Source: Clavelina lepadiformis (taxonomy: Eukaryota; Chordata; Ascidiacea; Aplousobranchia; Clavelinidae). From it: 64,000 bases of DNA. The stretch spans positions 22,012,501-22,076,500 of the forward strand of contig NC_135241.1 of NCBI RefSeq assembly GCF_947623445.1, written 5' to 3'. The notes under the pieces are model-generated. The model saw only the letters and a list, made by a program, of their open reading frames with translations, did no database searches and was not told the origin of the DNA. Positions within the stretch are counted from its first letter, which is position 1. Every line of letters starts with the position of its first letter. Shown here in pieces: positions 1 to 64,000 of the stretch. The position numbers and the translations under genes were made by a program.

Positions 1-3000
1 CGTCGTCAACGTGACGTCAATATGCAATATCCATCCCTGAAATTGGATGACATCATCGACCACAAATCGATCACATGAGAAATGAACTACGTAATCGCTT
101 GGCCTTCTAGCTAGGTCATTGCGGAAATTGATTGTTTTCATTGGAAAGTTCCAGTGTCGTAAACAATGCCAAAGTATTCAATCATTAATGGCAGAAACTG
201 TCTCTGTATTATGGCTTTTGGTTACAACAACCCAATTTATTTCGCTTGTATTGGCCCGAACGTTGGCTATACTCTTGACTATCATGGGACGTCTAAGGCA
301 AGCACTTGACACATTTTGACTTACTTTTATGGCGTGGCTGATGCTATGCAACTAGTGACATGAATATAAGTAGGTCTACTACATTTTTGCGTAAGCTTCA
401 TCGTTTTTTGACTGCGTTATTGTTATGGAATATGAATGAGAAGTTTGGAAATTGAAACATTGCTTTGAACTATGAACAGCATTTTTCGAAGAGTTTTGCA
501 TAATCTTCAAAAGCCATCTATTGTAGTATACTGGCATTGTTGTTTTCTTGTTGGTCCACGAATAACCTCAGTAAATCTAAGCGTCACCCAATTGCCATTC
601 TTTGTCCTTTACTTTCTAAGAGCACTGTGGTCGGGTCTACTTTGCTCAGATGTTGCCCAATCAAAAGCCAGCACTCTGTACAAAAATCAGTCAGGTTATG
701 GTTGGCAATATTTTGCACATTAATATCCGGAATTCGAATATAAAACCCGTATTGCTTTAAAATGAGCTGGTAGAATATTTGTAGGCCTATAAAACCGATA
801 AAGCATTTCTTCTTCAAAACATTTTGCTTTCCTAAAGCAATCCTTCTAAAAAGCAGCACGAGGTAGCTGCTGAACCAGCAGACTGCGTTTATCGAGTTAG
901 GTAGTCGAACACAAACAAAGGCAACTAAACTGAATAAGATTAAAACAAACTAAGGTTAGGTTAGATTTTATCAGACAAGGTCGCTAATGAGAGTTATAGG
1001 TTTTGGTTAATAAAAGAAAACTTGTCCCTACAAGCGAAACTATTTGAATGTACATTTTTAGTAAAGTATAAAAGCTGCCAAAATACAGTCCTGTTCTTTC
1101 AGCCTATTTATTAGTGGTTTTTTGATTCTGCTACCAAATTCCTTAAATCTATCACCAGCTGTTTACGAAAGATTTTTTTATACAAAAACTTCTTATCGAA
1201 CTTCAAAGGGTCAAATTAACGATTTCAATTGTAAAAATAACAAAGGAAAAGTAATGGTGAACTTTGACCTTGACCTTGCTATTCTATTTGTATGGAATTT
1301 TCAAGCACGTCAAAAAAGCAAGAATGACAAATGCTAATTTTTTCAAACTCTTGTAGAAACCATTTCAATTTTTGTAATTACTTTTGTATCCTTAATATTT
1401 CAAAAAGAGATATTAACAGTTTCTAACAAAAATTTTTCATAAAAATGTGCACATTTCCAAAAAATCAAGGAAAATTCCACTGGCCGTCATGAAAGGACTT
1501 CTCAATGTACTAAACAACGGACCAAGCGGAAATTTGCTGTTTACGTTTACGTTTAAAAATGTTTATGTTTCATGTATCGTGTCATCGCATGTGACACAAT
1601 CAAAAACTGTATTGACTTTTCTAGAATACCAGTGACCTTTTAAGCAAACAATGAAATGTTTTAAAGAATGAGACAATGTTTGCACCTCCATGTATCACTG
1701 GACATCTACAGGCCACAACTGACCAACATTAAGACTGCATGCTGCTGTGTATATGGAGAAACCGCTTTCAATTTTTCGCGTGAAACAGGAAAAAGTTTTG
1801 CCGGAAGCTCCAAGCGCAGTGACGTAAAATATTTTCTAACCTCATCAGCGCATAGATCAACGTAATCAATGACATAACAATGCATCACTAATTGCTTTAC
1901 GTCAAGAAAACTTACGAAACAATTATCCCGTAGGAAATTCGGTCTGCTCTATGGCCTTAATTGTCCAAGATTTTCCAAACAAATGTTTGAGCTTAAATAA
2001 GATAAAAAACAACGGCGCAATCTGCTTCAAGAAGATTTTCCTTGCTTAGTAGGTCAACGGTAGTGTTAAAACCTGACAAACTACAGTTATGTATATTGTA
2101 CAGTTTGCGTGTTCATTGCCCAGCCAAATCATTGCTGTAGGCCTTATAGCATAGGCTGTGTCAGTGTGACATGACGTCATAATTCCTACATGGGTATGCA
2201 ACGGGTGGACCTGTCTTACACAACCAGCGTGTCGGCTCTTTTCAAAGTTTAAATTACGTTTCATTAATATTACAGAATTTCTACAAACAAAACTCGAAAA
2301 GGGGTTTCTCTCAGTGCATTATCTTCATAAGGACAGGTGAAACGGGTTCATTCACAAGAAACGGTTTCTCATAACGTGCAGCAAATCATTACATGCACAT
2401 CGGGATAAAAATGGATTGCTTTTTCCTTAATTGCGTCATCAGAATAGCTAGGGTGGGCTTTTGATCATCTCTTTTTCGTGTAAATACCGAAAAATCGATC
2501 CGTTCGCGTCAGTTTGTTGTTGTCGTTGAGTTTGCTCCAAGTGCGTTCCATTAATCGCTCTCTATTCTCTAGAGTCTGGAGGCGCACGTTTGCCATCTGC
2601 TGCTGTGGGCCAGCGAGCAAGGAGCAGAAAACCGGAAAATGAAAAACGAAGAGAAGAGGTGGGAGTACTGTTATGACGTCACTAACACCGGTGTTTCGTG
2701 AAAGTACAGCTGTAATAAAATAACCGATAATTATAACGTCAGACTAGTTTACCAAAACACTGGACGCTAAGCAATTAATTTTAGAAATTAAACCATCAAC
2801 TACAATAGATGCTAAAATTGCCTCTTTAGTACAATACAGGTAATTGCGATTATGGTATTGTTTTTAGAACAGGTAATTGCTGCACGCTTATGGTGCTTAA
2901 CTAAGCCATTGTCCGTCAGGTATTAAGAAAAGACAAGCGGCATTTCTTTCTGTGTTCACGCTGCATAGAGTAAAAGTAGGCCGAACTGTTACCGTTGCCA

Positions 3001-4471
3001 TCAAAATACCTGCTATATCGGTAACTTCCTTTTCCCTTTTGTAGAGTTAACTCTGTTATGGCTGGAAAATTTCTTGTTGAACTTTTCAATTCTTAGAATT
3101 TTGCTTACATAAACGTATTATGATGTGTTCGACCAAACGCCTTCTGAAGCATAGCGCGAGAAAAAATTAAAGAAAAATTTAAACAAACCAGTTGCTTTAC
3201 GTAACACCATAAAAGAATAATAATTTTTTCGGCCAAGTCCACAAATGATCTACGTCATTCAAATAATTTCCAGTTGTCTTGTCGGTCCCAACGCAACACG
3301 TGTAGGCGCAGTTGTTGAAACTGAAGTCCCAAAGGCTCAATCTAACAGCCAAAATTGCCAAACTTGAAAATTCGAACCAAGCTTCACCTTTGTCACCAGT
3401 CCACCCATTAGTTGGTCGTTTACTGCTCGGCCTGGACTAACGCTGCTTGAACTTTTATTCATTTATGTATGTATAGCACCTTTTTTGTAATATAGCAGTG
3501 TTTTCATTGCAATGAATGCCAGTTGTGGGATATACGCCAGAGATGTTTTGATCACAGACAGCAGCTGCTGTGTCAACATGTATCAACTAAACAACAACAA
3601 CAAAGATCAATTACGCGCCATTTTAGGTCGGCGATTCATTACATGAGCCGCGACAAAAATTGCATAATAGGTCTGACTGTTGAAAGTGAATTTTGGCCGC
3701 TTATTCTTGGTTCGGCGGGAATTAACCGGGAAGAATTTGGGAGAAAATTTTTACTTGGCACAAGAATTTCAGTTCTTGACACTTTTAAGCGACATGCAAA
3801 AACGTTACTTGGCTCTGGTCGAAGTCTGGTTTCTCACGGCGAGTTTGATTCCTGACCGATGTCAAATCCTCAGGCGCCTATCTGGCCATGGACGAAGTGA
3901 TATTCGGTCAGCTTCAGAACCCGACCGGTTAAATTGGTTGCGCAATCACCCCAGTTCAGGGGTTAATCGCCAATTGAAGGTGTCGTTCCTGTTACTGTGG
4001 GTATGATATCACCGCATTAACCAGCCCACACAGAACGATATTCTTTGATGTTTCGTACGGACCTTTCATTGTGAAGACGTTGCGTTGGCCCAACTCGAAG
4101 CGCTGCGGAAGTAATAGAAGCAGCATACGGCCAATCAATCGTGGCATCTCAATTTTTCGCCCGTGTGGAATAACAGCTCAATTGCAGGTCCGCAGTTCTA
4201 GGTTTTCCTTCGCTATATGGATTCGTTCTCGTGCTGGAATTGGATGTCATTGGGCTATTTCAGGCGATATTCTCACGATCATTCCCATTTCAAACTGTCT
4301 AGCGGCGTGCCCTTGTCTCCGAAATCTACTGCAAAACTTTCTCCATATATGGTTAAAGCGAACTTTTGATCTCAAAACAGAATGCTAAAGTTTAGAGCAA
4401 AGAGTCATTAAACAGACTGAAATGTTTTATTTTGATGGGGACCCATTGTAAATAAAAATGTAGATTCTAGA
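1..4471. other. Non-coding stretch, no gene recognised
   Basis: No open frame here looks like a conserved protein or forms a phase-consistent exon chain. Three overlapping + frames of 105-110 codons at 3523-4388 sit in slightly GC-richer sequence, but I recognise no domain in any frame on either strand. Three exact TGACGTCA palindromes (12, 2172, 2674) are present. The stretch could hold distal regulatory sequence for the downstream p35 gene, but nothing in the sequence proves this. Confidence 0.5.
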
Positions 4472-4479
4472 CTCTAGAG

Positions 4480-4800
4480 CAGTGATTCCCAAACTGTGTG
4501 CCGCGGCACACTAGTGTGCCACCACAGATTCTCAGGTGTGCCGCGAATCTTTGTGGAATTTTGGAAAAGAACTGCATAAATATTTAAAATAAGGCATGCA
4601 GACAAGCCTATGTGACTTAAAAGCGCTCTAACTGCTTCAATAGCTGATAAATAAGCACAGGTCCATCCAAAAGGCACATCCATCGCATTAACACGTGAAA
4701 ATAAATTTTTTAAAGCTACTTTTCTTCTCTTGTAAGTGTGCCGCGAGCGTTTTATAATTTTTCTAGTGTGCCACAAGCTGAAATAGTTTGGGAACCACTG
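4480..4800. mobile_element. Nonautonomous hAT-type element (321 bp)
   Basis: The ends are imperfect inverted repeats (CAGTGATTCCCAAACTGTG at the left, the complement of CAGTGGTTCCCAAACTATTT at the right). A perfect 8-bp target-site duplication CTCTAGAG flanks them at 4472-4479 and 4801-4808. Eight-base duplications with CAGTGGTTC-like ends are typical of the hAT superfamily. Several GTGTGCC motifs lie just inside the ends. A 100-codon frame crosses the element on the - strand but shows no transposase motif, so I call the element nonautonomous. Confidence 0.88.
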
Positions 4801-4815
4801 CTCTAGAGTCTAGAC

Positions 4816-5164
4816 CCGGGTTATTCAACGGGGGCGATATCGCCCCCTAGGGGGCAGTATTGTCCATCAAGGGGGCAATTGTGACAATTTTTGAAGTTGG
4901 GGGGCGATTTTAGTCTTTAAGGGGGTGGAAGACGCTGTTATCATTGCCTTCCAAGTTGTGATTTTATAATTATGTATCTGTTAGTTACCACTCTATTGTT
5001 GCATACTTGCTTTGTTTCTGATTGTTCTTTCTTTTTTGGGATAATTTCAAAACATATTGTTTATCGCAAGAAGCAAATACATTCGTAGAAAATAATGATA
5101 GGGGCCATTTTGACCCAGAACTCTGAAAAAGGGATGATTTCACAAAAAAGGTTGAAGACCAATG
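4816..5164. mobile_element. Second nonautonomous hAT-type element, next to the first (349 bp)
   Basis: The element runs from CCGGGTTATTCAACGGGGG to a right end whose complement is CATTGGTCTTCAACCTTTT. The ends are weakly matching inverted repeats of the hAT GGTTCTTCAAC type. An exact 8-bp duplication GTCTAGAC flanks it at 4808-4815 and 5165-5172. Its left duplication shares one base with the right duplication of the preceding element. The left third is rich in GGGGGC runs. No coding capacity was seen. Confidence 0.8.
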
Positions 5165-5172
5165 GTCTAGAC

Positions 5173-7639
5173 TCTAGAGTCTATACGGTTACTTCTAAAA
5201 GTTCTTGAACGAAAGGCTTGTCACCTACCGGCCCAGTTGCTTACACGTGTCAATTACACATGTTTAAATCACTAGTTTCATGCTTCTGCTTATGAATCAC
5301 AATTAATTCAGTCATATGGAAACGGAAAGATGATAAACCGGAAACATGTTATCACAAAATACGCTTTGAGGTGATTTTGCAAAAGCCTGCATTCACCGTC
5401 AGCCTGCTTCATCAGCACATTACAAAATCATTCCCTGTTGGTTCATGTTTCCAAGATGGCGTAGAGTGACGTCTATGCCCCACGGGACACAGTAAATTAC
5501 ATTAAATAACGCCACAAATCAATTCTACAAGGTACAAAATCACAGACCGACCTACTGTTTTAATCTTATTACGATATAGACTACTAGCGCCATTCAACAA
5601 ATGATTGCACAGCTGCCGTTTTTTTCGGTTCCGTTATGATGAAGGCTAACGATTCGTCGTAACCACCTCTGTTGAAAACTAGGTCAGATAAGTTTTTTTC
5701 GATATTGTCGTCTTTCTTGATACAAATGCGTCCAGCCTAGACCCCCTTGGTATCGGTAGATCCATAGTGATCGATTTTTTGCTGTTTCAAATACTGCTTG
5801 TAACTTTAACGACTGTTGTGTTCTAACAAACGAGTATATGACAAAACACTGGTAGCGAGAGTTTGTTTGGCATATCCATATAGGCCTACTCTACTATGAG
5901 CGAACCAAGGATGAACAGTGAGATCATAAAAAGCTATTGCATCAATTTCCAACACACTGTTGCCACCAAAATACATAAACAAGAAATAATCTAAGTTGGT
6001 TTGTAATCGGGTTACGACAGGATGCATTCATTTTCTTTATCTTTTTTATCTTTGCGCGTGTTTTGAGATGCTGCGCATATTGCATCGATTCTCTCTTCTT
6101 CAACGTCACAATGTATGCAGGAAATCGAGGATTGCTTTTTTCTCCTTCTCTCGTTCTGAAGCCTCCTATCAGCACACGTTTTTATCTCGGTTGCAGTTAT
6201 GGGGGTGAAATGACAGTGGTTTGTTGTTGTCAGGGTCGAAGTAGATTGAATCTCGTCAAATTTCCTGGCTTGTACCAGTTGTTCGGAAAAAGTTATCATT
6301 TTCATACCCTTATAATTTTTAAAACTTAGACGCTTAGATTTGAAATACGTTTTGTCATATTTCCATGGTAGCACAACCAAACCAGTCGTTTATGCGAACA
6401 CACTTGGTTAATGTTGTAAAAAAAATCGATGCCAGAATCTATAGGCAGAGTTTGATACGAAATGGTTGAAAAAGCAGACCATTGTGTTATGGTCAGTGCG
6501 CCGTTGTTCAGTTTGGTTCACTAGAACTCTGCGTCAGCAAACGACAAACGTGCATTGTATTAAACTTTGTCCGTGCCGTTTCTTGCTGCAGAAATCGTGC
6601 GAGTAAGAGATTTTAAATAACTGCAGCTGCTTCGTTAGATGAATCTTTTCCTTGTTGCGCATAACATGACCAACCTGTATGCGTAGTTTGATCATTCAGA
6701 AACTTTCGGCAATGTTTTTAATACAAGTTATCGGGCAGACCTCCGCGACAAGTTATTGACAGTCATCAGGTAGCCTGCCTTCAGTGTGTAGGGCACTGTA
6801 GGCAGTGGGTCTACATTACGAAGGAAATTTCAGGAAGCTTTGATTGTTACCTAATTGAGCCAATGACATGAAGCACTGGTTACGTATTTTCGAATCAAAA
6901 AGTATTTCTGGAAATCCAGGATCAGTGGTTTCGGGTGAAAGCCTATAGCACATGTGGCTGGATTGATTGTTCTTACGTCCAGAAACAGTTGTTTGTGACT
7001 GCCCAACATCCGCAGCTGCGGGTTGTGTCGGAGTATTGTCGCGATTTTGAGAAGCCTATTTTAGCAACATTCTCCCAACAAGTCCTTTTGAACAAGAAAA
7101 AACAGTACTCTGACTTCTTTAGCGTAATCGAACGTCATAATACAGTGTTTGTGGTATTCAAGGGTTAGTTCTGAAAAGATACGACTTTAAACCGCCACTA
7201 GGGAGGAGATATAATGTAATTATTTATCACCCAGGAAAACCCAGACTAAACCTAAAAGGCTTTGCAATGTAAAGGTCGGTTTGTTTAAGTACAATTCCCA
7301 ATAGAGCGAAATACTTGTCTCAAAAAATACGGTAATCGACCAATGCCTATGCTTCTTACATCTCATTGTTATTTAAATTTCAGCTCATTTGCGTATTCCC
7401 AATAAATATTTATATACTGACTAAACAAACGGCTTTTTCCTGTTAGGCGACGACGAAAAGTGGTCGCTCTTCATTAAACGTTATTCAGTGACCGCAGGCA
7501 ATTTTAGTTTGATTAAAATGGTGGGCGTTGTTATAATTTCAATTCATTACGACACATCAATTTTGCAGAGAAATAAGTAAGGTGCTCATGGTAGAGCAAA
7601 TATACTGCTGAGAATTGTCTAACCCTGCGAGAAGTAGAA
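5173..7639. other. Intergenic / upstream region of CDK5R1
   Basis: No exon is recognised. A 122-codon - strand frame at 6012-6380 is rich in charged residues but has no recognised domain and no convincing splice partners. A TTTTGCAG followed by AGAAATAAG near 7561-7576 could be a 3' splice site for a 5' UTR exon or for spliced-leader addition just before the p35 start codon. That is inference. Confidence 0.35.
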
Positions 7640-10600
7640 ATGGGAAACAACGTTGGAGCCGACCTACACCGTGGCCAAAGAATTCCCAGCATTGAGAACT
7701 TAAAGCAGGTAAAAAGTTAGTGATGTTTTGACGTACGGAAACTGCCTTTACATGGCCGATCTATACAGCAGAAAATTTCGCAGCGTATATTTGAAAGAAA
7801 CGAGCAAACATTAGCAGCTTTTTGCTCTATTCCGGTTCCATTTTGCGAATAAATAATTCATACTACCCAACACGCGTAACGTTACGGAAAAGAACCTGGC
7901 TGTGACGTCATCATATATCGATTACAGAACCCAACTGGGAAGAAATAATGAGGTCTTGGGCGCTCATTGCTTCTCACTGTGCGTTATGAAAGCAACGCAA
8001 TATCTTGGAATTGCCTGTTTAACATACCACGTTATTCTTCGTATTGTCATACGCAGTCGCCATGTGTTAACCGCGCCAATGTGTATATGTACTGGGTCGC
8101 CCGCTGCCACATCTATCAAGTTGTGGATATGGATTAGCGCTGGTTACAGAGGTAAAATTCCAGCAGTAAGCCATAAACAGGAAGTTTGACGTAGTGACGA
8201 GCGCACATAGCCTATGCCCTATATTGTTTTCTAAAGCCTGGCGCAAATTCATGTTGTGACGATCCAGGGATTTGCTTATGCAATTGATTTTAGCCTCTAC
8301 CTTCTCAAGTGATAAAACGCGCTCGATCTGCAAAAATCGCAAAGTATAATAGAATTCACAATGGACGTTAACCCGGGTTTATGTGCGTTAAACGATGTCA
8401 TAATTTCGTCAATGATTTTTGATTTTTTTGACTCAAAAACATTACACATCGAAATAATTCACTGGAGCAATGTTATAACACGGCACGACAGTGCTGCTGA
8501 ATGTTATAGTACGTGACATACGTTTCGCAAGCAATATCTAAATATGGGTTGTTACAGGACTGGGCGTTTTATATCTTGCGTTTACCCGATCACGTTTTAA
8601 AGAAGTTAGTCATATTCAAAACGAAGGTAACCAAAGGCACTGTCCCTAAGAACGCTTCATTATGCACTTTAGCGGACTTGGTTGACCCCAAAAAAAGTAG
8701 AAAAAATGACAGCAAGAAAAATGACTTCATTTTTTTGGTTCTTTTGACGCTATCTTGTCCTCATCAGTCATCTTCTGTCAACGGAAATGGCACGTGAAAA
8801 GCTTTGTGACGTAATAATAGTACTCTGAGAAAAATTGGTTCCTGTGCCCAGTGGTTGGAGTAAGGACGTCAACAGAGTGATGCTTATCCTGGTTTCATGA
8901 ATGACGCTAAAATACATCTCATTTCCGTAAACAAGGCATTGCATCACCGAGATTTGCAAGATGTTTTTCATTTGTCAAAACGCTATCAATCCATCGCGAT
9001 TAAATCACGTTAAAAAGGCACGGTATTTTATCAAACACATCACCGTGGGTTTGCCTGACCCGAACGTTCGGTGCAAATGACCGCGTCACGTTTGACCTGA
9101 ACATGAGCGTCTAAAAAAAGCTTTGGGCCACTGTTTCGCCTTTGAAATGATCAAGTCTCGACAGGACGGACGCAAATACTGCGCAACATGTTTGGTCTTG
9201 ACAAAATGTTGCCAAGGTTTACTCGAATGACATTTGCTTGTTTTGTTACTGCGACAGCCGATTGCTTTTTGGATAGAAAGAAGTGTCGCTAAAACAAAAA
9301 TGCGGAAAACCTAACCGCAAATTAGATTTTTCCCACTGCACACTATTGATGATGATGACCGTGATAATGTCTGCTGTGGTAGGATTGCGGCGTAAAAACG
9401 CATTCGGAATTTCCTCCTTAAAAACTGACAAAACGTATCAGTGACAAGAGAGCCTCATACTTGTGTCTGTTGTTTCGCAAGCGGTCAATTTTTTGGTAAG
9501 TCTGCGCATACAAAAGTACCACGGGGTACGCAGGGATTTGAGCAATCAGGCAATTTAAACTTATAAGGCTAAGCGCAATAGGTTGGAATTTTTGGCGCCT
9601 GGGAGACGGCAATAAAGTTTCAATTGCCAGCAATGAGCGTGTTGACGACCTCATCATAATGTTTTCGCTTATGATGTCTATGGATGGATTTTCAAGCTTC
9701 CAAACTTGAAAGCTGACTCCCTGTCAAGCGTTGAATAGTAGGTTCGGCTTACGACCAGTCGATTGAATTGGCGTTGGTAGATTTGCGGACGTGTTTGTGT
9801 TAGAAGCTGTGATGCATACAATTTGATAAATTCAAAATAGCAGGATATTACCACCTGTGCTGTCACTTCCGTTAAAGTGTGATACGCCATGAGCTGTTTT
9901 ACCGGTATAACGTAGCACATGCAACCCACGTATCCTCCTATACGAATATTAGGCACGTTCAAAAATATTTGGTCTGTTGCAATAAATACACAACAGGAAC
10001 AATGGCAAAATAAACAACAATAGCATGATGTAATAAACAACAACAATGACAAATAAATAAACAACACAAAGCAGTTTAGTTTAAAACATCTTTTAAAAAT
10101 AAGAAGTAGCTAACTTGCTACGACGAAAATAGCCTAAATAACAGCCAGCAGCAACGGTTTGCTTCTATGTAGCAGTGATGGAAATTACATAACTTACGTT
10201 TTATGCTTGACCTACTCAACCTGGATCAATTTGAGGCGCAGCTTGTCAAGAGACAGCTCAATCGATTTTGTTCTTTGTTAAGTATTTTATCGTTGGCATT
10301 TCTACCACCGTTTTTGCAGCCGTTTCAACGCACGTTTTTTTAATAAAGTGCTTTTTGCGTTTACATATTTATTTCCCACTGAGTTAATACACGCAATGGA
10401 CAGGCGTTGCGTTAACCATATCACGTTTGACTTTTGAACAACAATATTTAAAGCGTTTCAATCAATATTCTTTCTCTTTTCCAGATTCCCTACATTGAAG
10501 CTCAGAGCGGTAAAAGAAAACGCTCCATGATTTTTCACAGCGCCGCTTGGAAGCGTTTAGTTGAGTCCACTAGGAGACGCAGTAGCAAGGGCACTAAGGT

Positions 10601-11741
10601 AACTAGCACCTTGCGTGGCGTAGTTTTTAAAACAAGTTATTTGATAAAAAGCACTAATCAAAATCACTGAGTAGAAAGTCAGGCACCTCCTAATATGCAT
10701 TTTTGTGTCCAGATCAATCCATCGCTGTCGTATCCCGACGGTGGCTTGTACCAGAGCCAAAACTTGCGTCATGTTAACGGCTTCCCAGCCGGCCACGAAA
10801 ACGTCAAGAAGTCTCAGTCGCTGTACGTGATTAATACGAAGGCGCTCAGCAATGGAGTGATAGATACGAAGCCTGTCCTGCAGCAGCCAAGGCTGGCAGA
10901 ATCTCAAACAAATGACGGTCATCAGAGGAATACGCAGGAACTAAGCAAGCAGACCGCTGTGGTGCAGTCACGAATTTCATCCGCAAATACCAACGACCGC
11001 ATTGGCTTACATCACGACGCCTCTGTTAAACCTTCCACTGCAACGACGTCATTGCACGAGGGTGCCCAGTCGAAGACAGTTGAAGCTTTAGAGAAAACGG
11101 ACACCGCCAGAAACACTGTAGCCACCGCCAATAATAGAAAAGCCACTGTACAAAGCAGCACCAAGTCTGGCGCGCCTCGTAAGGTTGTAATTCAAGCCTC
11201 GACCTCTGAACTCTTGCGCTGTTTAGGGGAATTTATTTGTCGGCGTTGTCACCGAGTGCCCGACTTTAACCCAAGCGAGGTTGGGGTCTGGTTGCGCGGT
11301 GTTGATCATTCCTTGCTTGTGCAAGGGTGGCAGGACATCACCTTTATCATGCCCTCAAGCGTCGTGTTTGTCTATTTGTTGTGTCGTGAGATGTTGCCAG
11401 AGAGCATCACATCGGCCTATGAAATTAAGTGCATTGTTCTGACGTGCTTGTACATGAGCTACTCGTACATGGGCAATGAAATATCCTATCCGCTTCGCCC
11501 GTTTTTGATTGAACCCGAGCGATTTGCTTTTTGGAGTCGCTGCTGCCGAATTATGGACAAACTATCGGGGAAAATGCTTCGAATCAACAACGACGCGCAG
11601 TTTTTCACGACCGTCTTCAGAGACTTAAAAGCCTACAGCACCGCCTCGACGGTACCCGCCCATACAAACTATATTCGTTCACATCCGCCGATAATAACAA
11701 ACAACGCGAGGGCAATCGCCGTGGGCGGAGCCAGCTGGTGA
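7640..11741 (+). CDS. CDK5R1: CDK5 activator 1 (p35), three coding exons
   Basis: This is a regulatory subunit that binds and activates the kinase CDK5, mainly in neurons. Exons are 7640-7708, 10485-10598 and 10713-11741, in phase, giving 403 aa. Exon 1 starts MGNN, a likely N-myristoylation signal like MGTVLS of vertebrate p35. Exon 2 encodes a basic patch (AAWKRLVESTRRRSSKG) matching the LPWKR...KKKNSKK region of p35. Exon 3 has a Ser/Thr/Gln-rich linker and then the cyclin-fold CDK5-binding domain from about residue 215, with near-identical blocks QASTSELLRCLGEF, CRRC, LVQGWQD, LTCLYMSYSYMGNEISYPL and FWSRC. Vertebrate p35 is about 307 aa, so the linker and C-terminal tail are longer here. 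The frame runs back to 10695, but 10695-10712 is the intron end (GTGTCCAG). Alternative: the p39 paralog, which an unduplicated invertebrate gene would also resemble. Confidence 0.95.
7709..10484 (+). other. Intron 1 of CDK5R1 (2.8 kb)
   Basis: The donor CAG|GTAAAA follows residue 23 and the acceptor is TTTTCCAG. Open frames inside (for example 7902-8189 +, 8067-8342 -, 9678-10067 -) have no recognised domain and no consistent splice partners. One TGACGTCA palindrome lies at 7903. Confidence 0.75.
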
Positions 11742-14187
11742 TAAACAAAGAAGAAAGCCGGTTATATAAAGGCAAATGAAAAAAGCTGTAACGCCATGAA
11801 GTTCGAACGGATGAAGGACCAGAAGTGTTCCTGATCGATGAGCGGAGTGTTTGAATTTATCAGAATGACCTAGCAGCAAGGACCCCGCGTTGCGTGAGCT
11901 TACTGAAGATCATGCGTTGCGTCATCAAAGTGTTTTGACAATAGTGACGTTTACTTGAATGCAACGCATGTATATGGCGGGATTTTCCTCACCATGTACG
12001 GCACGTGACTTCGAGTAGATATTCTTTCTTTGCTTTTATTAGTGTTATAAGATGTCTATGGGCGACATGGCGTGTAGGCTGGCTCTACATGTATCATTCC
12101 CGAAATTTAAAATTTTATTTCACAAAATGGCAAAACCGCTACTGCACTGTTCCAGGCTTTGCTGCATAACACGGGTCTGAGACAAAGAGTTTTTCATCTA
12201 ACCATGTATCCCAATAATTCCGCTTTGTTTTGTTTTTCCAAAAGTCGAAAGTGATAAAAAAAACTCGCAATGTGTTTTTGTTGTATTCAGCTTGGCATGA
12301 CCCACGAGCTGTTTTAAAATCGCCGAAAATCTTTGATTCTTTTAATTGTTTTTTTCAACCAAAACTTCATTTTATAGTGCAATATTATGTCTTCAAACTT
12401 TACTATAACCACATTCCGATTTGGGCAGTGTTGCTTAAAGATTTTATTCCAGACAAGTTTATTTTGTTCTTCAGAAATTGCCTTTGTTATACTTGTTGTT
12501 TTTCCTTACCGTCAAAATGTTGTTATCGTGATCAAAAATGACCAAAAAACATTAAAAATGAAAACGATTTTAAAAAGATTGGTTTTGTTTGTGGATTCCA
12601 ACAGGCTTGTCTAGACCTATAATTGTCAGGGTTATCAAATCAAAACAGGCAATATTTTCATCATTGGCAGTTGACCACTGACGCAGATATGGATAAATCA
12701 TGCATAGCTTATATCACAATACATCATCCTAAATTGCTATATTTTAAAAGGACCATCTCTGCTTTGTCATGCACTACTGAGTATTGACTTTATAATATAT
12801 TCCAGCTCGGGAGCTTCTCCATCGATTATAATGGAATATTTACTATGCGTTACTAGACGGTCAAATTTTGGATGTCAGGAAAAAACTAGTATAGATAAAA
12901 AAACATGGATGACGTCAAACATGCAATAAATAGCAAATTCAACCCATTTCCAAAGGTGCCTCGCCAGCAATTAAGAATCCAAATGTGATTCTGTCATTAT
13001 ATATTATTAGGATATTAACACCAGCAGCAGTTATTCACGACCACATACTTCATTCGTGCACTCAGTTGCTGCCTGAGTAAGCTTCATGCAGATCGATAAA
13101 CCCATCAAGCTTAAGTAGGGTAACATTGAAGACAGACCTCATTACGGCGTTACGAATCGCTTAGGCTGAAGGTCGTAACGGGACGGAATTCAACTGCAAT
13201 TCACCTACGTTGTAAATCATATGACGCAAGTCTTATGACTTTGTCAAAAAAACTTTTGTGAATACGCGCTGTACGGTGGAAGAATGGTCATGATGCTGTT
13301 TTCAGAGAAAGGCCTGGAACGGCCTGCAATGGTATAATAATATTTCCGTATGACGATGTTACACACGACATCCCCGATGGTGATTGTCACCACTTGCATT
13401 TCAAAACTTTCCCTAATCACAAGGTGTCATATCATGTGGTTCGCTTGTTGATGAAACATCCCGTTGTCCTATTGCCTCGTTTCTGCTATGTCGTCACACA
13501 TGATAAACAATGCCGATCTTACAATATTTTGATAGCGACAGCATTACAATACCACGACAAAACGGTGAGTTACACCAGTGTGGCTTTGTACCTGCAAACC
13601 TAAATTTAGAAGTGACGTAAGACGTTTTTAAGATCAAGCGTTTCCTAATGCTGCTCGACAAACTGATGAAATGGCACAGAATCGACTCTGTTCATCGAAA
13701 ATATCTTTTTATGATGATGGTTATTTATTGTCGAGAATTACGTAAACCTTTTGGAATTTTTTTAAAAAAAGATTTCAGTTATAGCAGCCATGTTTTAGAT
13801 TGCAAGTGTCAAATCCCAAATAAATATCTCAACACAGAAGAGCTTTTGTCCTTTTCTCCTTTGTAGCCTGAGCTCTGTTTCTTGGTGCATAGCACTCCCA
13901 GCGGATATTGATCTAGATTCAGTCATTCGTCTCATCCCTATCACAATGTTGTGACGTATACTTTGATATTACATAAAACAGAAAAGTCGCCAACGTATTT
14001 TCAAAGCTCATAGGAACGCCTTAATTGTATTTTTGAAGATTCTTTTCTTCCACCTAGCGGCTGTGGAAAAATGCGAAAGTAATTCGCAACAGCATAAGGC
14101 AGAACTTCATAAGGAAATAACATAACTTCCTAACTTTGTAAATTGTTTCACTGCAGTATTCGTGAAATATATGACGCGAGCTGCTCG
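11742..14187. other. Intergenic region between CDK5R1 and TIGAR
   Basis: This is the 3' flank of CDK5R1 (+) meeting the 3' end of TIGAR (-), so the two genes converge. An open + frame from about 13258 to 13606 ends near a good donor (AAAACG|GTGAGTT at about 13564) and is listed separately. The rest shows no recognisable gene or repeat. Confidence 0.45.
13258..13606 (+). CDS. Possible orphan exon / open frame of unknown function
   Basis: A + frame stays open for about 115 codons from just after a TGA at about 13256 to a stop at 13604-13606. It reads through HHLHFKTFPNHKVSYHVV and LLPRFCYVVTHDKQC. The strong donor-like AAAACG|GTGAGTT lies inside it near 13564. There is no in-frame start Met near its beginning, no partner exon and no recognised domain. 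It could be a single exon of an unknown gene or chance. I do not recognise it. Confidence 0.2.
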
Positions 14188-16188
14188 TTATACAAATCTT
14201 AGGTGATCGAAATTAAACAACATTATACAGCTGGCTTCAACTTGAAAACGGCAATGATTTTCAAAGCTCTTTGCAACGCGATCCGCGCTTTCATCATGAA
14301 ACATTTCGTCACTCATATCGTGAAGAAACTCTCGATTGTCATCCAAAAAAGTCAGCTTTACCTCGATTACGGTTCGACTTGTGTTTTTGCACGATACATC
14401 GAGGATGTCGTGGGGTAAGTTGCATCCATATTTTTGACCCAGTCTGGAAAAGCAAAAGGTTATCATAAAGTTAACTTTTTTGCATTAACCACAAAGTACC
14501 CTGTCACGTAATGACATTTTTCATAATTAAGCTATCTTTCCTACAAGGTGTTATCCAGAAACAACACTATTCACTGCGCAACTTTGTTGTTATTGGCGGG
14601 AAAATTTGTCATCTTTTTTGCAGGGATTATATTTTGTCGTTGTATTTACGTTTTCCAGCGAACGAAATACCAAAATGAATTAAACTTCTTTAAAGTCTGC
14701 ATGAGGTCAAGCCTGTATCATAAGCTATAGCTTATACAATCAATTTACAATATAGCATTACGGTAACATGTATTGACTTGAAGAATGTGCGAGTAGTAAT
14801 TAATCCATATCAGCTTATAATATTTTAAATTTTAAATTTTAAAAAGCCCTAGGCCCAGTTCATAACAAAATATTTTGAGGTTTTGGACTGGAACTTCTTT
14901 GAAATAAACCATCAGTAAGTTTAGGTTTCATGAATTTAGTTATTTGTTTTGCCATTAATTTCAAGCGATTCGAGAGCTTAAGAAATATGTCCGGAACTCT
15001 ACATATATATAGCCTAACAGTGAAGATAATTAACCTACGTGTTTTGAGTAAATAGTTATGTGTTAGTTTTGTGAAAGAGCGAAGAAAAGATGATGGATTG
15101 TACTTTCATCATTCATTAATGTTTTGCAAAAGTATCAATGTCGTATGCTTGACTACGTCAACTCACAAAGTTAAAAAACTTCGAAGCAAGCCACTGTGTG
15201 AGACGATGAGTGCGTGTTTATGGCAGTTGCTCCCTTCGCTGAACTTGCTTTCTCGACACATCTCCACGCAAAGAAACCTAGTGCATAAAATATAAATTTA
15301 GTTGGAAATTGACTTTTACAGATCGTTAAAACATTTCCCTGGCCAGCAATTAGTTGAAACGTAGCCTAAACATCTCAATACTTGAAAAAGCTGTCAATTC
15401 TGCGAGCCACCTCTTCCGGGGATTCCCCGTCATCTGGAGTGAAAAGCTTTTGATGGTGGTTACTTTGTTTTGCAAGCTTCTTTAAGTCTGCGATGGGTTT
15501 GCCTGTTAAAAGCCATAATGCGATTTTTTGGTCTTACTCCAAATTGTAGAAAAATATCATTCATGCGTTGTTGTAGCCACAATTAACCTTCCAATACGCC
15601 CATGTATCTTTCTCGAAGACGTTTATCTATGTAATAGTGAAGAATACCGTCTGTTTTCAAATCTAAAAATGCAGCATTATAGGAATAGGCTAATGATACA
15701 ATAATTTGAATCAATAAACTGGACATGCAACAGAGTAGTGAAAGTTTTAGATCTCTATTTTTGTCCTACTTCCGTTGCGCTCATTTTCTTTCAGGATAAT
15801 CTCACAGGTCTTTGTGGCCCTTTGGGTGTCGCTGCAGTAAACGTGCGTGAACTTTTGATCATTCAGATGTCTAAAAAAAGGAATTTTTTGCTTAAGTTGA
15901 GACCAAGTCTACAAGTTTAAGAAATTTCCAATTACATAGTACTTGAAATTCCTGGTTCGTTTTCTCATAACGAGCCGTTACAATTAAATCTATCTTGTAT
16001 AGTTCCATATATAGGCTTATACACCTTGCTATTGTCAAAGCCTGCACTTGTCCTTTCCAATTTAATGAAGCGTCCGATTTCTGACCTTGAATTTTCTGCA
16101 GCAGATTATTTATGGTCTGTCCGTGACGTATCAACGTCATAGTAAAACGCACGACCCCAGGCTCGTTATCCGAAGCATTCCAACACAT
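14188..16188 (-). CDS. TIGAR: TIGAR (fructose-2,6-bisphosphatase-like histidine phosphatase), six exons
   Basis: This histidine-phosphatase (PGAM-like) enzyme in vertebrates removes phosphate from fructose-2,6-bisphosphate and related sugar phosphates. Exons, in transcription order, are 16188-16025, 15870-15770, 15662-15588, 15502-15382, 15277-15167 and 14443-14188, in phase, giving 275 aa (human 270). The phosphohistidine motif LIRHGQT has His22. The middle matches human TIGAR (KFTHVYCSDTQRATKTCE, RLRERYMGVLEGK, LFTPDDGE). The second catalytic His181 lies in LIVSHSGLLRSFL. The last exon matches the TIGAR tail (CKNTSRTVIEVKLTF). At the position of human Glu102 this protein has Asp119 (GKPIADL instead of GKALSEL). 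The start gives an N-terminus about 11 residues longer than human; Met17 is a possible alternative. It is the most TIGAR-like member of the array and closest in length to the family. Confidence 0.93.
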
Positions 16189-18368
16189 TGTTTACGCTTT
16201 TAAAACGTAAAATACCAGCTATAGCTTATATATTTTTTACAGTGCAGTCGAAGTTTTTCTTTGACAAACGAAGATCTTTATCAAACGGCAGTAGGCTATA
16301 TTTCTAACGCTCGTGGTTCAGGCGTTTTGTTTTCCTTGCTTCTGACCTTTACATTATCCCTACCTATTCTGTACTTATCCATCCCGTTTTAGGTGGTACA
16401 CGATGTATTTATGGAAGCAACAGTAATAGTAACAAGCTCACACCATTTGCAAATCATTATAATTTATTTAAAGCACTCTGGGCATAGTAACACATGCTCG
16501 TCTATAAAGGGAATGGCTGTTCTCCAAAGCCGTAATACTAATAAATAACGCAAACTACTTGATGGTGTAGTTGGCCCGGAAGAGCGAATGACTCATCTTC
16601 CAAATACAATTTCTTTGCAATATAGCCTAAGCATAAGGACCCAACATTGAATGCTTTAAAACTGCTGCCTGATGAAGTTCACGGCTACAATGCTTGATAT
16701 CAAACATTGATGATTAACCGATTTCGGGTTAAACTTTGTCGCTCATCGTAAATATTTACGTTTCCACGTGTCTTTGCAAGTTAGTCTGTGGCCAGCAATA
16801 TTATATTTACGGGAAATTTCCAAATACGTTTCTTGCACTAAAACCCATCGTCCGGTGTTAGTTGGGTGTAAATTGTAGATGACTGGATGCAGGGCTAAAT
16901 AATAACGCAACGTCTTATTATCAAACAAAAATAAAATGATTCAACCAATGTTCCCTCTAAGCTGCGCGCGTGCGCAAATGCGCACTGCTCACACGGTCTC
17001 CGCGCACAGAAAATCTGTGTTGCGCACAAGAAAATAAGCCAACCTGAATTAAAAATAGAATAACCGCATAATAATGGCCACAGTGCGCACGTGGCACGTC
17101 TGATGTTGCTCACAGTGGTCCAAGGGACCGCTCAGGGAGTTAGTGTGTTTGCTCAGACTCGTGAAAAATTAGAGGGAAAATTGGATTCAACCTATTCCAG
17201 CTGTTGTTTGGTTGGTTGACAGCAATGATGATTGATACAGGAATCAGTTGTGTAAGGTTTCCGTTTTCAAGAATGCTGATGTTAACACTTGTAAATAATA
17301 AGCTTCGTCAGTAATATTTCTCGCATCAAGACCAATACATAGAAAAGGATTCACTGGGAATAATCAAATCACATTAAGCAATTATATTAATCGAACTCAT
17401 TATTAAGAAGTTTGGCACCATCTGGTGTTTACAGTCGCTTTTCCCGGGCTAAGCAGCTGTCTTCTTCTTGGCAAACAAGCTTTGAACCCGCTTCAACTCT
17501 AATAAAGGAAACAAACACACGACTACACGAGACTCGTAGTGCAACATTGTGTAAGATGTATAGGTCAGCAAACGCACGAAAATGAGTAATGTGTCCTACA
17601 AGCGTATAGCAGCGTAATGCTACAATGTATACGGAAGAGGGCAGTATGCGAGATAATGTCATACCAGCCATGCTGCGTTACTGCTTCAGTTGTAATATTT
17701 GGATTAACTCGAGCTCTTTTCTGTCGGTAATAATTCTAAATATCATGATTTAAAATATTTCAACTTTGCAGACATACGCTGTTATTTAGATTACAATATT
17801 TTTTGTTATACGTGACCACTGATCAGATATTTGATCCTTTCGCCGTTAGTCAGTATTTGACAGCGTAGCAAGATAATCGAGTTTTGGTGACTTAGGGACG
17901 AGAAACGAGATGCTCCCACTCAAAGTGCAAATTTCGTAATCGCATAGAGCTCTGATATGATACAAAAATTTTAAGGCGAATTTTCGACGTGTAATAAGAT
18001 ATCATATGCACAAATACTATAACAACATAAACACCAAAAATACGTGGAACGGAAATATTAACGTCATAGAAGGAAGAGCTAGTTATCATGCGCACATCCT
18101 CCATCGTGAAAGGAGCAAGTTTTCAAAGAAAACGTTAACACAATCTTGCATCAAGTCAACAACTGGTAATATTACAGAGGTACAGGGGTAACCCCCTCCC
18201 CGCATTTGATGTGTTGACTGTTATGATGTTTTTATTTGCATGTATGTAGGCTATAATAGATGTATTAATGCATCTGTTTCATCGCAAATTGCCAGGGTAT
18301 TTTTACACGTTTTTTGAAATAAAAATTACTTACATACAATAGTGAAGAATGTAGAGAACAAAAATGTT
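16189..18368. other. Intergenic region upstream of TIGAR
   Basis: This lies between the TIGAR start and the 3' end of the first paralog. It contains one clear small hAT-type element (16946-17183). Other open frames (17429-17671 -, 17892-18104 -) show no domain. The TIGAR promoter should lie at the low-coordinate end, but no core element is distinctive. Confidence 0.5.
16946..17183. mobile_element. Nonautonomous hAT-type element (238 bp)
   Basis: The element begins CAATGTTCCCTCTAAGCTGC and ends TTAGAGGGAAAATTG, giving inverted ends around TTCCCTCTAA. An exact 8-bp duplication GATTCAAC flanks it at 16938-16945 and 17184-17191. The left half is unusually GC-rich with alternating GCGC/TGCG runs, in contrast to the AT-rich surroundings. 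No coding capacity. The 8-bp duplication supports the hAT superfamily; the exact family needs a repeat-library search. Confidence 0.85.
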
Positions 18369-19907
18369 TTATTGATTTGGTTTTGTCTCCAGTTTGGTGC
18401 ACTTTATTGTCACTCCATCCAACCAGTTATTTGTAAGATAATCATCCAAACTGTCATCTCTTTCTTCAAATTGAGTTGAACAATCACCATTACAAGATGG
18501 TGGAAAGTTGACAACGAAACAAGATGTGGAGCAATTGTCGACAAAGTACGGCGGGTTTCGCTTAAACTGACATCCAAACTTTGCATTAAATCTGTAAGTT
18601 TATAAAAGTAAATGTAGTGGGGACATCATAGATAACATCATGCTACAGGGCTAAAATTGAAAAAAACTATCTATGTGTATTACTTACAATCTACAAGTTG
18701 AATCAATAAGGCCACGGTGAGCAACAACCAATACATTGGCACAGTAACCATCTGTGTTATGGTTTGAGCATTCTTCATAGATCTGTTTAAACAGAGCCCT
18801 GCAATACAAACAAATGATTAAACAGAAAGCCAGTAATACCACAGATTTAAAAAAATATCAATTAACTACTGTGAATTTTCGTTAATCACGTCTTTATGAC
18901 TAGTTAATGACATTTTAGTTAGACAAGTTATTGATTGATTGTTCATTTGATTAGATGTTGGACAGATGAACCGTCATATAGACTTGGTTTGAATGCAACC
19001 GATGTACGACTCCTTGTCCAGTACAGAAATTCGAAGTACCCTTCAAAGTATTTTCGTTTATATGATTGATTGGTCACCTGTAAAAGTCTTCAGCTCGTTT
19101 CCTCATCTGCATCTCGGACTCCCCTCTCTCCGGTGTATATTCTCTGGGAGACATGTGAGCCCTTTCTGCCGCTCGGTTTAGTTCATTATCGGGTTCACCT
19201 TAACAGTTGAAATAAATGAATGTTTTATAAAGATTTAAAAAGCGGATTAACCACTAAATTTACGCAAATACTTCGGAGGTTCATGGTATGGCACAGTTAT
19301 TTCTTGAAGTAACTGTCTGTTTGTCAAGTTTTAGGTGATTTATAGACATACACACCTTCTAGTACTCCAAACTTTCTTTCTCTTATCCTTTCGTCAGATT
19401 TTGTCTGTAACATCACATTTCCTGCGTATGCTAAAAATAAAACTAACTAAGCAAACAAAAAATGCACTGTGAAATATTCATATTATGATTCAATTTTGAG
19501 TGAGTTACTTACCTTGTGCGTATTGGTTGTGTGATTTAATTAATCTGCAGGTTTCAGAGGCACGACAAAGGTCACTTGAGAACCAGTGTGAAATGTTTTC
19601 TTCAGAAAAACATCTTGCATTGTAAAAAATTAAAAAGTTAAAATCACATATGATACAAGAAGTACTGCACGTTAAATATGCATATGTATATGCTGTATAT
19701 ATATTACTGCATATATATATGCTGTACGAGAACTGTCTTCTATGTCTCATAGAAGTGGAAGAATTTTATGACTTACTTTCCGACTGCGTTAGCTTGCATC
19801 AGTCCAGTCTCATTGAGTGGAATATCAACCTGGCCTTGTAACATCCTCTTAAGGTTGTAGTCAGTTTCTCCGTGACGTACCAGAGTTAAGTGGAACTTTT
19901 TACTCAT
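18369..19907 (-). CDS. TIGAR-like paralog A, six exons
   Basis: Histidine phosphatase of the TIGAR group. Exons are 19907-19777, 19613-19513, 19430-19356, 19198-19078, 18798-18688 and 18591-18369, giving 253 aa. Intron phases, and the sizes of exons 2-5 (101, 75, 121, 111), equal those of the TIGAR gene at 14188-16188. Motifs: [12 protein letters not shown] with His12, [23 protein letters not shown], and DNEL with the Glu at the human Glu102 position. The second active-site block reads [12 protein letters not shown]: His170 is kept, but the next residue is Arg, where neighbours have Gly. Exons 1-5 and most of exon 6 are nearly identical to paralog B, but the C-terminus (LETKPNQ) differs from B and C (LDHYQ). 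AATAAA overlaps the stop codon. Natural substrate and activity are unknown; reduced activity is possible. Confidence 0.9.
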
Positions 19908-22272
19908 ATTGCTGATGTTGAAAAATATGTGACCCTTTAGAATTAGAATTATCCAAAATCAGAAGCATTAATTATAAAAGATAAAACTTATTAATTCATA
20001 GGGATGACAACCATTGCAAAGTTCTTGTACTTGTTTGTTTCAAAGATTTCCAAACCTCATGTTTTGAGTTCAAAAATAGAACTTGCACAGAACTCTTTTA
20101 TTAGTCAATAACAAACTAACCAAGAATAAGCTTGTGTTGGATTAGACTAGTGGTTCAAACTGGGGGTAAAGAAGATATTTTTGGAATAAGGTAACAAAGC
20201 ACTTACATGCAGTAATAATTCTTTCAATTGTTCAGTAAACTGATAGATAATTAATAAATAAATATTACAGAAGAATATAGACCAATATTTACTATAATAT
20301 TTATGCAAGATACACTCCAACATTTGTTTTCTTCTACTAATTATCCTGCCAATGCGCAACCTTTGCTGTTGCAAAACTGTATATTTATTTTTCATTAATA
20401 TTATATAACTGAATAGGAATAGTAACCGAAGTGGGCAGGGGTAATAGCAAACTATCACACCATTGCCTGGGTAACAATACCAAAATATTCGACGATCAAG
20501 ATGATAAGATGCGACTTTGATGGTGGCTTTAATTTTAGTGTACATCTGCTGTCATAAAACAACCTTCACTTCCATTTACACACCAATGGTGGCAAAACAG
20601 ATAATATACAAAAATAAGGTTAATAATATTCCTGCTATATGCGTATGTTTATTAAATCAAGCTTACATATTACAAATTAACACATAGTGCAAGGAAAACA
20701 TATTTTAAGCTATTTTTATGAAACACTGAAATTGCTTTGACAGAAGCTTGTAGTTTAAGAATTCAGCTACAATACTTTGCTTTTACGTTTGACGTAAAAA
20801 AACTTCGCCAACACAATGACGTATTACAATGTACAAAATGCATCTTGTTAATATCAATATTTCTTACAATAATCAGGTTGAATAAACTCATCATGGAAAA
20901 CGGCCAATATCTTTATTTAATTTTTTTGTTACTGTTAGATCTACAGCGGTGGTGCTCAGGTAAATTTTTAAGTGACTCCTTTAATGAAGTTTGAAACCTT
21001 GCGGCAACTTAAATAAAGGAAAATGTTACTCCAAAACAAAAAATTAATTAAAGTAAATTTAGTTGCAGTTTCACCTTATATTGCCACTTTATAATAGATG
21101 CATTGTGACATAAAACAATGGCGGAAATTAATTTCATTAAAGCTTGCCACTAGTTTGCATTTTTTTCCTGTAAGAAAATAGCGTATAAAAAGACATTTGC
21201 TGCGCAACATTTGCGAACCACTGATCTACAGCGATTGTCATACATCTGTGATAACAACCATCTGAAATACAATCATCTCATCATAGTGATACTTAGCTCA
21301 CGCATTTTTAAAAATAATTATTTTTAATGCTGTACCAAAAGTTTCACAATTCTTTGCATTTTTTAGACTACATTTTGCTCCTTAGATAATAATTAATTCA
21401 CTATTCATTTACTGATGTTTCTACTTGTTTCTGACATTATGAAAGCTTTGATGATCTTTACCCCCATTTACACAACATCACAAGTAAAATTATTACAACA
21501 GCAAAAACAGCACGAAAATGTGGTAAAGGAAACATCGTCATAATAAAAACCAACGTCCTGTTACAATTTGCTCACCACTTGTCATGAAATATTATTATGT
21601 AACACAGATACTAAACACAGACTAATTAATTATAAGCATGCAGGTAAATGTTTGGTACCGTAACATAATGAAGATAGTTGTCAATTTTTTTTCTGGGAAC
21701 CTCTTAATGCAAAAACTCCAATTACCGTATTTCTTAGATTATTATCATACAGTGCAAAAAGCATTGATATTGTACACAAGCCAACCCCAAACCTATATTT
21801 TACGTAAGTAAGCCATACAGCCTGTTTCAAGATCGCGGAGGAAGGTTGGTAGAATCAATTGCAGGTGAGGGGGGACTAAATGTAGGTTTTCAAAAGGTTT
21901 TAAGCGAAAGATGTTGTAAGCTGCATGAAATAGACCTAAAGTAAATAAGCGAAGAAGTACAGAGGTCAACATGCAAATTGTATTAAAGATTGCATATTTA
22001 TGATAATTATAAAAAGTGTTAAATCACTAGACAGAAATTCTAAAATAATCATAATTAAAACTTATTTCACCTATTGCATTACAAATAATCATGTTACACA
22101 TATACCGACTAATTATACTAACAAATAAAGTAGAATACAATGAGTATACTCTCAAGTTACTTTTTCTTGAATACAGTATGGTTTTGTAATTGGGGTAATG
22201 CATTCATTTTTAAATTCAAATTTTACGAAAGAGAATTGGTCTAGAGTAAATGGTGTAGATAACAAATATATT
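19908..22272. repeat. Intergenic part of ~3.9-kb tandem duplicate unit, copy 1
   Basis: This upstream flank of paralog A matches 23787-26163 almost base for base over its whole length, with small indels. Together with paralogs A and B these segments form two adjacent direct repeats offset by about 3.9 kb. A 132-codon - frame at 20147-20545 is open in both copies, but the copies are too similar for this to show selection, and no domain is seen. The segment contains a small hAT-type element (20947-21223), also present in the second copy. Confidence 0.9.
20947..21223. mobile_element. Small hAT-type element in duplicate unit, copy 1 (277 bp)
   Basis: The element is flanked by the exact 8-bp duplication ATCTACAG at 20939-20946 and 21224-21231. 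The left end is CGGTGGTGCTCAGG, and the complement of the right end is CAGTGGTTCGCAAATG, a weakly paired hAT-type terminal repeat. The same insertion with the same duplication sits at 24847-25140, so the insertion predates the tandem duplication. No coding capacity. Confidence 0.72.
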
Positions 22273-23786
22273 TTATTGATAATGATCCAGCTTGGTGCAC
22301 TTTATTGTCACTCCATCCAACCAGTTATTTGTAAAATAATCATCCAAACTGTCATCTCTTTCTTCAAATTGAGTTGAACAATCACCATTACAAGATGGTG
22401 GAAAGTTGACAACGAAACAAGATGTGGAGCAATTGCCAACAAAGTACGGCGGGTTTCGCTTAAACTGACATCCAAATTTTGCATTAAATCTGTAATTTTA
22501 TGAAAGTATATGTAGTGGGGACATCATAGGTCACATCATGCCACAGAGCTAAAATTGAAAAAATTATCTATGTGTATTACTTACAATCTACAAGTTGAAT
22601 CAATAAGGCCACCGTGAGCAACAACCAATACATTGGCACAGTAACCATCTGTGTCATGGTTTGAGCATTCTCTATAAACTTGTCTGAACAAATCCCTGCA
22701 GTACAAACAAATGATTAAACAAAAAGCCAGTAATATCACAGATTATTATAAGTATCAATTAACTACTGTGAATTTTCGTTAATCTTGTCTTTATGACTAG
22801 TTAATGACATTTTAGTTAGACAAGTTATTGATTGATTGTTCATTTGATTGGATGTTGGACAGATGAACCGTCATATATACTTGGTTTGAATGCAACCGAT
22901 GTACGACTCCTTGTCCAGTACAGAAATTCGAAGTACCCTTCAAAGTATTTTCGTTTATATGATTGATTGGTCACCTGTAAAAGTCTTCAGCTCGTTTCCT
23001 CATCTGCATCTCGGACTCCCCTCTCTCCGGTGTATATTCTCTGGGAGACATATGAGCCCTTTCTGCCGCTTGGTTTAATTCATTATCGGGTTCACCTTAA
23101 CAGTTGAAATAAATGAATGTTTTATAAAGATTTAAAAAAGCGGATTAACCACTAAATTTACGCAAATACTTCGGAGGTTCATGGTATAGCACAGTTATTT
23201 CTTGAAGTAACTGTCTGTTTGTCATGTTTTTGGTGATTTATAGACATACACACCTTCTAGTACTCCAAACTTTTTTTCTCTTATCCTTTCGTCAGATTTT
23301 GTCTGTAACATCACATTTCCTGCGGATGCTAAAAATAAAACTAACTAAGCAAACAAAAAATGCACTGTGAAATATTCATATTATGATTCAACTTTGAGTG
23401 AGTTACTTACCTTGTGCGTATTGGTTGTGTGATTTAATTAATCTGCAGGTTTCAGAGGCACGACAAAGGTCACTTGAGAACCAGTGTGAAATGTTTTCTT
23501 CAGAAAAACATCTTGCATTGTAAAAAATTAAAAAGTTAAAATCACATATGATACAAGAAGTACTGCACGTTAAGTATGCATATTACTGCATATATATATG
23601 CTGTACGAGAACTGTCTTCTATGTCTCGTAGAAGTGGAAGAATTTTATGACTTACTTTCCGACTGCGTTAGCTTGCATAAGTCCAGTCTCATTGAGTGGA
23701 ACATCAACCTGGCCTTGTAACATCCTCTTAAGGTTGTAGTCAGTTTCTCCATGACGTACCAGAGTTAAGTGGAACTTTTTACTCAT
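22273..23786 (-). CDS. TIGAR-like paralog B, six exons
   Basis: Histidine phosphatase of the TIGAR group. Exons are 23786-23656, 23511-23411, 23328-23254, 23095-22975, 22695-22585 and 22489-22273, giving 251 aa, in phase. It has [12 protein letters not shown] (His12), DNEL at the human Glu102 position, and an intact [12 protein letters not shown] second site. Exons 1-4 are almost identical to paralog A. Exon 5 has its own changes ([15 protein letters not shown] against [15 protein letters not shown] in A and C). The C-terminus LDHYQ and the sequence beyond the stop match paralog C instead. The gene therefore looks like a junction product of A-type and C-type copies. AATAAA overlaps the stop codon. 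All predicted catalytic residues are present, so it is probably active; its substrate is not known. Confidence 0.91.
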
Positions 23787-26163
23787 ATTGCTGATGTTGA
23801 AAAATATGTGACCCTTCTGTTTCAATGTATGGGCAGTAAATTAGAATTATCCAAAATCAGAAGCATTAATTATAGAAGATAAAATTTATTAATTTATGGG
23901 GAATGACAATCATTGCAAAGTTGTTGTACTTGTTTGTTTCAATGATTTGCAAACCTCATGTTTTGAGTTCAAAAATAGAATTTGCACAGAACTCTTGTAA
24001 TAGTCAATAACAAACTAACCGAGAATAAGCTTGTGTTGGATTAGACTAGTGGTTCAAACTGGGGGTAACGAAGATGTTTTTGGAATAAGGTGACAAAGCA
24101 CTTACATGCAGTAATAATTCTTTCAATTGTTCAGTAAACTGATAGATAATTAATAAATAAATATTACAGAAGAATATAGACCAATATTTACTATAATATT
24201 TATGCAAGTTACACTCCAACATTTGTTTTCTTCTACTAATTATCCTGCCAATGCGCAACCTTTGCTGTTGCAAAACTGTATATTTATTTTTCATTAATAT
24301 TATATAACTGAATAGGAATAGTAACCGAAGGGGGTAGGGGTAATAGCAAACTATCACACCATTGCCTGGGTAACAATACCAAAAAATTCGACGATCAAGA
24401 TGATAAGATGCGACTTTGATGGTGGCTTTAATTTTAGTGTACATCTGCTGTCATAAAACAACCTTCACTTCCATTTACACACGAATGGTGGCAAAACAGA
24501 TAATATACAAAAATAAGGTTAATAATATTCCTGCTATATGCGTATGTTTACTAAATCAAGCTTACATATTACAAATTAACACATAGTGCAAGGAAAACAC
24601 ATTTTAAGCTATTTTTATGAAACACTGAAATTGCTTAGACAGAAGCTTGTAGTTTAACAACTACAATAACAAAGCTTTGCTTTTACGTTTGACGTAAAAA
24701 AACTTCGCCAACACAATGACGTATAACAATGTACAAAATGCGTCTTGTTAATACCAATATTTCTTACAATAATCAGCTTGAATAAACTCATCATGGAAAA
24801 CCACCAATATCTTTATTTAATTTTTTTGTTACTGTTAGATCTACAGCGGTGGTGCTCAGGTAAATTTTTAAGTGACTCCTTTAATAACGTTTGAAACCTT
24901 GCGGTGTCCTAAATAAAGGAAAATGTTACTCCAAAACAAAAAATGAATTAAAAAACAATACTGTTTTGAAACAAATTTAGTTGCAGTTTCACCTCATATT
25001 GCCACTTTATAATAGATGCATTGTAACATAAAACAATGGCGGAAATTAATTTCACTAAAGCTTGCCGCTAGTTTGCATTTTTTCCTGTAAGAAAATAACG
25101 TATAAAGAGACATTTGCTGCGCAACATTTGGGAACCACTGATCTACAGCGATTGTCATACATCTGTGATAACAACAATCTGCAATACAATCATCTCATTA
25201 TAGTGAAACTTAGCTCACGCATTTTTAAAAATAATCATTTTTAATGCTGTACCAAAAGTTTCACAATTCTTTGAATTTTTTAAACTACATTTTGCTCCTT
25301 AGATAATTAATTAATTCACTATTCATTTACTGATGTTTCTACTTGTTTCTGGCATTATGAAAGCTTTGCTGACCTTTACCCAAATTTAAACAACATAACA
25401 AGCAAAATTATTACAACAAAAACAGCACGAAAATGTGGTAAAGGAAACATTGTCATAATAGATACCAACGTCCTGTTACAATTTGCTCACCACTTGTCAT
25501 GAAATATTATTATGTAACACAGATACTAAACACAGACTGATTAATTATAAGCATGCAGGTAAATATTTGGTACCGTAACATAATGAAAACAGTTGTCAAT
25601 TTTGTTTTCTGGGAACCTCTTAATGCAAAAACTCGTATAAATATAAATATATAAATACAATTACCGTATTTCTTAGATTATTATCATACAGTGCAAAAAG
25701 CATTGATATCGTACACAAGGCAACAGCAAACCTATATTTTACGTAATTAAGCCATACAGCCTGTTTCAAGAACGCGGAGGAACGTTGGTTAGTTTTAAGC
25801 AGAAGATGTTGTAAGCTGCATGAAATAGACCTAAAGTAAATAAGCGAAGATTTACAGAGGTCAACATGCAAATTGTGTTAAAGATTGCATATTTATGATA
25901 ATTATAAAAAGTGTTAAATCACTAGACAGAAATTCTAAAATATTCTTAATTAAAACTTATTCCATCCATTGCATTACAAATAAACATGTTACACATATAC
26001 CGACTAATTATTAACAAATAAAGTAGAATGCAATGAGTATACTCTCAAGTTACTTTTTCCTGAATACAGTATGGTTTTGTAATTGGGGTAACGCATTCAT
26101 TTTTAAATAAATTTTACGACAGAGAATTGGCCTAGAGTAAATGGTGTAGATGACAAATATATT
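23787..26163. repeat. Intergenic part of ~3.9-kb tandem duplicate unit, copy 2
   Basis: This is the second copy of the segment at 19908-22272, in direct orientation and nearly identical by eye. Small differences include a shorter AT-microsatellite-like stretch near 23575, an added short stretch near 24950-24975, and an altered run near 25770-25800. The homology continues through the stop codon of paralog C, marking the downstream duplication joint within the last exons of B and C. Confidence 0.9.
24847..25140. mobile_element. Small hAT-type element in duplicate unit, copy 2 (294 bp)
   Basis: This is the duplicate of the element at 20947-21223, with the same flanking duplication ATCTACAG at 24839-24846 and 25141-25148. 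Its right end reads GGGAACCACTG, closer to a standard hAT terminus than the first copy. It is a little longer because of an internal insertion. Confidence 0.72.
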
Positions 26164-28350
26164 TTATTGATAATGATCCAGTTTGGTGCACTTTATTGTC
26201 ACTCCATCCAACCAGTTATTTGTAAGATAATCATCCAAACTGTCATCTCTTTCTTCAAATTGAGTTGAACAATCACCATTACAAGATGGTGGAAAGTTGA
26301 CAATGAAAGAAGATGTAGAGCAATTGTCAACAAAGTACGGCGGATTTCGCTTAAATTGACATCCAAACTTTGCATTAAATCTGTAATTTTATGAAAGTAT
26401 ATGTAGTGGGGACATCATAGGTCACATCATGCTACAGAGCTAAAATTGAAAAAAACTATCTATGTGTATTACGTACAATCTACAAGTTGAATCAATAAGG
26501 CCACCGTGAGCAACAACCAATACATTGGCACAGTAACCATCTGTGTTATGGTTTGAGCATTCTTCATAGATCTGTTTAAACAGAGCCCTGCAGTGTATGA
26601 AATATTTGAAAAACATCTTGAGTTAATTAGAAATTTCATATTAGCAGAAATATTTACAGCAAGAATTTTTGGCAATTATTGAGTATTTTGATTTATATGA
26701 TTGATTGGTCACCTGTAAAATTCCTCAGCTCGTTTCCTCAGCTGCATCTCGGACTCCCCTCCCTCTGCTGTGTATTCTCTGGGTCCCAAACGAGCTTTCT
26801 TTGCAGCTTGGTATAGTTCACTGCTCAGTTTTCCTAACATGAATATGCCGTGAATGGAGGTTATAGAACAGGGGTGGCCAGACCTGCTTCATGCTCGAGC
26901 CGCATATAACATATTCCAGTTTTAAAAGAGCCACAACACAAACACAATAAAAAACACGAATTTATTCACTTACAAAGAAGTGTAGCTATTGATTAGCATT
27001 AGTGCTGCATGGTGATACTATGAGTCTCCAACTGGGCTTCACCAACTCTTTTTGCAATTATTATTATAACCGTAACCAAGACTTAAAATTAGGTCAACCA
27101 TGACGTACAGCTTCAATCTGACAGTTTACTTAACTACAGTGTACAAGTTAGCACACTTCTGTACAATAATGTACTTTTTGGAGTGTAATTTGATTATTGC
27201 TAACAATGAGTCCATTGTTAATACGTGTGATAGAACGCATTGTTTCATAATCTGATCAAACAACTCGTCTAGACCGGGAAAATTGCATGTCTAATTCAAC
27301 AATGCTAATTCATTAAAGAGCCGCAATCAAAGGCTCAAAAAGCCACAGTTTGGCCACCCCTGTTATAGAAAATACTAAAAAGGCAGTTCAACTGCTGCTT
27401 ATTTGTACTGGCACTGCATTACCAAATGTGATGTATTGTATTTAAAGAACTGAAATCAGTCCATGCAGATGCTCTGACAGTTGTGGAGCAGACATGTGTC
27501 GATGCTATGCCAAGATACTTTTAACATATAATGTTCCTGCTTGTGCGAGGACCAAAACAGGGTTTCGCTTCCTTTGTTCTACTTGAAGTTAAATCTTAGA
27601 CATACATAGACTTTTATACGGTCGGCAAACACAAACCTTCTAGAACTCCAAAGCTTCTTTCCCTTATTCGACTGTCAGATTTTATTTGCATTGTGGAAGC
27701 TTCTTCATTTGCTGGAAATAAGACACAAAAAGCAATTAATTAAATGACACAGGTCATAAAAGTCTGATGTTTAAACATATATATTGTGCTTGTGGCAAAT
27801 TATATAAGTACAGTGAATTCTGGCAGCATGTTACTTACATTGTCCGTGTTTATTTTGTGATTTGATTAATTTACAAGTTTCAATGGCTCGCTTTAGGTCA
27901 CTTGAATACCAATGTGAAATCTTTTCTTCAGCGAGGTATCTTAAATGGTAAAGAATTATTATTATTAGTATATTACCAAGTGCACAAAAGTGTTTTGATA
28001 AAATGTCTAATTGTAATTTCCAATCATGCGAAGGTTGTAAGATGTTGATATATTTTTACCATCGTAATTTGCTTGCAAACACGAAATTAATCATATACCG
28101 GTATAGACCACGTTGTGTGTGGCAGCAAAAATTGAAGTCATCTGTCTCCCTTCAATGAAATTTTTTAAACGAGAACTGCCTTCTATGTCTCGTAGAAGTG
28201 GAAGAATTTTATGACTTACTTTCCGACTGTGTTAGCTTGCATCAGTCCAGTCTCATTGAGTGGAATATCAACCTGGCCTTGTAACATCCTCTTAAGGTTG
28301 TAGTCAGTTTCTCCATGACGTACCAGAGTTAAGTGGAACTTTTTACTCAT
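26164..28350 (-). CDS. TIGAR-like paralog C, six exons, mosaic
   Basis: Histidine phosphatase of the TIGAR group. Exons are 28350-28220, 27939-27839, 27711-27637, 26833-26713, 26587-26477 and 26380-26164, giving 251 aa, in phase. It has RHGETDYN (His12), KLSSEL with the conserved Glu, and [12 protein letters not shown]. Exon 1 with the adjoining intron start, and exons 5-6, are nearly identical to A/B. Exons 2, 3 and the 5' part of exon 4 are clearly diverged (KYLAEEKISHWYSSDLKR, SNEEASTMQIKSDSRIRE) and closer to paralog D. Intron 3 carries a 494-bp hAT-type element. AATAAA overlaps the stop codon. The catalytic residues appear intact. Confidence 0.9.
26869..27362. mobile_element. Nonautonomous hAT-type element in intron of paralog C (494 bp)
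   Basis: The ends are CAGGGGTGGCCAGACCTG and, at the right, the complement of CAGGGGTGGCCAAACTGTGG. An exact 8-bp duplication TTATAGAA flanks them at 26861-26868 and 27363-27370. Subterminal GAGCCGCA motifs in opposite orientations near both ends are common in this hAT subgroup. The interior is AT-rich and non-coding. It lies in intron 3, leaves the splice sites intact, and is absent from the other paralogs, so it is a copy-specific insertion. Confidence 0.93.
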
Positions 28351-28877
28351 ATTGTGTATCTTGCTATTTTCTTTAAATGTCCTAATAATTATGACTGCTG
28401 TGTTTTAATATACATGCAGTAAACGAAATAATATGTTGAAAGCTAATAGGTCATCTGTGGAAAATAAATACAAAAATTAAGATTAATTTATACAACAAAT
28501 GATTGACGAATGCCGCAAGGTATGTACTGGAATAGTTCAATAATTTGAAAAAATCATATTTTGAATGAAAAATTAGTACAATGTATTAAATAAATGAGGT
28601 GTTACATAAATGAGGTTGTATCTAATAAACAGCAATTTGAATAATGGATTTTATGATTTTATACACCGTCCACACAACACAACTGTGCTGATTTAACATA
28701 GACAATGTGAAGGCAACTTTATGTGGCAAAACAAATTTGCTAAAATAGAGAAATGTAATGATGCAAATATGTCTAGATAAGCATTAAAATTATTTCAATG
28801 TAGAATAGCACATCAAATCTATAAAGAATTGTGATGCTAAAAGATATTACACTACACATCATCCCATAAACAACAGG
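28351..28877. other. Short intergenic region between paralogs C and D
   Basis: This AT-rich spacer of about 530 bp must hold the promoter of paralog C and the 3' end of paralog D. It is unrelated to the 2.4-kb spacers upstream of A and B: similarity to those stops a few bases upstream of the start codon of C. No distinct element seen. Confidence 0.5.
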
Positions 28878-31800
28878 TCAATGCTCGTAACCCAATTTAG
28901 TGCATTTTATTGTAACTCCGTCCAGCCAGTTATGTGTAAAAGATTCATCCGAGTCTTCGCTACCAACTTCAAATTGAATTGAACTTCCATCGTCACAAGA
29001 TGGCGGCAAGTTAACAATGAAACATGAAGTGGAGCAATTGTGAAAATAATATGGCAAATTTTCTTTAAACTGACATCCAAACTTTGAGTTAAATCTGTAA
29101 TTTTAGATATGAAACAACTTTAGATTCACCTTCGTTACGATGGTTTACAAGTATGAATATGCACAATACAGGAACTTACAAGAACACGTGATAAGTGTGA
29201 AGTTTAGAAACGTCTTTATACGAATACTTTGGTATTTCGAAGTATTCTTCGTTATTTAAATTTGAATACAGAATATTAAGTCAATATTTCAACTATGACA
29301 ACCATGCAACCCTCTATAAATCAAGCGCTGATGACACGAAAAACTATTCCAACGCATGAACCTATTGTTTGCCTGTCACAAAAGTAAGTTTCACCTCTGC
29401 AATATAAACTAATGTCATGTTGCAAACAAGTGAAGTGTTTTTGTTAACTTACGACCATTTCACATCAAGAATCAAGTTATGTTAGGGCTGAAAATTAGCA
29501 GTTTGCTTTAAACACATGAAGGACTTTGAATTTAAATTTGGACAATTACAAGGTAAATAAAAATCATTTCGAATTAACAAAAATTCACATTTAAATTGAA
29601 TTGATATTCTGAAATGAACATCCATAGCCAAGTTATAAAATTTAAATTCCTCACAGTAAGCAAGTTGAATTGATAATTCCGCCATGTGAAACCACGAATA
29701 CGTTTGCACAGAATTCACTGTCACTGTTCGAGCACTCATCATAGATTTGTGTGAATAAAATTCTGCAACGAACAACACAAAGCCAAAGCCTGGTTGACGT
29801 ATTTTAAAAATCATAGACCGCAAAAAGATACATATTGGTATTTGATTCGGACATTTTGAAACCGACATTTTGTAACGAAACAAATTGGTCCGGATTAATA
29901 AGGTCTGATTTTGTTTGATTAGAAAATATTACCCATAGAATTCTTCGGCACGCTTTCTAATCTGCATCTCTGTTTCCCCTCCTTCAGCCGTAAACTCTCT
30001 CAGACTCAAGCAAGCATGTTTTGCTGCTTCATGTAATTCACTGCTTGGCTTTCCTGCGTAGTTGAACCATGCAAAGTTTTATTGTACACAAAATACAAAC
30101 ATTTATGAAACAGTTACAATGTTGTACAAACAACTACATTGTTATCATCAAAAATAAAAAGCTTAAACAAAGTGTGGCAAAGATACTGAAAAGTTTTTAA
30201 AATGGTTATGTATCACAGTTTCATGTCAGTTCAACCCCCATCACCTCAACCCTGGTCAATTCACAGCCAGTTGAAATAAAGTTGTAGGCCCAATTTAATC
30301 TTCCAAGCATTCAACAAAGTAAAATTTTGGTCCACCGTGAATCCGATTTAAGGCTCATAAACTACAGTTGTTTGTATAAAGGTTTTGTTTCATCTTGAGA
30401 TATTCTATTCCGAAATCTCTTAACAATGTAAAATAGAAGAATATGATAACTTAATATAAATAATAATTAATATAAGTCGTAACGTGGTCTCCTTTTCCGC
30501 TTGGCAACTTACATTTTGACCTCTCCTTTCTTAAAGTGAGGGGCAAGTTCAAAAACAAGTTGACCTTAAATCAAAGACTAGTTGCCAGTATATTTACTAA
30601 TGAAAATTTTTTTAATAATATATAATGGTTAAGCAGCTAAATATTGCCAAAATTGCATCTCAAAATTGGCCTCTTATTATGATGGAGAGGGTGGTCATTA
30701 TAACGTCACAATGGAGAAACAATATGCCAGATGACTGAGGCTTGTATTAAGTATGGTGATAGTGGTGGGCTAGCAAAGGGGTTTTGGATGGAATACGTTG
30801 CCTTTGGTAGGTGGTTAGTAGCAAGTTATGCATATTTTCAGCATAGGAATGTCACAAATGACAGTACATAAACTGTTAAAGCAATATTGTTTTTACCACA
30901 GTTACCGGTACCAAACTATTGTGACTAGGTTAGAGACAACAGCCAAGACTGTACTGACTGTAGGTTAACACCTACATTCAGCAGTACAAATACACCAACA
31001 GTAAGTTAGTTTAGGCTTATACAAAATGCTCCTGTTATACACTTGAGTATGCTATAATTATACCTATTACTATTTACTTGTTGAACACCTGAAACATTCC
31101 ATTCATATTTGATCCACATATCTGAGTTATCCCTATTTTTTCTATTATTGTGAAATAAAAAAACGCCACCTTCATCATAATTAAGCAAAGAATATGCGTT
31201 TTTGCCATTTATTTATGACAATAACTGCTAAACCACTACATATCAGTACAAATCTTTTCTCCAGTATATTTACTGACAACTACTTTTTAATTTAGGCCAC
31301 TTTTTGGACTTGTCTCTCACTTTAAGCATTACTGAGTCTCCACTGAGCGCTTAAAGATGTAGTCTTGCATAAACCATTTTCAAAACAAGTTGAAACGAAT
31401 TACATTTTCAACATTAGCGAGTTTGAAAACTGCAATTAAATTGAATTCAGGACTGGTGTTGAGTTAGTTGAGGTTGAGTCGTTTGTAGATGAATTAATTG
31501 ACCACCCTTTCATACATACCTTCTAGAACTCCAAAACTTCTTTCTCTTATTCTATTGTCAAATTTTGTTTGACATTTGACGTCTTCAGGTTCAGAATTTA
31601 CTAAAAATAAAACAAAGACAAGTGGATGAACAATACAGCCACAAACACAACACAACAGCCAAAAGAGAGCTAATGCTTTATGAATTAGAATTTAAACTGT
31701 AACAAAATAAAGCAGTCTGCTTACTTACATTGTGCAAATTTGTTTTGTGATTTAATTAATCTGCAGGTTTCAGAGGCACGACGAAGGTCACTTGTGAACC

Positions 31801-32040
31801 AGTGTGAAAACTTTTCTTGAGAGAGGCATCTGGTATTAAAAAAGATTAGGTCAATAAGATTAATTTTTAAGCGCACAACATAAAGATTGCAACAAATTTT
31901 ACAACTCACTTGCCAAGTTTGATGGCTTGCATTTGGCCATTCTCATTTAGGGGCACATCAGTATGCCCTTGCACAATTCTTTGAAAGTTGTAGTTAGTTT
32001 CCCTGTGACGTACAACTGTTAATTGGAACTTTTTACTCAT
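28878..32040 (-). CDS. TIGAR-like paralog D, six exons, altered RHG motif
   Basis: Histidine phosphatase of the TIGAR group. Exons are 32040-31910, 31829-31729, 31600-31520, 30053-29933, 29762-29655 and 29094-28878, giving 252 aa, in phase. Exon 3 is two codons longer and exon 5 one codon shorter than in the other paralogs. The first active-site block reads VVRHRETNYN: His12 is kept, but the invariant Gly of RHG is Arg. SSEL (Glu102 position) and VVSHGGIINST are intact. It is the most diverged paralog overall, yet part of exon 2 ([12 protein letters not shown]) is nearly identical to A/B. Intron 3 is long (1.5 kb). The fully open, regularly spliced frame argues against a pseudogene; the Arg may lower or change activity. 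Confidence 0.88.
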
Positions 32041-32682
32041 GATATACAGGTTTTAATGTATCTATTCATACATAGCTTCTATATTTACTGGACTTAAAAA
32101 TATGGCTGTTTATGAAAAGGAAATCATTTGCGCTTCGCCAACAATTAGATTGCTGTTTTTGTTAGATTTGGTGAATTCTGAAAGATTTTGGTTAGATCAA
32201 GGGAATTCATAAGTCATAAGTATTCTTTGTAATTCACTGATAGGTTAAATAAACTTTAAATTGATAAAAAAAATTTTAAATTTATAATATCTGCCTGTAT
32301 ACAAAAAAATAAATTTTGACTAAAACTCTGCAATGTTTGACTGTTCATTCGTCATAATTTTGTCCAAATTTTTGTCATCAATCTTGTCAATTGTACAAGA
32401 TTAAAAACTGTGCTGATGCGGATAGTCACAAGTTTATTAGCAACATCGATAATATAGCCTTATGCACAACTTAAGCAGAAAGACATATAAAGGCCTTGAA
32501 AGCAAAAACATTTATTATGGTAATTAAATATATAATCTAACAAAGATAAAACTGTTAAGTCAGCCTAGTCAGAAATCTCAAATATGGACAAAAACTTATT
32601 TTATATTTTTAAAAACAAAAGTAAACTTAAGTTGAGTGAATTGGCATTTCGCATTTCTGCTACATTCAAGATAGTTTCACTT
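32041..32682. other. AT-rich intergenic region upstream of paralog D
   Basis: No exon recognised. It lies between the start codon of paralog D and the stop codon of the unidentified - strand gene, which is transcribed in the same direction. The promoter of paralog D is expected here. Confidence 0.45.
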
Positions 32683-34965
32683 TCACCTGAGTACCAGTAT
32701 CTCGTATCTGGATGGTAAAACATAATTCACACCAAACTCTGCGAGATTTTAAGCACCATATGAAGCTAATAAACACAACGACATTTTATTCCAAATTATT
32801 AAGTTATAAACAAATCAACCTAAGAACAACTGATGTTTTGTCAAAAATAGAACAATAAACATCCTACCGTTTAAGGGTAACTCCCTGTTAAAGCTTAAAA
32901 CTAAACTACTTCCCTACGTTTTATTGTAACAACTAACAAATAGTTACAAAAAGTAGTCAAAATATTTAAAACATTTGATATAATTTGTAATAACGCAAAT
33001 TTGGTGTATTACTGTAAACGTAAGTCTAAAGCTTATCAACTCATGGAAAAGTTAATTAATGACAAATGGTTGAGGTCTATAAATTAATTGTTTTTAATAC
33101 TTTCATGGCATCTGCTAATAGCCCTTTGTTGAAAAACTTGTTTAATATATAGAATATTAAATTTTTTCTTTTTTTTGTCAAACTTACTGAAAATATTCTA
33201 GAAAACATTTTGGGAAAGAAATTAAATAAACCGTAAATTACGGGTTATATGATTTTGTTGTTTGAACATGTAAAACGAATGACGTCATATACATGTTGCT
33301 AAGCTACCATTTATGCGAAGGAAATTTATTTGCAAAAAAATATGCGGATGATATTATGACAGAAATATACCTGGTTCAATAAGCTTCCACTTGGCATGTT
33401 GAGTGTTCACTAGTTCACATTCAGTTTCATTAAACTTTAAGTAGTTTTTAACAAAAGTTTTCAGTCTGGTGTCAGGATTAAGAAACGTTAACTTGAACGG
33501 TGGTGACTGGTGATTGGGATTTGGCTGATTGCCATTGATGAAACTGCCAAACCAGTTAATTTAAAATTCACCGGAAAGTTTTTTGTTGAGAGCGAAAAAG
33601 AAGATCTGGATTTCATGGTAGGATTTGCCAAGAATTGCAGAAGCATTGGCAGAACGGTGAAAAGCTAAGCTAGGCTACATTATATTGACGGTCGATGAAG
33701 ACACGAAGTCGGCTCACTGCTACAGCCTTTATTAGGAAACGCTTAGAAGCCAAGCGGTAGATTGTGTTGCTAGACTGTAACAATTATCTTTTTCTGGAAT
33801 CGTAACACGGTTGTTGTAATTACCCTTGGGCATGGCATATCATATCAACCTTCAGTGTACGACCCCAAGAAATCCAGATATTATTCAGATATCATATAAA
33901 TTCTCTCCAGTGTTGATTTTCCCATAAGCTAAGGGGTAATGGACAATGCGACATTGTTAGAAAATGGAAGCAATGGTCAAAGGCGGTAACATAGACGATG
34001 ATGATAATGGACAATGACCATAACTAGTATTTCCATTTCTTTTATAACAACAGCTCTTTTCAACATCGATCTCGATCTTAATTCCTCCCCTGGAATAATC
34101 CAACTTCCATAGCCTAATAAACATCCTAACGATTTTTTGAAAAATTATTCAATTTTATTTAATGCCCAAACTCTCAAAGTTATAACAGAAATAGAAACAC
34201 AGGTTGCCACCATTTTCCATTATTAGCATTGTCCTTTACTGTCATTGTTATTATCACCATTTTCAGCTGAGTTTTAAGGTAAAATTCTCTTTCATTTTTC
34301 ACCCCCAATTTTGTTTCTTACTGAGCAAGTAAAGAGCTCAAAATATTTTATGCATAAAATCGTTGTTGTTTGATTCCAAAAATGGTTTCTTGCAAGTTGA
34401 ATGACTAAGTCACTTACGTGTATCCCAATTTCATAAACAACAGCCTACAAGTTACTTCAACTTTTATTATTCATGTTACCTTTTGACCAGGTTTGGTTAA
34501 AAGCTCTAATAACTTATTACTTGGTGATTCAGTTCTGACAGCACTTAAATCATTTTTGTCATGAGAAAGAACAGTTAGCTCAAATAATTTTAATTATATT
34601 TTGGCTCTATTGATAACAACGCTCTGTTTTAAAAGGTTTGAAGGAAAAATATGTTTTGTACAAGATAGGCCTACATATGTTTTTAGAAGTGGCCTATAGG
34701 TGTTAATGTTAAGTTTTCTAAAAGAAATTGTTCTCTACCAGCAAACAAGAAATTTCAGTGTGCTACTCAGATTTGTTAGTCCGCAACTATTACAAGCAAA
34801 ACCCTGAAAGAACATTAAAAATTTTTTCCTTTTAAAACTCACTTTATTATTATCTGTTGCTGAATACTGTACATATTACACGTTTTCTTGTTTTTTACCT
34901 ACATTTTTAGGTGAATCGCAAACAACTAAACTACACAGTGACTTGGTAAAATAAATAAGTAACAT
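32683..34965 (-). CDS. Unidentified gene, partly resolved, head-to-head with QRICH2-like gene
   Basis: I do not recognise this protein. The best-supported exons are 33543-33371 (57 codons, acceptor TTTGGCAG, donor CAG|GTATAT, reading FINGNQPNPNHQSPPFKLTF and ending AKWKLIEP) and the last exon 32738-32683. The last exon joins in phase, reads EFGVNYVLPSRYEILVLR and stops. Upstream, 34578-34480 (33 codons, LSHDKNDLSAVRTESPSNK) and a 27-nt exon 34444-34418 (AVVYEIGIH, donor CAC|GTAAGT) are in phase with each other. At least one exon linking them to 33543 is missing from my model, because the phase does not match. A possible first exon is 34965-34899. The short distance to the QRICH2 5' exon suggests a shared promoter. 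The 3' half is fairly convincing; the 5' half is tentative. Confidence 0.5.
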
Positions 34966-35040
34966 GAAGTAGACTATCTGCTGCTTGGTTGGCTTGATAC
35001 TCTGCTTTTTTGTGCCACACTAGAATCACATTTCAGACAT

Positions 35041-35099
35041 AACCACGCACTGAACTGGAAACAAATCTATTCAATTGCAAAGCCTGAGGATTTTCCAAG
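35041..35099 (+). other. Putative 5' UTR exon of the QRICH2-like gene
   Basis: A consensus donor TTCCAAG|GTAAGTTTT lies at 35099/35100, and an acceptor AATCTTAG lies directly before the start codon at 35309. This supports a non-coding first exon ending at 35099. Its 5' limit is not defined by the sequence; the start given is arbitrary. Confidence 0.5.
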
Positions 35100-35308
35100 G
35101 TAAGTTTTTGTTGAAGTACAAGGCAGATTAGTTATAAATGTAGTGCGTTTTAAATAAATGCGAATCATTTTTTTGTTTTCAAAAGGTCCTTTTATAAAAA
35201 AATGTGTATTGAAGAAAATTTTTTTGTAAATATGTAGATTGGTCGTGCACAAAGCCACATACATTTGCAATCGTTTCCATAAGTTAAAAACCTCCTATTT
35301 AATCTTAG

Positions 35309-38300
35309 ATGTCTGTTACTCTTTCAAACTCCAACGTCCTTGATCTGGAAGGAGAAAATCTTCCAGCTGCAGAAACTCTTCCAGCTGGAGAAACTCTTCC
35401 AGCTGAAGAAACTCTTCCAACTGAGAAGACACTTAATGAGCTTCTAGATTTGTCCCTGGGGAGTCCAGAGGTAGTAATAAACACTGGAAAGATAAATTTT
35501 TGTTACAGATGTTTTGGATGTCAGCTTATTGTTGTCAATTGTTATACTGTATTTCAGGTGGGTGCGGTGAACTTTAACATACTTCACACTTTACTAAGCT
35601 CCATATTAAAACGACTCGATCTTCAAAATGTCATCACAGAAGTTGATTCAAGTAAATATATCTTGGATAGTTTCTTTTAATGATTTTACGCTGATTAAAT
35701 GAAACCTATTTACAATCATTTAATGTACTTATTCGATGATGTTTATACATGATTAAAATCTTATCATTAAACACTTTGCAGCTTGTCAGACTTGCTTGTA
35801 TAAAATACCGATTTTTGTTGATTTTCATAATTTGTAGGCCAACTACCAACTGTAGAGTTACCGAAGCGAACTCTTTCAGTAGAAAAGCTAGACAAGAAGG
35901 TTTCTCACATGGAAACACAGCTGAAGGTTTTAAATTCTTTACCAAGCAACCATGATCTGATAGAAAAGGCAAGGTACGTTGACAATTAAGTATATTAATA
36001 TTACTTCTTCTGTGTAAGTAATTGTCATAAAGCATTTTTGTAGCATTTATTGATAGGAGATGCTGCTTAATAAACTAACTGGCACCTAGTTTCTGTTTTT
36101 CAATTCAAACTTATTTTTATTTTTCGAGACTGATAGTAATATGAAATCAAAATTGATTTTTCTTTGATAAAGCTGTCATTGTTGTATTGCAATTTTTTTA
36201 CCATCAATTGGTTATTATTCATTATGAAAAAGGAATCATATGTTTTGCAGATCTGGGACTTCTGTTTCTCCAGCTGCTGACGTCTGGCAACATCTGCAAT
36301 TGCAGAAGAAAGTGGAGGCAAATGAAACTGGTGTAACAAAGGTTTGTGTAAAACTCAAACGCATTTAAATGATTTTAGCTGGCATTTTGTAAGCTCCAAC
36401 TTTCAGGCTCTTTCGCTAATTGATGACCTTTTGCGCGAAATGCGTGACTTGCGAGACAATCAAAACAAAATGAAGTCAGATATGGAAAGACTGAGCGAGA
36501 AAATGGAAAAGGTAAAATAAATCACTTCTGAATTCTTAACATAGTTTAAAATATTCTTATAAATGCAACGAGATAAATCACAAAAATTATTTTTTAGTAA
36601 CACAGGTTGATATGTTGCAGTAACAATTACAAGATATTAAATATGATATATATCGTCATTGGTCAATGAATATAAAGGGTAAGGACATAAAATTTTGAAA
36701 AACCATGAAATGTCTGTCCCTGTTACATATATATTCAAAGTACCACAATATATATAATTACATTCTCACAATTGGCCGTGTGTTTCCTTTGTAAACAAAA
36801 GATAAACGTGAAGTTTTATGTACCGGCATCTCTTTTCTCTCTTTGTTTCTTTTTTTTACCAAGAGTTAAGAGAAATCTCGAAGATTGCTCATCCCATTTA
36901 TAAAGCCGGCCACCTTGAATTGACGCGTCCTAAAAGCACTTTATTGGGCCGTACAACAATACACAATGGGATTTAAACCTCACATATAAAAGTTTGATGA
37001 ATGACATTCTCTATGGCTGGCTATTTATCATCCAGTCAATGCATATAACTTTTATTTTTTTTAAATGGGAGTTTTTATTTGAGCGCTAAGGAGTGCTTTA
37101 TACCGTATCAGCTCTGTATTCTACACCTTGGTAGTGTATTATATTGGTCTTTTGTGGATAACTTTACACAAACAATTTCAAAATAAAGTTTTTCTCATAA
37201 ATCGTTTATATAACTGGGATTGATTCTGACACTCTTTGGAAATGAGTTTTTATATCACACACACCATTGCACGTAGGCAAAAAGTATCCAAGCATTTTTA
37301 CAAACATAGTATCATATATATACATATATTTATATACATATACAAACATAGTATTAAACTGCTTAAAACATTAATGTTAACTGCTACGATTTTATAAATA
37401 CCGCTAACTGATTTTGCAATTTTTCTTGCATCTTTTGAGATATAGTGCTTTGTTTAGTTAATATGTATTCCGGAAATAAAAAATAGGCAAATTCATCAGT
37501 AATAGAGATTTATTTGTTTACAACATGCTAAATTTCTTCAGGCCGGAGATTTGAGTGGAATTATTTCACGTCTAGAGTCAGTTGAAGCTTATGATGGCCG
37601 CATAAATGAACTTCAGCGTGAATTGGTGAGTGTTATATAAGCAAAAACCTTGTTTTAGGTGCACGTTTGTATGCATTCAATGTAAGCACAGTTTTGGCGG
37701 GATAATTATTGCAGATGTTGTCATATGACAAAATATTGCATTGCAGGATGCTTTATCGTCCAAATTACGCCAATATCCAGATGCAAGCGAGTTTGAAAAC
37801 TACATAACGTGGCCAGTGCTTGAAGAGGCACTAAGCCAACACATGAAGAAAATTGAAGAACTACAAAAGCAAAAGGTTTATATATTAGTTTATTTAATTT
37901 AATGACTGTTAGTATTACAACAGAGTCAAGCAGCTGTTAATGAGCAGTGTGACGTACTTGTGGCTGTTTGAAATTTAGCTTAGTATAAACTTGCTGTTGT
38001 GTCTGACTCACCCCTTAAACCATGTCATTAGGTAACTGCAAGCACCAAGTTGTTTTGCTGCAACTGTACGATCTTTTATTTCCCTGCAATTATTGTCCTG
38101 CATTACATTAAACTAAATTTGGAATGATATTTAAATTCTGTGTGAGATGTCGCATACCAGAACATGGCTGGTACTGATACTGTCTTGGTCATGATAACTT
38201 TCGGATAAACAGTATGAGAGCTTAGTTAAAGGATTCAATTTCTGAAAACGTTTGAAAGTGAAAGGTTTTGTTCAATTTTTTTTTAAATTATAATTCCTAT

Positions 38301-41300
38301 TGAACCAACCACTGTCTAAACTTTACAATTTCATCATTCTTACACTAAGTTGAATACTTTCAATCTGCAGGAAATTGCGGAAGGAAAAGAAGTTGACGAG
38401 GAAGAAGAACTTAAACTTCCAACTCCTGCACAAAGTGCAACAAGTTCACGACCGGCAAGTTCGCGTCCAACCAGTTCGCGACTCAGTTCTGCTAAGGAAA
38501 GATTTCCGCAGGTGTGCCGCCTTTTCTACCAGTTGCAATTCCTATTTGTAATATCTTCACATTCTTGGCGATTGTGAATGAGCTGAACCATGCAGATTTA
38601 TTCTAAAGAATTAATTAATTAAATTTCAGGCAACTGAAATGCTGGAAAGAATCGGAGCGCTCAGTGAGAGACATGAAGCTTTGGATGGAAGAGTCGTTGT
38701 ACTTGAGGTGATTGTCTTTAGTCTCTTTAGAAAACTCAGAGAAGTTAAAATAAAACCCTAGTTGAAATTTTCATATAAAATATGAAACTGAAAAACCTAA
38801 GCCCAACCAAGCTCATTCAAAACCACTAGTGAATGTACAACTTTTTACTACAGTAGTTGAATCAGAACTTATAGTGTACTAGACTAACCAGTGGCCATGT
38901 AAATGACTGTTTTTCAGGAAACAATGCCAACCAAAGCCGATAAATCTGAACTGGATGAGCTACGCAATCAACGTGAGTGAAGTGAAAGTATTAAGATTTT
39001 TATGTTCCTATTTTTTTTGAAATATTCACTTTATGCTTTGCGCAACAGAGGCACCTTCTATCCCAGAAGACCTACTCGAACAACTTGCTAAGCTCAAGGA
39101 AGCCATAAGTTTCCTGGAGAAAGAAAAGGATCGGGTATGATGCGAATGTTGGCTTTTCACTTATAGAAAATTTATCAAATTTGCAACAAAAACATTCTAA
39201 AATGAATTTAAAAAACAGTTGCAAATACACAGACCGTGCTTTTATCATTTTTCAGTTGAAAGACCTGTTGCAGTTACAGCAGGATAGCATAGACAACATA
39301 CTCTCAATGAGGCCCGCGTCAGATGGTACTGAGGGCGGGGAGAGCTCAGGCTATGAGTCGGCTGGAGGTTTGGCAAATGGAGTGACTGCTCTCGATTTGA
39401 GAAAACTTGAACTAGCTTGTCAAAGACTAGGCCAGAAGATGGGCAGTCATGTGAAGTATGAGCTAGTGTAGATTTTAATAGGAAACCAACACTGTGATAC
39501 AACAGCCAGTCATAACAGTGAAAGATATAGGAAAGAATATTTTATGTATAGTAGAAATCTATTAACACCAGATTGTGAACGGTTAAAGGATTGAACAACC
39601 AAGCAGCAGAAGCGTGTTTTAGTCTCATAGCTGTGCACATATTGACAGAATATATTCTAAACCTAGGCAGCTGCAGCAGACCGATGATGATTTGAGTAAA
39701 AAGAACCAGGAAATATACGAAGCTGTGAAAGACATCCTCAGCCAGTTTAAGGACCTTAAGAAACAGTTGGAGCTAGTTAAGGCAACTCAGAAAGCTCTGA
39801 GTCAACAGATGATAAACCAAGCAAAAACAGCATCTTCCCGACCTGCTCCTACTCACGTGACACCAGCTCCCACTCAAACAACTTCTACATCTACGTCCAC
39901 TCACGCACTTCCCACTTCCGAACATTCTTCTTCTAAATCCTCTCTTGCATCTCCAACTCCAAGTAGCACATCTCCCACTTCTTCTAATATGACTCCCTCT
40001 CCCACTCATAGAGATCATACTTCCACTCATAGAGATCACACTTCGGCTCATTCAGAGCGTGTTGCTCCTCTTCCGACCCCTTTTCCGGAAAGAATGGCTT
40101 TGTCCAGGAAAAGAAGCAATATGAAACAAAAGGTCGAGGATAATTTTAGATAAAAGAGCAGACACAAATAATCTTTCCTCCTTTGAATCGATATTCCGCT
40201 CTAGGTTTTATTTTAAAAACAGGATTCCTTAAAATTTTTAAGATGTTTTTTACACCAATACTTGTGTTGGGCAGGAATCGGACACAATCGCCAATATGCA
40301 AAACGCCTTGCTTAACCTTCAAGCCGAGCTTGAAAAGCTTTACAGACTCGTCAATGCTGCAATGGAAGAACACGACGCCAAACAAAAACACATCGACGTG
40401 AGAGAATTAAGTATATACTGCGTTTACTTAAAGTGGAATACTGGCTGGCTTAATCTGGGCGTTTGGTGGTTATGTCAGAGCACAATTCATTTATGTACTT
40501 AGCTACATTGGGTCATCGAATATATTTTCTTTTGTAGTCGCTTTATGGGTATGCGGAAAGACTTGAAGAAAAGAAGGCGGATAAGGAAAATGTCAAGATG
40601 GAGATTGATGTGGTGGGCCAACTTTTCTTAAACTTTTCTGTTGAAATATTCGATTCAGTTGGCGCTAATCGCCGTCACGTTTTAAATAACAATTGCTACT
40701 GTTAATTTTGCCTGCGCAAACACTTAATCTGCCTATTATGCTTCGTTCAAAGTACCGTTACCTTTTAATATCGCCTGTTACTCTCATGATCAGAAAGCGG
40801 ATAAACGTGCCTTGGCTACCAAAGTCAATCGAACAGACTTCGACTCAACGACGAACGAAATCACAAAGAACTTGGACGAAATGCTAGAAAAGATCTTGGG
40901 GCAGGTTTGTGTCGTCACAGTTACGTTGTCCTTGTTTTAATCGTCCGTAGTTCGTTTAAGAATGCTTTTAATCGTTCGCTTTGTCACCGTGGTATACTTC
41001 CGACATACCGTAAGATTCGCAGCCTTCAGGTCGCTAGCCATAAGCTCGCTGCAATATTTGCTTTGCGGAGACTCAATTCGATCTTTCCCTTTGTTAACAC
41101 GTTTTGGATTAGATCGGACAGGCATGTATACGTATGAAGATGGGCAGTAATGTTTGCTTGGTAAATCTCGAAACCGGATCACCATCTCGATATCCGAAAA
41201 TGATAAGAAGTTTTCATTCAGTGAACGGGCTTGGGTTGACTTTGCGTTTGCAATCTTTGACAATTTGCGTTATCTTGAACCAGCCTATAAATTTCTTTGA

Positions 41301-44300
41301 ACGCTTTTATTATTTGTACAAACACTTGCCTATTCATTCCGTGTCTTAATATCTCGGAGCTATACAAGTCGCCCTTGCATTTGTCCCGTTCTATTGGACT
41401 TGGTCATGGTTGTTATTGTGTTTAATCTAGAGCTCTAGACGACTTTCTCAAAGTTCGTGTTGCTTTTGATGGTAGCGCTTTGTTATTTTAAGATTTATTA
41501 AGTGCGTGGCTCCAGCACAAAAGACTTGAACCTGTCAAAATAGTAAATGCGGCCTGACCGTCGTTCGTTGCGAAACGACGCGTTCGTAGCTTAGCGTTTC
41601 CATAGCGACCAAAGATTAACACAACAGCGGTACAGTGTGTATATTGATGAAGTCACTCCACGACATATTGGTCCACATCGTTCACACGGACATGTACAGT
41701 CCTGCCAGACTCGTAAAATATTTGAAAACCGCGATATCACAAACATAACATCGTGCCGGGTAATGTACGGTCGCTTGAACACCCAAGTCGTGTGTTTGTG
41801 GTTGGTAATCCGCCTGCGTTCGAATAATTCAATTAAAGGCTTTATAAGATGTCTATGACAGTCGGTGTTTACAGGAAAGCGAATGGCAGAAAGCGTTGAA
41901 GAAACTGTCCGGTGAAGTGGACGGCAAACTTGATCGAATGGAGCTGGAAGCATTGAAACAGCATTTGGAAAACAGGTCAGCAGTCACTGCCATACATTTT
42001 AAGACATTTTCATGGACGGCCATAACATGCGTACATGTCTTTCATAACATCTCCACGTTGTTTATACAACCAGACTGAAAGCGATGAGGAAACTTCTAGA
42101 ACAACGACCTGTTAAAGAAGGTTTCGCGGAAGGCGATGACGCGGCTGGCTTCAGAAAGCAACTCCTGCAAAGTTATCATTGCATATCGTGCGACAGGCCT
42201 GTCGATTTAGCCTCGACTGGGTAGGGAATGATCCACCTGTGTTCCTGGTTTTCTTGAGAACGGTTTTTCAAAAACATTAAACTAAATTTATAGACATTCT
42301 CTGTAGGTCTAAATAAATGAAAGTCGTGGTATACAGAAACTAAGATTGTTAGAAGCTTTTAATATAACCGCACTGGGTCTTATTATTTAACTTTCAATTT
42401 ACACTTCTACTTTTTACAGACCAATACCCTCTATACCGGCGACAGCTGGTCTACCATCGTCCAAGTCCGTCCGTCCATATACTTCATATGAGCTGGACCA
42501 GATTCGCCAGCAAGGCAAAGGGTTAGTAGGCAACTTCACATGTTAAATCTTGTCTTTGTTGTGCACAAAATATTTCTCTTTCAGCGAATGGCGTTTAATC
42601 CAACTCATAAAATATACAGTACACTCAATACTGATATACACATCTCAATTCGCTTCTCAACTTTAGTTCTGACATCATAGAATAAGTTTTAAATCTTTGT
42701 AATGACGTCAGAAGTCACTTCATGGGAATGATGTTTGGCAAGAACTCGTCCAACTTCAAGGCAGCATTAGAAGAAAGAGAATTAGCCAGATTGAGAAAAC
42801 TGGACGAACTGGTGTACAGAACCCAATCTTCCTACCCAGGCACCTACCAGCCAGAAATGCAAGGGTTAGTTTTGTGTTAGGCAGGCCAATGATAAGTGTC
42901 CGTTTTATTTAGGAATGGGTAAGATCGTAAATGTACAGATTTTAACGCAGCTTAGATAAGCGATTTAGGACTTTTGGTCGAGCAAAGTTATTTTGTAAGC
43001 TTAAGTACTTTCACAATTTATTTGCTTAGAGCACAGGTCAACTTAAGGTCAGAGCGTTGAACTGTGTTATTTTTTGTGCAAAGCAACGTCTAATTTTACA
43101 ACGTCTCCTGCACCTGAACAGCAAGTCTTTCTTGTTTGTTCTCCCTGGCATGTTATTTAGTGCTAGTATTTTCGACCGGTGAAGTGGAGAAGGACGCACT
43201 GGAACTTATTTTTAGTTCCGGTGATTTAAGGTCGTAAACGCCAGATAGTAAATGCAGTGAAAGTTTGCTCAGGGAATTTCCTTTCCAGCAAGTTCTTTGA
43301 AACAAACCGTAAATCTTTGAGAAATCGAGTGCAAATTTGAAGCTAATCATTTACAGGGCATGACGAGCAAAATCGCTTTCCCCAACCAACTGCTTTATTA
43401 AAACCTTTCTTAATTATAATTTATTGGACTGGGAAATTTTTTCTGTGTTTGTTACTTTCGAGGCGTATGCGTTGCTTTGTTCCTGGTGAAATCAATCTCG
43501 CGACTGTGCTATGTTGTGGCGCAGGTTGCCTGTGTACAAGAGACTTCCAACTATTCCCTTCGAAAAGTATCTGAGGGAGCTGAGGTAACCGGGCAGCCAG
43601 TGCATGGAGCGTGTGCTGATCATGAATTTTGTCCATGCGATATAGAATCGGCTAATTGGATTCCTAACTTAAATTCGATCTTGTAATTGCATGCGAGCGT
43701 GCTCACGGTGCTCGACTGTGCGTCTTCCCACGAGCTTTTTAAATTGTTTATTTCTGCCACACATAGAAATCACATTGATTACTCATCACTCATTTTCACA
43801 GTATTTTTCATCTGCTTGTAAGCTAAATTAATCTTTTCAAAAGCGAATATGAAATTAGAAAATGCGTTTGCATGTATATGCCGTTTATGTCATTCAGGAA
43901 ATTATTATTTTGCAATTGATCGGCCAATCAAAGGAAAATATTACATTGGTCGTCGTTATCTTGCGTTTTAAACTACATAGCGTCCACAAAATTTTGGAAC
44001 AATTTATATCAAACTTTTTTTTAATTCTCCAAAAAGACTGAGTGGACGTCCTGTGTTAGCGCGGAGAGTATTCGAGCTTCTGTAATTTAAACCTAAATCC
44101 TTTCAGGTTTTACATAAAGTTTTCTCTAGTTCCACCTTGTGTTGCACATTGAGCTATGTCATAAACGCCTGGGCTTTGTCAGTCATTTTTGCTTCTTCTC
44201 CTACGGTGGGTTTCGTCTTCACGAAGTGATCCTTCTTCTCATCTTTGCAGGGCTGAAGGTGTGGAGCCGGACACCGTAGTTCCATCCGGAAGAGCTTGTG

Positions 44301-45302
44301 GTGGCAATTACACCCTCACTTATCCGCACCGCCGCTACACAAGACTGACTCATCTAAGGTGAAGCTGCTAACTTGTTGATACCCGAGTGCTTTTCAGCGC
44401 CGTGGAATAATTGGCTCTTACTATCTCGTATAAGGCCCAAGTTGCCGTTGCTCTAAAAAGTATGACGTAAGGTGACGTCTTATTTAGCGAACTTTGGCAA
44501 GAAGAGGAAGCGGTCCTGGACGTTGCTCGAGAGGAAGTTGAACTTCAAGGACACGACGGACACATTTACAAAGGAAGATTGCCGACGATCCCTCTTCCAG
44601 GAATGCAGGTAGAATACAAGTGCTTTTTTTTTGGTTATCCAACATGTTTGGAACATTTGTGAAATGTTTTTTGTCAGTGTCATTTTTCCTTCCAAATATT
44701 GTGTGGTTTGTGTTACATGTGAGGTCCCGCATTGAATTTCTCTGCGATTGCAGCTTTAAGTGGTTTTCACCGTACGACGCAATTCTGTCCCAAACGCACA
44801 ATTTATTCCTTGTTATACAGGGCAGGAAAGTTGGACATCCTGAAAGCGTTTACCCACCACAACCGGGGATTTCCCCGCGTCCAAACTCGGCGCGAATGGT
44901 CCGACCCACTTCTTCCACCCGTCGCCCCACTTCGTCGGGAAACGTCCGCATCGGAGGATTATCTCCGCCACATATATCCCCCGAGCGTAAGTGAGATGGG
45001 CGATAGATTGGTTGCCAGTCGTGACGTAACTGCATCGTCTCAATTTTTTTTAAATTTTTTTTACTTATAAAGGAAAGGATTCGAAAATTTTATATTGTTA
45101 AAGGTGCTAGTGAATGTTTTATGCAGTTTTATCTATTATGAATTTTTAAAACGTTTATCAAGTCTTGGATGGCTTGTCGCCTGTAACTCGACTTTAAATT
45201 TATTTTACCACATATTTAGCTGTCAAATTGATTGATATATAACGTTTTTTTTCCTTTTCAGACTCAAACAGTCGGTTCTCCACTACGAACAGCGTCGAAT
45301 AA
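35309..45302 (+). CDS. QRICH2: QRICH2-like protein, 24 coding exons
   Basis: Relative of vertebrate glutamine-rich protein 2 (DUF4795 family), required for sperm flagellum formation in mammals. Exons: 35309-35470, 35558-35651, 35838-35973, 36251-36341, 36407-36511, 37542-37625, 37747-37875, 38371-38511, 38630-38707, 38918-38972, 39049-39134, 39256-39455, 39667-40132, 40275-40397, 40538-40612, 40794-40904, 41875-41975, 42074-42220, 42420-42521, 42712-42864, 44251-44358, 44488-44608, 44821-44986, 45262-45302; 1024 aa. Family landmarks: [18 protein letters not shown] near the N-terminus, long coiled coils in the middle, [16 protein letters not shown], the CISCDRPVD motif, [26 protein letters not shown] and [10 protein letters not shown] near the C-terminus. 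Unlike human QRICH2, it has no long Gln-rich repeat. It has four LPxxET repeats near residue 20 and a Thr/Ser/Pro-rich stretch in exon 13. Introns are mostly 60-1400 bp. Confidence 0.94.
35360..35431 (+). repeat. 18-bp tandem repeat coding LPxxET, four units
   Basis: Four 18-bp units (CTTCCAGCTGCAGAAACT and close variants) start at 35360, 35378, 35396 and 35414 in the first coding exon of the QRICH2-like gene. They encode [18 protein letters not shown] and LPTEKT. The frame is kept and the conserved domain starts just after. Confidence 0.9.
40003..40044 (+). repeat. 21-bp coding duplication in the QRICH2-like gene
   Basis: Two 21-bp units (beginning CACTCATAGAGATCA) at 40003-40023 and 40024-40044 differ by one base and encode THRDHTS twice. 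They sit in a Thr/Ser/Pro-rich low-complexity segment of exon 13, between coiled-coil regions. Confidence 0.85.
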
Positions 45303-47884
45303 TTTGTAGAGATTTGTTATAATTAGTTTCATGTTGGTGTTTTCATGCGTCCAAATAATTTGCGTGTTTCTCATTTTTAGGCATTTGCTACTTCTCATTA
45401 CTGCATTTTTGTAATTTTTTAAAACTTAATTTTTCTCCAAGCCATTTATCTGTGTTAGTTTTTACGATATTGCAAATCTATAAGAGAGTGTTTCAGTTCA
45501 CTGTCAGCAAGAAACAACTGTGCCGTCCATCTTTTAGAAAACATTGCAGGTTTGCTCTTACTTCCAGCTGTGCTATCCGTAAGATTAAACCACATGTTAT
45601 TGTGTGTTAAATAATGCCTTAAAACGCAGTGTTTTAAGTAAAACCGTCCATCCTTTTTTTAATTCCTGCTGTGTTGTACTCATAAGATTAAACGACGTGT
45701 TATTGTTTGTTAGATTTGCCTTGAAACTTACCGTTTTAAGTATATCCGTCCACACTTTTAAGCTTTTAATGCCTTTTGAGTAATAATAGTAACATGTTTA
45801 TGGAATACTTTCGTGTATACTGTGACAAAGAAGTCTTTTGCATTCTTCTGAAATCTGATTTTGTTTTCAGAGCTTTTTTGTTTCTAATCTCTTGTCCGAT
45901 TCTCTTTTTTTCTTTTTTCAATTTTTCTTCTCTCAGTTTTCTTTCAAATCGCTGAATTGTGCAAAAGTAAGAAAGAGATATTGCCATTGTTCACATCTCA
46001 AACTCTGCACTGTCAAACTTCACCACTGTCGCTAATTCATTTTTTAAAAGTGCTTTATTAATTCATCTTCCAACTATAGTCGTGTGTCTAATTTTCTTTG
46101 CTTGCATCAAAGTTTTATTTTTGTAATATTTATAGCACGTTCTCATTATGAAAAGATCAGAACTAGAGCGACATATATTTCCTGTGTTTTGCATTATCTG
46201 TTTGACGGTCATCCTAAATTTTGCATCTTAAAATATACAACTTTATACGAGCAGTTTGTATTAATTAAACTTGCTGATATTACGCTTTCTACGTCAGCTA
46301 AATATTTGTAGTTTACATTTTAATAACTGAGCCAGTGCTCTATTTCAGAGATACAAAACTGCCTTTGAATTCATAAGCCTTTTATAAAATATGGCATTCT
46401 TGATAGCAGCGTTGTGGAGATCACCCAGAAAGTAATCTGTGGATAGATGGACCATTTGCCGTGTTGTGGGCTGCTTCGATTTTGCGTTAATTTTCATTCA
46501 TGAACAAATTGTTTGCGCGTTTGTTAAAAAACACAAAAGACAGAGAAAAAATTTACTGTGAAGTAGGGATGGGCCGATACGAACCCAAACCCGAATAGAT
46601 TCGCCGAATATCGCGTTTATGGAAGATTCGGGCGAACACGAATACCAACAATGGCGAACCCGAATACAATATTACTTATAAATTTACAAACTTTTGTTAA
46701 AAATTATGATCTAGTTTCCCGACAAAGCTAAACTAGAGTCAGCAGTACTTACAATGAAGGTCGTTTTCCTAACGATTTTGCTTTTTCAATCGTTTTTTAA
46801 ACACTATTTTTCGAAAGAAAGCGATTTGTTTATCGATTACGTCATTTTAGAAGCAAGACTTGACAACTGTTTGAGGAAATTTTATTGTTTGGTTCTAATA
46901 CGAATAGATTCGGGATTCGTTCGTGTCGACCTTCATGATATTTGGGTGTTTGGCGGGAGGGGACTTCACCATTTCTGCGCACTTAAAGAAATTTTTGGAG
47001 CTCCGGTTGCCCGCGAGTATTGTCTTTTTCTTATCTTAATTTAGATGTGTAGCGCGCTCTAGACCGATTTTTATTTTTGCACGAAATAAGAGAACGCATG
47101 GAACAGAGCATCACCGTCCATTCAAAGCTTGATGACGGTCAAGCCAAAGTAATCAAAAAGAGTCAACAAGTCTTCAAGGAAACTACTAACAGACTATTAA
47201 CTATTATTAAACTATTAACTTATTAACATGACTGGTTATGAGGTCTTTTTCCAAACCACAAAACAGTTTCCAACCTTCTTATTGGAAGCATCTAGCAGCA
47301 ACAAGGCTAATTAAAACATGAAATTCTGTGAACAATGTGAAACTCAATTGTCCTATAGATGTCCAGTATAATTTCCTTTCCTGTAGCAAGAAGTAACTGA
47401 ACTATAGAGTTTTATCTGTTTTTTTTTCGTACAACGCTCATACACTTCCTTAACGTCATGTCGGAAACGTTCTGGAATCTTTAGTTTGTGTCCTGAAAGC
47501 AAGAGCTGGCACTGTGTGCTGACATGTACACCAAGCATGGAAAAAACGTTATAATAGCACGCGATTTTATATTCGAGTTTATGTTCCATATAAAGAATGT
47601 TTTGTCGTTTGCTTCTATACTGAGAAAGTAGCCTATCTGTGCTACCACAAATTGAACTGTGTTTCTTCATGGTTAATTACCTGTCATAAAGTTCAAAGAC
47701 GTCCTCACTACGCAGTGGTTTAAAGATTGACTGTCACGGTTACACGGGAAAAAATCGTTTGTTCAAAGCTACTTGTTCATTGTTTCTTGTTCACCTAACG
47801 TTATCACATAGTAACATAAATCTACCTCATAATATAAATCTTACATCAATTAAACCTCAAATAGCCAAAATCAACTTTCCCAAT
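45303..47884. other. 3' flank of QRICH2-like gene and intergenic sequence
   Basis: This holds the 3' UTR of the QRICH2-like gene and a two-unit tandem repeat (45561-45754, listed separately). Near 46566 a block with GGGATGGGCCGATACGAAC followed by several GAATA/TTCGGG motifs resembles one end of a hAT-type repeat, but I could not find the other end. No exon recognised. A 105-codon - frame at 47353-47670 has no domain. Confidence 0.4.
45561..45754. repeat. Diverged ~100-bp tandem repeat, two units
   Basis: Two adjacent segments, about 45561-45655 and 45661-45754, share an order of motifs: TCCAGCTGTG or TCCTGCTGTG, AAGATTAAAC, TGTTATTGT, GTTTTAAGTA, then CCGTCCA. They are visibly diverged. They lie about 260 bp after the QRICH2-like stop codon, possibly in its 3' UTR. 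Confidence 0.6.
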
Positions 47885-48399
47885 GGGAGCACGACATATG
47901 GCCGCGGGAAAGTGGCCGCGAACAAACTCACCGGGGTCAACTGAACGTGACGTAAATTGACCGCAGACAAACTGACTGTGACATAAACTGGCCGGCGATC
48001 AAATTAACCGTCGATAAATTGGCCGGCGATCAAATTAACCGGCGACAAATTGGCCGTCAAAAGGTCAAAATTTTAAACTCGGTAGTATATGATATGTAAA
48101 GTAAATATTTGTTTGTAACTATTTCCTTTGTTTTTAACAAAATTGTTTTTTATTTCAATACACATTGAAACGTTTATTGAAATAAACAGAAGTGACTAGA
48201 TAGTGAATTAGAATTTTGACCTTTTGACGGCCAATTTGTCGTCGGTTAATTTGATCGCCGGCCAATTTATCGACGGTTAATTTGATCGCCGGCCAGTTTA
48301 TGTCACAGTCAGTTTGTCTGCGGTCAATTTACGTCACGTTCAGTTGACCCCGGTGAGTTTGTTCGCGGCCACTTTCCCGCGGCCATATGTCGTGGAACC
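47885..48399. mobile_element. Foldback element with ~190-bp arms and 9-bp duplication
   Basis: The left arm (about 47885-48078) and right arm (about 48212-48399) are long inverted repeats around a short AT-rich middle. The termini pair as CACGACATATGGCCGCGG. A 9-bp duplication TTTCCCAAT flanks the element at 47876-47884 and 48400-48408. A 9-bp target duplication with long arms fits a Mutator-type (MULE) foldback MITE, but the superfamily is inference. Each arm is built of roughly 15-16-bp units of the type AAATTGACCGNCGANA. There is no coding capacity. The arms remain almost perfectly complementary, which suggests a recent insertion. Confidence 0.85.
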
Positions 48400-48408
48400 T
48401 TTCCCAAT

Positions 48409-49147
48409 ACCCATTTTTCTAACCTTACTGTCTATCTTTTGCAACCGACTGCCTGGCCTACTTTCGGTGTAATTGTCACTCTCTAATTGTTAAACGTTTG
48501 TTAGCGCTTTTTTCTACAGAGGCCTGGTAAGTACGTTTCATGTCAAACGTTGCAACAATCAAACAACCATTTAAAGCATTTATAATTAGCTAAAATTTAT
48601 TCTGGAAAATCAATAGAAAGGGCAAAAATCGTTGAGAATAACAAAAACCATATACACTGATATATGAGCTATACAACACTTTGCCGCAAATTAAATAAGT
48701 GAGATTTGTGTTCAATGGTATCGGTCACACGCAATGCTTTATGCTACAATAATAGTCAATATACGTTGTTTTATATACGATTTCTCCGTTGAAATGATCC
48801 ACTATACGCTATACCACCATTGGGCAAGGCTAAATAGTCAAACCATCGTTTACAGTCGCTATATAAGTGTATTTATACAAGCGTTTCCCAGTTAAGTTAT
48901 TAATATGTTTTATTGCATTCGAGCTTTATTCAATCAATTGTTTTTTTAGATATTCACATATTTTTTTTCAAATGTTCTGGTGTTTTCTGGGTTTCTTTTA
49001 GGTTGAATACGCACTTTGCAATGATCTTGAACCCTTATGTTGCAGTAATACTCTACCGGGCTCCGAATGCGCTACTGACGACACAGATATGTATGTTTAT
49101 ATGAGAAGTTTGTCCCGTGATTGTTAGTCAAGAGTTTCACGAGTCAA
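48409..49147. other. 3' flank of calsequestrin gene
   Basis: This lies between the foldback element and the calsequestrin stop codon. An AATAAA on the - strand (48909-48914), about 235 bp beyond the stop, is the likely polyadenylation signal of calsequestrin. Nothing else recognised. Confidence 0.5.
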
Positions 49148-52100
49148 TCACAAATCGAGTTTCGATCTCCTGCTGAGTTTCCTGATTTCCTTTTTCTCTT
49201 CGACGACTGCAGATGCCTTCTCTTCTTTTTCTTCCTCGTCTTCTTCATCAAAGTCATCATCTATGTCGACGTCATTACGATCGTTGCTTTCGCCTTCAGT
49301 GTCGTCATCGTCTACGTCATCATCTAGGTTGTAATCATCGTCATCGTTTTCTGTGTTAATCTTCCCGGAGAGAACTTCCGAGATCCATTTCTCCAGTTCC
49401 GCAAGAGTCGGAAGGCGCGATTTTCGACGAGCCATCCAGACACTATCCGCCTAAACAAGTGGACGTTACCAAGCCAAGTTCCATGTCCATGTGTCTCATA
49501 ATTATGCGGTTATTCTATGTTAGTTAATCGTATTTATGTAAATGTTAACCATCGTCGTCATCATTTACTTACGTCAGTCACATTGACCACGCCGATCTGT
49601 GGCTCACTCAGATCGACACCGAACGTGCGCTCCCAATAATCATGGAGCTAAAAATTATAACAATGTTTGATTTGATGAAAGATTGCATTGGTCACTGTTC
49701 AGATCCCATCAGTTGAATTTTAACACAAAAAACTTTGCTTCGAAATTGTGCAATGTGCTTGTACTGACCAATGCAAAGTCGTCCGGGTCGATCCACACTA
49801 TTGACAAGTTCGGGTCATCCGTGTGCAGCTGAGCAATCTCTTTCAAAAGTTGAAGAAATTCGAATCCTTCGGGATCAGATTCATCTGCGAACGCCACCAC
49901 GTGGATATCGTTTATGTCGTCCTCCTGATGCGCAAAAAATAAAATAACTTAAAATCTACAAAATAAGTTTGTGCCAGCAGCGTTGCTAAGGCTACCGTTG
50001 GGACTTTTGTCAAAGAAAACTAACTTGTACGTAACCCGCTTTCAAAATCGTTTTGTAAACACATTTTTTCAAACTTCAATAGGAGGCAAAAATATATGGA
50101 AAAAATTAAAAAGATTTTTGTGCAAATGCTATATGAATGGTTGCCGAGGCAGCTTTCATACCGACCCAGATGTCGTACAAATTGATAGGACGAAGTTTCC
50201 GCAGGGTAGCGCGCTTGTGGTCAGAAACAAAATCTTCGATGTCGCTATTATCGTGAGGTAAATTTCCAGACATAGTGATCGACTTCTTCATGTATGGCTC
50301 GTAAAAGTCAATTTGATTGACCTCGGTCAAACCTAGCTGCTTGGCTAACTAGAATAAAAGTTTCTTCTTGAGAAAACTACTTTTGGATGACCACAAACTC
50401 TTATATAACTAACATGTTGGCTGCAGAGGCTGGATGTAAGCTAGAGACTGACCAGTTTTTGAAAGACAGCGTAGAAGGAAATAAGCGGTTGAAAGTCTAA
50501 TGCCGCGTCCACGAAGTCATCGAAAGCTGTAAAATAAATGGTTTAATTGATTGAGAAAGACTTGAAACTGTGTTGAAAATAAATTTCAGTTATGCAATTT
50601 GTCAGCGACAACTCAATACGAATATTAAGTAATTAAGAATATTAATTAATTTAATTTAATTTAATTTAATTTAATTAATTAATATTAATTAATAATAATA
50701 ATTAATATTAATTAAATAAAAAGAACTGTTCAGGAATTGAATTTATAAGAATCAAAAACGAAAAAAAAATTTTCTAACATAGAATTTTGTGCAACAAGAT
50801 TTGTACGGACAAAATGTTATCAAGCTTACCCGCGCTGCTGCTGCTTTCAAAATAGCCGATAACTTTGCTCAATTCGTTTCGTTTGAATGCCTGGATTTCT
50901 ATTTTAGTGTTGATCTCCTCCACTGGATGTTCGTCGAGCTAAGCATATTGATAGGCCTAGTAAGTTTACTGAACTATTAATAAAACAAATTTCCAGGTAA
51001 GGCTCGAGTGAGTCACATTGTTGTTACGCACAAATCTCATCCCTGTATTTTATCTATTTCAAGTCGAAAGCCCAAACTCCGAGCACGCATATAGCTCACC
51101 TCAAGTATAAATTCAACCAAAAAATCCGTCGAGCGTTGACCGTCGTAAGCCACCTTGTGTCCAGACTTATAAGCGTAAATTGCACCGGCTTCAAATATTC
51201 CTGCAAAATAAATTTGTGTACAGGCTAACTGTGAAAGCGTTTGGACGGCGTGCTTGTTACTGTTCAACTCACTCCTACAAATGGAATATAGGCTACATGT
51301 ACAAGTCTAAATTTTGTCGCTAGTTTTGTTTTCTTAGTAAATTTTACGTACGTAACATTACGTTACTTACGTTACGCCGTTTACGTTTTGTTTGTAAATG
51401 TAAAGCACAAGTCACAAAAAAGATTTTTTCTACTTAAGATCTTTCCTAAGAACTTACCCAGTTTCTCAGCCAGTTTTCTGTCGTTCTGCAGATTAACGAC
51501 CCCAAAACCGACACCTTCTCTTTCCGTAATCTGTGCAGCTAACTGAAAATGGAAAAAAGGATTTCATTTTTATATTAAAATTCAGATATTCTCTCAATGC
51601 TTTCTCACCTCCAGCATCTGTTCAGTCAAGTACCATTGATTTTCTTCATACGCGTTCTGTGGGTCCCGTGTGATTGTGAAAAAGACGACCAAGATATCAT
51701 ACTTCTTCAGAAATCTTTCGAGAAAATCAGTGTTTTTTTTGGAAAATAAAACCCACTTTGTTTTGTTAACGAGTTGATGAATACAAGGTTTTTTTTATCA
51801 AACGTATTCGCACGTCTGTTTGTATGCAGATATAAGCTTGGCTATATTTAACGATGACGCATGCGCCTGGCGAATAACCTTGTGAAGTGATGACGTACAA
51901 TTATGCCAATCTTGTAACCAGAGGTCACTTTGCGAAAAACAATTATAACGACGAGCAGGTTTGTGTAGAGCGGTGCTAAGGCTCTACAACTTACGACCTT
52001 TCACGGGAACAATACCCGAGATCCCCAGAAAAACTTTAAACATGCTTTTATTTAACATTATACTGTATTTCCAAAACTACAATCCAAATTAAAAAATATT

Positions 52101-52691
52101 CTAAAACATCAATTAAATTAACTTAAATTAAAGTTTTAATTAAACTTTGCATAACATTGTGATAAAGTATATTTTTGCAGTGCGCGGCAGGATTATCAGG
52201 ATTCCTCAGATATAAATATGATAACAAACTTGCCTGTTAAAATTCTTTCTACTCAGATTAATCAGACGATCTTTTCCGTCATGGGACGGAAATTCCAGAC
52301 CACGGCTTCCGGCTGTCAGTTGCAACCCTAAATTTATTTAAAGAAACCTTGTTGATGTCAGAAAGAGACATTTAGGACCATGGACATTTACACCCGTGCT
52401 ACAAGTTTACTTTCCAGAAATGTCTCTAAAATTTTTCCAACGGTCCCTCAAAATATATACTTCTGCAACTATACAGCTGAAAATTAGCACTTAGCCTAAA
52501 GTCGCGGTCTCTTAAAATTTCTCAGCAGTCGCAAAAATTTAACCTAAAAAAAGCCTGGCTGTAAGTATTTTTAAACAAAAAACAAATATACACAAGCCAG
52601 AGAAATACTCAGTCATAGACTCACCAAGTAAAAGATAAAACGTTCCAAAAGCGTTCAGGAGCCTCATAGCTTGAACCTTTCCGCAGAGCAT
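49148..52691 (-). CDS. CASQ: Calsequestrin, eleven exons
   Basis: This is the low-affinity, high-capacity Ca2+-binding protein of the sarcoplasmic reticulum lumen, with three thioredoxin-like domains and an acidic tail. Exons: 52691-52625, 52327-52234, 51714-51609, 51542-51458, 51200-51100, 50938-50830, 50526-50453, 50348-50166, 49924-49769, 49647-49573, 49450-49148; 450 aa, all in phase. Residues 1-23 form a signal peptide ([15 protein letters not shown]). Family blocks include [93 protein letters not shown] and [17 protein letters not shown]. The Asp/Glu-rich tail is followed by a basic stretch ([15 protein letters not shown]) not typical of vertebrate calsequestrins. Intron 2 appears to use a GC donor (AG|GCAAGT). 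The exon count equals that of vertebrate CASQ genes. Paralog number (1 or 2) cannot be assigned. Confidence 0.96.
50632..50722. repeat. TTTAA / ATTAATT simple repeat in calsequestrin intron
   Basis: About 90 bases consist almost only of TTTAA and TTAATTA units, within the intron between calsequestrin exons 6 and 7. Purely low-complexity sequence. Confidence 0.85.
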
Positions 52692-54345
52692 CTTCTAGCA
52701 TTGGTAATTATTTTAACACGCCGGCTATTTATCACCCTTATCTGGAATATATCTGCGTTTAAGACGTCACCGAAATAACGGTCTGATTGCGAAATGCTTT
52801 GCAATTTATGTCATTTTTTCTCTGCGGCTCGTAGGTCGAATGTCAGCTGCCTGCAATTTGTTGAACAAGCTTACGCGCTCATGACGTGATTTCTCATCGC
52901 TCATGGCGTGATCAACTTTTCATTGCCTGCCAGTCAACGTGTCTGTTTCTATCTTTAGTGCAAAAAGTAACACCTAATGGTGTAATAAATTTTATCAAAC
53001 ACACTTTGGTGTAACGAATTTTTTGGTTTGATTTGTCACTCTATTAAGCAGTTGTTGAATAGCGCATTGAAAATTTGATTAATGTGAGTTTATCGTGGTA
53101 AGCTTTTATAAAATTATCATCATTAACGCATGCTTACAACAACTGACTTTATTTTTTCGTGCTTACTGTGCTTTTGACGAAAAATAAAATCTTTAATTGA
53201 TTGAAATTTTCGGGCAAAATTAGGGCTGTTGGACTCAAATATTGAAATATTGTTCCCTCTACATGAAACAAGAAACCTCAACTACGACTCAAAAAAGCTG
53301 TCGTGAGAGGGCGCTGCAATGCCACGACAACAAACCACAGCGACCAATTCATTCAAAATATTCCATTCAAATGAACATTTCGTTAAAAAACTCAGCCTTA
53401 AATGAAAATTTATTTTGCTGGATCGGAAATTTCATCCACTTAATTACCCCGCTAATAAAAATAGGTCAGATCCTTGATTTAGGTGCAAGGAATGCGGGTG
53501 TTCGATGCAACCGCTCAGCCAACAAACAAATCGATGTTAACTTTAACACTTACATCTGTGACCAGCAGGTGGCGTTCTTATGACAATGAAATGTTACAAA
53601 ACCGTAACTGTTTTAAACAAACTTAACTTAACTCTTAACTCGTGATTCGTCCTGGGTATTGTTTCGTGACGTTGAGCTTTTAACAGTAAAAGAGCTATCA
53701 AGTGTTTTCATTTCATTAACAATAGATCTTGTTTATATTTAAACTGGATCTTTTAGAAGACAACTACTGGTTGTCTGCGCTCCGTCGAGCAACCATGACC
53801 CTACGTCACTCCCCTAAATAGGGTCGGGGGTGGAATAATTCCGACTTGAAAATAAAAGATTTTTTTAGTAAACAAGTGAAGTCTGGCGGTGGAAAACATG
53901 TTATTTTGCAAACGTTTGGTTTCTTATTACAGCCAGTGATGGAATTATAAGATGATAGATTAACAAAAGAAACACTTTGTCCCTGTCTTTTTTGTTCTGG
54001 TTCTCCTAAGTGTTCTTATACAAGCACAAATAAACCCAATTTTTTGAGTTTTCGATTTTATTAGTAAAAAGAAAACAGCATCATACCCAGAAATGCGCAA
54101 ACAACAAAACGTTACTGCACAAAGAGAAACTAAATCACAACACTCGAAATAAATAGGACGGTACACAACATTAATATTTACTTTAGTAAACTTAACAGTA
54201 ACTTTAATAAGCCGGTAAAATAATGATAGCAGCAAATATATTGAACCGGAAACTACATGGAAGACTTCGAAGTTCAGAATAAAATACCGGGGACGTATAA
54301 ATAGGCAGCTTCAGTGAGGTCGATATCAATTAGATATTTAAATAT
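52692..54345. other. Calsequestrin upstream region
   Basis: This 1.65-kb spacer lies between the calsequestrin start codon and the stop codon of the PH-domain gene, both on -. A 113-codon + frame at 53242-53583 shows no domain. A match to the CTCF core motif (CCAGCAGGTGGCG) lies at 53562-53574. An AATAAA on the - strand at about 54057 is a possible polyadenylation signal for the PH-domain gene. No transposon recognised. Confidence 0.45.
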
Positions 54346-57300
54346 TTAATTTCGATGCAGTTTTTCGAGAGTTTTCTTGGAGAATTCTTCAAACATCTGC
54401 AAAGTAAAAAAGTTTAGTTGAGAATTTGTTTCAAGTGTAGACATGTTCAAAAAATTGTGTTAAGATAAAACAAAATTGAAAATAACAAGTCAACTACCCA
54501 CCTCTATGCCTGCCAACACTGCTGGATCAATTTTGTCGTTCTTTTCTTTGTTTTCCGACGCCTTTGACGTCACCCGGCAATCTTCCACTGTGAACGACGA
54601 CATCGATGAAGCCAGCGAATAGGGAGCCGCAACGTCATCCAGGCTGCAGACGCTCCGGCTCAAAGACTTGAGGTAGTGAAGATCTTCGGATGGGACGGAC
54701 TCTGAGGAAGTTTCCTCGAAGACGACAGGAGGACTGTTTATCTTGGCTCGCGGAGAGGACATCGGGCAGTTGATCGAGCAATTCACCTCCACCGAGTCGG
54801 TGGAACCCGACGAGCAACAATCAGAGATGCTCGAGATTTCGTCGATCGACGTCAGAGCTTCGCGACTACGTGGTGTGCGATGGCGATGACGTACGGCCGA
54901 TGATAAAGTCGGGTCGTTGTCATGACGACGCATGATGGCGAGGCTTTCTTGCTGTTCGGCCAACAGAAGTTCAAGATCTTGTCTTTCACGAATCTTCTCC
55001 AAAGCGCTCTGTGAAATCATAATGGTCATTGTCTGCCCGATTTTTGTGTGTTTTTTCATCTGTTTTTCGATGTATCAACTACATTTCTATGTCAATTTAC
55101 CTGTTTGTTTGCTTGAAGGGTGTGGATTTCGTTGTCAATCTTTCCCAGTTTTTCCTTCATTTCGTTTAACTTCCCTTCGAGCGCGGCGAAATGCTCGTGG
55201 TTTTGGCGACGTTTTTTTCCGGATTTTGGTGCAATTTCTTTCGCCAATTGATCGACCTTGAGCTGGGCTGAGTTGCGGCGTCTGTTGAGGTGGGTCATGT
55301 ACTTTGTCATCTTCATTTCTTCTTCTTCACGAACGCGATCGTACTTTTCGATGACGTCACTGCGTCGGGACGCACGACGCGACTGGGAAACGGGAGTCCC
55401 TTCTAGTGGACTCATAAGTTCACTGGAAGCCTGGACAATTAAAAGTTCTTGTTTAATTAATTGTCTCCTCGCTTAACTCAAGGCGGTGTTTAACCGTTTA
55501 TGAGCCACTGTTGTACTACAGTTAAGGCGTCACTGCGTCTTCGGCTTACCTTTCTATCCAAAATACGTTGTTCCTCAATGATCTGTTGCTGTTGCGTGGC
55601 AATTTCTTTAAGGAGTTTCTGCTTCTGGAGCTCAGCAAGTTCTTGTTCCAATTGCTTCTGGGATAAAGTTTTCTGGAAGAAAAAGATAAGTTAAAAATCC
55701 TGTCGTCTTACCGCGATGCGTGCTAAACGTGAAATATTACAATTCGAATATTTTGAAAACAGAAAATTGTGTATCATTTTCACCTTTCTGGCTTGTTCGT
55801 TTGATTCTTCGCTGGTGATAGGAGGGGGAGGGGAAGGGCTTACATTCTTTTTCGCGTTTTTGTTTTTCTCCGATTGTTCGCTGAAAATAAAATGAAAATT
55901 CAATAAATATTTTCAAACTCCGGCAGCCGCTTTCCTTGCCTAAACAACCACGTCTAGAACCAAAAGAAGCGGATTTTAGCGGCTCAAATACTTCCAAAAA
56001 TTCGGAAAATGGATATCAAGTTTCACAGCGAATGCACATCATCCTATAATAACTTGAGTAATATTTTTATTTTCTACTTAGTGTAAAAACCCAGCGGTAC
56101 CAACCTGTTATTGTTGGCGATGGACCTCGTTTCCTTTTCGAGAGTTCCCACCCAGAGTAAGAATTCCTGGTGGTTATCGGAGCTGAAATGAAAGGTCGGT
56201 GCCCCCTGCTGCTCAAGACGAAACACGAACCTCGACCTGTTCATGTTTGTGACGTCGGCGATGATGTCATAACCGCGCAATAAAACAACGTCGCGGGTTG
56301 CGTCGGACTGGGGTGAATTGTAGCAATAGAGGCAGGTGTCTTGAAAGACGCACCAGAATCTGCAAAAGTAAAATCAAACGATCACTCTCCTGTGTTATTC
56401 ATTGGATGATTGAGCTAACACAGAAGCCAAATAACTTCCACAAAGGTAGCTCAGACACCTGCAATGACTGAGGGTTTCCGCGTGCTCGAGCACAAACAAG
56501 ACTGGCGGGGTTTCAATCTGGCGCGCAGCTACCTTTCAAGGAAGTCGTTGCTTCTCGTTTAAATAGCATTAAGCTTACAATACTGTCATGATGCATTTGG
56601 CCGCTTTACCGCAATCCGACTTAATCAATGGGAAAGTCTTGTAGAAAATGTCAACTTCAATACAGCTAACAAGAGAAATTATTTCCCGTTAGGGTTGTTG
56701 GCGGTTACAAAGTCGTTTTTACCAAGGGTCGAATAAAGCTTATTATGGCCAAGTTACAAGGAACGTTGGCTGAAGATTAGACATATTGCGGCAGAATTTC
56801 CCAATTAAACCGTCAGGAAACATCGCATAGATGGATTTCCGACCGCGATTTGAACTATAGCTGCCATGTTAAGTCCAGCATTAGTTGACAATAGCTTTTT
56901 CAAGAGCGCCTTAAGAATACGATGTACATCTTAAGTGCTACTTCAGGCTTATATGGAAAGTTGAAAACCCTTGGAAAGAAATGCCGCTCCCATTGAGGAT
57001 ATCGTGATTTACCAAATGTTCTAGGCCACAACAAAAGTCAAAACCGCTTGAAAATGACGTTTTAGTAAAGACGTCACTTCTATCCAATAGCAAGTACTTC
57101 TACCAGACCCACAACTAACCCTCGAAGCCTTAAATATTAAATTGTTCTTTAGAAGTATTTGGAAATTCCATTTTAATCGAACAATGACAGAATTTGTCGT
57201 ACCTTTCCCATTGCTTCTTCTTTCCTCTTCGATCCAAATATCCCCGGTGGGTGGCGTTGGTAAGCTGAGAGGCAGGTATGCGAAGAACTTGCGTCTTGGA

Positions 57301-60300
57301 TGTCTTGTTTTTCTTCGTGACGTCATCCGACGATTTAAAGCTCTTGTGTAAATTGAATCCAGAGATCCAGCTACTTCGACTATCGTTGCGTGACGATCCT
57401 TCGCTGCTAGCTGTGAGTCAAGATGGAAATATTTCAACTTCAATAATAGCACGTTACGCTTGGAGATGAAATTACATAAGATTAAAATTTGGAAAAATTG
57501 GAGTTTGTTGGTTTTCTCACCTGATCCGGTGCTCTTTTTCGATTTTTTCTGCCGAGTCTCATTGCTTGATTTTTGTCCGCTTGACTTTGAACTGTTTGAT
57601 GAACCTGAAATATCAAATGCAAAGTAATTAAATGCAGGTTTGGGAACGCTCGGTTACGTCTGTTTGGGCTGAGAGAATCGCGGAACTGTATAAGCGACAA
57701 CGTTGCTAAACTGAAAACTTACCGTCGACTGAGCTTTTGTTATGAGCCGAATCGCTTCCGAGGCTGTGTCTTATCTGTTAAAAAAACAAACAAGAATTTT
57801 AAAAACCCAGTATTTGACATTGAGACAATCGCCAAATAGGTACGGGAGAAACCGCATTAGTGATTTCGGCGTCGACACTTAGTATGCTTCACTGAGAGAA
57901 TTATTTTTAGAACGGCGGTCACGCAGTGTTTTAAAGTCGTAATAAGCATTTGGTTGGTAAACAACACCGCTTCGTTAGTCACCAAGCACATTTCTAACAT
58001 TGTACAGCGAAAAGTGATGAAACGCCAAAGAATAGCAGCCATACCAAGCTAGTATCTCCCCAATTTTAATCCTTTTAAAGTTCAATTATTAAGTTTGCAA
58101 GTTGTTATCAGCGGACAATGGAAACATGTTGAAAGTAACCACTGGCTTTAGGGTAGGGGTTCGCACAGTATAGTTGTCGCTATTTTCGATAAGCGATTCA
58201 CAAAAGATAGCTTGAACAAAAAGACGTTCGAGCCGCTTGGTTATAATGAAAGTATGACGTCACAATCAAATCGGCGTCACGCTCAATGAAGAGATAATTA
58301 TCAGGTGTAATCTCGTGTCCAACTACCGATGCAATTGGTAACGGTAATTAAATAAAATATAAAAGACAAATCATTTCTGCACTTCTATACGCGAACCGTA
58401 TGAGAAATCTCGGACTTATCATAACACAAAGCAGTACAATTGCGTACGGTTTGTCTTACCTTGTCATCTGCACTATCCTTTAAGCTGGTGATGCCGTCCA
58501 ATGCTTTGAAACTGCCTGCGAAAACAATTTATTTTAAATTAACAAGGACTAGAAAATACTTAATTGTGGTAGTTCCACACCGTTTAAATTAATTGATCAA
58601 CAATATCCTACAATAAAACTTACTTAATGCGATAGATGACTTAATGGGCGAAAAGCTGTAAATCTCGATAAAGTCAATCTTGGTCAGCTCTGGAACGGGC
58701 TTCTTTACGATTCTCATCCTGTATCCTTCGCCGGTCGTAGGATCCAAAAGATTACTGTCGGATGTTGATCTTAGAAGCTTTCTTGCTTTAAATGACGTGG
58801 AGTTTGCTGGAGAATTCTTTGTGGACTCAGGTTTATCACTTAGGCTTGCGTTATAAGTAAGTTTACGATCTGAAAGGTTTGAAAGAAGATTTTGAAGGTC
58901 TATGCTTTCATCATCAGAAACTTCTGTCTTTACATCCCAAACACAACTGCCTCCGGACAGAGTTCCGCTACTAATAAAGTTGGAAGTCGTGTTTTCACGA
59001 GGCTCGCTACACTCCTGGGTACTCGATAAAGTCCTGCTGGTAGGATCGTTACAATCATCTGCTGTCGAAGTTAATTTCTCGAACAATTTAATGCGATCCG
59101 TCACGCTAGGTACACGTTCTTTTTTTTGTCGCTGGTCGAATTCTTCGCCGTCACTACCTCCTGCCTGCAAGTCTGCAACTGTTGCAATGCTGGGGTCGAC
59201 CTCTTCTCTCGCCTTTTGTACCGGTCTGTCAAGAGAAAAAAGCGCTGAAGGCGAGAATTGTTCCTTATCGTCGCTCGAGCGCCCGCAACGCGGGCTTGTT
59301 TGTTTCCTGGGTTCGATTGCGCTTTCGCTGGAGCCGACGCTGATTTCTTCCCTGCCCGAGCTTTCGCCCGCGAGTTCCATATCAGTTAAGTTACAGCAAT
59401 TACATATCTCCGGGTCGCAGGGAATCTTCTCGTCGAAAATTGCACCTAGCTCTGCTTTGTTTGTCATCACCAGCCTGTCATGTTTCATACTTTCAACTTC
59501 GCTTTGTTCTGACCGGGCGCTATTGCTAAGCGTGGCGGTAGGTGAAGCGTCGTTTTCAATGGTGGAATGGTGCGAGTTTGCGGCAACATCAGTCCATTTA
59601 TTACAGGTTGTAAGTCTATTTGCACCCTCGTAATTTCCCGTTAACGACCCGTTCCCGGCGGATGTTCTTGCAGTTGAAATTACCTTGTAACCGTCGACAT
59701 CCGTTTTCCTGTCGGCCGCTACAGGTGCGACAATAGACATAATTTTCTCACCATATGTCGTCCTGGTTGTGTCTTCCTCGATTGCTTTAGTTTTTTTGTT
59801 GCTGCTGTCGTCTGGGTACTGTGAGTCGTTTCGCGACTTCGCGACCAAACATGTTTCGGTTTGCGAACGGGGACTTTCAGCATTAACTGGGTGCCCGATG
59901 AAGCGCAGGTTTTCGAGATTTTGTTCAGAATTCGCATTAACTTTCGACACTTGACCGCAGGCCGAGGTAATATCATCGGCTCCAGGGGCCATCATTCCTG
60001 GAGTGTGACGTGATAACGCTTTGGGTGATTTCTCGATTTTCGTAACGGTTCGTTTGGAATCAGTGTCAAAGCTAGAAGACCTCTGAACCGGCGTTACGTT
60101 ACATCTGGCAACCAGTTCGTTCACGTTGGCCGAGCTGTGAGATTTATGGACGCCCCCGGGAACATCCAAGTCAACCCGCTCAGCGCTGATGTAACTGAGA
60201 TCACCAGATCTTGACAAGTCCGACAGCGACTCCAATTCGCTACTGGTAAGGCTGCTGTTCAGAGATGGGATACCGGGGATGCTGCGTTCGTCGTGATATC

Positions 60301-63300
60301 GATCTCCAGTTGCTGATGTTGGTTTTATAGGGTTCAGTGTCCGGATGGTCTGTTGCTTTGATGCGGTGATGAAGGAATCAGGTGATGAGTTAAGGAGGAC
60401 GAACGCTTTCATCCAATGCATGAACTCCTGTGTGCTTTTGCACATGAGATGAACGGATTTCGTTGTTGTTTCTGCAACAATTTTTAACGCTTTAAGACAC
60501 TGAAGCTCGGCAGTGCTGTGCATATTGTGCACAGCCAACGGCCGGAAATAATCAACCGACAGTGAGTGTCGTTGCGTCACATGTTTAACGAGTGCTTGTT
60601 ATTGTTGATTTGTTTTGGAGCACATGGAATTGATGTTTCAAAGGTAGCTTTGCCTTAACTTCAGAACTTAAAAGCATTTAACTGAAAATCGAATTAAAAT
60701 GATTACAATTAAAGTTGACAAGTTATCAGCGGGTGTATTTAAAACCCTTTTAAACGTGTTTATTTATCAGCTTAAAAGTAGGCGAACCAATCCTTGGCAA
60801 TGATGTCAATTACGTATATCTGTGCCTCGTTTATCTTAATCCAAAGTATCAGCAACCTTATCAAACTCAAAATCGCAGCAAGACTTGTTTTGACGAGCGC
60901 AAATAACCCGCGACACGAACCGTGTCACAAAATCGCACAGATTACACAAGACGTTAGTATGCGTTTGCCGTTTTGAACCACATTGATTCTCACACCTTTA
61001 ATGTTTCTTTTCGCACGAGCTTGGCAAAAAATCTGCCGCAATGTGATTCGACGCGAGCCATGTTTGGTTGAGAACGCGAAACGCGACCCCACTTCGCAGG
61101 TGAGGTTGGTGAATTCAAGAAGCGACGGTGAGACCGTGACGTCATTACATATCAATTTTCTAGCCACCTATTAACTAGTGATTCCTTTGAGAACCCAGTT
61201 TTAAGCTTGCACTCGTTTGATCGAAGTGGAAAGTCTCCCGCTTTTATAAGGCGGTGGTATTGTATTAAGATCCTGTTGCCTTTGATCTGGTCAAGTATTT
61301 AAGCGAGAAATGCTTTTGATAAGTTCTCGTTTTTAGTTACGAAGTTGAAAAGTTTTGCAGACAGTTTTTTTAACACGATCCTTAATGCACCCAATCACTA
61401 TGAGTAAAGGCAAGGTAAAAAAGCAGGCTACAGAATACCTTGTTTGTTGCCTGTCAGCTGTCCGTCTTCAATGGAATTAGAGCTGTTCGATCGCTTCGAC
61501 GTTGTTTTGAAAACCAGTACGAAACTGTTGCTATTTTTGTCTGCACAAACACATATCACATAAAGCGATATTAACTGACGCCTCTTAAGGTAACTACTGG
61601 CCAACTTTGAGCCTCAAAAATGCCTCATGTTAAGAACTACTCCATAATGCGGGCAGCTTGCGATAACATCGCAGCAATATTGAAAATAATAATAGCAACA
61701 ACAAGTGAATAAGTTACTTTGAAATCACCGACATAGTTATCACACCTTGCACAACATTCTCCGCCGAGCATCCAAGTTTTAAATTGATCGAGGCGACGGG
61801 CTCGTAATTTTCACTCTTGTAAAAGTTGAGGACCTTGTCAGAGGTGAGGATTGCCCACACCCTCTTCCACTGCATCCGTTTTCTCCTGTAGAGGAATCCC
61901 TCCATCGCGGAGGAACACTTCTGCTCGAAAGACTCTTTGGGAGGCACGAAGATCGCCTGTTGCTCCTCCTGGACACTGAAACGCATCATTAACTTCTCTA
62001 AGATTCTGCCGACGTAGCGCTCACTCTCAAAAGACATACCAGTGCTTGCTTTACAGTTTACAGAAACAATATTTAGATGTCACCAAAGCACAGCAATGAA
62101 CGTGAATGGGTCTGCCTGTGCTGGAAATATGCTTATTATATTATTCACTTGTGTTATATCGACTGCGTGAGAAAAAAATGCGTGCGTAATGTAAAGGCAG
62201 TGCTGTGTACCGCTGCGTCGTTCTCGTTCGTCAACGGGAAACATTGTTGCGTCATAATGTTGTTGTCGGTTTAGTGATGTGAACCATTGCGAGATTGTAA
62301 ACATAACAGGTAAGGGGTTGATAAATTTAAGGCGCTGGGGTTACGTGACAATAGTGGGAAAAGTTTAGCAACGTAGGAAAACACGAATACCGGCTAATCT
62401 TAAAATGTTTTCAGACAACTCAACAGCAAATTTGCGAGCATCTGTTATTACTGACTTCTTACCATATATTAATAAAAATACTGGCAAAAAGAACAATCAA
62501 TAATGCTCGAAGCCATGCTCCTACGTAGTAAAACCTACTTGGCGCCCGATTCCATGGCAGTGACGCTTGTGAAGGAGCAGGTTGGTGATATCTCGGCTTC
62601 TGGAGACGTCTTGTCCGCCACCGGATCGTCAAAGGATTTGTTGCTTCGTTTCCCAACAACGCTACTGACGCGATTTAACAACTTTGTACTGAAATTGCCG
62701 GACCTTCTTTTAAAGTCCGATCGATTTGGCAGGTCCGGCCCGGACCTTCAGTGCAATGGACTTTGGTTTACTCACACAGCTACTTAACACGTAAATATAG
62801 CTACGTCAGAATAATCCCGTAAGCCTACTCAAGAGCTTGCTAACGAAACATAGACAATTTTGAATTATTCCAATATTTTCGGATGATTTGAGAGTTTGAG
62901 CAAAATAGTATGAAATAAGTTGACGAACTGGCCATAACAGTTTCAGCGTTAAGATTATGGTAAAGACACACATAAAATATTCACAGCAGCAAACCACCAT
63001 CAAAAATGGTGACTATTGGTTTTCTACTTGCCTCGATGACTGTTGGCCGGACGCAGGGTGACTTGACGTTTTGATTTTCTTTTTCAACCGAAGTATCGGA
63101 GTCCGCATTCCTGTCATGGGGTCAGAGGTTAAGTTAAACCATTCGACACCGTCACGCATACCACAAGGCGTTAAGATATTTCAACCAAAAGAAATCGCAT
63201 CTTCGAATAAACCATCCCACACAATCTGTCTTTACGTCAATACAAAGTTTGTGGTCTACACGGCGTGTCAATGAGTCATTCTTTAAATGCAGTTGCCCGG

Positions 63301-63511
63301 CAGGCGACATCACTCAACGCAATAAGTTGTACCGTTAAATTTGTTGGAAAAGAAATCATATCAACCTTCATTGTTTTGGATTTTCGTCATGTTCTGGTCG
63401 ACTTCTAAACGTTCATGGATCCCCTGCTTCTCGCGTTTAACAGCCGCGGGCTGGAAGTTGTCCAAAAGTTCACTTGAGTCGAATAATGTTGGCGAGTTTT
63501 GAACCCGTGAG
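54346..63511 (-). CDS. Two-PH-domain coiled-coil adaptor, AFAP1-like, 5' end open
   Basis: Exons in order: 63511-63366, 63110-63032, 62661-62539, 62044-61718, 60515-58624, 58515-58460, 57774-57723, 57604-57521, 57410-57203, 56359-56105, 55880-55784, 55672-55550, 55430-55101, 55008-54502, 54396-54346; at least 1442 aa in one phase-consistent frame. Counting from the internal Met at 62037 (1324 aa): PH domain 1 at about 42-150 (AMEGFLYRRKRMQWKRVWAI, closing helix EFMHWMKAFVLL) and a Ser/Thr-rich disordered linker of about 650 residues, mostly from one 1.9-kb exon. PH domain 2 follows at about 850-955 (HRGYLDRRGKKKQWERFWCV, closing helix EFLLWVGTLEKE), then coiled coils at about 985-1165. PH-linker-PH-coiled coil is the order in actin-filament-associated proteins, but the linker is much longer, so the AFAP1 name is tentative. 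One upstream intron appears to use a GC donor. The first exon phase shows that more 5' sequence exists, possibly beyond the window. Confidence 0.85.
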
Positions 63512-64000
63512 CTGCATAAACAACACGAGTTTATGAACCTTTTAAAGTGCAGAACGATTGTGGTAGTTTGACAAAATACACAAAACTCGAAGATTCTTCT
63601 ATACATTGTACTAACAATGACCGCGTGTTGTTGTTAATCGTCTATAAGACAATACGTAGCATAAATAAATAATGCGTTGTAAATTGAAAACATACCTCTT
63701 GGGACTCTAAGACCAGGCCATGAAATGTTTAAACAAACGCACGAAACGCGGTTATGAGTGTAATGCGACGAATCAAAAAGTTGGTCTATTGTGCACGGCA
63801 TAACGCACACAGAGGAAATTATTAACAACATAGGTAGGTCTATGCTGGATGCGTTGCATAAAACACACCGAGAAATAGGATAATCTTGTTGACAAAACCT
63901 GAAGCTTTTGTTTGTTTAAATTCTCAAACGCTATGAAGAGCTCCAAATGGCGTGGGCCGCGCAAAACCTTTTTAAATTGGACTAATTTTAGATCATATTA
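63512..64000 (-). other. Upstream part of the PH-domain gene, not resolved
   Basis: A good donor (CCAAGAG|GTATGTTTTC on -) lies near 63694 and could end a further 5' exon, but no frame through it joins the next exon without an upstream stop unless the exon is very short. Another possible coding stretch (LELFIAFENLNKQKLQ) lies near 63910-63955. The true start codon is not determined. Confidence 0.3.

Follow-up and report, generated by a model that had tools for sequence, protein, structure and literature searches.

The human genome has one TIGAR gene, whereas five genes of this kind stand in tandem in the ascidian Clavelina lepadiformis. This raises the question of how the five copies arose, how they are related to each other and to vertebrate TIGAR, and whether each of them may still act as an enzyme. 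The array is read here, with good confidence, as five TIGAR-family histidine phosphatase genes produced by local duplication in an ascidian and altered by later exchange. As tandem expansions go it is ordinary, apart from one interesting copy, gene E. Tandem expansion of a metabolic gene is a common event in animal genomes. No tunicate TIGAR expansion appeared among the matches listed by searches of open-licence papers in PMC.

Gene Models of the Array

The window, that is, the whole 64-kb stretch of DNA analysed, contains five complete TIGAR-like six-exon genes lying side by side on the minus strand between 14188 and 32040. Gene A (14188..16188; 275 aa) has exons 16188-16025, 15870-15770, 15662-15588, 15502-15382, 15277-15167 and 14443-14188. 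Its start was set at the first in-frame ATG, residue 17 being also Met, and nothing in TIGAR clearly corresponds to the latter half of its final exon. Gene B (18369..19907; 253 aa) consists of exons 19907-19777, 19613-19513, 19430-19356, 19198-19078, 18798-18688 and 18591-18369, and gene C (22273..23786; 251 aa) of exons 23786-23656, 23511-23411, 23328-23254, 23095-22975, 22695-22585 and 22489-22273. Gene D (26164..28350; 251 aa), which is chimeric, has exons 28350-28220, 27939-27839, 27711-27637, 26833-26713, 26587-26477 and 26380-26164. The exons of gene E (28878..32040; 252 aa) are 32040-31910, 31829-31729, 31600-31520, 30053-29933, 29762-29655 and 29094-28878.

The models were rebuilt from the sequence alone, with the exon sizes of the preliminary description as a guide in picking splice sites. 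Each of them has an ATG start and one terminal stop. All introns have GT-AG borders and phases 2,1,1,2,2, common to the five genes. Exons 2-5 measure 101/75/121/111 nt in A-D and 101/81/121/108 nt in E, the changes of +6 and -3 nt both being in frame. Thus, the single orientation, the six-exon structure and the common phases described earlier were all recovered, and the central exon sizes are equal except in E. The human TIGAR gene (protein structure PDB 3dcy) likewise has six exons, according to passages of two papers (PMC6131595, PMC9682291).

Searches for further copies returned to the same cluster. Within the window, tblastn outside 14.1-32.1 kb gave noise (best E 0.30). Across the 209-Mb genome, protein searches with C and with A as queries reported no TIGAR exons outside the cluster: 23 of 24 exon matches for C and 11 of 11 for A fell inside it, and the sole outside match of C was a weak PGAM match (E 0.023). 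The neighbours of TIGAR in vertebrates include CCND2, FGF6 and RAD51AP1; none of these neighbours was recognised when 17 further ORFs from the window, out of 33 listed with at least 110 aa, were scanned with Pfam. The intergenic gaps of 0.5 to 2.4 kb are long for ascidian operons, and an operon reading was therefore set aside.

Family Membership and Conserved Residues

The five genes are a tandem array of the TIGAR family, as was first proposed from the sequence. All five proteins match PF00300 (His_Phos_1) at 106-132 bits with a cut-off of 21.7 (A 108.9, B 123.3, C 122.1, D 132.4 and E 106.1), which makes them branch-1 histidine phosphatases. Against PDB, the five-protein profile scored 141 bits with human TIGAR, 131 with zebrafish TIGAR and 68 with the next family. 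TIGAR took the top three places for each query (C, A and the five-row profile), and the alignment of the N-terminal part with human TIGAR reached E 2.9e-26 for C and 8.8e-25 for A. In a 36-row tree, the five proteins form one clade with human and zebrafish TIGAR (support 99/95). Among the NCBIfam matches listed, A and D were below the curated cut-off of every model.

Broad phosphatases of the PhoE type and CobC (PDB 1h2e, 6nru; TIGR03162) have the branch-1 domain and catalytic residues in common with the five, but reach 67.6 and 45.3 bits, about half the TIGAR score or less. PGAM/PGAM5 genes of the same genome (L007, L008, L013) belong to the same histidine phosphatase superfamily, but are stop-to-stop frames of 259-289 aa, apparently intronless and located on other chromosomes; L007 and L008 fell outside the TIGAR clade in the 36-row tree. 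Viral contigs yielded one relative.

Residues R10, H11, N17, Q23, R61, E89 and H198 (human numbering) are kept in all five proteins. Parts of two papers describe the roles of catalytic and pocket residues in TIGAR (PMC9682291, PMC6131595), the zebrafish pocket being lined by H11, R10, R61, E89 and H183 (PMC9682291). The five thus share R10, H11, R61, E89 and the second histidine with zebrafish TIGAR (PDB 3e9c/3e9d). The RHGET motif of human TIGAR is found also in B-D, whereas E has RHRET, A has RHGQT and SHSG, and B has AHRG. Glycine follows both catalytic histidines (G12 and G199) in human and zebrafish TIGAR, the only two vertebrate sequences compared, and among the five only in C and D: G12 is kept in four of them (Arg in E) and G199 in three (Ser in A, Arg in B). 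In prokaryotic relatives, all 79 aligned rows have Gly at position 12; position 199 is Gly in 68 of 79 and Arg in one, a variation by which G199 is not a strict mark of the family. Human TIGAR activity needs E102, according to part of PMC6131595. This position is Glu in B-E, Asp in A and His in zebrafish TIGAR, so its conservation across the family is not strict.

Compared with human TIGAR, all five proteins have a much shorter loop ahead of His198. In addition, B-E carry between their final two strands an acidic insert of about 20 residues that includes Cys and is presumably lacking in the human protein. An AlphaFold2 model of C, with 56 prokaryotic relatives in its alignment, had a mean pLDDT of 84.5 and a pTM of 0.85. 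It was good to about residue 210 and poor from about 211 (10-residue means 45-59), and this poor part is where B-E differ from TIGAR.

Relationships among the Copies

Genes B-E form their own clade (100/97 in the 36-row tree), in agreement with the preliminary description. The accompanying claim, that the TIGAR pattern is kept by the gene at the lowest coordinates, A, was not supported as stated, since its identity to human TIGAR (35.1% over 188 columns) is no higher than that of B-E (36.6-40.6% over 201-202 columns) and it departs from the human protein at E13Q, E102D and G199S. On zebrafish TIGAR, A is marginally closer (37.4% vs 34.4-36.5%). The same description gave vertebrates one TIGAR gene. 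This generalisation probably goes too far, since tigarb is a gene name in zebrafish papers and presumably implies a paralogue, tigara; the latter name was absent from the 12 matches listed in a search of this literature.

The strongest alternative to a purely local expansion is that B-E represent an ancient second TIGAR lineage, which existed before tunicates and vertebrates diverged and disappeared from vertebrates, with A as the true orthologue. It would explain why A, only 30-33% identical to B-E, was grouped with human and zebrafish TIGAR apart from them in the 36-row tree (96/66) and is slightly nearer the zebrafish protein. However, the SH-aLRT value of 66 is weak, and a 23-row tree joined the five genes, although at only 60/10. 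Placing the five in one clade cost 0.66 log units and was not rejected by the AU test (p 0.33), and neither was a grouping of B-E with vertebrates without A (p 0.31). Furthermore, A adjoins B-E and has equal phases and exon sizes, which fits local duplication. The ancient lineage is accordingly regarded as possible but rather unlikely. The phylogeny confirms the B-E clade and is compatible with either vertebrate TIGAR or B-E as the sister of A; a single TIGAR beside a new clade is thus only one possible picture.

Changed Active Sites in E and B

Two copies carry arginine beside a catalytic histidine. Codon 13 of E (AGG, 32002..32004, minus strand) encodes Arg at the position of TIGAR Gly12, next to His11, and codon 171 of B (CGT, 18714..18716, minus strand) encodes Arg at that of Gly199, next to the second catalytic residue, His198. 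A-D are probably active, and the activity of E is probably reduced or altered because Arg replaces Gly12.

These two replacements, the former at a position invariant in the prokaryotic relatives and the latter rarely Arg there, might suggest that E, with B as a further candidate, has become a pseudogene or lost its enzymatic function and drifts neutrally. For E, this is very unlikely: its frame is open, its splice sites are GT-AG and its dN/dS against B-D is 0.19-0.24. In a neutral simulation of 2000 runs, the frame stayed free of stops in 0.15% of runs at 0.2 substitutions per site and in none at 0.35 and 0.5. Constraint has acted over the history of E, and a recent loss of function in it is possible. 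The divergence of B is too small to judge neutral drift. The dN/dS of B and C is 0.46 on few changes, so these youngest copies are less clearly constrained. A bolder and tentative suggestion is that E is a TIGAR paralogue kept by selection with its active site rebuilt or silenced (RHR for RHG), which may work beside its active neighbours as a partner in binding or regulation, or take a new substrate; the array would then be a natural set of TIGAR variants that exchange has shuffled again and again.

Mosaic Structure of the Copies

The copies are mosaics formed by unequal exchange or gene conversion, which is a new result of this analysis. The minus-strand tandem units of B (18350..22250) and C (22254..26141), each a gene with its 5' flank, are 92.5% identical over 3966 alignment columns; the end at 22250 is the query cut, the C unit having been cut at 26150 and 22250. 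Between the two genes, dS is 0.074 and introns are 92-99% identical. In D, exon 1 and the start of intron 1 (28169..28354, minus strand) are 97.8% identical to B and C, while the flanks of this tract do not align with either. Exon 5, intron 5, exon 6 and the 3' flank of D (26150..26594, minus strand) are 94-95% identical to B and C, and its exons 2-4 are far more diverged. Accordingly, the synonymous divergence of B and D over exons 1-6 is 0.04, 0.79, 0.77, 0.54, 0.00 and 0.11. In E, only exon 2 with its edges (31721..31848, minus strand) is close to B and C (86%), with dS 0.17 against at least 0.7 in other exons (exon 4 saturated).

Run tests on the six pairs gave raw p values of 0.0001 (B-D), 0.00025 (C-D) and 0.00005 (B-E and C-E), and were not significant for B-C (0.10) and D-E (0.28). 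The longest runs were in exon 2 for B-E and C-E and in exon 6 for B-D and C-D; the tract at exon 1 of D is therefore recognised by its identity only. Intron 3 of D also holds a 494-bp inverted-repeat element (26869..27362, plus strand) with an 8-bp flanking repeat, by which we take it to be hAT-like.

That some copies, most likely B and C, represent a single gene whose two haplotypes were joined end to end by the assembler is scarcely credible, even though B and C differ by a few percent only and ascidian heterozygosity can reach this level: their likeness extends into the 3' part of D at equal spacing (about 3.9 kb), the window has no N, and A, D and E are too diverged for alleles. According to its report (PMC10884593), the Clavelina assembly was also built from 117-fold HiFi reads and from Hi-C data, passed through purge_dups and curated by hand, and 0.6% of its BUSCOs are duplicated.

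Proposed History and Significance

We infer that an early duplication would have produced A and the ancestor of B-E, with E and then D arising in later rounds and B and C at the end, when a segment of about 3.9 kb comprising the gene and its 5' flank was duplicated. Parts of the copies then stayed alike through unequal crossing-over or gene conversion: D combines its own exons 2-4 with exons 1, 5 and 6 of the B/C type, while exon 2 of E is B/C-like. If expressed, each protein would have the branch-1 histidine phosphatase fold and would transfer phosphate via the His11 equivalent, with Glu89 as the acid and His198 as the second histidine. Putative substrates are small phosphate esters, 2,3-bisphosphoglycerate being one candidate and fructose-2,6-bisphosphate another that would be hydrolysed weakly. 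By homology, the five may have a role in glycolysis and redox.

In mammals, the true substrate and role of TIGAR are debated. Even there, fructose-2,6-bisphosphate may not be its main substrate (PMC6131595). Five natural variants in one chordate, some of them changed beside the catalytic histidines, would allow a direct comparison of which residues determine substrate and activity. For chimera formation and gene conversion among tandem enzyme genes, the array likewise provides a compact case.

Gene models and copy number

The tandem array of TIGAR-like genes is real, as judged from the predicted coding sequences. Five six-exon genes were rebuilt from the sequence with the exon sizes of the preliminary description as a guide, all on the minus strand: A (16188-14188), B (19907-18369), C (23786-22273), D (28350-26164) and E (32040-28878). 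Introns are GT-AG with phases 2,1,1,2,2 in each of the five, which bears out the initial claim of six-exon genes on one strand with common intron phases, and the products are 251-275 aa long. Exons 2-5 measure 101, 75, 121 and 111 nt in A-D vs 101, 81, 121 and 108 nt in E, where the size changes are in frame. The model of A is less sure at the start codon (a second Met stands at residue 17) and in the distal last exon. At the ends of B, C and D (18369, 22273 and 26164), the TAA stop sits within an AATAAA hexamer, and this overlap suggests very short 3' untranslated ends for these genes.

All five proteins scored far over the PF00300 cut-off. When the genome (209,060,895 bases, 95 contigs) was searched with C, 23 of the 24 exon matches fell in the array and the other was a weak PGAM match; all 11 matches of A lay inside the array. 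A Pfam search of the genome, in which the window belongs to C2, placed other superfamily members on further chromosomes or contigs: C8 carries a PGAM-like gene, C6 and C9 one PGAM5-like gene each, and C5 a locus not assigned to a family. Measured from stop to stop, the frames of the PGAM5-like loci on C6 (L008) and C9 (L013) span 271 and 289 aa; their catalytic motifs read VRHGQY and IRHGQY, respectively.

Surroundings of the array

An intronless CDK5 activator (p35-like) frame lies at 10671-11741 on the plus strand (PF03261, 280.7 bits). On the same strand, a gene with a DUF4795 domain (PF16043, 228.3 bits), which we take to be QRICH2-like, was found at 40278-42221 with its exons joined by eye; by the same means it probably extends over about 35.3-45.3 kb. 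A 31-bp unit is repeated in tandem over short stretches at 47983-48056 and 48228-48301, the latter resembling the reverse complement of the former. A PH-domain exon at 61714-62079 on the minus strand (PF00169, 28.9 bits) is followed by a 669-aa open frame on that strand (58589-60598), which had no Pfam match at E 0.01.

Relationship to TIGAR

The top PDB matches of C were human TIGAR (3dcy, E-value 2.9e-26) and zebrafish TIGAR, and A retrieved the same two (8.8e-25 and 2.8e-23). With a profile of the five proteins, the three TIGAR sequences in PDB scored 140.9, 131.0 and 126.1 bits, the next match 67.7. The AlphaFold2 model of C (58 sequences) reached a mean pLDDT of 84.5 and a pTM of 0.85; from about residue 211, 10-residue pLDDT means are 45-59, with residues 213-226 below 50.

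A 36-row tree of the five proteins, two TIGAR, PGAM, PGAM5-like and 27 of the 80 relatives from other genomes supported a TIGAR clade at 99/95. Genes B-E formed a clade at 100/97, so this part of the preliminary description holds. The statement that A keeps the TIGAR pattern finds no support in that form: A carries Gln for E13, Asp for E102 and Ser for G199, and its identity to human TIGAR is 35.1% vs 36.6-40.6% for B-E. Against zebrafish TIGAR, A reaches 37.4% and B-E 34.4-36.5%. The branch of A differs between trees: A groups with the vertebrate TIGAR pair at 96/66 in the 36-row tree vs with B-E at 60/10 in a 23-row tree including 16 hand-picked prokaryotes. AU tests on the 36-row tree failed to reject a single A-E clade (p 0.33) or a grouping of B-E and the vertebrates to the exclusion of A (p 0.31). 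A may therefore be closest either to vertebrate TIGAR or to B-E.

Exchange between copies

B and C stand in adjoining minus-strand units (18350-22250 and 22254-26141) that are 92.5% identical over 3966 columns; where they stop near 22250 and 26150 reflects the cutting of the query sequences, and the similarity runs on into the 3' portion of the following gene. The units are spaced by about 3.9 kb, so the repeat unit is a gene with its 5' flank.

Gene D is a patchwork. Its exons 1, 5 and 6 differ from those of B by a dS of 0.04, 0 and 0.11, respectively, and exons 2-4 by 0.54-0.79; the matching tracts stop abruptly within introns 1 and 4. An unequal crossover in intron 4 may account for the 3' tract, and gene conversion for the one in exon 1. 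Intron 3 of D contains a 494-bp element (26869-27362) with inverted ends CAGGGGTGGCCA and TTATAGAA at both sides; at least 42 genome matches, its own copy included, were found at 91-100%, with 40 of 461 candidates scored. In E, exon 2 is B/C-like (dS 0.17 vs at least 0.7 in the other exons, exon 4 being saturated).

A permutation test on the longest agreement run (20,000 shuffles; six pairs, nominal p per pair) placed this run in exon 6 for B-D (p 0.0001) and C-D (0.00025) and in exon 2 for B-E and C-E (0.00005 each); two of the six pairs, B-C (0.10) and D-E (0.28), were not significant. Because of exchange between copies, whole-gene trees of B-E blend histories.

Active-site residues and constraint

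According to two reviews, H11, E102 and H198 are essential in human TIGAR (PMC6131595), and a single pocket is formed in zebrafish TIGAR by H11, H183, R10, R61 and E89 (PMC9682291). Human R10, H11, N17, Q23, R61, E89 and H198 are all kept in the five proteins. G12 is replaced by Arg in E, and G199 by Arg in B as well as by the Ser of A.

These positions were compared with the best 80 of 538 confirmed prokaryotic loci and one viral contig; as one locus (L100) had no frame that could be used, the comparison comprises 79 prokaryotic rows plus the viral one. Position 12 is Gly in all 79. Seventy of them carry a search pattern admitting only G or R there, so that the pattern itself bars other residues from these rows but would have let R through; the nine rows outside the pattern have Gly too. 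In the viral row, positions 12 and 199 are both Gly. The Arg of E is thus unusual. Position 199 is Gly in 68 prokaryotic rows, Ser in two and Arg in one; changes at this position thus occur elsewhere too.

Nei-Gojobori estimates (own script) put dN/dS at 0.19-0.24 between E and B, C or D, and at 0.40-0.46 among the latter three; synonymous sites of A are saturated. Of 2000 simulated runs of neutral drift at 0.2 substitutions per site, 0.15% left the frame of D without a stop; none did at 0.35 or 0.5. Given this simulation and its low dN/dS, E has not drifted neutrally throughout its history, although it may have lost its function recently. Intact and constrained with an altered catalytic motif, E is the most interesting single member of the array.
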